This document shows, piece after piece, positions 1 through 64,000 of a DNA stretch of 64,000 bases. Position 1 is the first letter of the stretch. Each line of letters starts with the position of its first letter. The notes under the pieces are model-generated. The model was not told the origin of the DNA and did not search any database. It saw only the letters and a list, made by a program, of their open reading frames with translations. Made by a program: the position numbers and the translations under genes. The stretch comes from Sordaria brevicollis (Eukaryota > Ascomycota > Sordariomycetes > Sordariales > Sordariaceae): positions 2,666,001 through 2,730,000 of the forward strand of contig JAUTDP010000008.1 of the NCBI GenBank assembly GCA_033439795.1, given 5' to 3'.

Positions 1-3000
1 AAATCATTGCAGAACCCGGCAAGCTCTCTCATCCTTCAATCAACCACATGATTGCAACCGCCAGAGTTCAGTGTCAGATTCGAGTGTCAGATCGACCAAA
101 GATCTGCACTTACGCTGCCTGGCGCCTGCACCCTATCCGATGGACTTGGGGAGTCAAAGCTGAGATGGCAAATAAAGGATGAAACACTTTTCTCGACTGA
201 ATCACCTGTCGTTTGAAACGGATACATGGCGAAAATCGAGTCATTGATGGTGGATACATACTGTAGGTGCCCTACCCCGGCTTTCCAAACACCGAACCCA
301 CGATCTTTTAGCTCAAAGCTAGGGGTCCGATGCGATGGGCCTCCACGCGGGAGCTCGAGAACTCCTTTAAACGTGTGTCGATGCAAATATCGAAGCACCG
401 GACCAAATGGATTGAGGTTGAAAAGATGACGAGGGAAAAATAAGCTAACATATGGAGGCCGTCTGCTTTTGGATGAAATTGAAGCCGACTTAGACGTGTG
501 TACCCGATGGGAGTCAGGATCGGATGAAAGACCATGTTCTTGAATAGACAGACCTTGGCATGTGCTAACACATGAGCAGGTGAAATCTGTTTTTCTGTTT
601 CTCTCGTTGGGTATCCTGACTAAGGAATACAAAAATTGAACTGATGAGAATTCAAAGGTAGGGAAGTGCTTCAGGTAGACGAGCACTTATAAGCCGACAG
701 CCAGTCTTCCAACTCATAACCTTTCTCCACCCATATAGATACAGCCGTCCTGCCGCCGTGTACCCCAATGAGAGGATACAAACTACAATAGGCCACCTGT
801 TCCTGTTCCAAGTACACGATACCTTTCCTATCTTTGTCACATACCTACCTTATTTTGACGTCCAGCTGTCCGAGCCGTCTGCTGTGCCCCCCACCCAGAC
901 AGAGGAGGCCAGACGGGAACCGTCCCTTCGGACAAAGTCCATGCCGCCGCTCCCGTTGTTTTGGGGTTTGGCTCTTGTAAGCGGGCACAGAGCCTCCTCC
1001 TGTTGCCTACTATATTTCAAACATTTCGCTTGCGTGTACGCGCTTAGTTTGGAGTGCCTTACTCGGGCTTTGTCCGTTATCAGATCTTTCCAGTAAGCAG
1101 TTCAAGATCTGATCCGATGTCTGGACAAAATATTGCTGTCTAACCCACACTGATAGGTGCACGCAATTATCCCGAGGAACTCGAACCGGAGCAAGCAGTG
1201 CAGTGCAAGTGTGCGTCGAAGTGCAGAGGAGAGCGGGTGTCGGGTGATGCAGGAATTCAGGGGTACAGCTGCGTGGCAGGGTTAGGGCTTAAGAGGTAAC
1301 CAGGTAATCGACTACTACCCAGTTGAAAGATGAAAACGTCCGTATTTCGCCAGCTGTTGTTCACCATGTCCATGAAAAGCCTATTTCGGTGCTTGGCTGC
1401 TCAAGAAGCCCGGCCTCGGACCTCTCGATAAATATGGTGGATATTGGTACTTAACGCCGGGCGCAGCACAACTCCTGTCAGCATCCTTTTTTAACTTCCC
1501 ACTTCCCTTGTGGCTTCGAGTGGCTGGTGACACGGCGTTGGTACCAGTATTACACTACGTCCGAAAGAAAATGAGCCTGGCTTCCTTCTTCCAGAGGACT
1601 GCCCGTGTGTGGTGGGTGGTGTATCAACGCCTTGGCAAACCAAGCCGTGATGCACACATGTGTCGTGTGCCTTGTACGGCTGTACCTGCACATGTTCAAC
1701 AAATCCCCGCCCTGCTCTCGTTGGTGCCTTTGGTGGCAGGCAGTCCAAAGATGGCCACCTAGCCCTCAAAGTTGGTGTCAGCAAACAAGCGTCATACGCC
1801 CTTTTCTATATTTTCCGTTTGTTGAACAATCCACGCGGCCATTTTTTTATTAACTTGCTGTGGTGCTAGGTATTCTAGCTGCATCGGTTTCGTACCTCAC
1901 TGGACCTGGAAGCCATGCAGCCACCTATTTCCGTTATACAAGCGGGAACTCCCCTTTTTGAACACCTTTTTGGCTTTGTATCACCACCTCGAGGATCGAA
2001 CGAAGCCCATTGTGTACACAAGTGTCTCTTAATAGTTTCCACACGATCAACCGGTGGCCGAGTGGATATTTGCCGAGCGTGGAATTCCGAGTTAAGGCTG
2101 TACGAGATGAAGAATTAAAGCAAGACATGATTGGACCAACATGTTCGCGTCGAGCTTGGTCCGTTGGGCTCTTCGACCTGAAAGTTCGATGCATGGATGC
2201 CGCCTTGCAGGAGGGAACGCACAGCCTTGGGTGTTCGAGAAGCCGGAGTTGTTGCAGGTCGGGATGGCCTGAACCTCAGCTGCATCTGGACAGTCTGCAG
2301 AATGGTGTTGCGGGAACGATTGTGACTGGTTCGGTCGTGCTGACTTTTCTGAGGTCGTCAAAAGTGAGGTCCGTGGTTTCGGCCAGGACATCGTTCGGTT
2401 CCGCTTCTCACGGGCTTCCGTCCCGGGTGTGAGTTGTCCAGCTCATCATGCATGAGATATCTTGACATGGAGGTTACTCACCTTGCGCGACCATGTTTTG
2501 CGTCCCTTTTGCGAGTATGTATGTAGGTCAACCCCACGACCGGCATACCCAGTCGCGTTCCATTGATATTCCGGATTTGCCATCGGTGAATGAGGTAACT
2601 ATAACGGTCGATGATATAGGCCGGCTGTTCGGAATACCACCCAACATTTTTTGCTGGCCCCCAGAGGGTAAGACCGCCAGCTCCGAGACCCACGGTTCGC
2701 CAATCTAGTCCGGAGTTTGATGTGTCGTGGTCTTCTTTATATCGCTCAGTTACCGGTCCTAAAATGTCAGGTGGTGCTGCTGGGTCCTGAGCCCCCTGCT
2801 TGGAGTGTCGTTTATATGCTGCGTTTTTTTCTTTTCTTTGCTTAATCCCTTTGTGTCGTCGATTTATCCGGCAGGGAGAGAACGCGAAAAGAAGGCAAAG
2901 AAGAAGAAATCAAGGAAACGCAGAATCATTCGCCAGCATACCATTGCGTTGCAACGTCGTCCGGAAGTGAAATAGTTTCAGAGAGGACCAGCGCAAGTGC

Positions 3001-4010
3001 AACGCTGGATTGATTTGGACGAAACGTCAACCCATCAGGTTGCTTGTCGCGTCTTGTCATTTCGGAGAAGGCTGGGACTCGGCTTCCCTTTAGAGCAAGA
3101 GCAAAGGTTTCGGACCAATGACAAACATCTATAAGTTGAGGGGAGTGGAGACATGCTCCCGGCCAGTAGAAACAAGGCGCCCTAAGCCTGTTCCTGCTGC
3201 CGCTGCCGCAGCCCGAATGGAAGCGACGAGGGAGCTCGACCACTGGCAACCACCCTCTCGCCCAGCCATTGCCAATGCGATGCTATGGATGCCAGTGTTC
3301 CAATGGATGCCATGCAGTGAAATCCTTGCCCTGGGGCCTGAGTGGCCTTCCCAGCGTTGAGTTTTATATTTTGCAGGCGGACCCGCCAGCCCCAGGCCGC
3401 CGTGAGCTTCCGCATTCTGTTTCTTCTCTCCGCCCCCATCGTCGGCAACCATACAAATTCATGCGGACCACCTGCCCTGCGCTTCTGCTCCACGTCCCTT
3501 TTTTTTTTCTTCTCTCCGCGACATCTGGACCAATAATAGGTCTTCGCCGTTACTCCCAATATTCGGTTCCGAAGCACACAACGCACAGCAAAGAGCTACG
3601 ATTGGCAACGCGAAACACACAGGGAGGAGGAAGATCGATTCGCGCAGAAATAACATCAGGGAGGAAAATACACGAGAGTCGGGACCGCCATTCTCGTCCC
3701 AATCATCACGCCATACCCGGCGCTTCATTTGAACTTCAATCGTGTTTTATATACGCCAGCGACGACGACTCCTACCACTTGAACAAAAAGGCACGACCAC
3801 AAACCAAAGGACATCTGCATTGAAGGGTTGGAAGAACACCAAGAGGCGGACGGCGGCGTCAAGTCGACACGCGCATATTCTGGCAACTGCCATCGCAATT
3901 GAGGGACAGACGCAGAGGGATACCCCCGGCAGATATCGCAGAAGCACGTTTCTCTCCGCAGCAATTCCCAATTCCAACCGCACCGCAGCGGTTACATACC
4001 CGGCGACACC
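1..4010. other. Intergenic region, no supported gene
   Basis: No reading frame here shows a recognisable domain, a convincing splice pattern or a conserved-looking protein. The longest open frames (about 200 codons at 87-686 on the minus strand and about 185 codons at 3269-3823 on the plus strand) are low-quality chance frames. Roughly the last 0.5-1 kb, with pyrimidine-rich tracts such as 3498-3510, probably contains the promoter and 5' leader of the Chs7-family gene starting at 4011. No tRNA or dispersed 5S rRNA gene was recognised. Confidence 0.6.
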
Positions 4011-5325
4011 ATGGGGTCAACACAATTTGGCAACTTTCATGTGAGCTCCCGCAGACGCAAAAGACGGTGGGCGCAGGAGGCGCTCAGCTCTCCTCCCCCA
4101 GAGACGCAGATTCTGACTGTTAGCGCCTCCATATTCACAGGACTTCTGTCGAGACTCAACACTTCCTATCTGCAATGTGAGTAGGGCCCTACCCCATCCG
4201 GTGGAGACGGTTGTTCCATGCGCAGGAACCTTGTGCTCTCGGACCCTCGTCCTTGTTCCGGTCTTTAGACTACAGTGACTTACACGGCCGTTTCTTGATA
4301 AACAGCTCCTCTCAAAGGAACATAGCCAGTCCGGGCCATGGGACAATGAAGACAACTGCCAATTGAAGGGAATATCGCTATCGAATGGGAAAAGGCTTGG
4401 AAACTTAGGTAAGTGGTCCTGCAGGAAATTCAACGCGCCACGTGCTGACTCGATGCAGGATCCATACTGCTATGCGCGATTGCGATTCTTGTCTCCTTGT
4501 ACCTGCTCTACAGGTCCGAGCGGAAACGGGCTGCGGTTGGCCGTCGGTAGGTTGCCCGCAATCATCATACGAAAGTTTCGAGATGGAATCACTGACAAAG
4601 TCGACAGAGAAATGCAAGTCTTCCTTTTGGGCTATATTGTTATTTCGATATGTGAGATCTTCACAGTGGGAGACTTCCCTTTGAAGTCCACGGTTCGCAT
4701 CGTAAGTCTCTTCTGGGTTTAGGGCCGGAAGCGGCGTGTCGGGTTGTATGTTTCGTTTCGACTGACTCGTTCCCAGGCGTTCACGGCTATTCATATCGGT
4801 TTTATCATCGCCACTACCTGGATATTGATGCTCAACGCCATTGTTGGCTACCAATTACTCGACGACGGCACTCCGCTTTCCCTAGCTTTGGTGATTGGCT
4901 CTGCAGCAATCTTACTTGTCGGAACTGGTTACATTGCTCTCGACACTGGGCTGCAGTGGACAGGCTACTGGGACAGTAGCTACGACCTGCCCAGAAACCG
5001 ACATATTGCACTTTACGTGCTTTACCAGCTCGCCCCCCTAGTTTTCTTGGTCGCCTATTTCGTCCTGGAAGCCATTTTGGTCATCAAGGTCCTCGGCGAG
5101 ACGCGCCCGATGATTTATCTGGCCTCTGCTGCGATCCTCTTTGCGGCAGGCCAGGTGTTCAACTACGTCGTCAGCAAATACATCTGTGACGGCACGTCGG
5201 GGAAAATCGACGGCGCGCTCTTCGAGACACTGTTTACGCTCCTGGCGGTAGTCATGAACTGGGTCTTCTGGTCTAGCATCACGGAGGACGATTGGCCCTC
5301 GGTTCCGCCTAACCAGTTCCCATAG
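4011..5325 (+). CDS. chs7: Chs7-family chitin synthase export chaperone (6 exons, 299 aa)
   Basis: Members of this family are polytopic ER membrane proteins that let class IV chitin synthase leave the ER, so the inferred role is cell-wall chitin deposition. Exons: 4011-4040, 4141-4176, 4306-4408, 4459-4546, 4608-4701, 4777-5325. All introns are GT-AG and the phases close exactly (900 nt). The first two exons encode only 10 and 12 codons; they were recovered because they supply the family's N-terminal pattern FCRDSTLPIC (compare C..ALP.C in Chs7). The rest is about seven hydrophobic segments, with family-like blocks such as VGYQLLDDGTPLSL and a short cytosolic end NWVFWSSITEDDW. The protein stops right after this last block, whereas typical Chs7 proteins, as I recall them, carry a further tail of some tens of residues. 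It may therefore be a divergent paralogue rather than the orthologue. The family call is firm, the exact orthology is not. Confidence 0.82.
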
Positions 5326-6483
5326 AAGGGGCGGGACAGGTTGAAGTCTCGAAAACCGAGGTCAACGGCCTTCAAGGATGAGTTCGTGGGGATACTCCAG
5401 CGCTTGCAAGTGGGTGTCCCATAGACACAATGGTTTTGCAACGAACCATATTCTTTTATGCTTCTCGACTGGCGGCGGGACCTCCTTCTTCGCACATATA
5501 CCCCCCACACCGAACCAAAAACAAAACAGTCAAAATACACCAACGAATACGAAGACACGAAAATAGCGATCACATGTTTTTTTCTGCAAGACACCTCTGC
5601 TTTAATAACGGCTTTGGGGGCGATAACGGGAAGGGAAGAGAGTTGGGAAGGAACGGAATGGGACGGCAAGCGGATTGTTGGGTTATACACTTTGGCCGTC
5701 TACACTGTTGTTTTGGACAACCCGCAGAAAGCAACCAGCATACTACGCCAGTCGACAATTACCATTCACCAAGTCTAATCAGTGATGTTTGTATACAGAA
5801 GGATGGCCGCACGGAAGCAAGAAAAAGCGGAAGGAAGGGAATGAAGGAGCAGCGAGGATGTCGAACTGTTACTCAGGTTCAGCTGTGCAGCGCGCGCCTT
5901 TAATGATGATGGCTATGAGGCGCTGTTTACGACAGGGAATCTGCGGCGAAATGTATACAATGGGAGAGATGCCTCTCGGGAAATGTTCTACGGCGGAGAA
6001 GGCGTGGATTTTTACGTACTATTATTATTTATACCCTAGTCAGACGAGGAATGAGATTGGAATTCTAAACATGTGTTGGTACCATTTTGAGTAGGAATAC
6101 CAAAACGTTGGGGCTCTGTGTTCATAGCTTCATTAGCTGTAAAGGAATATTTCAGCCGTAATCATGTCCGTTCATCCATAAATCCGACCTGCCCTATCAA
6201 TTCCTTAAACCTTTTCGTATACATCATCTGCCTCGGAATGACAACATTCCCAACGACCAAAGTATAGCGCCATCTGCAAAACGAAAACAAAAGGAAACAA
6301 TGACAACATCACAAGAGCACCAAACCAGAACGTTTCCACCCGCCCATCCCTCAACATAAGCTCATCTGGGCTGTCCATTGTCATGGAACTTTGCTTTATC
6401 CCCCCTTTTTTTTTCGAGAAAAGCTTCCAATATCGTCCCTCTCGAACTAACAACCCCTTCGCAACTAGCTAGAGTAGTCTAGC
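5326..6483. other. Intergenic: 3' regions of two convergent genes
   Basis: This stretch lies between the stops of the Chs7-family gene (+) and the b561-type gene (-), so it should hold both 3' UTRs and terminators. Short open frames here overlap each other in several registers and show no domain. Nothing else recognised. Confidence 0.6.
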
Positions 6484-7411
6484 TCAGTGCCCAGCAGTGC
6501 CCCTAGAACGATCAATCCCCAACTTCCTCAACTGCACCCTCGGGAAAACGCCGACTACAACCAGCGCAATCCCAATTCCAAACGTCCACCCCTTAATCTC
6601 CAACACTCCCTTGCTATAATCCGTATCCGCCGCCGCCCCAATCGTAGCCAGCACCAGCACCAGCAGCACGTATCCTCCGTACCGGTGATACTTCCACAAG
6701 CTCTTTGCCTTGTCTTCGCCTCCAAAGATGGCCGGGAAAGCCCACATGCACAATCCAAACAAGTACTGCGCCAGCAGCAAGGTGCCCGTGATCACACCTA
6801 GATAACCGTGTAACGAGTGGAGGTGGGCGTTGTGGTTGACGTGCTTGTTTGTTTCGATTACGGCGATTCCGGACACGAAGGAGAGGAACGACAAGAGATG
6901 CAAAGAGCCGTGGATGCGTTGCCCCAGGCGTTTGGTGCCGGGCGTTGAAGTAGGTTGGAGGATCAAGATGGCTTGAATAAGCAAGAAAGCTCCGAGCGAT
7001 TGCAGGAGCGGGTGCGGAGAGATGAGGGCGCCGAGCTTATGGAGGAAGACGGCGGACCAGGTGGTTACGAGTAAAAGGATAGCACCCAGTTGGGAGAGCC
7101 AGGCTGTTCCTGTAAAGAGGCGAGATGGAGGTTAGCTTTACGGTAAATGGTATGGATGGAACTTGGGATGTTCGGATAGAAGAATATAGAGGATGAGATG
7201 GAAACGTGGGTTGGTGACGGCGACAACGACATGATGCTGCGTTTCAGGCTGGACACTTACCAAGAACGAGGTTCAAAAACATGGGAGCGTCTGGCTTTTG
7301 GATAGCGTCGCCTGGTCTTCCGAGAAGTGGTTCGTCTTCGGTGGGAACAGCGGGCTCAGCATCAGTTGTGCTGAGGGGAGGAGGAGGTTGTGATGATTCG
7401 GAGGGAGCCAT
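6484..7411 (-). CDS. Cytochrome b561-type membrane protein (2 exons, 258 aa)
   Basis: Cytochrome b561 proteins are di-heme transmembrane electron carriers, usually ascorbate- or ferric-linked reductases. Exon 1 is 7261-7411 and exon 2 is 6484-7109; the intron 7110-7260 has a GTAAGT donor and TTTACAG acceptor, and the 777 nt stay in frame. The N-terminal 45 residues are Pro/Ser/Glu-rich and presumably cytosolic. Then come about five to six hydrophobic segments. Histidines expected to bind heme are seen in HPLLQSLGAF (residue 83), RIHGSLH (117/121), HLHSLHGYLG and WKYHRYGGY. No DOMON or signal-peptide segment precedes the core, so this is the stand-alone b561 form. The gene is divergent from allantoicase across a 1.3-kb spacer. 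The physiological acceptor cannot be told from sequence. Confidence 0.85.
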
Positions 7412-8280
7412 GGTTGCGAGCTCCTTTTCTCGTTCGAGTTTTGGAACAACAGATGCAATCGTCTGGGTAGTGGTGTTATGTTCGTGCACAAAATGCAAGC
7501 AATGTAAGGCGGCTTGATGCAGGGTGTTGGTTTTGACAGTTGTTGTCGGTTTCGGGCTGTATCTCGAACCGCAGAAGAAGGACGACTGATGGTTTGACCG
7601 GCAGGTCGCGCGGGGAATATGGGCTTTTAGATCACGATCTGGAGGGGAAAAGGATCGAGGCAGACGGCTGGTGCACAATTGGGGTTGGTGGTACCTCTTG
7701 CCTATCTGAGCAGGTGTGAGAGTTGTTTACAAATCCGATAGCAACGCTGGTTCCCTACCAGATATGCGGATGTGATGAGGGGAAGAGATACATTCGGACA
7801 TGGAGGAGGCGCGGGAAGGATGCAATGCAATTCGCTTTCGAGGCGCACGAGTGAAATGCCAGTGGATTTTCGTTCGTCTTACCCAACACCAAGATCGGTG
7901 CACATCAAGGTCGCTGGATTTCAAAGCTCCTTCACCGAGTTTCGGGGTTTTGGAATTCGGTAAGGACTTCAAAATACTTGCAAGAGCCACAGCCCAAATG
8001 AGATGGGAATTTTAAACACATGGGATTTGAGTGATTGCGTAGCTGTGGTCACTGATGACGGAACCAAAATGAGCTTCGGGTGAAAGAGCTGAGGTTGCAG
8101 ACGCCCCAAGCTCCATCCTAGCACTTATACTCGGACCAATCAAAGTCCTCCAGCTTCCAACATGTAGCCATGCCATGTGAGGGGGATCGCACACGGTGTG
8201 GAGGAATCCGCACCATCGACCCTTGTGTATCGTGTTCCAACAACACTATCACCACTGTGCGGTACTTGAGCCGGAAGCTC

Positions 8281-8294
8281 TGATAAGCTTATCG
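8281..8294. promoter_or_regulatory. Palindromic pair of GATA-factor sites upstream of allantoicase
   Basis: The sequence TGATAAGCTTATCG presents two face-to-face GATA elements about 420 bp before the allantoicase ATG. Further HGATAR matches lie at 7736-7741 (CGATAG, +), 8552-8557 (AGATAA on the minus strand) and 8565-8570 (CGATAG on the minus strand). In Neurospora, paired GATA elements bind the nitrogen regulator NIT2 and switch on nitrogen-scavenging genes when preferred nitrogen runs out; purine catabolism is such a pathway. Function here is inferred from motif and gene identity. Confidence 0.6.
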
Positions 8295-8595
8295 GGCGAC
8301 ACATTCTCCGCCCGAAGCCCCCGCCGTAGAAATCCCCGCCAGAAGACCGGCCCCTCCTCGCTAGCACCAGGTCCTCCCGAGAGATGCGGAGGACGGAACT
8401 GGGAGCCGTGGCCTGTAGGAAGTCGTCGTGACAAGTGGAGCGGTGTCGGAGCCGGCCGATGACTCTCGATGTAGATCTAATGCAACGGTTGGGTACGACG
8501 AAGAAGGGACCACGATTGCCGTTGCTGTTACGTACTTTGACCCTGAACGCATTATCTTGACTGGCTATCGCTCTTCGTGTCTGTTGCTGTGGTGA

Positions 8596-8603
8596 TATAA
8601 AAG
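8596..8603 (+). promoter_or_regulatory. TATA box of the allantoicase gene
   Basis: TATAAAAG lies 113 bp before the ATG at 8716 and downstream of the GATA-type sites, a normal position for a regulated fungal gene with a short 5' leader of about 80-90 nt. Confidence 0.6.
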
Positions 8604-8715
8604 CTGCCGCCTGCTCTTGGTTGATCTCGAGGACGCTCGTTCCTTTCCACTTCTTTCACTCTGTAAACAACGAGGACTCGAGACTCACTCATCATCATAT
8701 ACAACTTCACTCACC

Positions 8716-9854
8716 ATGACCGACGTCGAATACAAGCTCGAGGCTGTTCCGGCCACCCGGATTGCCGCCGATGATATCGACAAGACTTTCCGCTCCAGCA
8801 CTATCGGTCCGTAGCATCCGTCTCTTCACCAGATGCAAAAGCCAACAATTTCAACTAACGCAAGTTGTCATGGGATATAGATCTTATTTCGGGTGCTCTT
8901 GGTGGCAAGGTTCTCGGTTTCTCAGATGAGTGGTTCGCCGAAGCGGCCAATCTCGTTACTCCTACGGCCCCTATCCGTCAGCCCGGAAAGATGGTATATA
9001 CCGGTGCCTGGTACGACGGATGGGAGACGAGGAGGCACAACACCGCCCCGTTCGATTGGGTCGTGATCCGTCTGGGTGTTGCTTCGGGCACCGTCGAGGG
9101 GGTCGAGATTGACACCGCTTTCTTTAACGGCAACCATGCGCCCGCCATCTCAGTCGAGGGTTGCTTCAGCCAGAACGACGATGAGGTTCTCTCATGGAAG
9201 GGCGAGCGTGGTGGATGGGAGACTATTCTCGGCATCCAGGAGTGCGGTCCTTCGCAGCGGTTCGGCTGGAAGCTCGAGAACCCAACCAAGAAGCAGTACA
9301 CCCATGTGCGACTTAATATGTACCCCGATGGTGGCATTGCCAGATTCCGCCTGTTTGGACACGCCGTGCCCGTCTTCCCCGACGATACAGAGGCCATTTT
9401 TGACTTGGCGGCTGCCCAGAACGGCGGCGTTGCCGTCTCTTGCAGTGACCAGCACTTCGGCACCAAGGACAACCTCATTCTTCCGGGCCGTGGTAAGGAC
9501 ATGGGTGACGGTTGGGAGACTGCGCGCTCGCGCACCAAGGGCCATATCGACTGGACCATCATCAGACTCGGCGCGCCCGGCTATATCCAGAACCTCATCG
9601 TCGACACTGCTCACTTCCGCGGCAACTTCCCCCAGCAGGTCAAGCTGCAAGCCATCGAGTGGAAGGGCGAGGGTGAGCCTGGACCGGATGCTGAGGGCTG
9701 GACGGAGGTTGTTGAGCCCATCAAGTGCGGTCCTGATCAGGAACACCCTGCTGAGAGCTTGGTGAAGGATAAGCCGTTCACTCACGTCAAGCTCATTATT
9801 GTGCCTGATGGTGGTGTCAAGAGACTGCGCGTGTTTGCGAAGAGGGCTGTTTAA
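8716..9854 (+). CDS. alc-1: Allantoicase (2 exons, 354 aa)
   Basis: Allantoicase hydrolyses allantoate to ureidoglycolate and urea, a late step of purine breakdown that feeds nitrogen to the cell. Exons are 8716-8806 and 8881-9854. The intron begins GTCCGT, contains CTAAC and ends ATATAG; the joined frame is 355 codons with stop, the normal family length. The protein shows the family's internal duplication: repeat one has WYDGWETRRHN...DWVVIRLG (about residues 30-190) and repeat two has MGDGWETARSR...DWTIIRLG (about 205-350), each followed by a VDTAHF/IDTAFF strand and a DGG(I/V) turn near its end. The ATG was chosen because the preceding short leader follows a TATA box and the first 30 residues join in frame to repeat one. 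Upstream GATA sites suggest nitrogen catabolite control. The product call is secure. Confidence 0.95.
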
Positions 9855-10971
9855 GGGAAGGATGTGTTGGTTAAGTGATAGCACTTATGGGGAGCAAGAA
9901 CAGCGATTTACATGAAAAGGGGGGCGGCTCATTTACTGTATGTAATGGGATGAGCAGGCACAGCCAGTTTGCAACGAACAAATCTCACAGACCTTAATAC
10001 TATAATGACTTGAATAACAAAACGTTAAATGTTCAAGTAGTTCCTTTCCGTAGAATGAGATTGGAAGGGCTCACAGCTGCTCACGAGATGAGGTTGTTGC
10101 TGCAAAGCTCAAATTTGATGCGAGCCGTTGATACCCCAGGCAACGTCCAGGTTCGTTAGCTCCTCGCTAGGCTCAATAACAATCAGGGTCCTTAGTTCCC
10201 CACAAACGAGCCCATCGAGACACCCTCACCGACGTTTAATTCTGGGTGACCCCAGGTCTTGGGACGAGCTGTTCATGAATTATACAGCCATGAGTTGGTT
10301 TGATTACTCATAAATCCTTCGAACAAATAGCTGTCAAACTGTTATACACGCTGTGGAACGTGATATAACTGGTATTGTCTTCAGAGTCGACGGGAGGTAT
10401 CGAAAGTCACTATAAATGCACGGACCACCTCAATCGATAACAGCGGTAGTAACGTCAGTGGGGGAGCATCGATAGCCCAGGTAAAGTCCACCGTCTCTCC
10501 GCGCCCCGACTTTCCACCTCCCGCGTTGACCATCAAGTGCAGTTACGGTAGAACAAGCCTGGGTGCCCTGCTTCCGTGGTGCAACTCCTACCGCTTCAAC
10601 TGAACCCCTAACAGCAATTACCTAGTCGGGATTTTGTCACTTTTTTCTTCAGGAGGAGAAATAGTTCCAGCCAACTCGAGAAGCAACGTCACCTTCTTTG
10701 CAATCCACTTGCTCTCTCAAGTCGCAACTCTACACCGAGTCCTGACCTGCCCGCTTTGAACAATCATCCTCGACCGCTCGCAGTGCGCTTCAGCTCGAGG
10801 AAAGCTCCGACCGACATCTTGGACACCAAACCGAATGCCCGTCCTACCTCTACGCTGACGTTATACCTACCAGCCTTGCCCAATATACACACACAAGTAC
10901 CACCCGCCGCTCTTGTCCACCTGCGCTCAGACCCGAAACCGCTCGCCGCATGCTGCGCTCGACCCGTACCA
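9855..10971. other. Intergenic: allantoicase 3' end and leader of ankyrin-DIL gene
   Basis: No gene recognised. The frame of the next gene is open upstream of its chosen ATG (from about 10756), but the codons there look like a C/A-rich 5' leader rather than conserved protein. A pyrimidine-rich stretch around 10640-10650 fits a promoter/leader. Confidence 0.55.
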
Positions 10972-13776
10972 ATGGATAACGGGGGCTTCGATGGCGGCTT
11001 TGGTGCCGGCGGAGACGAAGGAGGCTTTGGAAGCAACGGGGGAGGATTCGAACAACCGCAGAAGAAGCAGGAGTTACCCCCCGATCTACCACGCTCCCTC
11101 GATGACAGGAGACATGCTCCTACCGAGCACTTGGTATCAGAGACGGAGATGTATGACGGATGGCAAGGTCGGTTCCCCCTTGTCTGTCATATGGAACCCT
11201 GGCTTGGTGGCGCATAGTGCCATCATTCCCTCGCTTCATGTCTCGGACTGGCCAGGCCTGTTACTGACTCTCCGTCTCATCATCAGGACAATCGCAGTTC
11301 TTGACCACGCCCATACCGGCCAAGCCTCTGAGCTTCAGCAGCCTCAACCTTAACGACCCCGGGTTCGACGAGGACATCACCAAGGGCGGGACCGATAGCG
11401 AGACCAGACTGATGGAAATGCTGGCTGCGCAGGCCGCACATTCGGCTAGCGCAATATTTGAAGATGAGAACCAAATCGCCGACGACGACAAGATGCCGCA
11501 GGACGAAAAGAAAGATGTCCTGCAAAGAGCATTCATTATGGCTTCAAGCAACGGCAATGTCGAGTCCGTTCGGAAAATCCTAGACGGCCCAGCTAGACAA
11601 TATGTGGATATCAATGCGCCAGATGAGGAGGGAACACCTGCCCTGATCTACGCAAGCTGTTTTGTGAGTTGGCGGTGTCGCCGATGTCACATGGAAGAAA
11701 TGGAGGTCTTTTTTTTGCTAACAGAATTATGGAATAGGGACACGAGTCTGTAGTACAGGTCCTTCTTGACGCCGGAGCCGATGTCGACAAGCAAGACCGC
11801 AATCAATGGAGTGCACTTATGTGGGCTATGACCAATCGACACAAGGGGATTGCGAAATTACTACTCGACAACGGCGCTTCTCCCGAGAAAAAGACCTCCT
11901 CAGGACGGACTGCGTTTGACTTTGTAGCCCCTGACAGCGACATGTCTTTCTATCTTCACGATAGCGGATATAGCATTGGCACGGCCGGTGCTGACGACTT
12001 TTATAACCCCGGCTTTTCCCAAGACAAGTTCGAGGAGGAATTGGCCGAGAATGAGATGCGCAGGAGAATGATGATGGAGAGTGCCCGTGATCTGGAAGTC
12101 GATCTTGGGAACGTGGGCATGGACGACCAACCCGAGGTTCGCAACCCCTTTCTGCCAGTGAATCCGTACCCGCTCGCACCATGTTGTCATTGCTGACTAT
12201 TGACCAGCCTGTTGACGAATTCGAGGAAGAGCAGCAAGAGTTCGACTGGGCGAGATGTCTCCACGACCAAATGTTTGTTTTCCAGGAGAACGAGCTAGAA
12301 ACCATTCTGGATATCGTCATCACCAATATGACCCCGCAACGATCACCATCACAAAAACCTGTGCCAGCCAACATGATCTTCCTAGGGGCCCGGTATGCGC
12401 ATTACCACGCGAGCCGGGAGTTGTTGGCGAAACTGCTGATTACTGCCATGGACAAGATCAACAATGTTGTGGAAAAGTATCAGTGGGACATGACAATCTT
12501 GGCCTTTTGGGTATCCAACGCGACGTTGTTGCTTCATTATCTCAAGAAGGATGCCGGCTTAGTAGAAGCCACTACCGAGTTCCAAGCGCAGCTTTCGGAG
12601 CTCATCAATGAGATCTTTATTCTTATTGTCCGAGATGCCGAGAGACGTCTTGACAAGGTGCTGGATGCTGGCATGCTGGACCACGAGACGATTCCCGGCT
12701 TCGAGAACATCACGTTTCAGAACGAGTGGACGATCTTCAAGCGCAAGAAGGAGGTGAAGGAACCGCCCATGGAGAAGCGCTTCAGGCCACCGTCCCCCAA
12801 GCAGAGGGCGAAGCCGTCTCCACGGAACGTGACATCACTCCTCTCTTCCACATTGTTTGTCCTGGACCTGTACGACGTCCACTCGGTCATCACAGCACAA
12901 GTCATCTCGCAACTAATATACTGGCTCGGCGCCGAGCTCTTCAACCGAATAATGTCCAGTCGCAAGTACCTGGCGCGCACAAAGGCCATGCAGATCCGCA
13001 TGAACATCTCGGCCCTGGAGGATTGGGCCCGTACCAATAATCGGCAACCTGAGCATTACGAGGGTGGCGAGATGAAGTCGAGCGGCGAGACCACCATGGA
13101 AGCAGCGCGCCGTCACCTTGCTCCTGTCATCCAGCTGCTCCAATGGCTGCAGGTCCTTTCCTCTCTGGGCGCCGATGATCTTGAGGCCCTCGTCGGTACC
13201 CTTCAGCAGCTCAAAGCATTGAGCCCCCAGCAGCTGATCCACGCTGCGGCACACTACCGCTCTGAGGTCGGCGAAAAGGGTCTCCCCAAGAGCGCCATGA
13301 AGTACCTCACAGCCCTGCAGGCCATGCGCAAGGAGCGCAAGCGCGAGTCACAAATGTCACAGATGTCACAATTGTCGGTCACATCGCCTGTCAAGGAACG
13401 AGGCGGCGATGGCAGTGTCAGCACGCCAGTTACGCCTATCAGTCGTCTATCCATCCAGGGCAGCCCCTGGTCGTCAACCCCAGCCGGCTCATCTGAGGGT
13501 CCCGGAGGAGGCGAAGAAGGCGACGATGATGACGAGGACGCGCCAGCCAATCTGCTCCTGGATCCGGCCTTCATGCTGCCCTTTACTCTACCCAGCATGA
13601 CGGACATGTTGGTTAGCTACGGGGCCGGCTTCGGCGGAGTGAACAGGGAAAGGGAACGAAAGTACATACCGACCATCCCGCCCGAGTTTTTGGATAAGTT
13701 TGAGGCGGCGACTGGTGGAGGAAGGAAAGGACCGCCTCTGTTTGGGGAGAAGGATTGGGAGAATGAGGAGGTTTAG
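10972..13776 (+). CDS. Ankyrin repeat plus DIL (dilute) domain protein (4 exons, 846 aa)
   Basis: Exons are 10972-11167, 11287-11663, 11738-12136 and 12208-13776; phases close to 847 codons. The N-terminus is Gly-rich (GGFDGGFGAGGDEGGFG). Residues roughly 130-235 hold ankyrin-type repeats: MASSNGNVESVRKIL, the intron-split CF-GHESVVQVLLDAGADVD, and HKGIAKLLLDNGASP. An acidic coiled linker follows. From about residue 390 comes a DIL domain, with the hallmark FWVSNATLLLHYLKK near residue 425 and a later all-helical block. The tail is low-complexity with repeated SQMSQ units. DIL domains form the cargo-binding tail of class V myosins; in this fungal ankyrin-DIL family there is no motor, so a trafficking or scaffold role is inferred only. 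The first intron has an atypical GTCGGT donor. It is unlikely to be anything other than this family. Confidence 0.88.
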
Positions 13777-14853
13777 TTTGATGTTACAGCAAACGACGAG
13801 ACAATGCCGAGTGTTCGGATAGGGGTGGGTTATGGTAGCAGCAACTACGAATGAAGTTTTAATAAGAATATCATTATCCTTTTTGAATGCTGCGGGCTTC
13901 CGCTGATGATTGGAGAGAGGTTGAGAAGGAATGCAATGGTTAGAGGTGCCTACATAGCGGGAGCTGAGAAACTAGAATCATCATTACTGTTCGTTGGTTC
14001 GAACGTGGCCATAGAGTGCGTTACGCAGCGCGAATAGACCCGAGATAAACATTTTCATCATCAGTGACCCAATCTATAGGACTCGGTAGCAAAGAGTCCT
14101 TTTTCTGTATTACACCCATATTGTTGTTTACCCACGACAGAGGGAGCATAGCAAAGACAATTTAGGCCTCATGCTGTGCCGCTGCCCGTTGGGATTACAA
14201 AGCCGTCATGTAAGGGACAGAAGCACGTTGGTTGGTTGTTGGACGGGCCGGTTGACGGATAGGATACATTACTACGACGAACGAAGAAGATTTGAGGGGA
14301 GTCGGGTGGCTTACAACTCTCACTCTGTCGATACCCTTCATACCCTAAAGCTTCAAATTCCTTATTCAGGCTTTCAAAACATGGCTTCCTCAAGGTTAAC
14401 GGTTTGAGATAACCTAGCTGCCTTGGAAGTCTGAAACGTGATACTGCCGATATCCGACGGGAGTCCATCGGGAAAGGTGAGTGTTCTGGAAAATGGGTTC
14501 TCCTTCGGGTCATCCAAAAATCCTGGAGAGTTAAGATGAAGCATTCGTTTGTTCACTGAGTTAGTTGCCTGATGGGATGGACGGGAAGTTACACCTTGCA
14601 CATTGTGTCAGTTCATGTTCATGATCCAGGACCATCTTGCTTTGCGAGGTATAGGGTGGCTCACTGATGGGTGATGAGCGAAAAACTTGGATCATTGGCG
14701 GATTACCGCCTCTAGACCGCCAACTTTGACGGTTGAGTACATTAGTATAGACAATTAGAAAGTTGGGCTTGACTCATCAAAGGCGGAGAAGTTAGGAAGG
14801 TAAAGTGGCATTGGGAGGAAACCTCAAGTGGCACAGAGATTCTTTAGTTGTAG

Positions 14854-14886
<33 letters not shown>

Positions 14887-15462
14887 ATGTTGGTTGGGAA
14901 ATGAATCGGTTAGCTGGATAAATTGTGCCTTGGTTGTACATGTGTGTTGGCGTTGGCTGTTGGCTGTTGGGTATACAAGATGTGAAGTCTTTGTTGTATC
15001 GCTGAAGTGATAACCTGTTGGAGTTAATTTGGCAGCCTGAGGTAGAGGGACGTCTCTCTTTCACAACAGCCCATTTCTTCTCGGCCTTTCTCTTACCTGT
15101 TCATACCTTTCTTTTCAAAGTGGAACTCCTATCTCGGCTTTGATCTAGGTATATAGCCGGAGGCGACATGTGTTGGGCTAGTTCGGCTCGTGGTGTACTT
15201 TAGATGTTGATCGGCCAGAGTGTCTCAGTCGGGACCTCATCACTGCTCTCTAGCGACACTCGCCCTGATCATTTGTGATTAGAGGGTAGCATTCTCGCCG
15301 GCCCGCGCCCGCAGGCCTATTACCTGCAGGTACATACAACTTGTCCATCCCGTTGGGTAGCGTAGGTTGTAGTGTTACTAGTGTATGGTACAAGCTGGAG
15401 CCACGAGGTTGTGGGCATCGTGGGTGTCTGTCTTTCTCAAATTGAGGTACCGAGCAAACAAT
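13777..15462. other. Intergenic region up to the mariner-like element
   Basis: It contains the 3' region of the ankyrin-DIL gene and a TG microsatellite. No supported gene; the open frames are short. Confidence 0.6.
14859..14886. repeat. (TG)14 microsatellite
   Basis: Fourteen uninterrupted TG dinucleotides in intergenic DNA. It is a likely length-variable locus with no gene assigned to it. Confidence 0.95.
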
Positions 15463-15520
15463 CGCTGTGTGTTGAAATCGAGGTGTCAGTCCCCACTTTG
15501 CACGGGCACCCCCCTTTACA
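15463..15520 (+). repeat. Left 58-bp terminal inverted repeat of the mariner-like element
   Basis: It begins CGCTGTGTGTTGAAAT and runs through a CAGTCCCC core to CCCCCCTTTACA. It pairs with 19864-19921 on the opposite strand at 57 of 58 positions; the mismatch is at the sixteenth base. Confidence 0.93.
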
Positions 15521-15641
15521 CAACACCACATCAAAACAGACATCGTGAATCGTAAAAGTTGAATATCTCCGCGGTTTTACTGCCAAATCTGCTGGTTTTG
15601 GTCGGATTTTGAAGCTCTCGCGATGTATAATCGGTATAGCC

Positions 15642-16763
15642 ATGAGAACACGCAGTAATAAGAGGCAGCGCCAAAGTATCTACATGATGCTGACGGCTGG
15701 CGAGCATCCACGTCAAATCGCGCAATCCGTTGGCATGAGCGAGCGCCAAATCTGGAGGTTAAAACGAAACTTCGATACCACCGGCAAATTATACCCCCAG
15801 AGTAACTCGAAATATAACGCAATAATATTGACGCCAGCGGTCATGGAGGTGAGCAATGGCTGTAGACTTTGAGTACCCTGGTATGGTATCTAACTGTTGG
15901 TCGTACAGGAAGTTCTCGAGCTCCTTCGCCACAAGCCCGATTTATACCTCGATGAGATACAGTACTATCTGGCCACTGAAATGGACATACATGTATCAAC
16001 GAGCGCCATATCAAAGCAATTGAAGGCTTCTGAATGGACCAACAAGAGGATGGCGCACAAGGCTTCCCAGCGCAGCGAGCCATTGCGGTTAGACTGGTTG
16101 AGGAAGGTTTCCACGTTTTCAGCAGAGATGTACGTGTTCTGTGACGAGTCTGGTGTTGATAAGAGGGACGGTGCTCGTCGTACTGGATGGGCACCAAAGG
16201 GTATGGCACCAGTTGCAGAGAGTGCGCTCACCAGGGGGAAACGGTTCCATCTATTGCCAGCAATAACTGTGGATGGCCTCATCGACGTGTTGTGTTATAA
16301 GGGAGCAACAGATACGACCGGTTTTATTGCTTGGTTGGAGGAGGAGGTGTTGCCTAAGATGAACCCGTTCCCTGGTCGTTATAGTATATTGGTGATGGAT
16401 AACGCATCATGGCACAAGGACCCCGCCATCAAGACCGCATGCGACAACAGAGGTGTGCTGTTATGGTTCTTGCCGCCATATTCACCAGACTTCAACCCCA
16501 TCGAGGCATACTTCAGTGATGTGAAGGCCTGTATACGACGGCAATACCAACACGCTGGCGGTGATACGCTGAGCAATGAAGAGTTTAAGGCGTTCTTGGA
16601 GGGGGTTGCGAGGGAGGTAGGGCAGCGGGTCGATGCCATACGCGGGCACTACCGCCAGGCAAACGTGCCATTCCGTGACGACGTCGATAACCGTGAAAAA
16701 GACTACGTTGCGTTGTATGGGGACCAGCTGCACGAGTTGACAACGACGGGAACAGTCGCATAA
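15642..16763 (+). CDS. Tc1/mariner (IS630-type) DDE transposase, 353 aa, intact
   Basis: It catalyses cut-and-paste movement of the surrounding element. Exons are 15642-15848 and 15909-16763. The 60-bp intron has GTGAGC, CTAAC and TACAG, and 69 + 284 codons join in frame. The N-terminus is a helix-turn-helix (AGEHPRQIAQSVGMSERQIWRLKR, about residues 22-45), followed by a second helical DNA-binding region. The RNase H-fold catalytic core is complete: first Asp in FCDESGVD (about residue 148), second Asp in LVMDNASWH (about 233) and Glu in SPDFNPIE (about 268). Thirty-four residues lie between the last two, i.e. DD34E. A TGW(A/S)PKG block and a PPYSPDFNPIE block are typical of the IS630/Tc1 group. 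No premature stop or frameshift is seen, so this copy may still be active. The ATG at 15642 is the first that keeps the whole helix-turn-helix. Confidence 0.92.
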
Positions 16764-16965
16764 GGATGTTGTTTTGTATGGTAGATGTACTGTTTTGAAC
16801 ATGCTCAAAGTCGACCGTTGTCGAGTTACGAAAAAAAAAACCCGCAAGGTGTAAGATGTACCAGACGTGCCAAAAGTGCCAAATCTGCCATCAGAAGTGT
16901 AAAAGTATTATTATCTGTAATAATAGATCGAAGTGTAGAATCCCCCTCTTGTGTAAAAAAATCCC

Positions 16966-19756
16966 TCAAAGCTCGTCATCATCATCAGCCTCAGTCGCAG
17001 TCTCGTCGTCGTCGTAGTCGGTACGCGGGCCATCATCCGGATTGGTCTCCTCATCATCGTTGATGAAGCTGGTATAGATGGTGTCGTCGTCATCTTCTTG
17101 TTCTTGATCGTCGTTCTGTTCGATGGGGGGTGGGCCGCGGTGGTTATGAACGTCTTGCCAAAGCGAGTCTTGGGGGATGGACGAGTCTGGTGAACACGGC
17201 TGTTAGCAAATGCTATAGATCAAAAAAACGGATGGGGTTTACCTTGTGATAATAACTTGGGATCTATGGTTTCGGGTGGCGGGGGTGCTGGAGCCTGTTG
17301 CTTGGGAGCTGGTGCCGCCTGCGGTGGTGGTGGTGGTGGTGGTGGTGGTGACGACGACCGCTGTATATAATCCCTCTCGAGATGGAGAAATTCTTTGATC
17401 CCTTTCTTGATTACCATATAGATACCCTCATCAACTCCATGAGCAAGATACCACTGCTTGGGGAGGTCGCGCGCGTGGTGGAGGGAGAGCCGACCGGATA
17501 TGAGGGATTTTTGGATACTGAACAGCGCGTCACGCAAACCCTGGTTTTCGTTGGTTCTGGGCGCGTGTCGAAATATCAACTGCTTCATGAAGTCGGTGAC
17601 AAGGGACTCTGATGGTTTGTTTGGCGGTGATGAGGGTGGAGGGGAGGAGGGTAGAGGGTCGTTGTCACCAACTCGACTGCTGCCAGCGCGGGAGCTGGTC
17701 GCGGTCGCGGTGGGCAAGGTAGGTAAGGTAGGCTCAGCTACCATACCCATATTGCCCATATTACCCATACCCATATTGCTAACGTCAGTGAAGGTTATAG
17801 GGGCCGTAGCTGGCAGCGTGTTACCATTGTTACTACCCTGGTGACCGTTCTGGAGACTGATGTTGAAAACTTGGGGCATGGGCATATATCCCACCCCACC
17901 GCCACCGCGCTTCGACCCCGGTGCGCCATATGGCAGAAACTGTTGAAATGGCTGTAGATTCGACTGCTGAATCATTTGCGTGCCGGAGGATGAGGAGGAG
18001 GACTCGTGTTTAGAGTCGAACCAACGCCCTGTGATGGAGGCTGGAGGCTGGTTTGTGGTGGCGCGCTTGTGAGCAATGGCGTGTGCCCAGTCGATGAGGT
18101 CTCTTGGGTTAATGGGTAGTGGTGTTTTGAGTTGGGAAAAAGAAAACACCAGTGATACTCGTTGCCTTTGCGGTAGTTTTTACACTCGCGACCCTTATCA
18201 CATCCCCATGCCTTGCCCAGATCTTCATATATTAGAGTAACCCGTTCTTTGCCCTGGCGTGCCTCCTCACGATCGCGTGCGCGGCGCGCCATGAGCTCCT
18301 CCACCATCGAGTTGGTCGTGGTCTTCTTCTTGTTCGATTTGACGGATTGTTTGGAAGTGCTGGCAGGTGCGGTCGACTGTCTGGAGCTACTGACAGGAGT
18401 GCTGGAGCCGGCGATGGTGGGCGTGGCAGGTGTAGAGGACTGGCGCAAGGAGGAGAGTTGGCGAGGTTGTGACTGCGACCGTGACTGTGACTGCGCGAGC
18501 TTTTCAGTAAAAGAGGTGACTCTAGAAGGTGTTGGTGTGCCCATAACAGAAACAGTGCTTTGCCGCTGCTGGAATCCCCCAGTTATACGAAGGTGGGCAG
18601 TAACCGTGATAAAATACCGCTCAGCGGGCTCCTCAAGCAGGCTGCGCAGCACTCTGGCGGTATCACAAAACCCAAACGGTGTAACTGGGTCATCCTTCTT
18701 AGGCAAAACGCGTAGTTGGAATAGCGTCGTGCCTTTCCTGTTCCTGGCTGTCTCCAGTATACCAGCCGACCAGTCTGCGTATTGTACAGAGATGGTGGGA
18801 TCCATACCCAAGAGCTCGCACTCGTTGCGGGCAGCATCCATGATACCATTCTCGACCTCTCGCACTCGACCCAACAGAGTGAGGCCAAGGGTACCAGAAT
18901 CGTCATCGGCATTGACGGTGCCATCAGGATCTCTCTCGACGGGGACCCGGTCGTTCGAAACGAGGGTAGGCAGTTTGCCAGGCTTGACCGACAGGCGGTT
19001 GAATTGTATATCCGCCACCCACTGAGCATTGTATGTGAATAGGATATTCAGAAAATCTGGAATCGGCGGCGGCGCTGGGGGAACCGAGGCTGACTTGCGC
19101 GATTTTCTGGCAACACGAGGGGACCGAGGAGAGGGCGCGGCGCGAGGTGTCACCTTGATGATCTCGACCTCGTCTTGTTGATCTTCTTGTTGGTCTTCTT
19201 GCTGTTCATCGTGGTCCTCCTCCTCTGTTATGCCGTTGGCCGTGCTTGCGCTTGCGTTGGAGGCTGATCGAGGACGACGAGGTTGAGGTCGAGGAGGGGG
19301 GGCGGTCGAAGAGGAGGGAGCGGGTGCCTTGAGCTTGACCTTCAAGCTAGATGTGGTACGCTGGGTAGGCTGCTTGCCAGCAGTAGTGCTCCTCTTCAAT
19401 TTGACGGTCGTTTTTTTATTCTTGTTATTATTCTTGAGAACAATGCGGGGGGCTCGAGTAGGCGCTGGTCTTCCTGGGGTCCTCTCGTCATCCCCATCCC
19501 CGTCCCCATCGTCTCGCTCCTGTTCTCCTCCGCTTTCAAACTCGGCATTGATCTCTCTTAAGCGGGCGCTGGGCTGTGACAGCCGCCTCGAACGTCGGCG
19601 GTTGTCATCGTTGTTGTCGTTGTCGTCGGCGGCGCGTTTTTTGGGAGGCATGGCGGGAGCGGGGGCAGCGGTGCCAGGTGCAAAGCGGACTCTGAATGGA
19701 CTAGCGGGTTGACTGGGATCCCTCAGTATTGATCTTGAACGACGCGGGGTATCCAT
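16966..19756 (-). CDS. Passenger protein of the mariner-like element, about 910 aa, with one frameshift
   Basis: Function unknown. The start at 19756 lies 107 bp inside the right terminal repeat. Exon 1 is 17243-19756, the intron is 17187-17242 (GTAAAC donor, GCTAACA branch, CACCAG acceptor) and exon 2 is 16966-17186. The first about 240 residues are basic/acidic low complexity with nuclear-style patches. About 240-400 is a folded-looking unit (PPIPDFLNILFTYNAQWV, then RYFITVTAHLRI). Around 515-565 is a Cys/His module, GCDKGRECKNYRKGNEYHWC then HHYPLT, resembling a small zinc-binding motif followed by a W..AIA...TT.QPP helix. A helical segment (VTDFMKQLIFRHAPRTNENQ...), a run of nine prolines and an Asp/Glu-rich tail ending DDDDEL complete it. 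The frame changes register once near 18120-18150. Reading on needs one extra base or a -1 slip, so this copy may be broken or may hold a sequence error. Confidence 0.72.
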
Positions 19757-19863
19757 ACGAGCTCAGAGCAGTAATCAGAATGTAAATACCCTCAGATTTG
19801 GTGATAATATGGGAGTTCGAAGGTTTGGGGTTGTCACGTATGAACAGATTTTACGTGTGTGTC

Positions 19864-19921
19864 TGTAAAGGGGGGTGCCCGTGCAAAGTGGGGACTGACA
19901 CCTCGTTTTCAACACACAGCG
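19864..19921 (-). repeat. Right 58-bp terminal inverted repeat of the mariner-like element
   Basis: This is the reverse complement of 15463-15520 with a single mismatch. It ends AACACACAGCG at 19921. Confidence 0.93.
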
Positions 19922-20843
19922 GCCCAACCATAAAGGGCTGCCAACAGCAGCTGGCTGAAAGTGGCGGCGGCATTCATCCCCCCTCACCACCGCGATGACC
20001 GCCATCATGGCTGCATTTTGGGAACTTGTGGAGGTGGAATACTTTCGCGAGTGCCAGCTGGAGAGACAGAAGCCAAATGATGCTAGAGGCTTTCAGATCG
20101 CTGCTCCCACATTGGGTGGATCAGGTGAAACCGTTGGTACATTGCGCCTGCAGTGTAAAGCTATGTACTTCGTTCCTTCCACTTGCGTTAGATGGGACGG
20201 GAACATGCGACTTCAGTGAGAAACCGCAGGAAGGAAGGTGCTCGCCATGGAACAGGGAGGAAAGCTTCCTTAGAAGGTAGTCCCGCCATTTTGCATTACC
20301 TGGCCCACTGTCGCTGCTTCCTGCCCTCGAATTGGTGTTGCCCTTGAAGAAGATGCTCATTCCACATCCATTCACCTAAAGTTCAAGTTTTCTCCGCTTG
20401 TCATACCCTCCCAGTTTCAAAGACTGCAAGTCAGCAATTTCATCCGAGGATTACCGCCAGTCTTGCTATTACCACCATTACCTGCTATATCTCAGCCTCG
20501 GACTCTGGATCATCATTGCCTGACCTTAACCTGGCACCTTCCCGAATTTATACGGATCCTCCACGCCGCCTCCTTGGTGATATCCTGTTTTCTGCTCAGA
20601 GACTTTCTTGCTGGTTTCCGCCTCTTCAGTGCAGGAACTCTGGGCCTCGACTACTCAACGTCAGACACACGAGTGCCACAGACCGCAGCACCGTGACACC
20701 ATATCCGGACCATCATTATTGCCCACTCCCACCGTAGCCACCGCTATACGGTACTCATCAGCTGCCACGCTCTGAGGGCGGCCCCAGGGCGGGAAAGAGC
20801 AGTAAACAAGCGGCCAACCCGGTGGCCTCTATCCAAGCCGGGC
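19922..20843. other. Promoter and 5' leader of the TBC-domain gene
   Basis: No separate gene recognised. The stretch after about 20400 is C/T- and A-rich, like Neurospora 5' leaders. Confidence 0.55.
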
Positions 20844-23800
20844 ATGACCAACCCTACTTTCGTATACCCCGGCCCTCCCATCGCTCCTCGCTCGCCGCGT
20901 GCCTCACACATGGCACCCCTGAGAACGGCAAGTGTGAGCCACAGGCCAAGTGTGAGGTTTAGAACTCGTCGGCTGTCCTCGTCTAGAGAAGACCACTCCG
21001 ATCTGGTTGGCTTCCGTTATGAGCAGACAAAACAGGCCGAGCCTCCCATTCCATTCCCTCCACCACCTCAACGTTGCGTCTCGGTTCATCCACGATCCTC
21101 GGTCACCCCCATCGTTGTGGTCTGTCCAGCAATTCCTCCACCACCGGAAAATCATCCGCTCTTCCGCCAGGAGCCTCATCTCCACCCCCGCCCGCAGACC
21201 ATCAGCATTGTTAGCGACGTCGAGTCGAGAAGGGATTCGTGCGCGCCGACCTCATCGTCAATTACGCTCCAGGACAACAACGACAGTGACAGTGACCGCA
21301 GTTTATCTGACGCAAAAATCATCGAGAAGGCGCTGGACTGTCCATCCTCGGACTTTGCGACTGACGTCAAGGAACACGAGAACGACGACAACGCCGACAA
21401 CGCCAACGGCGTGCATGAGCCAGGAATAGAAACAACAGAGATTGTCGACAAGCTGTGCATTCCTTCAGCAACCCCGAGCCCTTGGGGGTCATCCCCGGTA
21501 CCATCGCCATCGAGTCCATCATCAAAGAGAACATCGAAAAGAACCAGTCTCGGCGCGTCGTTTGTTGGCAAGACATTCAGCATTCGGTCGACTGTCCGGT
21601 CGAAGTCAATGATGGAGAAGAGGATGATCAACACCAGGACACGCAAAAAGACCCTTGGATCCCTTGGTTCGGTTGGTGGAGAGGACGACAGGGACAAGGT
21701 TGCATTTCCCGAAGCGGATGGATCCTCCAGGGGGGCCGGGACCTCATCTAGCACGTTGACCCCCGGCAATACCCCTTACGCTAGAGCGGCTGCCAGTGCG
21801 TCTACCGCAGACAAAGCCGCCATGCGGGGCTCGCTCGGTTCATCCAAATCACCCAAGGGGCAGCGAACTCCCCCACGACTGCAGCGCCGTAGCGTTGGCT
21901 CATCAACCGCCCCCGGCAGCTCCTTGGCCGTCACCGCCGGCGCTAGCAGGCCGGGCAAGGGGCTAGATGGGCCTCGGGGGCTTCTGGGGCCAGACAGCCA
22001 GCCCTCCCAGGCTCTCATTGCTTCCACTGATTCTTCTAGTTCCCCTGCCCAGACCTGTCTTGGAGCTGACAATGTCATCAACGGCCCCTTCAGTCCAATT
22101 AACACGCTCATCTCCCAGGACCGTCTTGCAGTCGACTTTGGCAACCTATCCTTTTCCAACCGCGGCAGTATCATGTTTGGCGGGCAGGCTCCAGTCGACA
22201 ACAGCACGCAACGAGACGACGAGCTGGTAGAGACAGCACAGGCAGTAGAGCCAATTACGCAGGGAACCGAAGGCCCTACTTCGACGAGCACAGCGCATGC
22301 AGTAGAGGAACCAACGACACCACCGCCAGCAGTACCTCTAGTATCAGGGGCAACAGCACAGACCCCAGACAACTCGAACCACGAGACGGAAAAGGAAAAG
22401 AGAAGGGAAGGTGAAAGGGAAGGAGAAGGGGGAAAAGACACGGCAAGCTCCAAATCATCGCGCCTCAGTGACGCCTCTGGATTGACACGCCCATCTATCA
22501 CCATCAATGAGGACCCAGCGTCGCCTTCCGCCCCGCTGCCTAGTATCCGCGTTATGCCCATGGATGTAGAGAGGGAATCACAAAAGGTGAGATCGCTCTA
22601 TGAATCCAGCGATGGTGGTCGCTTCAACTGGCAAGATGGCGGGCGGCGCGTCTCGTTCGCTGGCGATCTTCCGCCTTTACCTTCAGAGGAAGACCCATCA
22701 GATGTTGTGTACGGCTTTCCTTTTGAACCAAGATACATACCTCTCCATTCTTCTTTGGCCAACTTGCTAACCTCTTCCTCTTCTTACCCCTATAGAGACC
22801 CCCCACGATTAGATGTTCCGAGCGCGAGCGACTGGGCCGCGAGCCCTGTGCCATCACCACCCACAGCGCCTTGGGCCAGTTCTTCGTCGTTACGGGATGA
22901 TGCTGCCAGCTACCACCGACCTGGTACTAGGAGATGGGGTGAACACGAACGCGCTGGCGGGTTGGAAGACTGGGAGAATCTGGATGGAGTTGAAGTTGAC
23001 CGCTATGGGTTCATCAAGGAGAGGCCAGCAAGGCCAGACACCAGCTACAGGCCAGAAACGAGTAGGACAGTAAGGCCAGGATCAAGATCAAGGCACTTTT
23101 CACCCAGGAGAAGAAACGTGTTGACAAAGCGACCTGGTTCGGCCTATTCCTCATCCCCTCTCGGTCGAGGCCTTGTTGGACGACCACCGAGCAGGAAGGT
23201 ATCCGCACGATCCCTACATACCTTCACATCGGAATATTCGAACGCATCACGAAGATCTACACGATCGTCTTTTCGGTCTATAACAAACCACTTACCGCCT
23301 AACCGGGACCGCAAGTGGATGGATGAGGCTGGGGATATGCTAGCATTTCCCGCGGGAGGTCTGACCGATATCCTGGAATATGCGGCCAGGATGACGGGCA
23401 AGAAAAGCACCGAGGCCCTAAAGAAGAAAGAGTTGGAACGGTCTGAGAAGTGGCGGAAAATGGCCAAGGTCGTACAGAGGTTCCCATTGGAAGACGGTGG
23501 CGAGGGTGAAGCTGGCGGCCAAGGACAAGGCCAGGGCATGAACTTTGAGTTCGACACGAAAAACCCGAAGCTCATTGAGCGTACGTGGAAGGGAATTCCA
23601 GACTGTTGGCGCTCCGCAGCTTGGTTTTCCTTTCTTGCATCAAGTGCCAAGAATGCTAATACGCATGAAACCGATGAGATGCTCATCTCGGAATTTAAGA
23701 GGTTGCAGGGTATCAGCTCACCCGACGACGTCCAAATTGACCTTGACGTACCCAGGACGGTCAACGGTCATATCATGTTTCGAAAGCGGTATCGTGGAGG

Positions 23801-24612
23801 ACAGCGTCTACTCTTCCGTGTTCTTCACGCCATATCTTTATACTTCCCCGATACAGGCTATGTCCAGGGCATGGCTCCACTGGCAGCCACCTTGCTTTGC
23901 TACTATGATGAGGAGAGGTGCTTTATCATGATGGTTCGCCTCTGGAGGTATCGTGGGCTTTCGAGGTTGTATTCACCGAATTTCGAAGGGCTGCTTTCCA
24001 CATTGGATGACTTCGAGAAACACTGGCTTGCAGGAAAGGACGTTGCTTCCAAACTTGTAAGTTTCAACACCCGAGATAACATGGTCATTTGCGCTGTGCT
24101 AACAGATGGATGTTTCATAGACTGAACTTGCTATTGACCCAACAGCATATGGAACGAGGTGGTACCTTACGCTATTCAACCTTTCAATACCATTCGCTGC
24201 CCAGCTTCGTGTGTGGGATATCTTTATGCTTCTAGGAGAGTGCCCGCCCGAAGGGGAACTGGGCCCTCAGGTCTCCGGCAGAGGCTCCGGAGAGGTTTCA
24301 TCTCAACTACAGCACGCCAATACTCAGCAAACGTCCAAAACTAATAAGGAAAAGAGCTTTTTGGCCAAATTGAGCGAGCGTAGGAGTAGACGACATCTGA
24401 ACCAAGCAGCTGCAGAAGTACCGCGAGGTCTTGACATCCTTCACGCTACGAGTGCTGCTCTAATTCACGCCTTGAGGGATGTGTTACTGGATTCGGACTT
24501 TGAGAACGCGATGAAAACCCTTACGTCATGGATACCGGTCAAGGATGAAGACCTACTAATGAAGGTGGTAAGATCAGAGTGGAGGGCACATCAGAAAAGG
24601 AGGGACCGATGA
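20844..24612 (+). CDS. TBC-domain Rab GTPase-activating protein (2 exons, about 1234 aa)
   Basis: TBC proteins speed GTP hydrolysis by Rab GTPases and so end vesicle-trafficking signals. Exons are 20844-24056 and 24121-24612; the intron is GTAAGT...CTAAC...TCATAG, giving 1235 codons with stop. The first about 900 residues are Ser/Pro-rich and disordered, with a Lys/Arg/Glu-rich patch (EKEKRREGEREGEGG) in the middle. The TBC domain starts near residue 909 (ERTWKGIPDCWRSAAW). Both catalytic fingers are intact: IDLDVPR (IxxDxxR, about residue 964) and YVQGM (YxQ, about residue 1005). The domain continues across the intron with YGTRWYLTLFNLSIPFAAQLRVWDIFML. The C-terminus is basic. A cryptic in-frame intron may exist at 22709-22795, which would remove 29 residues. 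The Rab substrate cannot be predicted. Confidence 0.9.
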
Positions 24613-25877
24613 GCGGGTGAACAGACTAGAAGGGTCGGCGCTGATTTGATGTCCTTCCGATACGAACGTGTTTGGGTTCTGAGTTTTGGATCGGGTATGG
24701 GTCATGTTTGCTGGGGCAAGGTTCTTCATGAGGTGAAGGACATGACATAAGTCGGGTACTACACGCTGACTTTCTGTCTACCTTCCTTCCTCATCCTTTG
24801 CTCTCTGCGTTGTTTTCTTTCTTTACCTCGGGCTCTGCTTTATACCCTCAGCTGAGCTTTGATGTTGCTCTCTCTTGTGCTTCCGAGTAGATACCCTTCG
24901 CTGTTCGTTTTTTTTTCGACTACTTTCTCTTATTCTGGATACTGGGTTTCGTCTTTCAGGTTTCGGTTGAAACCGGACCGCTAGTATACTTAAGACTCAT
25001 TTCTAATCCGACCCGAGCTCATTGCTCCAGCTTAGCCTGGATCATGAGAACTCTATGGGACTTTCGTTCTGCATTATATCGTTCTATGCGTCTTGATAGT
25101 ATTGCTTTCCAATGCCTTTGCGTGTTTCGTTTTGCACCTCGTTGTCGTTTGGCTACACAAGATACCTCACTGTCTGGTATTTTCAGTATCTTCTAGAATC
25201 CTGCGTGCTACATCAACGGACCACAGGAATAAACGATGGAAAGCTGGGTTATACAGGCAAGTACGCGGGAGGGGGGAGCAGCCAAGGGCAGGACACAAGC
25301 GGGAAGGTATGACCGAGATGGGATAGGACGGGATGAACTCCGACGGGATGAGGCACCAACCATGAGTACGAATCATGATTGTTTTCTTATAGTATTCTAC
25401 GATGTCCACTGATGAACTTAGTGGGTCTTATTGCACTGTGTTTTATGCCCGTTCCAAGATACCAACGACACACGGTTGTACAATCTTGTCGCTTGAGTTC
25501 AGCTGCCTTTGGAGCCGAACGAAAATATTTAGGATGGGGCCCCGATTGTTATATCGACTCTCCTTGGGATAAGCTGGGGCATTCTTAAGGGAGAGAACAC
25601 GACGGACGGCATAGCTAATCTAATATTCTTATTTGAAACATTGAGGAGTGGCTTCCGCAAGGGTTTCTTTCAAAGCCTCTTTTCCGTCCCTTTGTTTACT
25701 TCCGCTTGAGGGCACAGGGTTGGAGCTTATGGTTGGGGAATAGGCAACCGTCAAACGCCTTTTCATCTTATGAAAGCTTCCATCTGCTTGTTTTGCTCAC
25801 TCGACTAGTTCATTTACTTTCCCAGTAACAACCAGCAGCTGAGAACAACCTCGTTAGCCAACTAGTCTTGGAGAGAG
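24613..25877. other. Intergenic region between TBC gene and membrane-protein gene
   Basis: It contains the 3' region of the TBC gene and the leader of the next gene. Pyrimidine-rich tracts occur around 24776-24970. No gene recognised. Confidence 0.55.
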
Positions 25878-27805
25878 ATGGCTGCAGCATTCAGATCGGT
25901 CACGGTCATTACCACACTCGTCACTTCCACTCCGACAACCATTGTACCTCGCCAACAACTCCTAGAGGTAGTTCCAGACGCCAGCAATCCTTCACCTCCG
26001 ATCGTGACTACCATCTCCCCTTCATTGCATCTTATCCATCAGTCCCGTCAAGAATCCAACTCCGACAATGACACAGATGATGATGACGGTTGGAAATACG
26101 CCGTCCGCCTCTACGCCTGCGGATACCGTTCTGGAAACTTTGTAGAGGCCATCCGACCGCCTCCGGACCAGATATGTGTTTTGGATCTGCGAAGCGGGTT
26201 GTACGGGTTTTGCAAGGATCCTGGAGAGGGAACCGGCGGGAGGCTAGACCTGAAGAGAGATTGTTCGGGGTGGCGAGGCGGATGTGTCGATGCTTTTGGT
26301 TGTAAGGAAGCCGAGTGTGGTGCTGTAGGGAGTGGAAAAGGGAGAAACAGATTTTCGGAGGTTGAAACTTGGTAAGTACCTTCCTTTTTTTCGTTTCCCC
26401 CCCGCCCCCCCGCGATTATCAATGGGCCTGTGTGACAACTGGGTGTAACCCGCCTCGGAGAAGGAAATTATGGGCAAGGAAAGAACCACACTGGCTTGAC
26501 CTGGAAGGAACGAAGCGACTACTGCACCCAAGCACCCCGGAGTCGTCATGAGGTGGAAGTGGAAGGCGCCATGGATCGAATTTGAAGTTTCCCCCACTGG
26601 CAACCAGAGAGTAACCTCAAGAATACCTATACAGCACAGGAAACAACCCATACTGTGTCATCTCCGAGCTCCGCTTCAGCACCGCAGCCGCGAACGATCA
26701 AGTCTACCGCCGCTTCGGCTGCAACGCTTACCCAACCACCATCAATTACCTCGTCACTCCATATACGGCTCCTCCGCTTGCGACTATTACGGCCACCGGT
26801 GATGGCGTTGGGGGATGGAAAGGAGGAAAAGGAAATCCTTCATCGGTTGAGAAACAGCAGCAACAGAATGCCAGTAAAACAGGTAGCATAATTGGGGGAG
26901 TGATTGGCGGGATAGCGTTGATTTGCTTTGCCGTGTTAATGGCGAGGTCCATGGACACTAAGGACAGAAGGGGTAAGAAAAGGCAGGCAAGAGCTGCTGC
27001 AGCACAAGGAAAACGAGGGGTCAACAAGGCGGGATCAGAAGCCGAAGCGGAGAGTGATGAGGAGAGACAGCAGAATAACTTGGCAGAAGAAGCAACAGGT
27101 GGAGAGAAAAGAACATGCCTCGGTTACAACAGGGAAATATCGTCACTTTTACCTTCAGCTCGAGGAGCACTTGGCACACACAAGTCCTCCTCCTTCTCGC
27201 AGGAACAACAACGCCAGGAACCAACAGCAGGACACTCCGAAGAAAACCCCCAACAGCAAGCAACAAAAACAAGAACGACACTCATCACATCCAACACATT
27301 CAGCTTATGGGCCGCAAAGCGGCAGTGTCCACCACCTTATCAAGCACGCGCTGAATTACCGGAAGATTGTTGTTGTACTCCAGCCACGGTTTCGGGCTGG
27401 AGCCAGCAACAGCAGAGAGAGGCTGGAGTCGCTGGACTAGTGTGTGAGTTACCCGCGGAGGTACCTGAGACACCACAAGCATTTGATGCGGCGGTATCTG
27501 GAAGAAGAAGAAGAAGAAGTTCTCCTCTTCCTTCTCTAAACCGTCGTGACGGGGTTGTCAGTGTTGGTGGGTTGGAGCCAAAAAACGGCGGCCGTGGCGG
27601 AGAGGGATGGAAAAATGATTCGAAGACACTCGCGCAAAAGGGTCTAATACCACATAGATATGGTAAAAAGGAGAATGGGCAGGACCTTTACGATAAACAG
27701 GGAGATCGAGAACATGGCTCGCCATGTTCGAGTAATGAAAGTGGGCCGTTGGGAAGGTTAGATGTCAAAGAGGGGGGCAACATGGACGCGGAGAATTGGA
27801 TATAA
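25878..27805 (+). CDS. Single-pass membrane protein with Cys-rich ectodomain (2 exons, 554 aa)
   Basis: The architecture matches a large Pezizomycotina family of type I surface proteins of unknown, possibly sensor-like, function. Exons are 25878-26371 and 26635-27805. The 263-bp intron has GTAAGT and ends TATACAG, and the junction rebuilds a Cys codon (ETC-TGNNPYC). The ectodomain, about residues 75-225, shows the family pattern: ACGYRSGNF, a row of spaced cysteines, then TGNNPYCVISELRF and QVYRRFGCNAYPT. A low-complexity stalk rich in Gln leads to one transmembrane helix, SIIGGVIGGIALICFAVLMA, and a basic stop-transfer stretch (KDRRGKKRQAR). The cytosolic tail is long and disordered, with Pro motifs such as PPPYQ and ELPAEVPE. 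A clear N-terminal signal peptide is not obvious; the ATG or the first exon may be incomplete. Confidence 0.72.
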
Positions 27806-28136
27806 AGGCCTGAGCAATGATTGACTTAACTTGGAAAGACCTAATGAGAGGTACCCTAAAACCATATCTAGAGTCATCGTGGTTCGTTCAATTAATAGAT
27901 TGGTCGTTTGTACGCGATGTGACGTGTCACTTTTTTTTCCGGGCCTCCATTTCCACTTAGGTTGTCTGATGTTCATTCCGAGTTTTGAAGACATAATCTC
28001 GGGTTCTTCCCTTTTCCATCCTCCTTCCTCCTTCCTCTTTTACCCCTCTCAATTTTGAAGTGTTGTGAAGGAAGGAGCAAGCATTATCATGCGGGTTGTA
28101 AGAGGGATAAAGGAAGGAGTGGTTTAGAGTAGGAAT
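27806..28136. other. Short spacer before the RIP-mutated element
   Basis: This is the 3' region of the membrane-protein gene, with normal base composition almost up to the element boundary. No gene recognised. Confidence 0.6.
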
Positions 28137-28144
28137 AAAATTTT

Positions 28145-28159
28145 TTATCTCAGAAGCTC
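28145..28159 (+). repeat. Left terminal inverted repeat of the RIP-destroyed transposon
   Basis: TTATCTCAGAAGCTC, an exact inverse match to 34299-34313. Confidence 0.85.
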
Positions 28160-28679
28160 AAACCAGCTCGTGTGGCTGGGCCTTCGGCGTGTAAATACTA
28201 TAACGTGAACTATAACCTACATGCCCCACAACCTTCCAAATTAGGAATAATTAAATATAAGGAGTACTTTAGTACGAATTAGTCTAAGACGCGGATAGGA
28301 TCCAAATCGTAACCCATACATAGAATTACTAAGCCAAATTTTATTAATACCATTATTACATCAAAATAAATCGTATTTATTAGCTAATAATAATTTTAGA
28401 ATCGCCTTATTCTTAATTATTTATTAATATTTTTACCTTTTTTTTACAATAGCGGATAATAGAAATTCCGACTATAAATTACCCGCGTTCTCCCTTATTA
28501 GTATTAATGTTAATAACGCGCGCTCTACGCAATTTAGTTAAAAGAATTATTAATATTAAGATTCTATAATTATAATAATATCCGAATTATTAAAAACGTT
28601 TTTTATATTAATTATTTTTCGATATATTATTATTTAGCCCGAAGATTAATAATAATAATAATAATAAGGCGGATAAAGT

Positions 28680-31280
28680 AAGGATGAGGAGGAAGATTCC
28701 GATTACTAGGATAATCCTAATTAAAGCGATAAAAATAATAATGAAAATAAAGATGAAAAAGATGATGAAGAGGAAGATAATAAAGTATTGTTAAAAGATA
28801 TTATTTAAAGTATTAAAGTAAAGTAGAACGCGATAAGGGTAATATTAAGGCGTATTTTTAACGGTATAAATATAATAATATACGGTATTAAAACCTTTTT
28901 GGCTAAATGGGTAAAAGACCCCTTTCGTTTTAAATAATTTATTAATACTTTCGATTATCCCTATATTCAAAAGGCCCTACGAAAGAAAGGTTTTATTTTT
29001 ATCGATAAAAAAAATTATAATAGTATTAATAATAATTATATTATTATATTTATTCGATGGGAAATAAAGGCTTTAATTAAAGAGTTATATTTTAAAAAAT
29101 TCGAATTGTATCCTTCTAATATTTACGAAATAAAGATAATTATTAAGGTTTATAATATTATATAGTTTTAATTATAATTTAATTAAATATAGTTTACGTT
29201 AAAGAGTAAAGTACCTATTATAATGGCCTTTTTTTCCCAATCTCTTTAAAATTAATAAACGAAAATTATTAAAATCTAAGAAAAGAAAGTTGATAATACA
29301 ATTAACGCTTAAATTACCCTACTTTCTTCGCTTCTTTTATATAAGTATATTTAAAATACCGCTATCTTTTTGCGCTAAATATTTGGGCTTTATATATTAG
29401 TAAACGGTACCCCTAAAAGAGTAATCGATATTCTTTTAATTATAGGTATTATTTTATTATATATAATTTTAAATAAGCTTTTTAATAATATAGAAAAATC
29501 GGTAAAAAAAATTATTAAAGCAATTATTTATAACTTTAATAGTATTATTATTTATAATAATTTTAATTTTATAAATAGGATCTAAGAATTGGCCGGTAGT
29601 AAGTAAAATAATATAATTAATTTAATTACCGTTTATTTAATAGTATACCCAAAATTTAATGGTTTTCTTCAATAATTTAGTTATTACCTTACCTAGAAAT
29701 TTACGAAATAGATAGTATTTTAATATATCCTTCCTAAAAGTAAATAATTAATTAGCGTTTCGAAGTAATTAATGAGAAAGGTATTCTATTTTATTATTAA
29801 TAAAGAAAATATATTAGAAATGTTAATAATTTAACGTATTAAGTTTAAAAATAATCCTTTTATCCAATTTAGCGCTATTTTTAAAGACGAAAGTATTTGT
29901 AATAGTATATACAAATTATAAAAGGAAATATAGTAAAGAAGGTTAAAATTTTAAGAATATATTAATTATATTATCCTAATTTTTAGGGATTAGAAAATTA
30001 CTTCTTTTATTCGCCGCATTAAGTAAATATAGCTCGAATCGAATAATATTTAAGAATAAAGGGAATGGATGCTCCCTATCCCTATTTTCTTTTATATTGA
30101 GTTTAATTACTTTGAAATATTATTTTGGATTTTCTAGGATATTAGAGATAAAGGTTATTTTAATGCGACTATTTCGGTAAATGTATAATTTTTTAACCGA
30201 ATAAAGAATATTACTAAGAAAGATGTTAAATATTATTAGGTTATATTATTACTTATATATAGATATATTACTCGGATTATAGTATTTCTTCTTAATAAAT
30301 TAATATTTAGAGGATTAATTATATCCGACCAATTTATATTTGAGGGAATTTTAATAGCAATTAAAGAATTTAATTTATTAGTTCTTAATAATTTTTTCGA
30401 AGATATTTAAGCGGAGGTTTTTATTCGAAATGCCTAGAATAGGACGTACGATAATAGTAATACTATCGATATTAATTTTCGAAATACTTACCGCTTTATA
30501 TAATATATTAAAATTATTTTTTATTTCTACGAAGTAATCCGCCTTAATAATTATAATATTTTAAAACTTATTATTCTTTAACTTCCTCTTCTCTTTTAAA
30601 GTAATAAATTATCGAATTATAACCCAAAATTATTATATTTTATATAATTCTTATATCCTAATATTTCTAATGAATATTTACGCGAAGTTATTCTTAAGGT
30701 TAAATTAATTCGCTATACGATATTTAAAAGCTCTTATAAAGCTATCGATTTATTTTTAGAATATATTAATATCTCTTGTATATTAGATATTAAAAATAAT
30801 AAAAATTCGATATATAATATTTATAATACGTTTAAGCGCTTTATTTTAAATAGTAGTAGTTTAATAATAATTAGAAAATCTATCGAAAATCTATTTTATA
30901 ATAGGTAAAAAAGGACGTATAAATATAGTAATATTACTATTAATATCCTCTCTTATATTATTAAATTATATAAAAATAATATTACTAATAAATTATATAA
31001 TTAAAATTAGTTAAAAGAAAGCGGTTATAACGTCCTTAATATTTATAATATTAATTAGAAAATCTTTTTTAATAAATTTAATAACTTTAATAAGACTATA
31101 CCGAAGTTAATAAATATTGTTAATTAACGCTTTATACCGGGCGCTAAAAATACGCTGCTTAAAAATATTAATTAGGATAAGGAGGGTAACTGTCTATTTA
31201 ACGTTAATAATAATAATCTTTTATTAAATAATATTACTAATTTAATTAGAAATATAAATAATTAAAAAAGGGGTATATAA
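28680..31280 (+). pseudogene. RIP-mutated DUF6589-type protein gene, putative transposase
   Basis: One register stays readable from about 28680 to 31280, interrupted mainly by TAA/TAG codons that RIP makes from CAA, CAG or TGG. No net frameshift is seen at the check points 28884, 29535, 30060 and 30831. The reading begins with an Asp/Glu-rich stretch and then FLAKWVKDPFRFK, IIYNNFNFINR followed by ELAGSK, REWMLPIPIFFYIEFNYFE and SIYNIYNTFKRFILNSSS. The order (an (I/V)-x-YDNF-type motif, then a P-A-x-FH-type block, then a long helical C-terminus) resembles the fungal DUF6589 family, which I associate with KDZ-type DNA transposons. Length would be about 800-850 aa. The gene is dead. The family call rests on pattern recall, not a search. 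Confidence 0.6.
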
Positions 31281-31689
31281 TTTATTTTTATTTTTATATA
31301 TATATCGCTTTTTTATAAAATTCAGCCTTGCGAGATCGTCTATATTATATATATAATTAATTAAATTATTATAATACTATTAAAATTATTATATTTATTT
31401 TAAAAAAATAATAATATAGGCGCTGCTAATTTACTAACCTATTAATGAATTTACAGTTATTTTTATTTATTTTTAACGTCGTTATATTAGTAATAAAGGA
31501 ATTGCGCCGGGTAGCGTAAATACGCCCTATTTACGGCTCTATATAGCCGGTTAACTAATTTTACTATTAATACTAATACTAAAATCCGAAGTAAAAGTAA
31601 AAGTAATAGTAATAGCCGCCTTTATTATAATTTTTATTACTTTCTTAATTTCCTTTTTATTATCTTATTTTTTAATAATTATATTTAAT

Positions 31690-34212
31690 ATAATTTTATA
31701 TTAATCGACGATAATTTCCCTTTCCTTTTCGAAATATTTTTAACGGCGTAGGTTATTTACGCGAGATAATAGTTTTTCGACCGTATTAAAAAGTAATTTA
31801 TTTAATCTTCTAATATTCCCCTTCGAATTAATAAATTAATAATATATTTTGTATTATAAACTTCGATTTAATTACATTTCGCCGACGATATTAAAAATAT
31901 ACTAATCTTTTAATATAAGACCTTATACTTTTCGAGTATATATAGTAGAAAAATATTGTAATATTATATTAATAAGAGAGCTAACCGATAATTTATCTTT
32001 AGCGCTCTTAATTTTGGGTAATAAGGTTATAACCTTTCTAAATTTATAATTATATATATTATAGTAATAATCCTTATCGATTAGTATTTTATATTCGAGG
32101 TTTAGGTCGTTTAATTTTTATAAGAAGTTGAGAATATACTTTCGAAAATAATTAGTATTAAAAAACCCTTTAATAACTAGATTGAGCTTTTTACGTTAGT
32201 CGTTATTATTAATATTCTATTTTACTTATAAGGGAAAATCGAATAAAGAATAAAATTTTATTTTAATAATTTATTAGTCCTCTTCTTATTTTTACTGTAC
32301 CGCTTAAACGTTAAAATTAATCGTTATATTACTGAAATTATTAATTATATTAGCGGCGTTATTATCGTCCTCTCTTTTAATAAAAATTACTTCTTAAAGC
32401 TTATTAAGGATTATTAGGGCATATTAATATTATATAGTTCGATTACGGGGCTTTTAAAGTTAGCGGGGTTTAAATAGAACGATTACCTTTTTAAATTAAC
32501 TAAAATAATTAAAATATTAATATAATATAAAAAAATAAATTATTCCGTATCCTATTTTATCCTTTTATATTATTTTTCTAAAGTATTATTAAAAGTTTAT
32601 AAAATTAGCTTTAAGAAGTAAACTAAATTAAATAATTCGATAGATATTTAGAATATTTATCCCTATACTTAATAAAATTATAACTATAATAATGCGGTAA
32701 TTAATAATAGAATTATAAAAGTCTTTAAAGATAATATTCTTATTAATAGGATGGGAGTTTTTATTATACTTTTATATAACTATTTATATAAAGTTTTTAT
32801 TAAAGTTATAATTAATTAAATAATTTATTAGGTAATATTGAACTAGTATAAATTTAATTTTATTATCGATATATATAATCGTCTTAGGAATTTCGTTAAC
32901 CTTATCTATTATATATTTTTCTATAAGAAAATATAAGTGCGAAAAATTGTTAATTCGTCGCCGTAAAAGAAATTATATAATTATAAAAATTTTGGGTCTA
33001 TTAATATTAATTCGATATATATATACTCGGGAATTAAAATTAATATATTTAAGGATATACGTTTAATTATCTTTATTGAAGGTTATTATATATTTAAATT
33101 ATAGAATCGAACGAAGGATTAAATTATATATAATATATAAGTATATAAAATCTTCTTTGAAATTACGTTATTCTTTAACGTAATAGAGTTTATTAATAGT
33201 AAAAAGACCGAAGAGTTCGTAAAAGTTAAAACTTTTAAAGATACTTTTAAATTTATAATTGAATATTTATTCTAAATTTAATAATACGTAAATATATTTT
33301 CTAATTTCGACTTCTTCTTCAATTTTAAGGTTCTATTATTATAATAAATAATTAATTAATTATTAAATATTTTTTTAAATTAAACCCCTAAAGCTTTAAA
33401 GTTATTTTTAGGGGTAAAATTATTAGGGTTATATATAAATAATGAAAAAAAAATAGATTTTAAAGTAAATATCGCCGTTAATTTATATTAGATTAAAATC
33501 CGGTACGTTTTTAAGTATATTATCCTTCTAATCCTCTCTTAATTTTATAAGGGGTATAATTTATATTATTATCCTCTTCTTTAACGCTTTAAATACGAAT
33601 AGAATTACGCTTTTATTATAATTGGTCGTAATAACGAAAATCGTATTCTAGGCGTAAAGAAGACGTTATATAATATTAATTTAATTAAAGCGAATACGCA
33701 AGGTATTTATAATACCGTATATAGTATTATTAATAATTTAATCTTCTATTAAGAGTTTTATAATTACTATTTATATTGGGAGGGATTATAAAAGAAGGTA
33801 TATATATTTAAAAAAAAATAAATAGATATAGGGGATATTTAATAGCCTTTTTATACGATTAGAAAGTTTCGTATAAATTGAAGGTATAGCGCAGGAATTA
33901 GAGGGGGGATATCGGACGAGATGAAATTCGCGGATTTATTTATAGCCTTTATTAAGTAGTAATTAAGAATTATAGAAAGATTTACGTATTATATTAGAAA
34001 ACGAATTGCATTATTAGATTTAATAGCTATTTTTATATATATTTTCCAAATTTTATGCCTTCATTTCTATTATTAATATCGTAGTTATAATACGCGTATG
34101 AAGGGTTAAATCCTTAAAATAGGGATCTATTTACGGCCTACGCTTATAGTTATATCCGCGATTTAAACGTCCTTTATAGCTACGGCCATTCGGATAAGCC
34201 ATACTTAGCCAC
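31690..34212 (+). pseudogene. Second RIP-mutated coding relic in the same transposon
   Basis: A further long plus-strand reading (register checked at 31701, 32724 and 34008) runs from about 31.69 kb to near the right end. Its stops are again mostly TAA/TAG of the kind RIP creates. Readable segments include LIDDNFPFLFEIF, NRMGVFIILLYNYLYKVF, GLYINNEKKIDFKVNIAVN and SDEMKFADLFIAFIKQQ (last Q restored from a stop). It is separated from the first relic by about 400 bp without a readable frame, so it is probably a second gene rather than an exon of the first. The family was not recognised. RIP fades towards its 3' end. The end given is an estimate: a TAG in frame lies near 34207. Confidence 0.5.
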
Positions 34213-34298
34213 AACGTACGGACCACACACCAATCAATCTACGAAAGTGGAAGGCATAGAATTTAAGCGCTAAAGGTAGGGACTATATGAAGGCGTCG

Positions 34299-34313
34299 GA
34301 GCTTCTGAGATAA
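34299..34313 (-). repeat. Right terminal inverted repeat of the RIP-destroyed transposon
   Basis: GAGCTTCTGAGATAA, the exact complement of 28145-28159. Confidence 0.85.
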
Positions 34314-34321
34314 GAAATTTT

Positions 34322-37300
34322 CACTCGCTGTTCATGAGCTTTTGGCTCCCACAGAAAGAAGGCGCGAATAATAAATTCAATCTTGCGACTAAGTATTTTC
34401 CAGAGGTTCCCCCTGCTTAAACAAGTGAGCCAGGTGAGCGTTTCACGTGTCGCCAACCACGGTATTAATAGGAAAGCTTAGCACGGGAAGCAAAAGGTGA
34501 AGATCATGATGAAAACCGCGATTGCACTTGTCGAGGTTCTTGAGGCACAATTATCATGATGGGTATGCAAGTATAATCGATAGATGGGCTGACTTGGCTG
34601 GCTCGCACTACTCGTTCAGCATCCTTTTGCCATGTAAGATGCCACGAAAGCTGCGTCAAACACTGGATGGGTCCACGGGTGCGAAAGCTTCCAAACGATA
34701 CACACTCGTTGCGCGAAGTCGTTGGCCAAGTGTAGGTACTAATCATCCCTTTCTTCCTAGCTCTCGTTACGAGCAGAGGAACATTTATAATCAGGAACAC
34801 CTTGCTTGCTTGCCTGCATACAAACCACCCTAGAACTCATGAATGTCCATGGCCAGAACTCTATAAGAGCCGGTTCGGTCCAATGTAACTCCGGTCTTCC
34901 CTCAGCTTACAACAAAGCTCGAACACCTGGTACGTAGCCTGGGGTAGGGTATAACAAAGCGGTCCTAATAAGCTTGTAACGCAAAATCCTGGGGAATTGG
35001 TAAACGTGATGGGATGGGGTTGCGGCGAGCGGTAATTGCCCGCGCATATTATGCACTGGCGAGCACACGCAATCCGTCGAGAGAATGAGCGTGGTGAGGT
35101 TACACCGGCGACTTCAGGGAAACGGACCCGGCGTCTCGCGCCTCTCCTGTGCTTCGCAGATCCATCTCATTCCATACCATACCACCCATCCATCCTACCG
35201 CTTGCTCTTTCCCCAGGAGCACAGAGACGTACAATCCGGATATGCAAAGGTCGAGACCGGACGGATCCAGCTCTGTGGCGTTGGGTTATACGCTGCGAGA
35301 TGTTAAGCAAATTCGAAACGGCCGCGAAATTTTGGAGTGGCTGTTTACTCCTCACACAGAGATGAAGAAATCCATTGGCCCGCTGCTCTCTTTCTTGTCG
35401 TTCGATAACGGGATGCTTTGATGACATGCTTCCCGTGTTCCTGGTTACCATAAGCAAATGGACATCAAAGTGCGATGTCGGTGAAAATAAATGACACGGA
35501 ATACAATGAAATGGAGTACCTCGTCTGCGTCTTGCTTGTAAAACAGCCTCGGTGGCTTGACCTGCTGCGTGCTTCCAGCAAGCAACCGTACTGATTGCTA
35601 CCACGACAACCCACAACACGAGATGTGTTTCTAATCCCCGGTACGCCGCGTACGCTTCACTATAATATTTCCCAAATCCCGCGACTGCACCTCTATCCCT
35701 CTCAGCCTGCCCGCAAGCCGGTGACAACCGCCCATTTTCCTTGTTTCAGTGGGTTGAAGTTGTAACACAACCAATTCCGCACACATCACCGGAGGTCCGA
35801 TCCACCTTGTATCCCTCCTTGTTTCTGCTACGCACCTTGGTTGACCTAGAGAATACTCATGTGTGGACAGCCCTGAGAATGCCGTCTGTGAGCGGTCCTG
35901 ACAATTTGACAGTTTTCCAGAGCCAACCTGTATTGCGCTAGCACGAGAGTATCCATTTCAACCGACTCGTAAGCCTCAAGCAATAATCAAGCGGGCCATG
36001 AAACTCCGCTATAGTGGGAGTGTACAGAGGTTGAATGACCGATATATTCTAAACACCGTGGTCAAGCGTACATAATGTTTCTCGCAACCTTGAGAGCTTC
36101 ACCAAGCTGACATCACCACCTGATCGCGGTGGCAATGCATTCCTTTGACTGGAGACATGTAAAATGTGGTTAAAGAAGAAACATGATGCCGCTCGTGGGA
36201 CCTTGGCCGCTGAAACAGATATGTTTAAGGTGCCTCCCCAGTTCTCGTGAGCTTTCCTGAACTCACTCTCTCCCTATAAAAGCTTATGCCTTTGCTCTGG
36301 GTTATGTTGCTGGCAGGAGCGAACCGGGGATAACTAATCCAACGACGAGGAAATGCATTCTCGTGGGCAGTTGTTGCCGTAGAACCTAACCGTCAATTGT
36401 GAATAACCTTGACCCCTTAGGTATAGGTATCGAGGACCCAATGAAACGGTTGATATATAGAGTGAGCATCCGTGGCGTATCCCAGAGGGGCATGATGCTT
36501 CGTGACCATAGGACAATAGAGCAGAATGGCCGACTTTGTTCGAGGCATTCGTAAGACGGCCAAGCCACGCCACTCTCGTGCTTCCACACAACAAATGGAA
36601 ACTGTAACCCAATCGGTTCTTATGATGCTCTTATACCCGTGCTGTCATGTCCTAGTGCCGAAGTCCCGTTCTCACCATCCGACCTGATTTAGTCTAGGTA
36701 TCTTTGCTTCCTACTTGAAGCCAGTCGCCGCAAGTGAGGTGATATCTCTATTTGCGGTGCCTTGGTATGCACTGAGCGTATGGTATTCTCGGAAAGCCAA
36801 GCAGATGTGGTGCCTTACCAGGCAATGCATCGACAAACTGCTGTCTGAAGCCCTGGTGGCGAGGACAAGAAAGAATGGTTATCGGAGGGAGACGTTGCCT
36901 TGACTGTGTCCTTTTCCAAAACATACTGGCAAGTCTCTGGGGGCCATGGGGAACACATGGCTAGAGCAATCGCACAGCGTTGCATCGACTCGAATGAGCT
37001 TTCTTTGTAACGGCGGGACGAGATAGGAAGCTGCGTGTTTCATGTTGTCTTGGTATCGAAGACTATCGGGCTCAAACACCCAAACGAGGACTCTTAACTT
37101 GCCATGCAGGCGCCACATCGGCATGGGATGGCTTCCACCATTGAAACTCCCATGATGGAAGCCAGTAGGCGTCGGTCCTCTGTTGACTCGGGTTCGAACA
37201 TGTAAGACTTGAGCAAATTTATTTGCGGATAGATACCAGGCTCATCATTCCCACTCAGCTGGCTATCATACGGCTCATCGCTTGACGAAAGCGTGCGTGG

Positions 37301-40300
37301 TAAACTGACTTCCTGGCCCATACGAGATTATGAGAGGACTCCCAAACTGTCAGAGCCCGCACTCTGTCGGTGTGGTAGCATGTCGTGCTATTATTTCTGG
37401 TTCCCCAAGAGGCAAGGTCGCCAACTGTTGTACTAATTGACAAGAAGTCGGATATATCACTGTCCCTGGCCAGCAAGACACTTCTGTATGCACGGATATT
37501 GCGAGCATAATCTCGTCAGCTGTTTTTCTCTTGGTTGGGCCTCAGGAACTCGTAAGTAGTAATAAAGCGTTGTGCGGTATTCATCGAGGACGGAAAAGTG
37601 TGCATCTTGGCAGGCATGGGTACTGTGGACAGTCAAAGATCGGCCTCTCTCCCTTGAGAGAATAACCACCCCAATTCTTTGATGCAGCGTTATCGCCTGT
37701 GTAGAAATCTTCGTTCATGCCTGTTGTTCTCGTGTGTGCCAGGATTGCGTGCGTCGCCATCTATATGGCATCTACATTGCATATACGCATCACAGGTCCG
37801 GCGAGAAAACGTGGTCGAGTTGACATGTCGCCAGTCATTGGAAGCTCCCCAGCCAGAAAGAAATACTGGGTGTGTGGGATTCGCGGCGAACGCATGGGCG
37901 TTACTTATATCTTGTGTGGATATTGGATCGCAGTCCATGCCTGGAGGAGGAATCAAAGTGATGAAAGTCGGCGCAGCTATACGTACCGCATGTGTCAGTA
38001 TAGGCGGGCAAACGACACCAATAAGAAGTGGCCCGTGACATACCATACATATTCCGACACCAGTATGCCTGAAGAACAAAGGGCCAGCTCGAAGAACCTA
38101 AACCAGACACATCTCTTGCAGAACACAATCTCCTTGCCGGTCCAATCCAGAAGCAGATCGAGTCTCGACCAGCAATGGAAGCAAATGCGAACAGATAATC
38201 TGGGCTGGCTCTTGGCTCTTAGCCCCTAGGTCTAGCTTGTCGGCATCCGATGATTGCGGCATGTGTCATGTGCTGGAGGAAGATGGCTCGTTGCGGCGAA
38301 AAGAAAAAGGATGATTCCATGCATGGCGGACGGCGACAAATCCCGATGCTGGCAGAGTGTGGCTTGGCCACTTGCTGGAATCTTTCTCGTCGTGAATGTG
38401 GTCGGGAGAGCAAGATAGATGAAATTCGGTTGCCCGAGACATTTGATGAGGTTAACCTAAGGTTCGTCGGGATAAAATAACGTCGTCGGAGTGTCTGCAG
38501 TTGGTGGTAAGCTTGGTTGTCTGGGAACACAAAGACAATGACAAACGAGGGCAATGAGAAGCAGTGCATGCCTGGCTCTGGGGTTTGAAATCTCGGGGCC
38601 GGGGGCTCTGTGTCGCAGTGACCATGCCACGGTTCGGTTCGTCGACATTCTTCAAGTAACGGATTGGAAGTGGAAGGTCCGGCCTTGCTGTCGTACTTGT
38701 GTCTCTGTTTCACCGCGGCCACTGTATCTCTTGTCCGAGGCTTGTGCTCCAGTTGACGACATGGGCCCGGGATCCGTGAAGCTTCCCTTGTCTGCTTCTA
38801 CGGCAACACAACTGTGAGAGCACAGCCCAATCCTCTGCCATTGGATCATGCCCGAAGAGTGCATGACGGGACCTCGACCGGGCCTTCCTCAAGTTCCACT
38901 TGGGTTGTCGCCGCAAACCCACTGCAAATCTCAACTGGCCGACTACTCACCCATCGGGGCAGTCATTCATTCCTCGTAAGCCGCGGCGGAGCGGTGCAGA
39001 TAGTGAGACCAGCATGGTTGCAACTTCCAAAATCATCTTATCATCACCAGGCAGCGACCGCGGGTGCGAAATCGGGAGGCCAGACGGAAGGAGCAAAGGT
39101 AGCGTTGGTAGCTTTTAACGTTAGGTAGTAGGTAAGGTATTATTGCTGATACAGAGAATGGTCGGGACCTAGTTTGAGTCGTCCTCCTCACGCCACGAAC
39201 TGTGACTTGAAGCGACGGTTGCGACTTCCAAGGTAGAGCTGAGCTTGTTTCGACAGCCGCTCAGATGGGGCAGGCGGAGAGGGGATAGACCGAGACCGCT
39301 CGGACCCGTTCACAGTTGCACTTTCAGTTTCAACAGCTTGGGTTTTCGACTGAGCCGATGCAAGAGGAAGGTTTAAGATGTTGTCCTGTTCATCGGACCT
39401 CATCTATAATGGTGATATCAGGACGGAAAGATTATTTCCGAGTCTCATTACAAGATGCAGGGAATTGGGTAGTCACGCCAAGGTTCGGTGAAGCGGCCCG
39501 GGGTGTTGCCAGATGTCCGCCAACTGTGCGCTTCCTTCTTCGGTCCCTATCTTGGCGACTGACGGCCCGCCGGTACATGCCCTGGGCCAGTGGGCAGTCC
39601 TGGGCCAGATTCTTCCCCGCTAATAATCATCAGACCCCCTCCTCTCCTAAACGCAACCATTGTTACACATACCGAACCTCAATCGTCCGAAACTCGACCA
39701 ACTCCATGTCTTAGGTTGTACGCGCTATAGTCCAATTGCCGGTGTATTCTCCGGCCTTCACCTCCGGGAGACTGGAGCGGTCAGACTTCCAACATAGGTC
39801 ATCTGTTGATACCTACCGATATCTTGATACAACCGGACTCGGGGGGTGTCAGTGGACTGTCTCGCCTCAGGCTCTTCCCCTACGTGGTGTTCTGGGTGGG
39901 CGGTGACCTCTTTGAAGCGTCAGTAGTTTCACTGAGCGCAAAATGTCTAAACTACGCGAGCAACGTCGGGTACTCACCTAGGCGAGAAAGGTCACGGTGG
40001 TACTAACCGCTGGAGTGGAATCAAAGCGACTGGACTTGAAGCTCCTTCCTGTCTTCCGGCAAAAGCCAATGCCGCGCGATGGACCTCGACTGCCAATGAC
40101 CGAGAACTACCCAAGTAACCGCGCGGGGATTCATGTTGTTGAAGAATGATGTTCACTGCCTCTGCAGCTGGCCCGCTCCTGCACATTTCAAGGACGCAGC
40201 ACTTCGTACTTTCCATTCCCACGCAAAGTCTCAAACACCACACGCGGCTGCAGGCGCGAGATCGGCTGTGACCTTATTTAGCGTCTAACAAGTTGCGAAT

Positions 40301-42818
40301 CCTCTTTGCTCTCGGCGCTGACCTCTCACTGCAACAATCCCACCTCCAGCTCCGAGCTCTCCCCACCACGTCCACACCACACCAAACCAGCTACTACCCA
40401 CCCACCACCAGCACTCGCCATCACGGTCTGACACTGGACCTACCGGGAGCTCTCTTTTGCCTGGTATGGCGTTTAGCAGAAGCATTCGCGGCCGGATCTG
40501 GATCGAGCATGACGACGACTGTTTCCCACCGAGGAAGTCTCCTGTCAACCATATCGGAATTGGTACGGACCACATGGACGCCATCCATGTATCCCAACGT
40601 CATGTCCAAAGCTGGTATGCGCCCGAGTCACAACATGAGGCTTCCTCAACTTCCATATTAGCTCGAGCCGAAGCGCCTCCTATTAGCCGTTAGCCATGTG
40701 GTACCGCCGCGCATCCCCAAAACGTTTTCCCTCCTTTCGCAGTTAACCATCTATCTCACAGCTGCGTCGGGCCTTGCCTAGCCTAGCCTCAACGGACGGT
40801 CATGATACAGACCCCTCTGTCAATCATGGACCACACGTTTTATAACGCCAGAGCTCCGATATGATATTGCCCGATGCCACATGGCGTTGCAACTACATAC
40901 GTTCAGCTCCATCGTCAAAAGGCATCCCAAAAATCCAAACCCCAACCATGGACGATGCTCTATAGGAGGGCGTTCCCATGGGCTCACGGTAGGTCAAGAA
41001 CCCGGACAAGGCACTTCATTGGGGAGTTCCAAATCCAGAGGACCGGTTTCTGATTCTTGTGGCCCGCGCGAGGGTGTCGAGACGAAGCTGGCCCTTTGCG
41101 CGTTGGGGGGATACTGCATCCGGTATCTTTGCGGTCCAGGATGCTCATCTTGGCTCCAGCTTCGAGACGATAGAGACACCACCCTCTTTTACACCCCTGG
41201 AGTATTTGGAGCTATCCCATTCGCTGCGCCTTTACGGACCACACCCTGCCTCCACCAAGCTTGGACCCCAGTCTCGTGAGCCGTCTTGTCCGTAGGGGTG
41301 TGGTTTTTCTGGGACACAAAAGTTTGGGCAACTGTTGGGAGCTGTCGGTCCTCAGGAAGGCCCCCCTGGCTCCATGTTTTCACACGGCCCGAAGCCCACT
41401 ATAAAAGCCCCGTAACGGGGAAGAGAGGGCGTCTTCCCAAAACCGTATAACCAAAAGCAGACGAGGGAGTCACAATTGTTGTTGCAAAAATTCCATCACC
41501 ACGACGACATGGCGAGAGTGACAGCCTCACTCTCACCTTCATCCTCACACGCGCCAAAGCCTAGTGGCGTGGACGAGTCAAGCGGCATTCCAGCAAGCAG
41601 CCAGCAGCGGTCAAGGATATCAAAAGGAAAGTCCTTGTCTCCATGACTGTCTGCCTTACTTGTTCCTGTTTGCTCTCCCAGATTCACAGACAGGTATCGA
41701 ATCCCTCCAGGCACGATATACTGGGCCAAAGGCCTGGGTACATGCTTCTTGAACGACCCATGGCTCCCTCCTTGAAGGAGATGATTTCCTTTCCCTAGTC
41801 TTTTTTCTTCTTCTCGACTTTTCACTTCATATATCCACTCGTTGCACTAGCCTTTTGTCAGATGTCCTCATTACCTAACTACTTTATCGTTCGCTATTCC
41901 TTTGCCAGTTCCCGCGTGGCCGGGCTACATCCGTCTTTCACCAGCTAGACTAGGCACTGGCACCATCTCCACGATTACACCCTTGCGGCAATCTTTTCTG
42001 ACACACGCTGCCTCGAAAAGAAATAACACAGGGCTCGCCGTGCTCTCCACATTCTTGTTTTGTGCGCGGCTGCTTTCCCAAACCGTAATTTGTCGCTTCA
42101 AGTTGCTTCCAGACCCTCGGCTGTCCCTGCTGCTAGCTCCGCTCATCTCAACCCAACTCGACGATTTCCTAACACCCGGACCCGAGCGCCCATCTCATCC
42201 GGCATCTGCTCCCGTTACAGGCGCCCCTGTCTGTGTCCATAGCTTCGAGAGTTGATATACCGTTGCGGAACAGGGCGCTGCTATCCACCGAGGGCTAAAG
42301 AGCAGAAGATAGTCGGATCCAGTTGTTAGACGGGGCAGTGAACACGCAGGAACTGGGGGACCCCGCCACTCTCAGGTCACTATTACGAGTCCTCCTAGCT
42401 TCTCCGCCTTGAATGTTGTCTAGAGATACACTTCGTCTTCTTCCTGCACGGCTTGCAGTCGATCCTACCCATCTCCCTCTCCCTCAGCACGACTATATTT
42501 TCTAGGCACAATTCAATGGCCAGATGAAGGCTGGCTACCACTTCAAGGTCTCATCACTACACACCCTTCGCCGAAAGAGCCCGTCCGTGGTGACTAGTAC
42601 ACACGACTAGAACACTGGCCTGGCCGTCCCATCCAGCTTCCTATTCCGCTCCAAAGGTTATTTCCACTTCTTTTCATCCCTCCCCTGTTTTCCTCACCCT
42701 GCTTTCTCATCTCGTCATCTTCCTCTTTGTACGAATTAGCCCGCCCCTTTACAAGCTCGGATCTCGTTGCACTGGAGCCTCCACTCCATGTAATATCAAC
42801 CTCGTTGCTCCTCCACTG

Positions 42819-42853
<35 letters not shown>

Positions 42854-42897
42854 GGTTTTTCATCCACTATCCTCACCCTCGCCCTCCTTTAATTTAT
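34322..42897. other. Gene-poor region, 8.6 kb
   Basis: Base composition is normal and there is no sign of RIP, yet no frame longer than about 185 codons and no domain, tRNA or rRNA was recognised. The open frames overlap on both strands, as in non-coding DNA of moderate GC. The last about 0.5-1 kb is C/T-rich and likely the promoter and leader of the gene at 42898. Unrecognised multi-exon or non-coding RNA genes cannot be excluded. Confidence 0.5.
42822..42850. repeat. T29 homopolymer in the 5' leader of the next gene
   Basis: Twenty-nine consecutive T residues ending 47 bp before the ATG at 42898. On the transcript this would be a U-tract close to the start codon. It is length-unstable and prone to sequencing error. 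Confidence 0.9.
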
Positions 42898-44513
42898 ATG
42901 AGGATGCTTACCATCAACAACTCAGCTCAGTACGGCTACAGGTCGGTCCATGACTTGCCAACACCACCAAACACATCACGGCCTTCTCCCCCCTTGATAT
43001 CCCAAGAGTTTGGTCACAGGACCTTTCCGGCCATCACACAGAGCGGCAACCAATCCAGTCAATCCATGTCTGCGCCTCACCGTGGCTTGCCCTTGCCGGC
43101 GGCCATGAACCCAGTTCCGCCGCCTCCTGGTCCGGGGCTCGTTCAGCAACCTCCGCCACCCGTCCCCAGCTTGTTAGGACAGACTCATGCGCCATCTGCA
43201 CCTTCACAAAATCAGTTCTTGGGACAAATTCCGGCACCGCCGTCGTGGCAACATGGCAACGAGGAGTCGATGCGAGTATGGCTCCTGGCCAAGGCTGAGG
43301 AAGAGAAGCGCAAGCAGGAAGAAGAGAAAACACGCCAGGAAAGTTTTCGCCTGGAACAGCGCAAAACCGAGTTCAACATTCTGAGGGAGTCACTTCAAGG
43401 CGGAGTTCCACCAGCCATGGTACCAGTGGTGTTCGCTGGAATGAGCGGCGGAGCCCTTCCGCAAGCTGCTTTAGACTGGGCACAGCAGTACATCTACTCC
43501 CAGTCTCACCAGTCCCATCCACAGGCTTTGCTGCCGCCGGGGCCTATCTCACCACAACATCAAAGACGAGAATCTCAACCCCACAGCTACGCACATTATC
43601 CGGGCTCGGGAGGGGTTCCCTCAACTCCGGGCTCTGCCCAAGGACAAGGAAGCGGATTTCTGTCTGGCTATCCCGGCTCTCCACAGACTCGTCCGAGAGG
43701 CCAGAGTGTTCCTGGGCATATGGCGGGCCGTCTTCATGGAGGAGTGGCCAATCTTCCGAACATCAACACCAACATTCCCGGAGGACATGGGGGTTCAGCA
43801 CCCGCTCATCCTGCGATAGCCCAATCCCAGCAGCAGCAGGAGCCTCAACAATCGCCCTCGATACTCTTCCATCACTGGACACCACCGACAAGTCAGGCAG
43901 GAGGACGGAGCGGGGCTGATCAGCCTGCTACACCTTCAGGTTTGTCCCAGTCCAAGTCTCGCTCTCGAAACACTGGCGGACTAACCGGTGCGTCGACGCA
44001 GTAGGAGAGTCGCCGAGGAAGAGGAAGGCTACGGGCCCGCAGACGGCGGCACCGCCACCAAGCAGCTCGCAGCGGTTTCGGTCCCCGACTTTTTCACATA
44101 GCGGTGCTCCGTTGTCAAACCCGTCGGCTGGGCGTAAGAGGGGCCATTATCGCCAGCGGAGTGACCTGGGTTCATACCGTGGAGGCCCTCGAGGGCGTGG
44201 TGACGGTTATGCGCCATCATCACATGATGCACCCAAGGACAGCAGCGAGTCTTTGGCTGCGCAGCATCAGCACCAACAGCAGTCACAGCGCCATCCGCAC
44301 CAACAAGGACAGGGGCAGACGCAGTCCTCGCAAGCCCAGCAAACAGCACCCACAGTGACACGCAGCGCGCACTCGGTTTCGTCCCTGCTGTCGGATCATC
44401 CGCCATCACCTCGGCCAGGGCAGTTTTCAGAAGGAGACCGATCCTCCGAGGTCAAGGTGCGCGGTGGTGCAGTCGGTGGATCATCGGCCACGCGAGACAG
44501 AGATAACGACTGA
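42898..44513 (+). CDS. Low-complexity protein with conserved-looking central helix (2 exons, 517 aa)
   Basis: No function recognised. Exon 1 is 42898-43939 and exon 2 is 44002-44513. The intron is GTTTGT...CTAACC...ACGCAG, the junction makes ATPSVGESPRKRKATG, and the total is 518 codons with stop. The frame is open upstream of 42898, but through the T homopolymer and without another plausible start, so the ATG at 42898 was chosen. Residues about 120-200 are the only ordered part: a charged coiled helix (LLAKAEEEKRKQEEEKTRQESFRLEQRK) followed by FNILRESLQGGVPPAMVPVVFAGMSGGALPQAALDWAQQYI, which looks like a conserved Pezizomycotina motif. The rest is Pro/Gln/Ser/Gly-rich. The PRKRK and GRKRGHYRQR clusters suggest nuclear localisation; a transcription or RNA-related adaptor role is conceivable but unproven. 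Confidence 0.75.
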
Positions 44514-45926
44514 ACCTTAATTTCTTCCGTGTTTCAGCCTCCAGATCCCAGGCCAGAAAGCACTGTCCCAACAATGACCAGTCATTGAGCAGGGCGTCTT
44601 GGCGGACGTCTACCCTTGCGATCTTCGGTCCCCACGGAACGGACAAGCTAGGATTGAGACCAGACCGTGGCTCGATTAGGGAAAGGCTGTCATTTCCCCC
44701 CTGTGGCCTGGACTCCGACGGCCTAGCATCACAACCTTCGCTTCTGTTTGACAAACTCATTTTCCCGCAGCATTTTTGGTTAGGGCGTCAACACTGGCTG
44801 GTCTTTGTTCAATTCGATCTACAACCCGAGGATAGGGGCTGCGTTGAGTCTCGAAAAATTCCAATCTTTTCTCGATCCCGGGGTTGTTTCTTTCTTTTCT
44901 TATTTTCTTTCGGATGCACCGTCCGAGCTTGTATTACATTCTGCACTTGCTCTTATTTTTTCTCTTCGAGTTTCTCTTCGATGTATACTAAGCCAACTGG
45001 CATATTTTCCTGTTTTTGATTTCTTCGTGCGCTTCAAAAAATCAAAAGGACTCTGGGAAGGAGCAGAAAAAGGGTATGACTGGACGCGATTGGCATGGAG
45101 GACTTGGAGCTTTGGAGAGGGCGGAAGCAAGAGGTCAGGCGGGTATCATCGGCCAAGAGCATCAAAAAAATACGTACATACAATGATAATGACTATCTAT
45201 CTATCAATACTCCAATTTCGCCGCTGCTAGGGTAAGTAGGCTTACGATTGTTTACTCGCCCCACGACACGAAGGAAAACGGGAGGGACCGAGGGATAGGC
45301 ACACTGCCATGGTGGTGCTAGTACTTTGACACCATGATTTCGCTTGTGGTATCATGGCATCGCCGCACTCGTGTGTTTGGGGCCAGATGGTTAGGATTCA
45401 GGAAGTTACGAACGAGACACGAAAGAAAGAAAAGTTGGAAGTTGGTGTCATGCAGGTCGATTGGGAAAGGGTAGAGATGCCGAACACACAAGCGAAACTC
45501 GCGAGGGTGGTATCATTGAGGAAGTTGGTAGAAGGGATGACAAGACTAGGAATTCCAGGGCAATGGGAGGGGGAAAGACTCCTTGGGCCGAGATACAGTA
45601 ATGGAAAACAACGGAACAGAAATGAGAATTGGAATCTGGGTTCGGCTTGGAGCTAGGATCTGATCATCTTTTTCGTTCGGTGTTCCTTTGCTCTTCTGGC
45701 GCGCCCGAACGCTGCCCTGGCTGCCCAGAAATGCTGAGTGCCAGGGTCAGGGTCGGTGTTGTCCAAGGCGTCACTAAACAGGGGTCTCCGCTGCAACCAA
45801 AGCACACCATAACCATGTTCATTCTCCACACTGGACGGTCCTGCAATTCCCGTCGAGATGGAGAGGGGGAAAAAAAGACGAGGCCCGAACAAAGGGAAGC
45901 CAAAGGTTGGATAGGGTAAACAAGTA
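44514..45926. other. Intergenic region
   Basis: The first several hundred bases (T-rich from about 44850) are probably the 3' UTR of the preceding gene. Remaining short open frames lack support. Confidence 0.55.
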
Positions 45927-46270
45927 CAGTAATTATCCCTGCAGTTGCAAGCCCCCCCCTTTTGCTAAAACCCCCCCTTTTGCTAAGGAATCTGGCTGCA
46001 CGCATTCCGTCTGCGGGGGAGGATTGCTAACTGCTATTGCAACGGCTCAAGGCCGGATTTTGCAAAAGCAGGGGTCTGATTTTGGTGGTGCGGTAACTTA
46101 TACCCGCATACCGGGGGCTTGGCAACCCCCTTTTTCGCGCTGGTCGCCCTCGCCCATTGGCCAGAAGGCTTTAGGGTGGCCTGTGCACTTCCTCCCTCTT
46201 TTGCAAAGCCCCCCCTTTTGCAAAGAAATCGAGTTGCACGCCCCACTTGCAACTGCAGGGGTAATTACTG
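45927..46270. mobile_element. MITE, 344 bp, with TA target duplication
   Basis: Terminal inverted repeats of 25 bp start CAGTAATTA and contain CTGCAGTTGCAAG (45927-45951 and 46246-46270, one mismatch). TA dinucleotides lie immediately outside on both sides (45925-45926 and 46271-46272). The CAGT ends and TA duplication are those of Tc1/mariner/pogo-type elements. No coding capacity; the interior carries sub-terminal repeats of a CCCCCCCTTTTGC(T/A)AA type on both strands. It must have been moved by a transposase encoded elsewhere. Its end sequence differs from that of the 4.46-kb mariner-like element in this window. Confidence 0.85.
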
Positions 46271-46272
46271 TA

Positions 46273-47587
46273 TAGGGGATAGCTCCGAGAGGATTTCTGA
46301 AACCGAACTAACCACAGATTTGCTTGTGGACTGGTGCGCTTACATCCATACCTTAATGTACAAGGTGTCCCTGTCATTTTGCACGTATGGAGGGATCTGG
46401 GAATGGGATGGAACCTCCGGGGCCTGGCTGGGGCTGAATGATATAACTGATGATGGATATTTTCATTAATGAAGTTTCCAGGATGCGTAGGTAAACTCGT
46501 AAGATGGGATGTCGCGAAAGTGGAATTGACTTCCGCTGCCCTTTCCCTAATCGGTCACGGGTTACCAATTGGAAGGTTTGGTTTTTTTTTTGGGAAGGAA
46601 CGGGACGGGCAGCACAGGGAAAATCACGATACGGACGGACAGCTGAAAAGATGGACGGGCGGGAACTAAAAAGTCCATGCCGCGTTCGCGGACCTCCGAT
46701 CCAAAATCACAGGCCTAGAGGTATACAGCAGGTTGTTATATCCCCGGAATCCCCTAGGATGCCGCGTTTTGTCATGGATGTCCAAGTTGTCAAAACTTCC
46801 ATAACATGAAGCTACGTAGCCTTTGACTGAGACCTGGACTTTGCACGTCTCGGGGGCGCAACCATTTCCCAAACCAGGCTCCTTTCCGTCCATATACGAG
46901 GCAAACAATGGTAGATGGATATCATATAAGTGAAAAGCCTCGAACAATAACGTCAAGATGCATGTTCTTCCTGGTTGTTCCATTGCCCTGGTTGTTATAA
47001 ATCGAACGATGTCTTCGCCGATCTCTCAACGGCCTCTTTCCTAGTTGGGAAGAGTGTCAACCAAAGCCCGATTCCATGTTCCATGCCAGACACGGCACAC
47101 TCCCACATGTCCCATACGACACACCTCGCGCATACGCGCGCGAAACCCTTGAACATTCCAGACACAGTTACCTCTAAATCTTGAGGTCAAGGCCAAGTTT
47201 AAGAAGGTGAGAAGAGCGCCCTTGTTACTGAATAAGGGAAAAGTTGCCCTCATACAGTTTAGTACTCGTACTCAGTCCCTATCTCGATGATTGCAGGCAG
47301 GCACACACACCACACCAAAGTTTCAACAGGCGGGGAACCGTACCTACACTGTACAGTGTGTCCGGACGAAGAGCTGAAGCGTGGTTGCTCCAACACAAGT
47401 CTTGGAGCAGCTTTCTTAAAGTGGATGTCGGGCAATTTCTTATTCGCTGCACGCTAGCTGCAGGAGCGTCACACTGGAATGGATGACACTTCGACAAGAA
47501 AAAAATAAGAGGACAACTTCAGATAGTCAACAACACCGAGAGACACCGAAAGATGCCCCAGGCTTCTTTTACCAACTTCGTAAGAAG

Positions 47588-47647
<60 letters not shown>

Positions 47648-48178
47648 ACCCATTTGCGCTCGAGTTTTTTTCTCGTCCACCTCTGGGTTTTCCGTAAAGG
47701 CACAATGTTATCTATGGGATTGTCTCCCCTAAGAGAGATGTCCCAACCAGGATACAAATAAGGTAGCCGGAATATTATCACGAGGACAACAACTCACCGT
47801 ACCGTGGAGGTATGTATCACCTATCAAACCGAGGTACGTACTCAATCCCCGTCCTGAGCAGAGTTATACCGAAACAGACCCTGTGTATAGCGCGTGGAAG
47901 TTATTCCGTCCGATCCGCAACCCGCCCCCGGTCCGCGGACATTTTGGTGGTTCGTCTCAAAATTCAATAGTAGGTCCAGGACCGGGAACGGTATGAGCGT
48001 CGGAAGGAAGCATGGTCAAGATTTTATGGTAGTGTCAAGAACGTCGTTGCGCCTCGGAACGAGTCCATTCGGGTCGGGTACGGTGACAGATATGGCATGG
48101 GAATGGAAGACTCTGCTCTGCCCTGACAGTAGGTTCGTGACAGTGACAGTGACAGTGGAGGACGACGAAACCCCAAGA
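46273..48178. other. Intergenic region between MITE and retrotransposon
   Basis: No gene recognised. It holds a 58-bp poly(A) tract and a short GTGACA tandem near 48138-48155. Confidence 0.55.
47588..47645. repeat. A58 homopolymer
   Basis: Fifty-eight A residues preceded by TAAGAAG. I found no flanking direct repeat that would mark it as the tail of a LINE or processed insertion, and no reverse transcriptase relic before it. Confidence 0.9.
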
Positions 48179-48183
48179 AGAAG

Positions 48184-48377
48184 TGTCAGATTCCAGGGTG
48201 GTATTCTGGGCCAAAATAGTATAGACTAGTATACAGCTGGTCAGCACTGCCAGCCACCTAGAAGGTCTTGGTAAATAAGGGATACCCCCAGCTCCCCCTA
48301 CTAGAACTCCAGAATCCTGTTCTCTATAGTTATATACATATATATAGAATTAATTAATTCCCCTATACAATTTGATA
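48184..48377 (+). repeat. 5' LTR of the copia element
   Basis: 194 bp, beginning TGTCAGATTCCAGG. It differs from the 3' LTR at about twenty sites, all transitions; most of this copy's RIP changes lie in its inner, 3' portion. Confidence 0.93.
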
Positions 48378-48391
48378 ATTAATAGTTTGAT

Positions 48392-51300
48392 ATGCCTATT
48401 ACCATTAATACCGATAATAACGATAATACCATTATCACTATTACAATATCTTCTTTAAAGTAAATTGATAAGATAATTAATAATAACCCCTTCCTTACCG
48501 ATAGCGACGATTAGGTCCGTTGGGAGGAAATATTGTAGACTAAATGCGATCTTAATATTATTAAAGCTTGGCTCCTAGGCGAAGTCGACGTACCCCGCGA
48601 GCTTCTTTACTTTAAACCCGGCAATTTCCTTCTTAAATTAGCTATTAGACTCTATATTAAAATAATTAATAAAGAGTTACGTCTTTTTAAAGCCGGTTTT
48701 CTTCGTACTATAATAAATAAGGTTAGAAAGACCGTCGAAGTTCCTTACCGTTATTAAAACGATATTTTAATCGATAGGATCCCTACCGAAGAAGACCTAG
48801 GTAATTTCTAACTTTATTATAACGTTAAGGTTATTTACCCTAATAAGAAGAAAAATTGGCTAAGATTCGAAATTGGGGATAAAGCCGTAAAAATTTAAAT
48901 GAAATTTTTAATTAATTACGGACTTTAAAATTCGGTTATAAAAGAAAAATAGGATATTTAAATTTAGTATAACTTTTTTAAATAAAGAACCCGATATAAT
49001 ATTACTAATAAACTCGTTAATATCCGTAAGGCTTATACCGATAGTATTATAATCCTTCGAAAAGAATTAATTAATTTTAATATTTAGTTTTAAAATTGGA
49101 TTATAATTATAAATAACGGTATTATTAAAGGAATTAAGGAATATATAAACGCTATATCTTAATATAACGATTTCCGCACTACTATTAAAATTATCCGATT
49201 TAATTACGCCGATATAATATAGAAATTTAATAATAAAATGGAAAATAATACTTTAAAGTATATAAAGGTGTACGAAGATTTTAAAAAGTAGGGTATAAAT
49301 AGTCGCTATAATATTATAACCCCTACGGGTAGAAATAATTATAGGGCGTTTATTATTAAAATCGATGATTAAATTTATTATTACGTTAATAACGATAATA
49401 AAATTAATAATTATTAAAAAGTTAATAATAGGGACGTTCGTTAATAAGGTAGAAATAAAAAGCCTAAAGGTAATATAAATAAATAAAAATAAGCGTTAAA
49501 TAATTCCGAAAATGCGCGTAAGAAATAAAATTCGAAAGATAAAAAGGGTAAAAGTAAAGATCTCCTTATATATAAAATATACGAGAAAGGATTTTATTCT
49601 TTTAAAAAATATTAATACGTAAATTTAAACGCTAAATTTGAAATTTTTAAATTATATCCTTCTACTACGCGAGTTATTAAAATTAATATTACGAAGGATA
49701 TTAATTTAATTAAGAAAATTAAAGCTATTAGGGAGAAGGCTATTAAAACGGTGAAATTTAAATTTACGTAATTTTTTAAGGAGGAATATAGAGTAATTTT
49801 TTAAATCGGTGACGGAGATAAGCGAAAAGAGTATCCCCTTAAAAATTTAATTATTTTAAATTCGGGGAGCTTTTTCTATATATTTAATAAAATTATTCGT
49901 TTTTACTATTTTCGTTATACCGATTTAGATAATTATTTATAGGTAAGTAATTCTTATATTAAGATTTAAGGTTTTGGGGAAGTTAACGTCGTTATTAAAG
50001 GTAAAAAAGGTAATTTAAAATTACGGTTAAAAGAGGTCGTATTTTGCTTTAGTTTCGCTATTAATTTCGTTTCCCTCTTTTTATTACGAAGGTAGGGTTT
50101 CTATTAGGATTATCGACCTTTAAATAATTATTTAAAGAGAATTAACGGGTTATTCTTTTATTCCTTAAATATTATCCTTAATTAAACGGTTTTAGAATAT
50201 TTATTTATATTATTTACTAAATTAATATTTATAGCGTAACGATATTAAATTAATTTCTATACGAAAAAACCGTCGATTTAAACCGTTAAAATATAGTATT
50301 ACCAATTCAGTTACCCTAGTCCCTAAATATTCGAATATTTATAAAACGTCGATAAAATATAATTATAAAATATTTTAATTAAGAAGAAGGATGCGGATAA
50401 TATGGTTGCGATAGATTTTACTTCGACCGAAGAGCTTTCGAACGATTTCCCTTCTATAGTATTTTTGAAAGGGATACCGATAATCGAATATAATATTTAT
50501 ATTATAATAAAAATACGACGTTAAATACGGCGAGTCCTTCGAAACCGTAAATATAAATTAGGGTAACGCTTTATAATAGATTTCCTCGAATTCGATAAGG
50601 GTATTAACGGATACCGATATTTTATACTTATTATTTACCGATAGTTTGGATATATATAGGATTATTATTTTTCGAACCGGATATTTATTAATATTACTTC
50701 GATTTTATATAATTATATAAATATACTAGTATATTAATATAATATTAAGGTTAAGGCCTTCGAATATAATAATAAATTTAATCGAGGAGAAATATTAATT
50801 AAATTCGGAATAAGAAGTATATTATTCGAGCCCTCTATTTTTAATATTTAAGAATAAAATAATAGAATAGAGTGTTTAGGGGGTGTGGTAAAATAACGAT
50901 ATAATATTATAAAGAATAATTTAAAATTTCCGATCGATTTATAGCTAGAAATTATATATGTAGTAATTTATTTACTAAACCGGTTACTTCGATACCTCTA
51001 TAATTAGAAATCCCTATACGAACGCTTTTATATTTATATTATTTAATAATATAATTAATAAGAATTACGGCGATTAAATATTAATTATTTTCGAATATAT
51101 AGGTATAAAATATACTTTATAATTAATACGGTATAAAAGAAAGAGAAACGTCGCTAAAAGTATTTCCTTAGAGTATAAATCGGCTATTTAATCGGATATA
51201 GCGCCTCTTCGATATATTATATATAAAACCCTATTATAAAGTAAATTATATAAATACGCAACGTAATATTTAACGAATACGTTAAATTCTCCCCTAACGA

Positions 51301-53455
51301 AATTAATATTAAAGAGGATTTAATAATTTTAAAAATAATAATTACCGAAGAGTTCGTTAAAAAGTTAAATAAGATAAATAAATAAGATTTAAATTAGGGG
51401 GTATTAGCGAATCCCTACTTAGAAGATGCTGAGGTCGAACCTTTTTTAAATACGATATTCAAAGAGGAAACCTTAAATTCCTAGTAAAAAACCGTTTAAG
51501 AAATTAAGGCCGGGGATATTTACGAGGTTATAGGGCCGGATAAAATGGTTATTAATTTTATTATAGATCTATACCTAACGTTATTAAATATCCCTTCTTT
51601 ATACGTAATAGCCCTATATATAGGCGTTATATTAGATTAAATAATTGATAAATACTTTCGAAAATTAGAATTATAGGAGAGTACCTTTTTAGTAAGAAAA
51701 TTATTATAATTAGTAATAGAAATAATTATTAGAACGGTTATAAAGGTAGAAGTATAACGGTTATTAATTAAATACAATAAATTAAATAGTTTATACCGTT
51801 GCAACCTCCCAGGGGTATTAAAAAACTATTACGACCTCGAGAATTACCTTTTTAACAAGAAATTTCGTAAAATAGAACGAACCTACTTTAATAACTATAA
51901 AGATATAAGAATTTGAGTTAAAGTCGATTAAAATATCCTTCGTACTAAAGGGAAATAGATCTTTAATTATATATAAGTATATATTTATAAATTTAATAAA
52001 AATAATACTTTAAATAAAGTTAAAGTTAGGTTAATAATCCGAAGAGATTAATAATATAAAATAGGCGTTAATATTTATACTTTTACCTTAGTAGGAAGGT
52101 CCTTCCGAATTATCGTTATATTAATAGCTCGTTTTAATATAGAATTTATTTAGTAGGATATAGTGAATACCTTTATAAACGTTACGATCGATAAAGAGAT
52201 TTATATACATATATTATAAGGATATTGGGTAGAAGGAAAAGTTCTTAGATTATTAAAAGCGTTTTATAGCCTCTAATAAGCCCTTTTATTATAATAAAGG
52301 GAATTGAACGGAACGTTTAAGGGTATAGGATTTGAAATTATTCTTAAGGATTTATATATTATAAAGAAGGAGAGAGTATTTATATTATATTACATTAACG
52401 ATATTATTTTCGTTTATTTAAAGGAATATAAAGATTAGGTTAAAGAATATATTAATTTATTATAATTAAAATACTAATTGACCAGTAGTAAAGAATTATA
52501 ATGGTTCCTAAGTATTAAAATTATTTATAATTATAAAGTAGGAAAAATTTAATTATCTTAAGAAGCCTATATTAAAAAAATTAATAAATTATTAAAATCG
52601 ATTTATAGACCTATTATAGTACTAATAAAATAATAAGAATTATTACCTTTCGATAGATTAATTAATTATATTGAAATTAGAAATTATTAAATTAATATAG
52701 GCTTTATATTATACGCCGCTATTAATACGCAATTAAATATAGTTTTTTTAATTAATCGATTGGTTCGTTTTAATTATAATCCTAATTTAGAATATTATAA
52801 TATTAATAAAAAGGTTATTTATTACTTTCGTATAATTAAGGATTAGTGCCTATATTATAGAGGTAGTAACCGATTCGAGGTAGTTTTAGACGCTTCGTTT
52901 ATTAATAATAAAATAGACTATAAGAGCTCTTAAGGATTTATAATTAAATTGTACGGTAGATTTATTTATTAGGGTACTACTAAGCAGACCGCTATTATAA
53001 CGTTAATAATAGAAGTAGAACTTTACACTATTAAAAAAGTTACTAAGGAAATATTATTCATTAACCGATTTATTAAAGCTCTAAATATAAAGTTACTTAA
53101 CGACCCTATTCCTACTATAAAGTATAATAATTAGTAGACTATTAGAGCACTTATTAAGGAAATTCCTACCTTTATTATTAAAATAAGGTATATCGATATT
53201 TATTAATATTAACTTCGAAAGGAGATTATCGAGAAGGAGACCCTTAAAATTAATTATTTAGAAATAAAGGAAATGCCCGTAGATAGATTGACGAAGGTAT
53301 TTAGAGTATTGGAATATAGGAGGTTTAGGGAGTTATTAGGGATATTTGTAAAATTATTACGCCCGGTTATAGTAGGTAATGATGAAAAGACTCTGGAAAT
53401 AGAAGATTTAGATGAATATTTGGGTATTATAGTAGGAGAAATAATAGTAGATTAA
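48392..53455 (+). pseudogene. RIP-mutated copia gag-pol
   Basis: A Gag start can be read at 48392 (MPITINTDNNDN), 14 bp after the 5' LTR. Protease and integrase regions are too degraded to place with confidence. The reverse transcriptase is recognised from YINDI at 52391 and RNase H from DASFINNKIDYKSS near 52890. The last 60 codons (53273-53455) remain open as MPVDRLTKVFRVLEYRRFRE..., matching the normal copia C-terminal block (K-E-M-x-x-D-x-L-T-K). Many CAA/CAG/TGG-derived stops make it non-functional. Confidence 0.85.
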
Positions 53456-53536
53456 TTAAAGGGAATAGGAAATGTGTAAATAGCTTTACTCTCGACCTTA
53501 AAAGGGTAATCGAGACGGTCTTCGAGTGAGGGGGTG

Positions 53537-53730
53537 TATTAGATTCTAGGGTAGTATTCTGGGCCAAAACAGTATAGACTAGTATACAGCTGGTTAGCAC
53601 TGCCAGCCACCCAGAAGGTCTTAGTAAATAAGGGATACCCCCAGCTCCCCCTACCAGAACTCCAGAATCCTGTTCTCCACAGTTACACACACATACACAG
53701 AATCAATCAATTCCCCTATACAATCTGACA
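53537..53730 (+). repeat. 3' LTR of the copia element
   Basis: 194 bp ending CAATCTGACA. Its inner start is RIP-mutated (TATTAGATTCTAGG against TGTCAGATTCCAGG in the 5' copy), while its outer end appears unmutated. Confidence 0.93.
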
Positions 53731-53735
53731 AGAAG

Positions 53736-56700
53736 CACAAGCTGCAGTGGTCCTTTGATGACGTTGCTTAATATAGGGCTGCACCCAGCGAAGTTGGAGA
53801 CCCCTGTCGCTTGGAGAGCTTGGGAGCTTTGGCACGAAACCCAAAATGGTTTGGCGCAATCGAAAAACCGCGGCCCAGAAGAGTGGGAATCGAAAGTTTG
53901 GAGACGAAAAATTTGGAGAAGGAGGGCAGGGCAAGGTGGAATTGGAGATTCCATCAATTGAAAAGAGGGGGGTGCAAGATTTTATCGAACGAACGAACAA
54001 ACGGTTGGACCCACACCCGCCAAGGGTACCTCAAGGGGCCCGCTCTTTCTTTTTGGTGACATCCGCATTTGTTGCGCGGTTCCTGTCTTTCTGTTCTTTC
54101 CCCCTATTGTTCTTTCTTCTACGCCGTTCCCACCATCACAAGGACTTGAAACACACCATCAATGGACCAGTACCACCTTCCATCTTACCTCTCTATCTAC
54201 CTACTGCTGCTTCTCTGAGGCACATCACCTTACGTACCAAACTTGATAAGGCTTGGGAACCGACGCCATTGACAAAGTGGACTACTGCGGCACGCACACA
54301 CACAAGCGCGCAATCTCACTATGCAGTACCCAGTCAGGTACACACATTCACAAACTTATGATCCTAAGAACCCCCCCCCCCCCAGATCTGGGTCTGGCGT
54401 TTTCAGCAACGATCGTTAGTGTTCGCCTCTGGCAAACTTTGCTACAGCGACTTACACAACGTATATGTGGGACTCCCATCTAGGTCTAGATGCCTTGTAC
54501 AGGGACCTGTTGAGTCACCGTGACGCCTCGTGTTGGTGTTGCCCTCTCTAACCCTCGGCCCGGGAGCATGTTGTGGTCCGTGGTGGTCCGTGATCTGTGA
54601 TCTGGTCCCGTCTCTCCTTGTGATACTGATCTGATCTGTGTGGGACCAGCAGAACCGCGGCGGAAGTCCCAAGTTAAGATGAACCTGGTACATAAGCGGC
54701 TGAAAAAAACGAGACGAGCGGCAAGTCTTACACACGGACACGGCTCCCTCCCCTTGCCTGTTCTGGAAAAGGGAACTGTCCTCCCCCCTCCTCCTTGGGT
54801 CGAATCTAAGCCCGGGGCTACGGGATGTCGATCCCGGAGTATTGCTCCTCTACCTATACCAAGGCTAGACAGGCCGGTCTGACCTCGAGCGTCCAGGCTA
54901 TCTTCCATCACATATCTCTGACGGCCTGGAGACAGATACCGCGCGGCAGGGTAGGCATGCCAGTGATGAGGTGATACTCAACGTTGGAGAACAAGACGGA
55001 CATCCCCAGGCTAAGCATCAGTTTTTGTTTAGTTTCTGGGTCACAAAGGGTTATTCATCTTGAGATCGTTCTCGTCTGCTCAGCCCAGGGCAATTCGCAG
55101 AGCAACTTGGATGACGAGAAACCTATATGTGCTTCGCAACTCAAGTTTGGGATAGTATACAAAGTGGTCCAGACCCTGTTCGTTCAGTCTTCATTTCCAC
55201 TTCCCGCTTTTGAAGTTGATGCTGTCAAACATGGCTCAGTCCATTTCATTGTCTGTTTTCGAGGGGAGCCTCACTGACCGACGATAGTACGGGATTACTA
55301 CGGAAAAGTTTGGAAGAAGGTCCAAAGTTATCGGCCCGGTCATCTGTTTTGATTAAGGTGGACCCTAGGTCTTCTTGGGGTTTCTCTGCTCGGTACCAGA
55401 AGCCAGACAAATATTTCCTTCTCTTGTCTTCGCCACAACCTGACCGGTTTCGCTGACTATGGCCTATACATAGATGAATGAAGGCCTCATGGGTGTCCCA
55501 AGCCTCTCGTAAGACAATTTTTGCGCGGTAAACAGTGCAAAAGGACTTCACTATAAGACATATTTACAATCTAGTTGAGTTCCAGCACCCCAGGGGCGAA
55601 CAAAATGGAAGTGTTTTCGCGTTCGGCCGGATTAAGAAACCAACGTACACCACCCAGTATATTTGTATATGCCTCCTCGGTAGAAGTCACCGAGACCTTG
55701 CCTGGACGGCGCGGCGGGCACTACTCATCCAAATACAGGGTCCGCAACAAGAAGTTCGTTTATCCGGATAAATGTTCTCGTTCTTCATTTGGACACGCAG
55801 AGTCTATCAAGCGAACCGCATTTGCGGGAACCGATGATTGATAGGGTATTGCTTTCTCGTCTGTCTCGTCGAATACCCGCGCTCCCGCGCGCGCGCATGC
55901 GCGTGTGCGTGAGAGACACAGAGCGGGAACGGAGCGGCACGTCAAATTTTGTCGTTCAAACGGCCAAGTTGTGGCGATCTTGTACCAACACCTGCGGGTT
56001 ACGGTGTACCTAATATTGTTAGTTGATGGAAAGACAGGGCATTGATTATGTTGACATTGCCCCCTGAAATGGAAGAAACAGCTCAAAGACAGTTTGTTTC
56101 TTAATGGGAAAAGGTTAAGTAGCTGTTGCAAGATGGAACAGTGACTGAGGATTATTTACGTAAAGAAGTTGCAACATCTTAGAACTGATCTCACGATAAG
56201 CACCATAGAACACAGCAAACCACCACGTCAACCAGTATGAAGACACAGTGATCCATCTGAAAGTACATAAACACGAAGTCTTGGTCGTGTTAGCCGGGAG
56301 AGGAAGGACCACAGAGCCAGGAAAGTCTCTTTCGCCCGGATGAAAACACGCAGGAACTCTCGCTCAATATTCCCGTTCTCGGCCTGAAGGAAGTAGCCCA
56401 GTTCGTCTCCGTTAGCCCGTTCTGTAAGAACCGTGGGCCTAATACTCTCTAGCTAACACTGTCTTTATTATTCTCTGCTCTGGTCTGACATCTCCAGCCG
56501 CTCGCTTAAGCTGCAGTTGCATAGAGAGATGAGTTTCGCCTGCGGTGTGTGTGTCACAAGCGAGGGCGGGTACCGAACGAAGATAGACACTCCTCAATAT
56601 CGACTCCATGTACCGCAATAAATGGTCAAGAACAAGTCCAATTCGGTCTAGACTGCTGGATTCGCTTGTGCAGCTGTAAGTTTACATTCGATTTGGGGTG

Positions 56701-58005
56701 GATGGCGGCAGTAATTGGTCCAACTGAGTGGTAGAGAAGGTGATGGTAATGTCGAGGCATTAGTTGGTACACACTTCAGATAGGCATGTACCGTCTCAGT
56801 GAATACTAAGACTCCGAGTTTACTCGGTGAGCATCAAACCTACGTACATGCCCGGTGAAGCACCGATAGATCGAGTCGCTCAAACGGGTGAAGCAATATT
56901 AATCAGCGTCTAATCTACCAAGGTCAAGCGTGTGACGACAAACTAGCATTTCCAGCAGGGAAGGAGGAATTGTAGACGAGAAAAAGAGAAAGGGTCACCC
57001 CCCTCCGCTCCTTCCAATGGTTATCTCGGCGGGCGTGAGCATGTGAAATGACGTTGTCAGTAAAGCTTTCATACAAGATGGGGTACGAAAAGGGAAGGTG
57101 CAGAGGGCTGGAGCAAAAAAGGGCTAAAAAGGAGTGTCAGACTGCTCCTTCCCTCTGGTACCCCTAGAGAAAATGAACATGTGAACTGACATTTGAAATT
57201 TCGTTAAGTGGATGGCGCGAGATGGAAGGCGCGAAGGACAAAAAGAGAAACTGGACTCAACGGACAGGAAGCAGCCTGCGAGATTCCAGTTGTTGAATTT
57301 CAGCTTCCATGATACCTACCCATCCTCTAGTGACCTAGTGAGCAGTGAGATGAGATCAGCACGCCGATGAAGAGTGTCCATGTGTGGTTGAAACAGCGAA
57401 ATTAGTCGGTTTTCATCTACCAGACTGTAAGAACAGAGATGAGCGATCGATGCGTCACGCAAGCATTAGTCACCTTGCTGAAATATCCAAATAGGTAGGT
57501 CAACAACACCTGTTTATTGTTATCATCGTCCTAGTCTAGCCTCACAATCACCATAACCATCATTTATCTGTATTCAGTAAATCAACCAGCGCACCACCAC
57601 AGACCAGGAACCCAATAGTTTAGCATAGAGAAGTGAAACCAAAGACAATGGCTGGCAGCAAGATACTCATTCGATAGTAGTAACTAAACTGACTGGTTTT
57701 GGCGGATCAGCTCCTAAAGTAATGCCGAGTTGGGTTTCATACAAGAAATTCGACTGGTTTGATGGTGACTTAAGTAAACACATAATAATAAAGAAGAACG
57801 CCGCCAATATTTCATTTCACAGACCATAAAACTCCCATCCATCGCCACCGAATTGGTCATGATCCTTGCCGCCACCGCTTCTTTTTCCTTTCTCCACATC
57901 ACCAGTACCAGCTAGCCCGTTCATGTGTAGCTGCTCCGCTGGCACGTCATCTTGGCGCGACTCGTAAGTCGGCGCAAACTCATTTCGAAGCTCCTCTCCA
58001 ACTAG
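53736..58005. other. Gene-poor region, 4.3 kb
   Basis: No domain-bearing frame found. A C13 run lies at 54371-54383. The right-most few hundred bases should be the 3' UTR of crm1. Nothing else recognised. Confidence 0.5.
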
Positions 58006-61000
58006 TCAAAGCTCGTCGTCCTCGAGTTCGCTGGGCTTCAGCAAACCGCTAACCTTGGATCTCCTCTCGATATCGGCCGCCTTGGCCGCCGTCTCTTGCT
58101 GCTCCTTCTCGAGGAGATAGAGCTCGGCGTTGTCGCCGGCGAACTCCCTAAGAGAGATGAGGAAGTCACGCAGCGCGAGGCGAAACTTGTCGTACTGGGT
58201 GTTAAGAGTGAAGAGACCCTCAACAAATGAGGTAATCTGGGCACTATTGTGCATTTTGGTTAGTTCTGGTACTAGGTTCGAAAGCTGTGGGAAGAAAGCT
58301 TACGGAGTAAGGTTGGCAAAAGCGTTCTGAAGTAAAGTGCCAACGAACATGGTCAGGAACTCCTTGTTGCCAGTACCTGGCTGAGCCTGATCGGGCTGGT
58401 AAATGGGGCCCTGGATCCTTGGGGGAGAGCCATCGGCAGGGTGGACAAAGTAGACCATGCGCATGAGTAGCATAGATTGGGTCTTGAAGCCAGCCTTGTG
58501 GTCCTGATCGGTAAGGACGAAGAAGACATCCTGGAGAATGCTGACAAAGAACTGGTTGAAGAAGGCGTTGGAGGTCTGGACATCGGTCTTCTCAGCGATG
58601 TTGTTGACAAGCTCTAGGCACATGTTAAGGCCGGCAGTCTCAACATCGCGGTTGTCGTGCTTGCTAGCCCACATGCACGAATCGATAACGAACTTGAACT
58701 GACGGTTGTCGAGCTTCAGGAGCGCAGGGAAGCAGTGAAGGTTGATAGCGCGGAGAAGGTTGAAGAACTCGACACGGTGCTCGGGGTATTCGGAGAAGTT
58801 CTTGTTGATCATGTCCAGCGTGCACTCGAAGACATTCTCCATGATGATCGGTACCTGATCCTCCATCAAAGCCGAGAGCTTGGTGATCATGGCGGTCATG
58901 GCCCTCAAGACCTCGGCGTCACGAGCACCAGGAACGTTACGGTTGTAGTCAACAAGCACCGAATCCAAAAGAGGAGGCACCATCTGCTCCCGCACGGCCT
59001 GGAGGTCCTCAGCCTTGTCGACATAGGTCTCGATGAGCTTGAGAATCTCCTTCTTGATGGTCCGTAGACCGCGGACCTTGGGCATCTTGGTAGCAATCTC
59101 ACCCTCACGAGCAACAGCTTCCGAAATCAGCTGACTGGTGGCAGCATACATCTGGAGCATGTCGCTGTACAGGTTGCCGATTTGGGGGAAGAAGTAGGTA
59201 CCGATAGATGAGCAAGCGGAGACGTTGGTCTTCATGATGTTGCCGATAACCTTGATGGTCTCGGCATCCTGGAGAATGTTAGGGTTGAGACTAGCTTGCC
59301 TAATAATCTCCTGCCAGGCCATGTTGGGAATCTGCATAAGCTCAGAAAGTAGCCGTTCCTGCTGGTGCCTGTTGCCTTGAGCGGCGACCATATAACCGCA
59401 AGCCTCGTAGAAAGTGTGGACCTGCTGAGGAGTCAAGTCGCATGTGATCTTACCAAGGTCCCTGATGATCTCCTCAATGAAGGGCTGAGACTCGCTAGGC
59501 TGGAGCGCAACAAAGTGGCGTCTGCAAGACTTGGCGATCTTGATGAAGGTATCGCAGGCCATGTCCTGCACACCCTCATGAGACTCGTGCATGAACTCGA
59601 ACAGCTTGTTGACGACCGTCTTGAGAAACTTCCAATGAGCCTTGAGGAAGCGGGGATACTGGCCGACAATGTACATGATGTTACTGGCGACAACGGCCTT
59701 GTTGTCCTTGCCGCGCTTCATCTCAGTCAGTCCAAGAAGATCCTTGATAACGGTAACGAGGAACCTCTTCTCCGTCTCTTCGTTCATGGCCAGGGAGATG
59801 GAACCAATTGCCCAGCAGAGAACGTTGCAGTTGTGCCACGACCACTCAGTTCCATCGACTTGGCGTGCGAGCTTGTCGGTCATGATCTGCTCGGTATCGA
59901 CCACATCCAAATGCGTAAGGTAAACGAGACACTCGCGAATAGTCTTGTAAAGCTGGACAGTGTCGGTTTCCTTGACGAACTCGCGGACGATCTCGCCCTC
60001 GTCGTTCTCGACAATGAGAACCTCCTCGGGGCGCACCATCTTCTCGATCATGACAACACGCAGGTTGGAAAGAATCTCGTTGTACTTGTGCTTGCGGAGG
60101 GGATAGTTGTTGAGAAGAGCCGGGTTCGGGGCGCCGCTGGTCTGGAGACCTCCGCTGAGAAGGGGGTTCATGTCGGAAAGGGGCAAGGCCTGCATCTCCT
60201 CATAGAGCTCCTGGACAAGTTTAAGCCAGTAGTCGAGGCAGATCTTGAAGATTTCGCGGTCCTCGATCTGCGAAATCCTGATTAGGTAGTAGTGACCATG
60301 GGTGAGGAAGTCACGGTTGGGCAAGTTTTCAATGAGCTAGATGCCACAGTTAGCAGCACGATCATGAACCCACAGGTATTGTGCTACTTACGGGCAGGTG
60401 CATGCCGAAGAAATTGCAAAGGAACAGCGCCAAGTTCTGAATGAATTCTTGGTCGCGAGAGTTGCTGGCAGGATACGTCGCCTTCAAATCCATGCTGAGA
60501 GGAATGATGTTGGAGATGGTGGTCAGGACCTCGGTGAACATTTTGATAAGGGCTTCGCCATAGTTGGGTTGTTGACCAGTAGGGCCTCCTATTTGCAGAC
60601 CACCAATCTCGGTCAAGCACTGAAGAGTGATGTTGCGAAATTCCGGAACCTCCAAGAAACGCGTCCTAAGGGTTTCGATGAGAGGGGTCTCGAAGATATA
60701 ACCGAGAGGGATCCAGTTGCAGAAGCGCAACAGAGTCTCGAGGGTGGCCTTGATAAGGCTGGGCTGGTTCGCAGAGTTGAGAACCTCCTGGCAAAGCTGG
60801 AAAATTTGCGAGAACTCGGCGCACATGGTCGTCTTGAGGTTCCGTGTCTTCGTCGACGTCATCTGTTCGGCGGAGTAGTCAAAGACCTCTTCGGAGAGGA
60901 GGCGCAGGATGATCATGTTGTTCTCGCAAATCGAAAGGCTCGAGCGGGAGGCAGAGATGATCTCGTTGATGAAAGTAGGCCAGTTGTGAGGCCACTCCTG

Positions 61001-61632
61001 CTTGAGGACGGAGACGAGAACGAGGTTGAGCTTGTTGAGCAGGACACGGTGGGCCTTGAGAAGCTCTTCGGAACTCGAACATTGGAGGATATACTGGACG
61101 ACGAAGTTACGGATACCTGGGAGCAGAGGTCAGCGACTGAAGAGACCAGCAAGCTTGAGAAACGGCAGGGCTGTCGCATACCATGGCACTGCTCGCGGGG
61201 GAGCACCTTCCACCTCGTCATAATCACATTGTCGAGGACTTGTAACCCCAAGTCTATAAACCCTGTCAGCATAAGACATCCTGGAGATGGAGTGTTTGGG
61301 TGTATGGGCGGGGTTGACGAACACTTTGTTTGCTCGTAGGTAGCCTTCTGGAGGATCTCGTCGACCATCAACCAGGCATCGGGGTCTTCCTTGAACTATT
61401 CAACAGTTGCATATCAGCCTGGCTGTTCGCGGCGCGAGAGGCTAGAGCTTGGCCGTTAGCTAACATACCTGATTCAAGACGGTTTGCGCTTGAGCTTGCT
61501 ATTAAAGTAGAAAACAGAAGGTTAGCTTCAACACGATACAAAACAGCATGTGGCGTCGTCATTTACCGTCTCACCGCGACCCTCATAGAAGGTGCGGACC
61601 TGGTTGTCCAGTTCCTCGATGGAGAGGGGCAT
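58006..61632 (-). CDS. crm1: Exportin-1 / CRM1 nuclear export receptor (7 exons, 1078 aa)
   Basis: CRM1 binds leucine-rich nuclear export signals together with Ran-GTP and carries cargo through nuclear pores. Exons in transcript order: 61567-61632, 61469-61498, 61323-61395, 61182-61253, 60392-61116, 58304-60336, 58006-58243. All are GT-AG and sum to 1079 codons, the usual length for the family. The N-terminus has the CRIME/importin-beta-like region ([23 protein letters not shown], then [10 protein letters not shown]). The export-signal groove lies in [46 protein letters not shown]. The C-terminal helix and acidic end are PSELEDDEL. Residue 526, the position of the leptomycin-reactive Cys in human and fission yeast CRM1, is Thr. 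Exon 2 is only 30 bp. Long open frames on the opposite strand are codon-bias shadows. Confidence 0.97.
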
Positions 61633-63579
61633 GGTCGCGTTCCTCTACTGGGTTGAGATGCAGAGGGATAGTAGCCAAGTAGGTACAGCAGATAGCTGAA
61701 CAGAGGATAGTCGCGAGCAAGATGGGTTTGCTGCTACCAAAAGGTCGTCGAGACAGTTGGTTACTGAAGAGATCGACAATTTCTTTGCTAGTTCGGCGGG
61801 GGGGAAAGCACTGGGTAGTTGGGTGGAAAGAGGTGAGGGGTGTTGAGTTGTTTGGGTCCAGGTGTCGAGTGGTGTGCAATGGCCCAGGTCCTCACGGTGC
61901 GTGCCAAACGAAACGAAGCGCGGCTGGCTTGGACCGTTGCTGGGGACGGGAGATGGAATGAATAATCCAGTCGGGAGGAGTACGTGGGGCGCAATCGTAC
62001 GTAGTCGCGAGCCTGGGGCGAGAGAACGAAACAACGAACGGGCCGAGTCGGGTGGTCGTTGGTTGTGTTGGGTTGGCGATTTGAGGTGTTGAGTGTTGAT
62101 CAGTTGCAAGTCGAAAAAGATTTGGCGAAAAAAGCGAACCTCGAGGCTGCAGAGTTGCAAAAGGCGTGAAGGGCCTGCGCGCGGCGGTGCAGTGGGAGTG
62201 CACTTCAATTTGCAGTGGGATGACGGAGGTTATGGAGCTGGAGAAGGAGAATTGAGAATCGGGTCGAAAGCTCAGAAGGCCGAACCGTGACCCCACCAGC
62301 CTCCCGTCTCGATATGGCATGCACGCCCCGGTTGGAAATCGCCCTTGTTCGTTCGTTGCAGTGAGCTTCAAGTTGACGGGTCAGGTTGACGCCCTCCGCG
62401 CTCTCACTGGACCTTACGAGTGAACGGGTCTCCCTGCCTCTGGAACGACTTCCCTTCCTGGCCTTCACTCTTTTTTTTCGATAACACCACTGGCGCACGT
62501 TGGCAGGACGTCGGGTTTCAGATGCCGTTCACTTCGCGTAACCCAACATGGAAGGTACTTGGACTCTTAGCAGCAGCCCAAAGTTAGAGGTATTCAAAAA
62601 CCAGTGACAGTAAATTTTCAAACACAACGAGATGGTTTATAGTTTAACTTGATGCTTTGTCTTTCATGATGAACAAATGTGTTTTCACCGTTTGAAGATA
62701 AGAGGTGCAGTGGAGGCCTACTCGCAACTAAGGGCGAGAGCTTCAGTTGTTAACCACCATAGTTACGTGAGACTTTGGAGCTTACCAGTTAGTTAGATTC
62801 TCTCCCATTACGACGCATGCTACATTCTTACCACTGTTCTAACAAATCAAGACCCTCAGATCACCGAGGCTCAAAACACTTTGTCGAGTCTGTTCAATTT
62901 CAATAAGCAGCTCTCACAGCGTGAGACCCCCTCACCACCGGACGTATCATGAGATATCTCATCCGGCACATCGCTGTTAGCTCCATATGTCACCCCAGTT
63001 GCCTAGGCCCAGGCGACAGGGTTGCCCCGCTTTCGCTACCCTTGATTTGTCCAAACGGCGACGAAAAGCTCAGGCTTGCCGGTTGTCAGTTTGCTCGCCT
63101 CGCCTCGGTACTTCTTCCATGTACCTTGTGACTGATAAGATCTCTTATCGAAGACACCCCACGACGCTGGCACGGTTTGAAGCTCATTTTGGGAATTACA
63201 GGTATAGTGAACTCATGTCATTGATGTAACAAGTTGCAGCCTACCTATTTAGACCCATTGTTTATCCCAAGTCGATATTGGTGATAAGAAAGCCGTGTTA
63301 CAGCATTGCCGTTATGCAACCACTTTATGCAAGGGTTACCTTCGAGGGACAGATTCCATTGAATAGCAAGGTGTGGAGAAGCGGGTATTGATTTTTATTT
63401 TCCTTTCAAAGCATTCATCACTGTTCACATTCCCATACTCGCTGTAATGTGCCACTATGCGATCCAGTTACGGGTAAAGGCAGCTTTTCTCCAAGAAAAT
63501 CCAAGATGGTATATATCGTGACTCCAAAATGACTCCGGCTTTTTTATATACACCTATTCCCTGCACTAACCCGGCCAGT
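61633..63579. other. crm1 promoter region and 3' region of the aminotransferase gene
   Basis: The crm1 promoter and leader should lie in about 61633-62500; the stretch before 63579 should be the 3' UTR of the aminotransferase gene. No gene recognised between them. Confidence 0.55.
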
Positions 63580-64000
63580 CTAAGCCTTTTGGTAACCGCA
63601 CTCGGACAGACCCTCCTCGAGAGCCTTGAGGGCCTTCTCAACGTGGCCTCTGCTAGGATCCAACACACTGACGCCCATGTGGCCGAAGCGGATGTACTTG
63701 GCGGCGATGGCCTTGTGGATGCCACCGGCAAACACAACACCCCTGGAAGCGAGCTTGGGGAGGAGCTCGGCGCCCTTGACGGTCTCGGGGAGGTAGATGG
63801 CGGTCATGCCGTGGGCCTGGTCGTCGGGGTTTGCAGCGACCTGCTTGAGGCCGAGGGCGGCGATGCCAGCCTTGATCTTATCCGAAGCAGCCTTGTGGGC
63901 AGCGAACCTTTCCTTGACGCCCTGGGCGACGATCTGGGTAAGGGCGGTATGGAGGGCGCGGACGAGCTGGGGAGAGGGAGTAGCGAAGTAGGAAGGCTTC
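63580..64000 (-). CDS. Alanine-glyoxylate aminotransferase, class V, C-terminal part (runs off window)
   Basis: PLP-dependent aminotransferase of the AGT/serine-pyruvate family, transferring an amino group from alanine (or serine) to glyoxylate to give glycine. The last 139 codons are present and uninterrupted from the window edge to the TAG at 63580-63582; the start and PLP-lysine region lie outside. Visible family features are PSYFATPSPQLVRALHTAL, the small C-terminal domain beginning near MTAIYLPETVKGAELLPKLASRG, and YIRFGHMG, whose Arg binds the substrate carboxylate. The protein ends GYQKA, with no SKL-type peroxisomal signal. Orientation is the same as crm1, 1.9 kb apart. Confidence 0.9.
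   Translation of the reverse strand, partial: KPSYFATPSPQLVRALHTALTQIVAQGVKERFAAHKAASDKIKAGIAALGLKQVAANPDDQAHGMTAIYLPETVKGAELLPKLASRGVVFAGGIHKAIAAKYIRFGHMGVSVLDPSRGHVEKALKALEEGLSECGYQKA

Follow-up and report, generated by a model that had tools for sequence, protein, structure and literature searches.

We analyzed a window of 64,000 nt from a contig of Sordaria brevicollis and found a 4,455-bp element at positions 15465-19919, in which two convergent genes, one for a transposase and one for a 911-aa passenger protein, lie between inverted repeats. On balance we favor the reading that it is an autonomous cut-and-paste DNA transposon from a fungal branch of the IS630/Tc1/mariner (DD34E) group, which needs two proteins including an accessory transposition factor. 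The element comprises the following features:

15463-15464, unstranded: left copy of the 2-bp target site duplication (CG), from copy comparison and target-site survey
15465-15520, plus strand: left terminal inverted repeat, 56 bp, from arm match and copy comparison
15642-16763, plus strand: DD34E transposase gene, 353 aa, two exons (15642-15848, 15909-16763) around an intron at 15849-15908, with HTH-like matches in the N-terminal part and a DDE_3 match, from domain search and triad alignment
16966-19756, minus strand: second (passenger) gene, 911 aa in an intact copy, with exon 1 19756-17243, intron 17242-17187 (56 nt), exon 2 17186-16966 and an acidic C-terminal tail, from copy comparison
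17352-17615, minus strand: conserved passenger block of highest identity to subfamily 2, a predicted five-helix bundle (single-sequence model, pLDDT 82), from copy comparison and model
18018-18241, minus strand: conserved Cys/His block C519-x5-C525-x9-H535-x-C537, then HYPLT..LxxWA, residues about 506-580, from copy comparison
18572-19075, minus strand: conserved block, passenger residues about 228-395, which a low-confidence model renders as alpha/beta, from copy comparison and model
19517-19756, minus strand: conserved N-terminal block, passenger residues about 1-80, also found in loci L029-L034, L057 and L058
19864-19919, minus strand: right terminal inverted repeat, 56 bp, with one mismatch to the left repeat, from arm match and copy comparison
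19920-19921, unstranded: right copy of the 2-bp target site duplication (CG), from copy comparison and target-site survey

The element ends (CTGTGTG...CACACAG) were set by comparing copies, and the inverted arms 15463-15535 and 19849-19921 show 89% complementarity over 73 nt. The original prediction had proposed enclosing repeats of 58 bp; the repeats are real but measure 56 bp, because the outermost CG at either end represents the target duplication. A boundary at TA does not hold, as the bases at the flanks vary and the ends carry no TA. Measured from the ends of the element, the start codons lie at 178 and 164 bp, or 107-121 bp inside the repeats, close to the predicted 110-120 bp. The transposase gene flanked by these repeats proved intact, as had been expected: its product matches DDE_3 (E 1.4e-28) and carries the triad D148/D233/E268 with 34 residues between D233 and E268 (DD34E), which is invariant across eight aligned sequences. 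Its best-scoring relative found was Gaeumannomyces tritici RB597_005053 (P0001; 54% identity, 97% of the query), a scan of viral_contigs with the transposase profile returned 52 loci of 24-60% identity over various lengths, and a PDB sequence search gave no match at E<=0.001.

Identical 2-bp flanks were observed in 37 of 39 elements, compared with a mean of 8.7 after shuffling; the two others are L018, whose right end is altered, and C8:926479. The 37 duplications consist of CG (14), CA (8), TG (7), CC (3), AG (3), GG (1) and TA (1), so that 30 of 37 are YR (p 2e-13), and the context is C-YR-G, with C before the duplication in 21 and G after it in 23 of the 37. A longer duplication was rejected since no flank repetition extends past the outer 2 bp in the listed sites. 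The predicted assignment to Tc1/mariner elements is thus borne out by the DD34E/DDE_3 transposase and the 2-bp duplication, but not by the target, which is TA in only one of 37 cases; all three subfamilies tested showed a non-TA target. Relatives of the ISY100/Tc1/mariner type are described as inserting ‘exclusively into TA’ (PMC2170065) and their integration as occurring ‘strictly at TA’ (PMC5481204), and TA duplications are also named in PMC4188875 and PMC9594970.

At least 25 young, near-identical full-length copies are present in the genome. We read 21 of them in full and observed that nearly all differences are small indels, with three substitutions in total (two in L014 and one in L018), and that none of the 21 share flanks, each occupying a distinct site. 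The element can therefore not be a chance arrangement, and the expectation of several two-gene copies between the same repeats at different loci is confirmed. The second gene is present in all 25 young copies; among the best 40 + 40 end matches of 90 and 91 candidates we found no transposase-only or shortened young copy. To the same effect, 89 transposase loci (29-100% identity, about 87 elements, all from this one genome) were found, and none lacks the passenger. It lies on the opposite strand, convergent and within 4 kb, at 78 of these loci and at a distance of 8-33 kb at the remaining 11, which are probably nested insertions, although not all are proven to be nested and chance would give about three. 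Same-strand pairs within 4 kb were never observed. In the opposite direction, each of the 194 passenger matches has a convergent transposase at most 42 kb away, and no passenger match without such a transposase was found in the genome. The convergent layout spans three or more subfamilies, and the Cys/His block lies at a near-constant 1,347-1,683 nt in 26 loci whose transposases have 31-38% identity; control searches for these diverged matches, with shuffled and other AT-rich sequence, were negative. The second gene thus behaves as a resident part of the element and not as host DNA, as originally proposed.

The passenger protein is ordered into a basic N-terminus, an alpha/beta block, the Cys/His block, a helical block and the acidic tail, and the Cys/His block is the part that was detected at the most diverged loci. 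The predicted convergent gene for about 910 residues with a Cys/His module and an acidic tail was recovered as 911 aa in an intact copy; in the window, however, a 1-nt difference in a homopolymer near 18105 breaks the frame, and among the other 20 full copies only the error-rich L014 shares it. The open frame measures 596 codons in the window copy; 18 of the 25 young copies have one of 832-849 codons. For the helical block (pLDDT 82 model) a SAM fold was considered and no fold could be assigned, and for the alpha/beta block the model built from a single sequence was discarded for its low quality (pLDDT 33). The Cys/His and helical blocks may resemble multi-copy proteins of Agaricomycetes.

In order to estimate the constraint on the passenger we used four RIPed copies and counted those differences that RIP cannot make, because the young copies contain too few substitutions for dN/dS to be computed. 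In the passenger 72 of 99 such differences affect the third base of a codon (32 of 48 when transversions alone are counted, p 2e-6), compared to 38 of 63 in the transposase (transversions: 21 of 41). The passenger counts show that its protein evolved under purifying selection before RIP. Neither Pfam nor NCBIfam contains a family that matches the passenger above the cut-off, and weak matches of its blocks to the DYN_lid, DUF6268 and SopE2 models were regarded as chance. Passenger regions 225-620 and 708-815 had no homologue in a collection of 5.8 billion proteins; this search only registers sequences of about 501-1594 aa that have 5-residue words in common with the query, and split or shorter annotations would escape it. 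No relative was found in a passenger scan of viral_contigs and genome_contigs (bacteria and archaea), no match below E 0.26 when the passenger blocks were compared with the 52 transposase loci of viral_contigs, and no match at E<=1 in a PDB sequence search with the alpha/beta block.

Since neither a family nor a homologue was found, the role of the passenger has to be judged from linkage, constraint and position, and by these an accessory transposition factor is most likely. Alternatively, the passenger may be an anti-silencing or anti-RIP factor comparable to VANC, which binds the element, counters host methylation or RIP and lets the 25 near-identical copies persist. VANC of the Arabidopsis VANDAL elements provides a precedent (PMC5735166, PMC10398659), and such a role would likewise produce the linkage of the two genes. 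Moreover, 23 young copies have a stop-free transposase exon 2, whereas other sampled repeats are nearly all broken by stops: 149 of 150 scored for RVT_1 (the best 150 of 534 candidates), five of six for rve and 20 of 21 DDE_1 matches outside the family of this element. However, 19 related loci with passengers of 47-58% identity are full of stops and heavily RIP-mutated. Four of them, compared at the DNA level, differ chiefly by RIP-type changes, two carry 1,170 and 1,204 C>T/G>A changes that affect 84-86% of CpA sites, and loci of older subfamilies are RIPed too. The gene therefore gives its family no reliable protection, and a burst after the last meiosis accounts for the young copies without any such factor. 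A strong anti-RIP role is thus disfavored, and we consider this explanation rather unlikely.

Less likely still, and in our opinion doubtful, is that the passenger is a target selector, which tethers the transpososome to C-YR-G sites or to euchromatin and so explains the departure from the TA rule. The extra protein and the non-TA target do coincide in one clade and in all three subfamilies that were tested, and most flanks of the 21 full copies have a normal GC content (one right flank has 0.32). In Mos1, however, the transposase itself chooses the target (PMC5481204). Furthermore, co-occurrence within one clade amounts to a single evolutionary correlation. Ordinary DNA transposons do acquire host sequence, but a captured host gene carried as neutral cargo is highly improbable and is contradicted within this genome by a passenger that is present at 89 of 89 loci in three or more subfamilies, was not found without a convergent transposase and is under purifying selection.

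As in its known relatives, the transposase probably binds the inverted repeats and carries out strand transfer with a 2-bp stagger. The second protein, as an accessory transposition factor, would cooperate in the nucleus with the transposase or with the ends of the element; it may assemble the transpososome or present the target DNA. The burst most likely took place during vegetative growth after the last sexual cycle, at a time when RIP could not yet act on the new copies. Our findings suggest a branch that works with two proteins and chooses its sites differently. More tentatively, and with considerable reserve, we propose a two-component fungal IS630/Tc1/mariner branch, in which the DD34E transposase would act obligately with its large Cys/His partner in a target-capture complex and TA has been swapped for C-YR-G, most often CG.

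TA is treated as a hallmark of IS630/Tc1/mariner transposons, and a natural DD34E branch on CG, CA or TG with an unchanged 2-bp stagger would reveal how this rule can change. In Mos1, TA is recognized via flipped adenines, a mode that has been offered as a template for re-designing target choice (PMC5481204). The element also represents a natural experiment, namely a transposon burst in a host genome where RIP has mutated almost all other repeats sampled, and with at least 25 near-identical copies its activity is open to direct testing.

Compared to known systems, the element shares DDE_3, DD34E, an HTH-like N-terminus, inverted repeats and a 2-bp duplication with ISY100, Tc1, Sleeping Beauty and fungal DDE_3 transposases. 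Well-known members of the group are not known to carry any gene besides the transposase. These relatives use TA (PMC2170065, PMC5481204), in contrast to one in 37 here. In the titles and abstract openings of the literature searched, which covered few subscription journals, we found no fungal mariner that carries a second gene or targets a site other than TA, and for the Gaeumannomyces tritici transposase, akin at 54% identity, no passenger homologue was found in the protein collection. Plant VANDAL transposons, which are Mutator-like elements, also carry a separate non-catalytic protein, VANC. Anti-silencing activity is reported for VANC, to which the passenger is likened by description only (PMC5735166, PMC10398659). 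Styx of Zymoseptoria is likewise, by its description, a recently active fungal DNA transposon with several genes, and its accessory ORFs include GATA and CCHC domains; it differs in its 7,927 bp, its four ORFs and a transposase assigned to IS3EU (PMC10853768). The ciliate TBE and Tec elements, again likened by description, combine a DD34E transposase with further ORFs: TBE adds a zinc finger protein and a small ORF to the transposase, with purifying selection reported for its ORFs, and Tec has three ORFs, one of them in the complement (PMC7325037). They differ in their ciliate hosts and three ORFs and, for Tec, in repeats of about 700 bp and a site-specific recombinase (PMC7325037). A linked and constrained second gene would provide a fungal multi-protein case beside TBE and Tec.

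The inverted repeats described at this element in the original prediction are real, and the aligned copies place its limits (CTGTGTG...CACACAG) at window 15465-19919 (4,455 bp), with CG on either flank. The transposase gene has a single 60-nt intron and encodes 353 aa, with a DDE_3 match (E 1.4e-28) and the DD34E spacing. The convergent second gene, the passenger, encodes 911 aa in an intact copy, with a single 56-nt intron; its window coordinates were set by hand on the window sequence. A homopolymer difference of 1 nt near 18105 breaks the passenger frame in the window copy; L014, a copy on a 24.6-kb contig, shares it, and all 19 remaining full copies lack it. Of 25 young (near-identical, un-RIPed) copies, 18 have the long passenger frame (832-849 codons) open, and the window copy and six more have shorter frames of 509-755 codons; the frames of the young copies on contig C8 and at C4:1373957 are broken. 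The copies differ from one another almost only by single-base or short indels, so the frame-breaking differences are likely, but not proven, to be sequencing errors. Two further features lie beside the element:

Window 14849-14886: TG microsatellite, separated from the left end of the element by about 600 bp
Window 20844-24125 (+): open frame of 1,093 codons adjoining the element, the C-terminal part of which we take to resemble a TBC/RabGAP domain

Searching a single genome (G000, the 53-Mb assembly of 27 contigs that contains the window) we obtained 93 transposase matches (E<=0.001, 29-100% identity), which merged into 89 loci. Two locus pairs (C22:3139242/3148460 and C26:199966/208228) are probably split halves of one gene each, so that about 87 elements lie behind the 89 loci. 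The passenger was queried in three parts: its N-terminal 391 residues, the stretch spanning the Cys/His and helical blocks, and a diverged copy's version of the Cys/His block. We observed an opposite-strand passenger match within 4 kb downstream of the transposase at 78 of the 89 loci, and for the other 11 the nearest match is 7.9-33 kb away. No same-strand pair within 4 kb occurs among the 89 loci, and all 194 passenger rows are convergent with a transposase at most 42 kb apart. One of the 11 distant pairs has ends 11.7 kb apart, both flanked by a CG duplication, as expected for a nested insertion, and we infer the same for the remaining distant pairs; chance may account for a few of these, since under random placement a convergent block falls within 42 kb of about 3 loci out of 89, and of no more than 7. 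Transposase-only copies were sought as evidence against the proposed residence of the second gene, and none of the 89 loci lacks a passenger match. With a passenger match accompanying each of the 89 transposase loci, the second gene is a part of the element. Five of 68 genomic DDE_3 matches fall outside these loci:

G000, C26:2365042
G000, C27:198072
G000, C12:2538102
G000, C26:2919299
G000, C23:1254829

Inspecting the rows from the three passenger searches by eye, we found none beside these five matches, so that further DDE_3 lineages without the passenger may be present in the genome; possibly the five are ordinary single-gene relatives.

Paired end matches revealed at least 25 young full-length elements and at least 8 RIPed elements with both ends, two of which span 11.7 and 13.4 kb, and at least 7 additional right ends were found; with 40 of 90 and 40 of 91 candidate end matches scored, these counts are lower bounds, and the unscored ends could include short derivatives. 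Among 21 young copies compared over their full sequence, the window copy included, 11 are identical to the majority sequence and nine more differ at 1-3 positions each, eight of them by indels only and the ninth, L018, by its final base. L014 departs by 35 indel columns and 2 substitutions. The remaining four young copies are known from protein matches and ends alone. Since flanks of 1.2-1.5 kb show no mutual similarity at E<=1e-20 among the compared copies, these are separate insertions, and several copies with the same two genes at differing loci, as anticipated, do exist. Among named relatives, Gaeumannomyces tritici holds the transposase with the best score. Two more diverged groups were recognized:

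Subfamily 2 (copies L031-L034): about 4.7 kb, own repeats, same two-gene layout
Subfamily 3 (copies L055/L056): about 4.4-4.5 kb, own repeats, same two-gene layout

In a set of 26 loci whose transposases show 31-38% identity, the Cys/His block lies at a near-constant distance from the transposase (1,347-1,436 nt in 25 loci, 1,683 nt in one). A Cys/His profile built without these loci scored 33.8 bits on L056 and 22.2 on L055, the best shuffled or AT-rich control reaching 4.6 bits. The profiles of the helical, alpha/beta and N-terminal blocks found nothing in L055 or L056, so the link to subfamily 3 rests on the Cys/His block; plain tblastn gave a single helical-block match to L056 (E 0.035).

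RIP produces C>T and G>A changes only. We compared an intact copy with four RIPed copies (L029, L030, L057 and L058) and tallied the differences that are not of these two kinds, entering any given change a single time. Third codon positions hold 72 of the 99 tallied in the passenger (p 1e-15 against one third, a baseline that takes no account of composition) and 32 of its 48 transversions (p 2e-6); for the transposase they hold 38 of 63 differences (p 1e-5) and 21 of 41 transversions (p 0.014). The passenger third-position rate (72/912) is near the non-coding rate (56/658, with 48 of the 56 changes supplied by L058, where misalignment is possible), and first and second positions (17/912 and 10/912) are several-fold below both. 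Protein-guided alignments placed 15 of 24 passenger transversions at third positions for L029 and 14 of 21 for L030, with the same direction, though weaker, in subfamily 2. By this concentration at third positions, the passenger protein was constrained in the lineages leading to the compared copies.

In two close RIPed copies we counted 1,170 and 1,204 C>T/G>A changes, which affect 84-86% of CpA sites; two young copies carry 0-1. Judged by its mutations, the host is a RIP-active ascomycete. Degenerate sequences make up 149 of 150 RVT_1 matches scored (of 534 candidates), 5 of 6 rve matches and 20 of 21 DDE_1 matches outside the present element family. As the young copies are un-RIPed while the other sampled repeats are nearly all degenerate, their spread would most likely postdate the lineage's last sexual cycle, or have taken place in a lineage no longer mating. 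That the passenger acts against silencing or RIP seems rather doubtful to us: 19 related gene-bearing copies are RIP-mutated, which speaks against a strong anti-RIP factor. The sole stop-free RVT_1 match among the 150 scored (G000:C12:5183132-5185057), with an rve match carrying one TAG 1.2 kb downstream, is possibly a young retroelement. Two AT-rich islands in the window (28001-34000 and 48001-54000; GC 0.20-0.30 versus about 0.5 around) have a GC content typical of RIP-mutated repeats, and the passenger Cys/His profile has no significant match in them.

An accessory role in transposition would fit the passenger best: it is constrained and linked to the transposase, no copy with the transposase alone was found, and no relative turned up beyond the elements. 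A candidate zinc-binding site is its Cys/His block, which reads C519-x5-C525-x9-H535-x-C537 in the intact copy. Tyr is frequent at these positions in RIPed copies, which is what RIP would make of Cys or His codons, and the His is not clearly retained in L055 and L056. The helical block is 46-51% conserved in subfamily 2 in spite of RIP; its predicted five-helix model weakly resembles several folds, including SAM domains, and is not decisive.

Both ends were read for 39 elements: 33 belong to the young and close RIPed family, 2 to subfamily 3 and 4 to subfamily 2, where the ends of L032-L034 were by judgement shifted a few bases off the repeat-finder arms to fit CTGTG/CTATG. In 37 of the 39 the two flanking dinucleotides are identical; shuffled flanks agreed in 8.7 elements on average and never in more than 18. 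The duplications are CG (14), CA (8), TG (7), CC (3), AG (3), TA (1) and GG (1), both subfamily 3 elements being non-TA (AG, TG). Pyrimidine-purine steps account for 30 of the 37 (background 0.233, p 2e-13); counted without forced symmetry, the preceding base is C in 21 (p 5e-5) and the following base G in 23 (p 4e-6). Both exceptions are young: L018 (G000:C12:3168912-3173367), with its altered final base and no duplication at the right end, and G000:C8:926479-930932, with flanks CC/GG; imprecise transposition or a rearrangement may lie behind them.

The excerpts of PMC2170065 and PMC5481204 considered here call TA exclusive or strict for the IS630/Tc1/mariner superfamily and give 34 of 39 normal TA duplications for ISY100 in vitro, whereas TA is found in 1 of 37 cases for the present element. 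Membership of this superfamily is therefore clear by transposase and fails by target. By description, the nearest precedent for the plan of the element is TBE of ciliates, in which, according to PMC7325037, a DD34E transposase is accompanied by a zinc finger protein and a small ORF, and for which purifying selection is reported.
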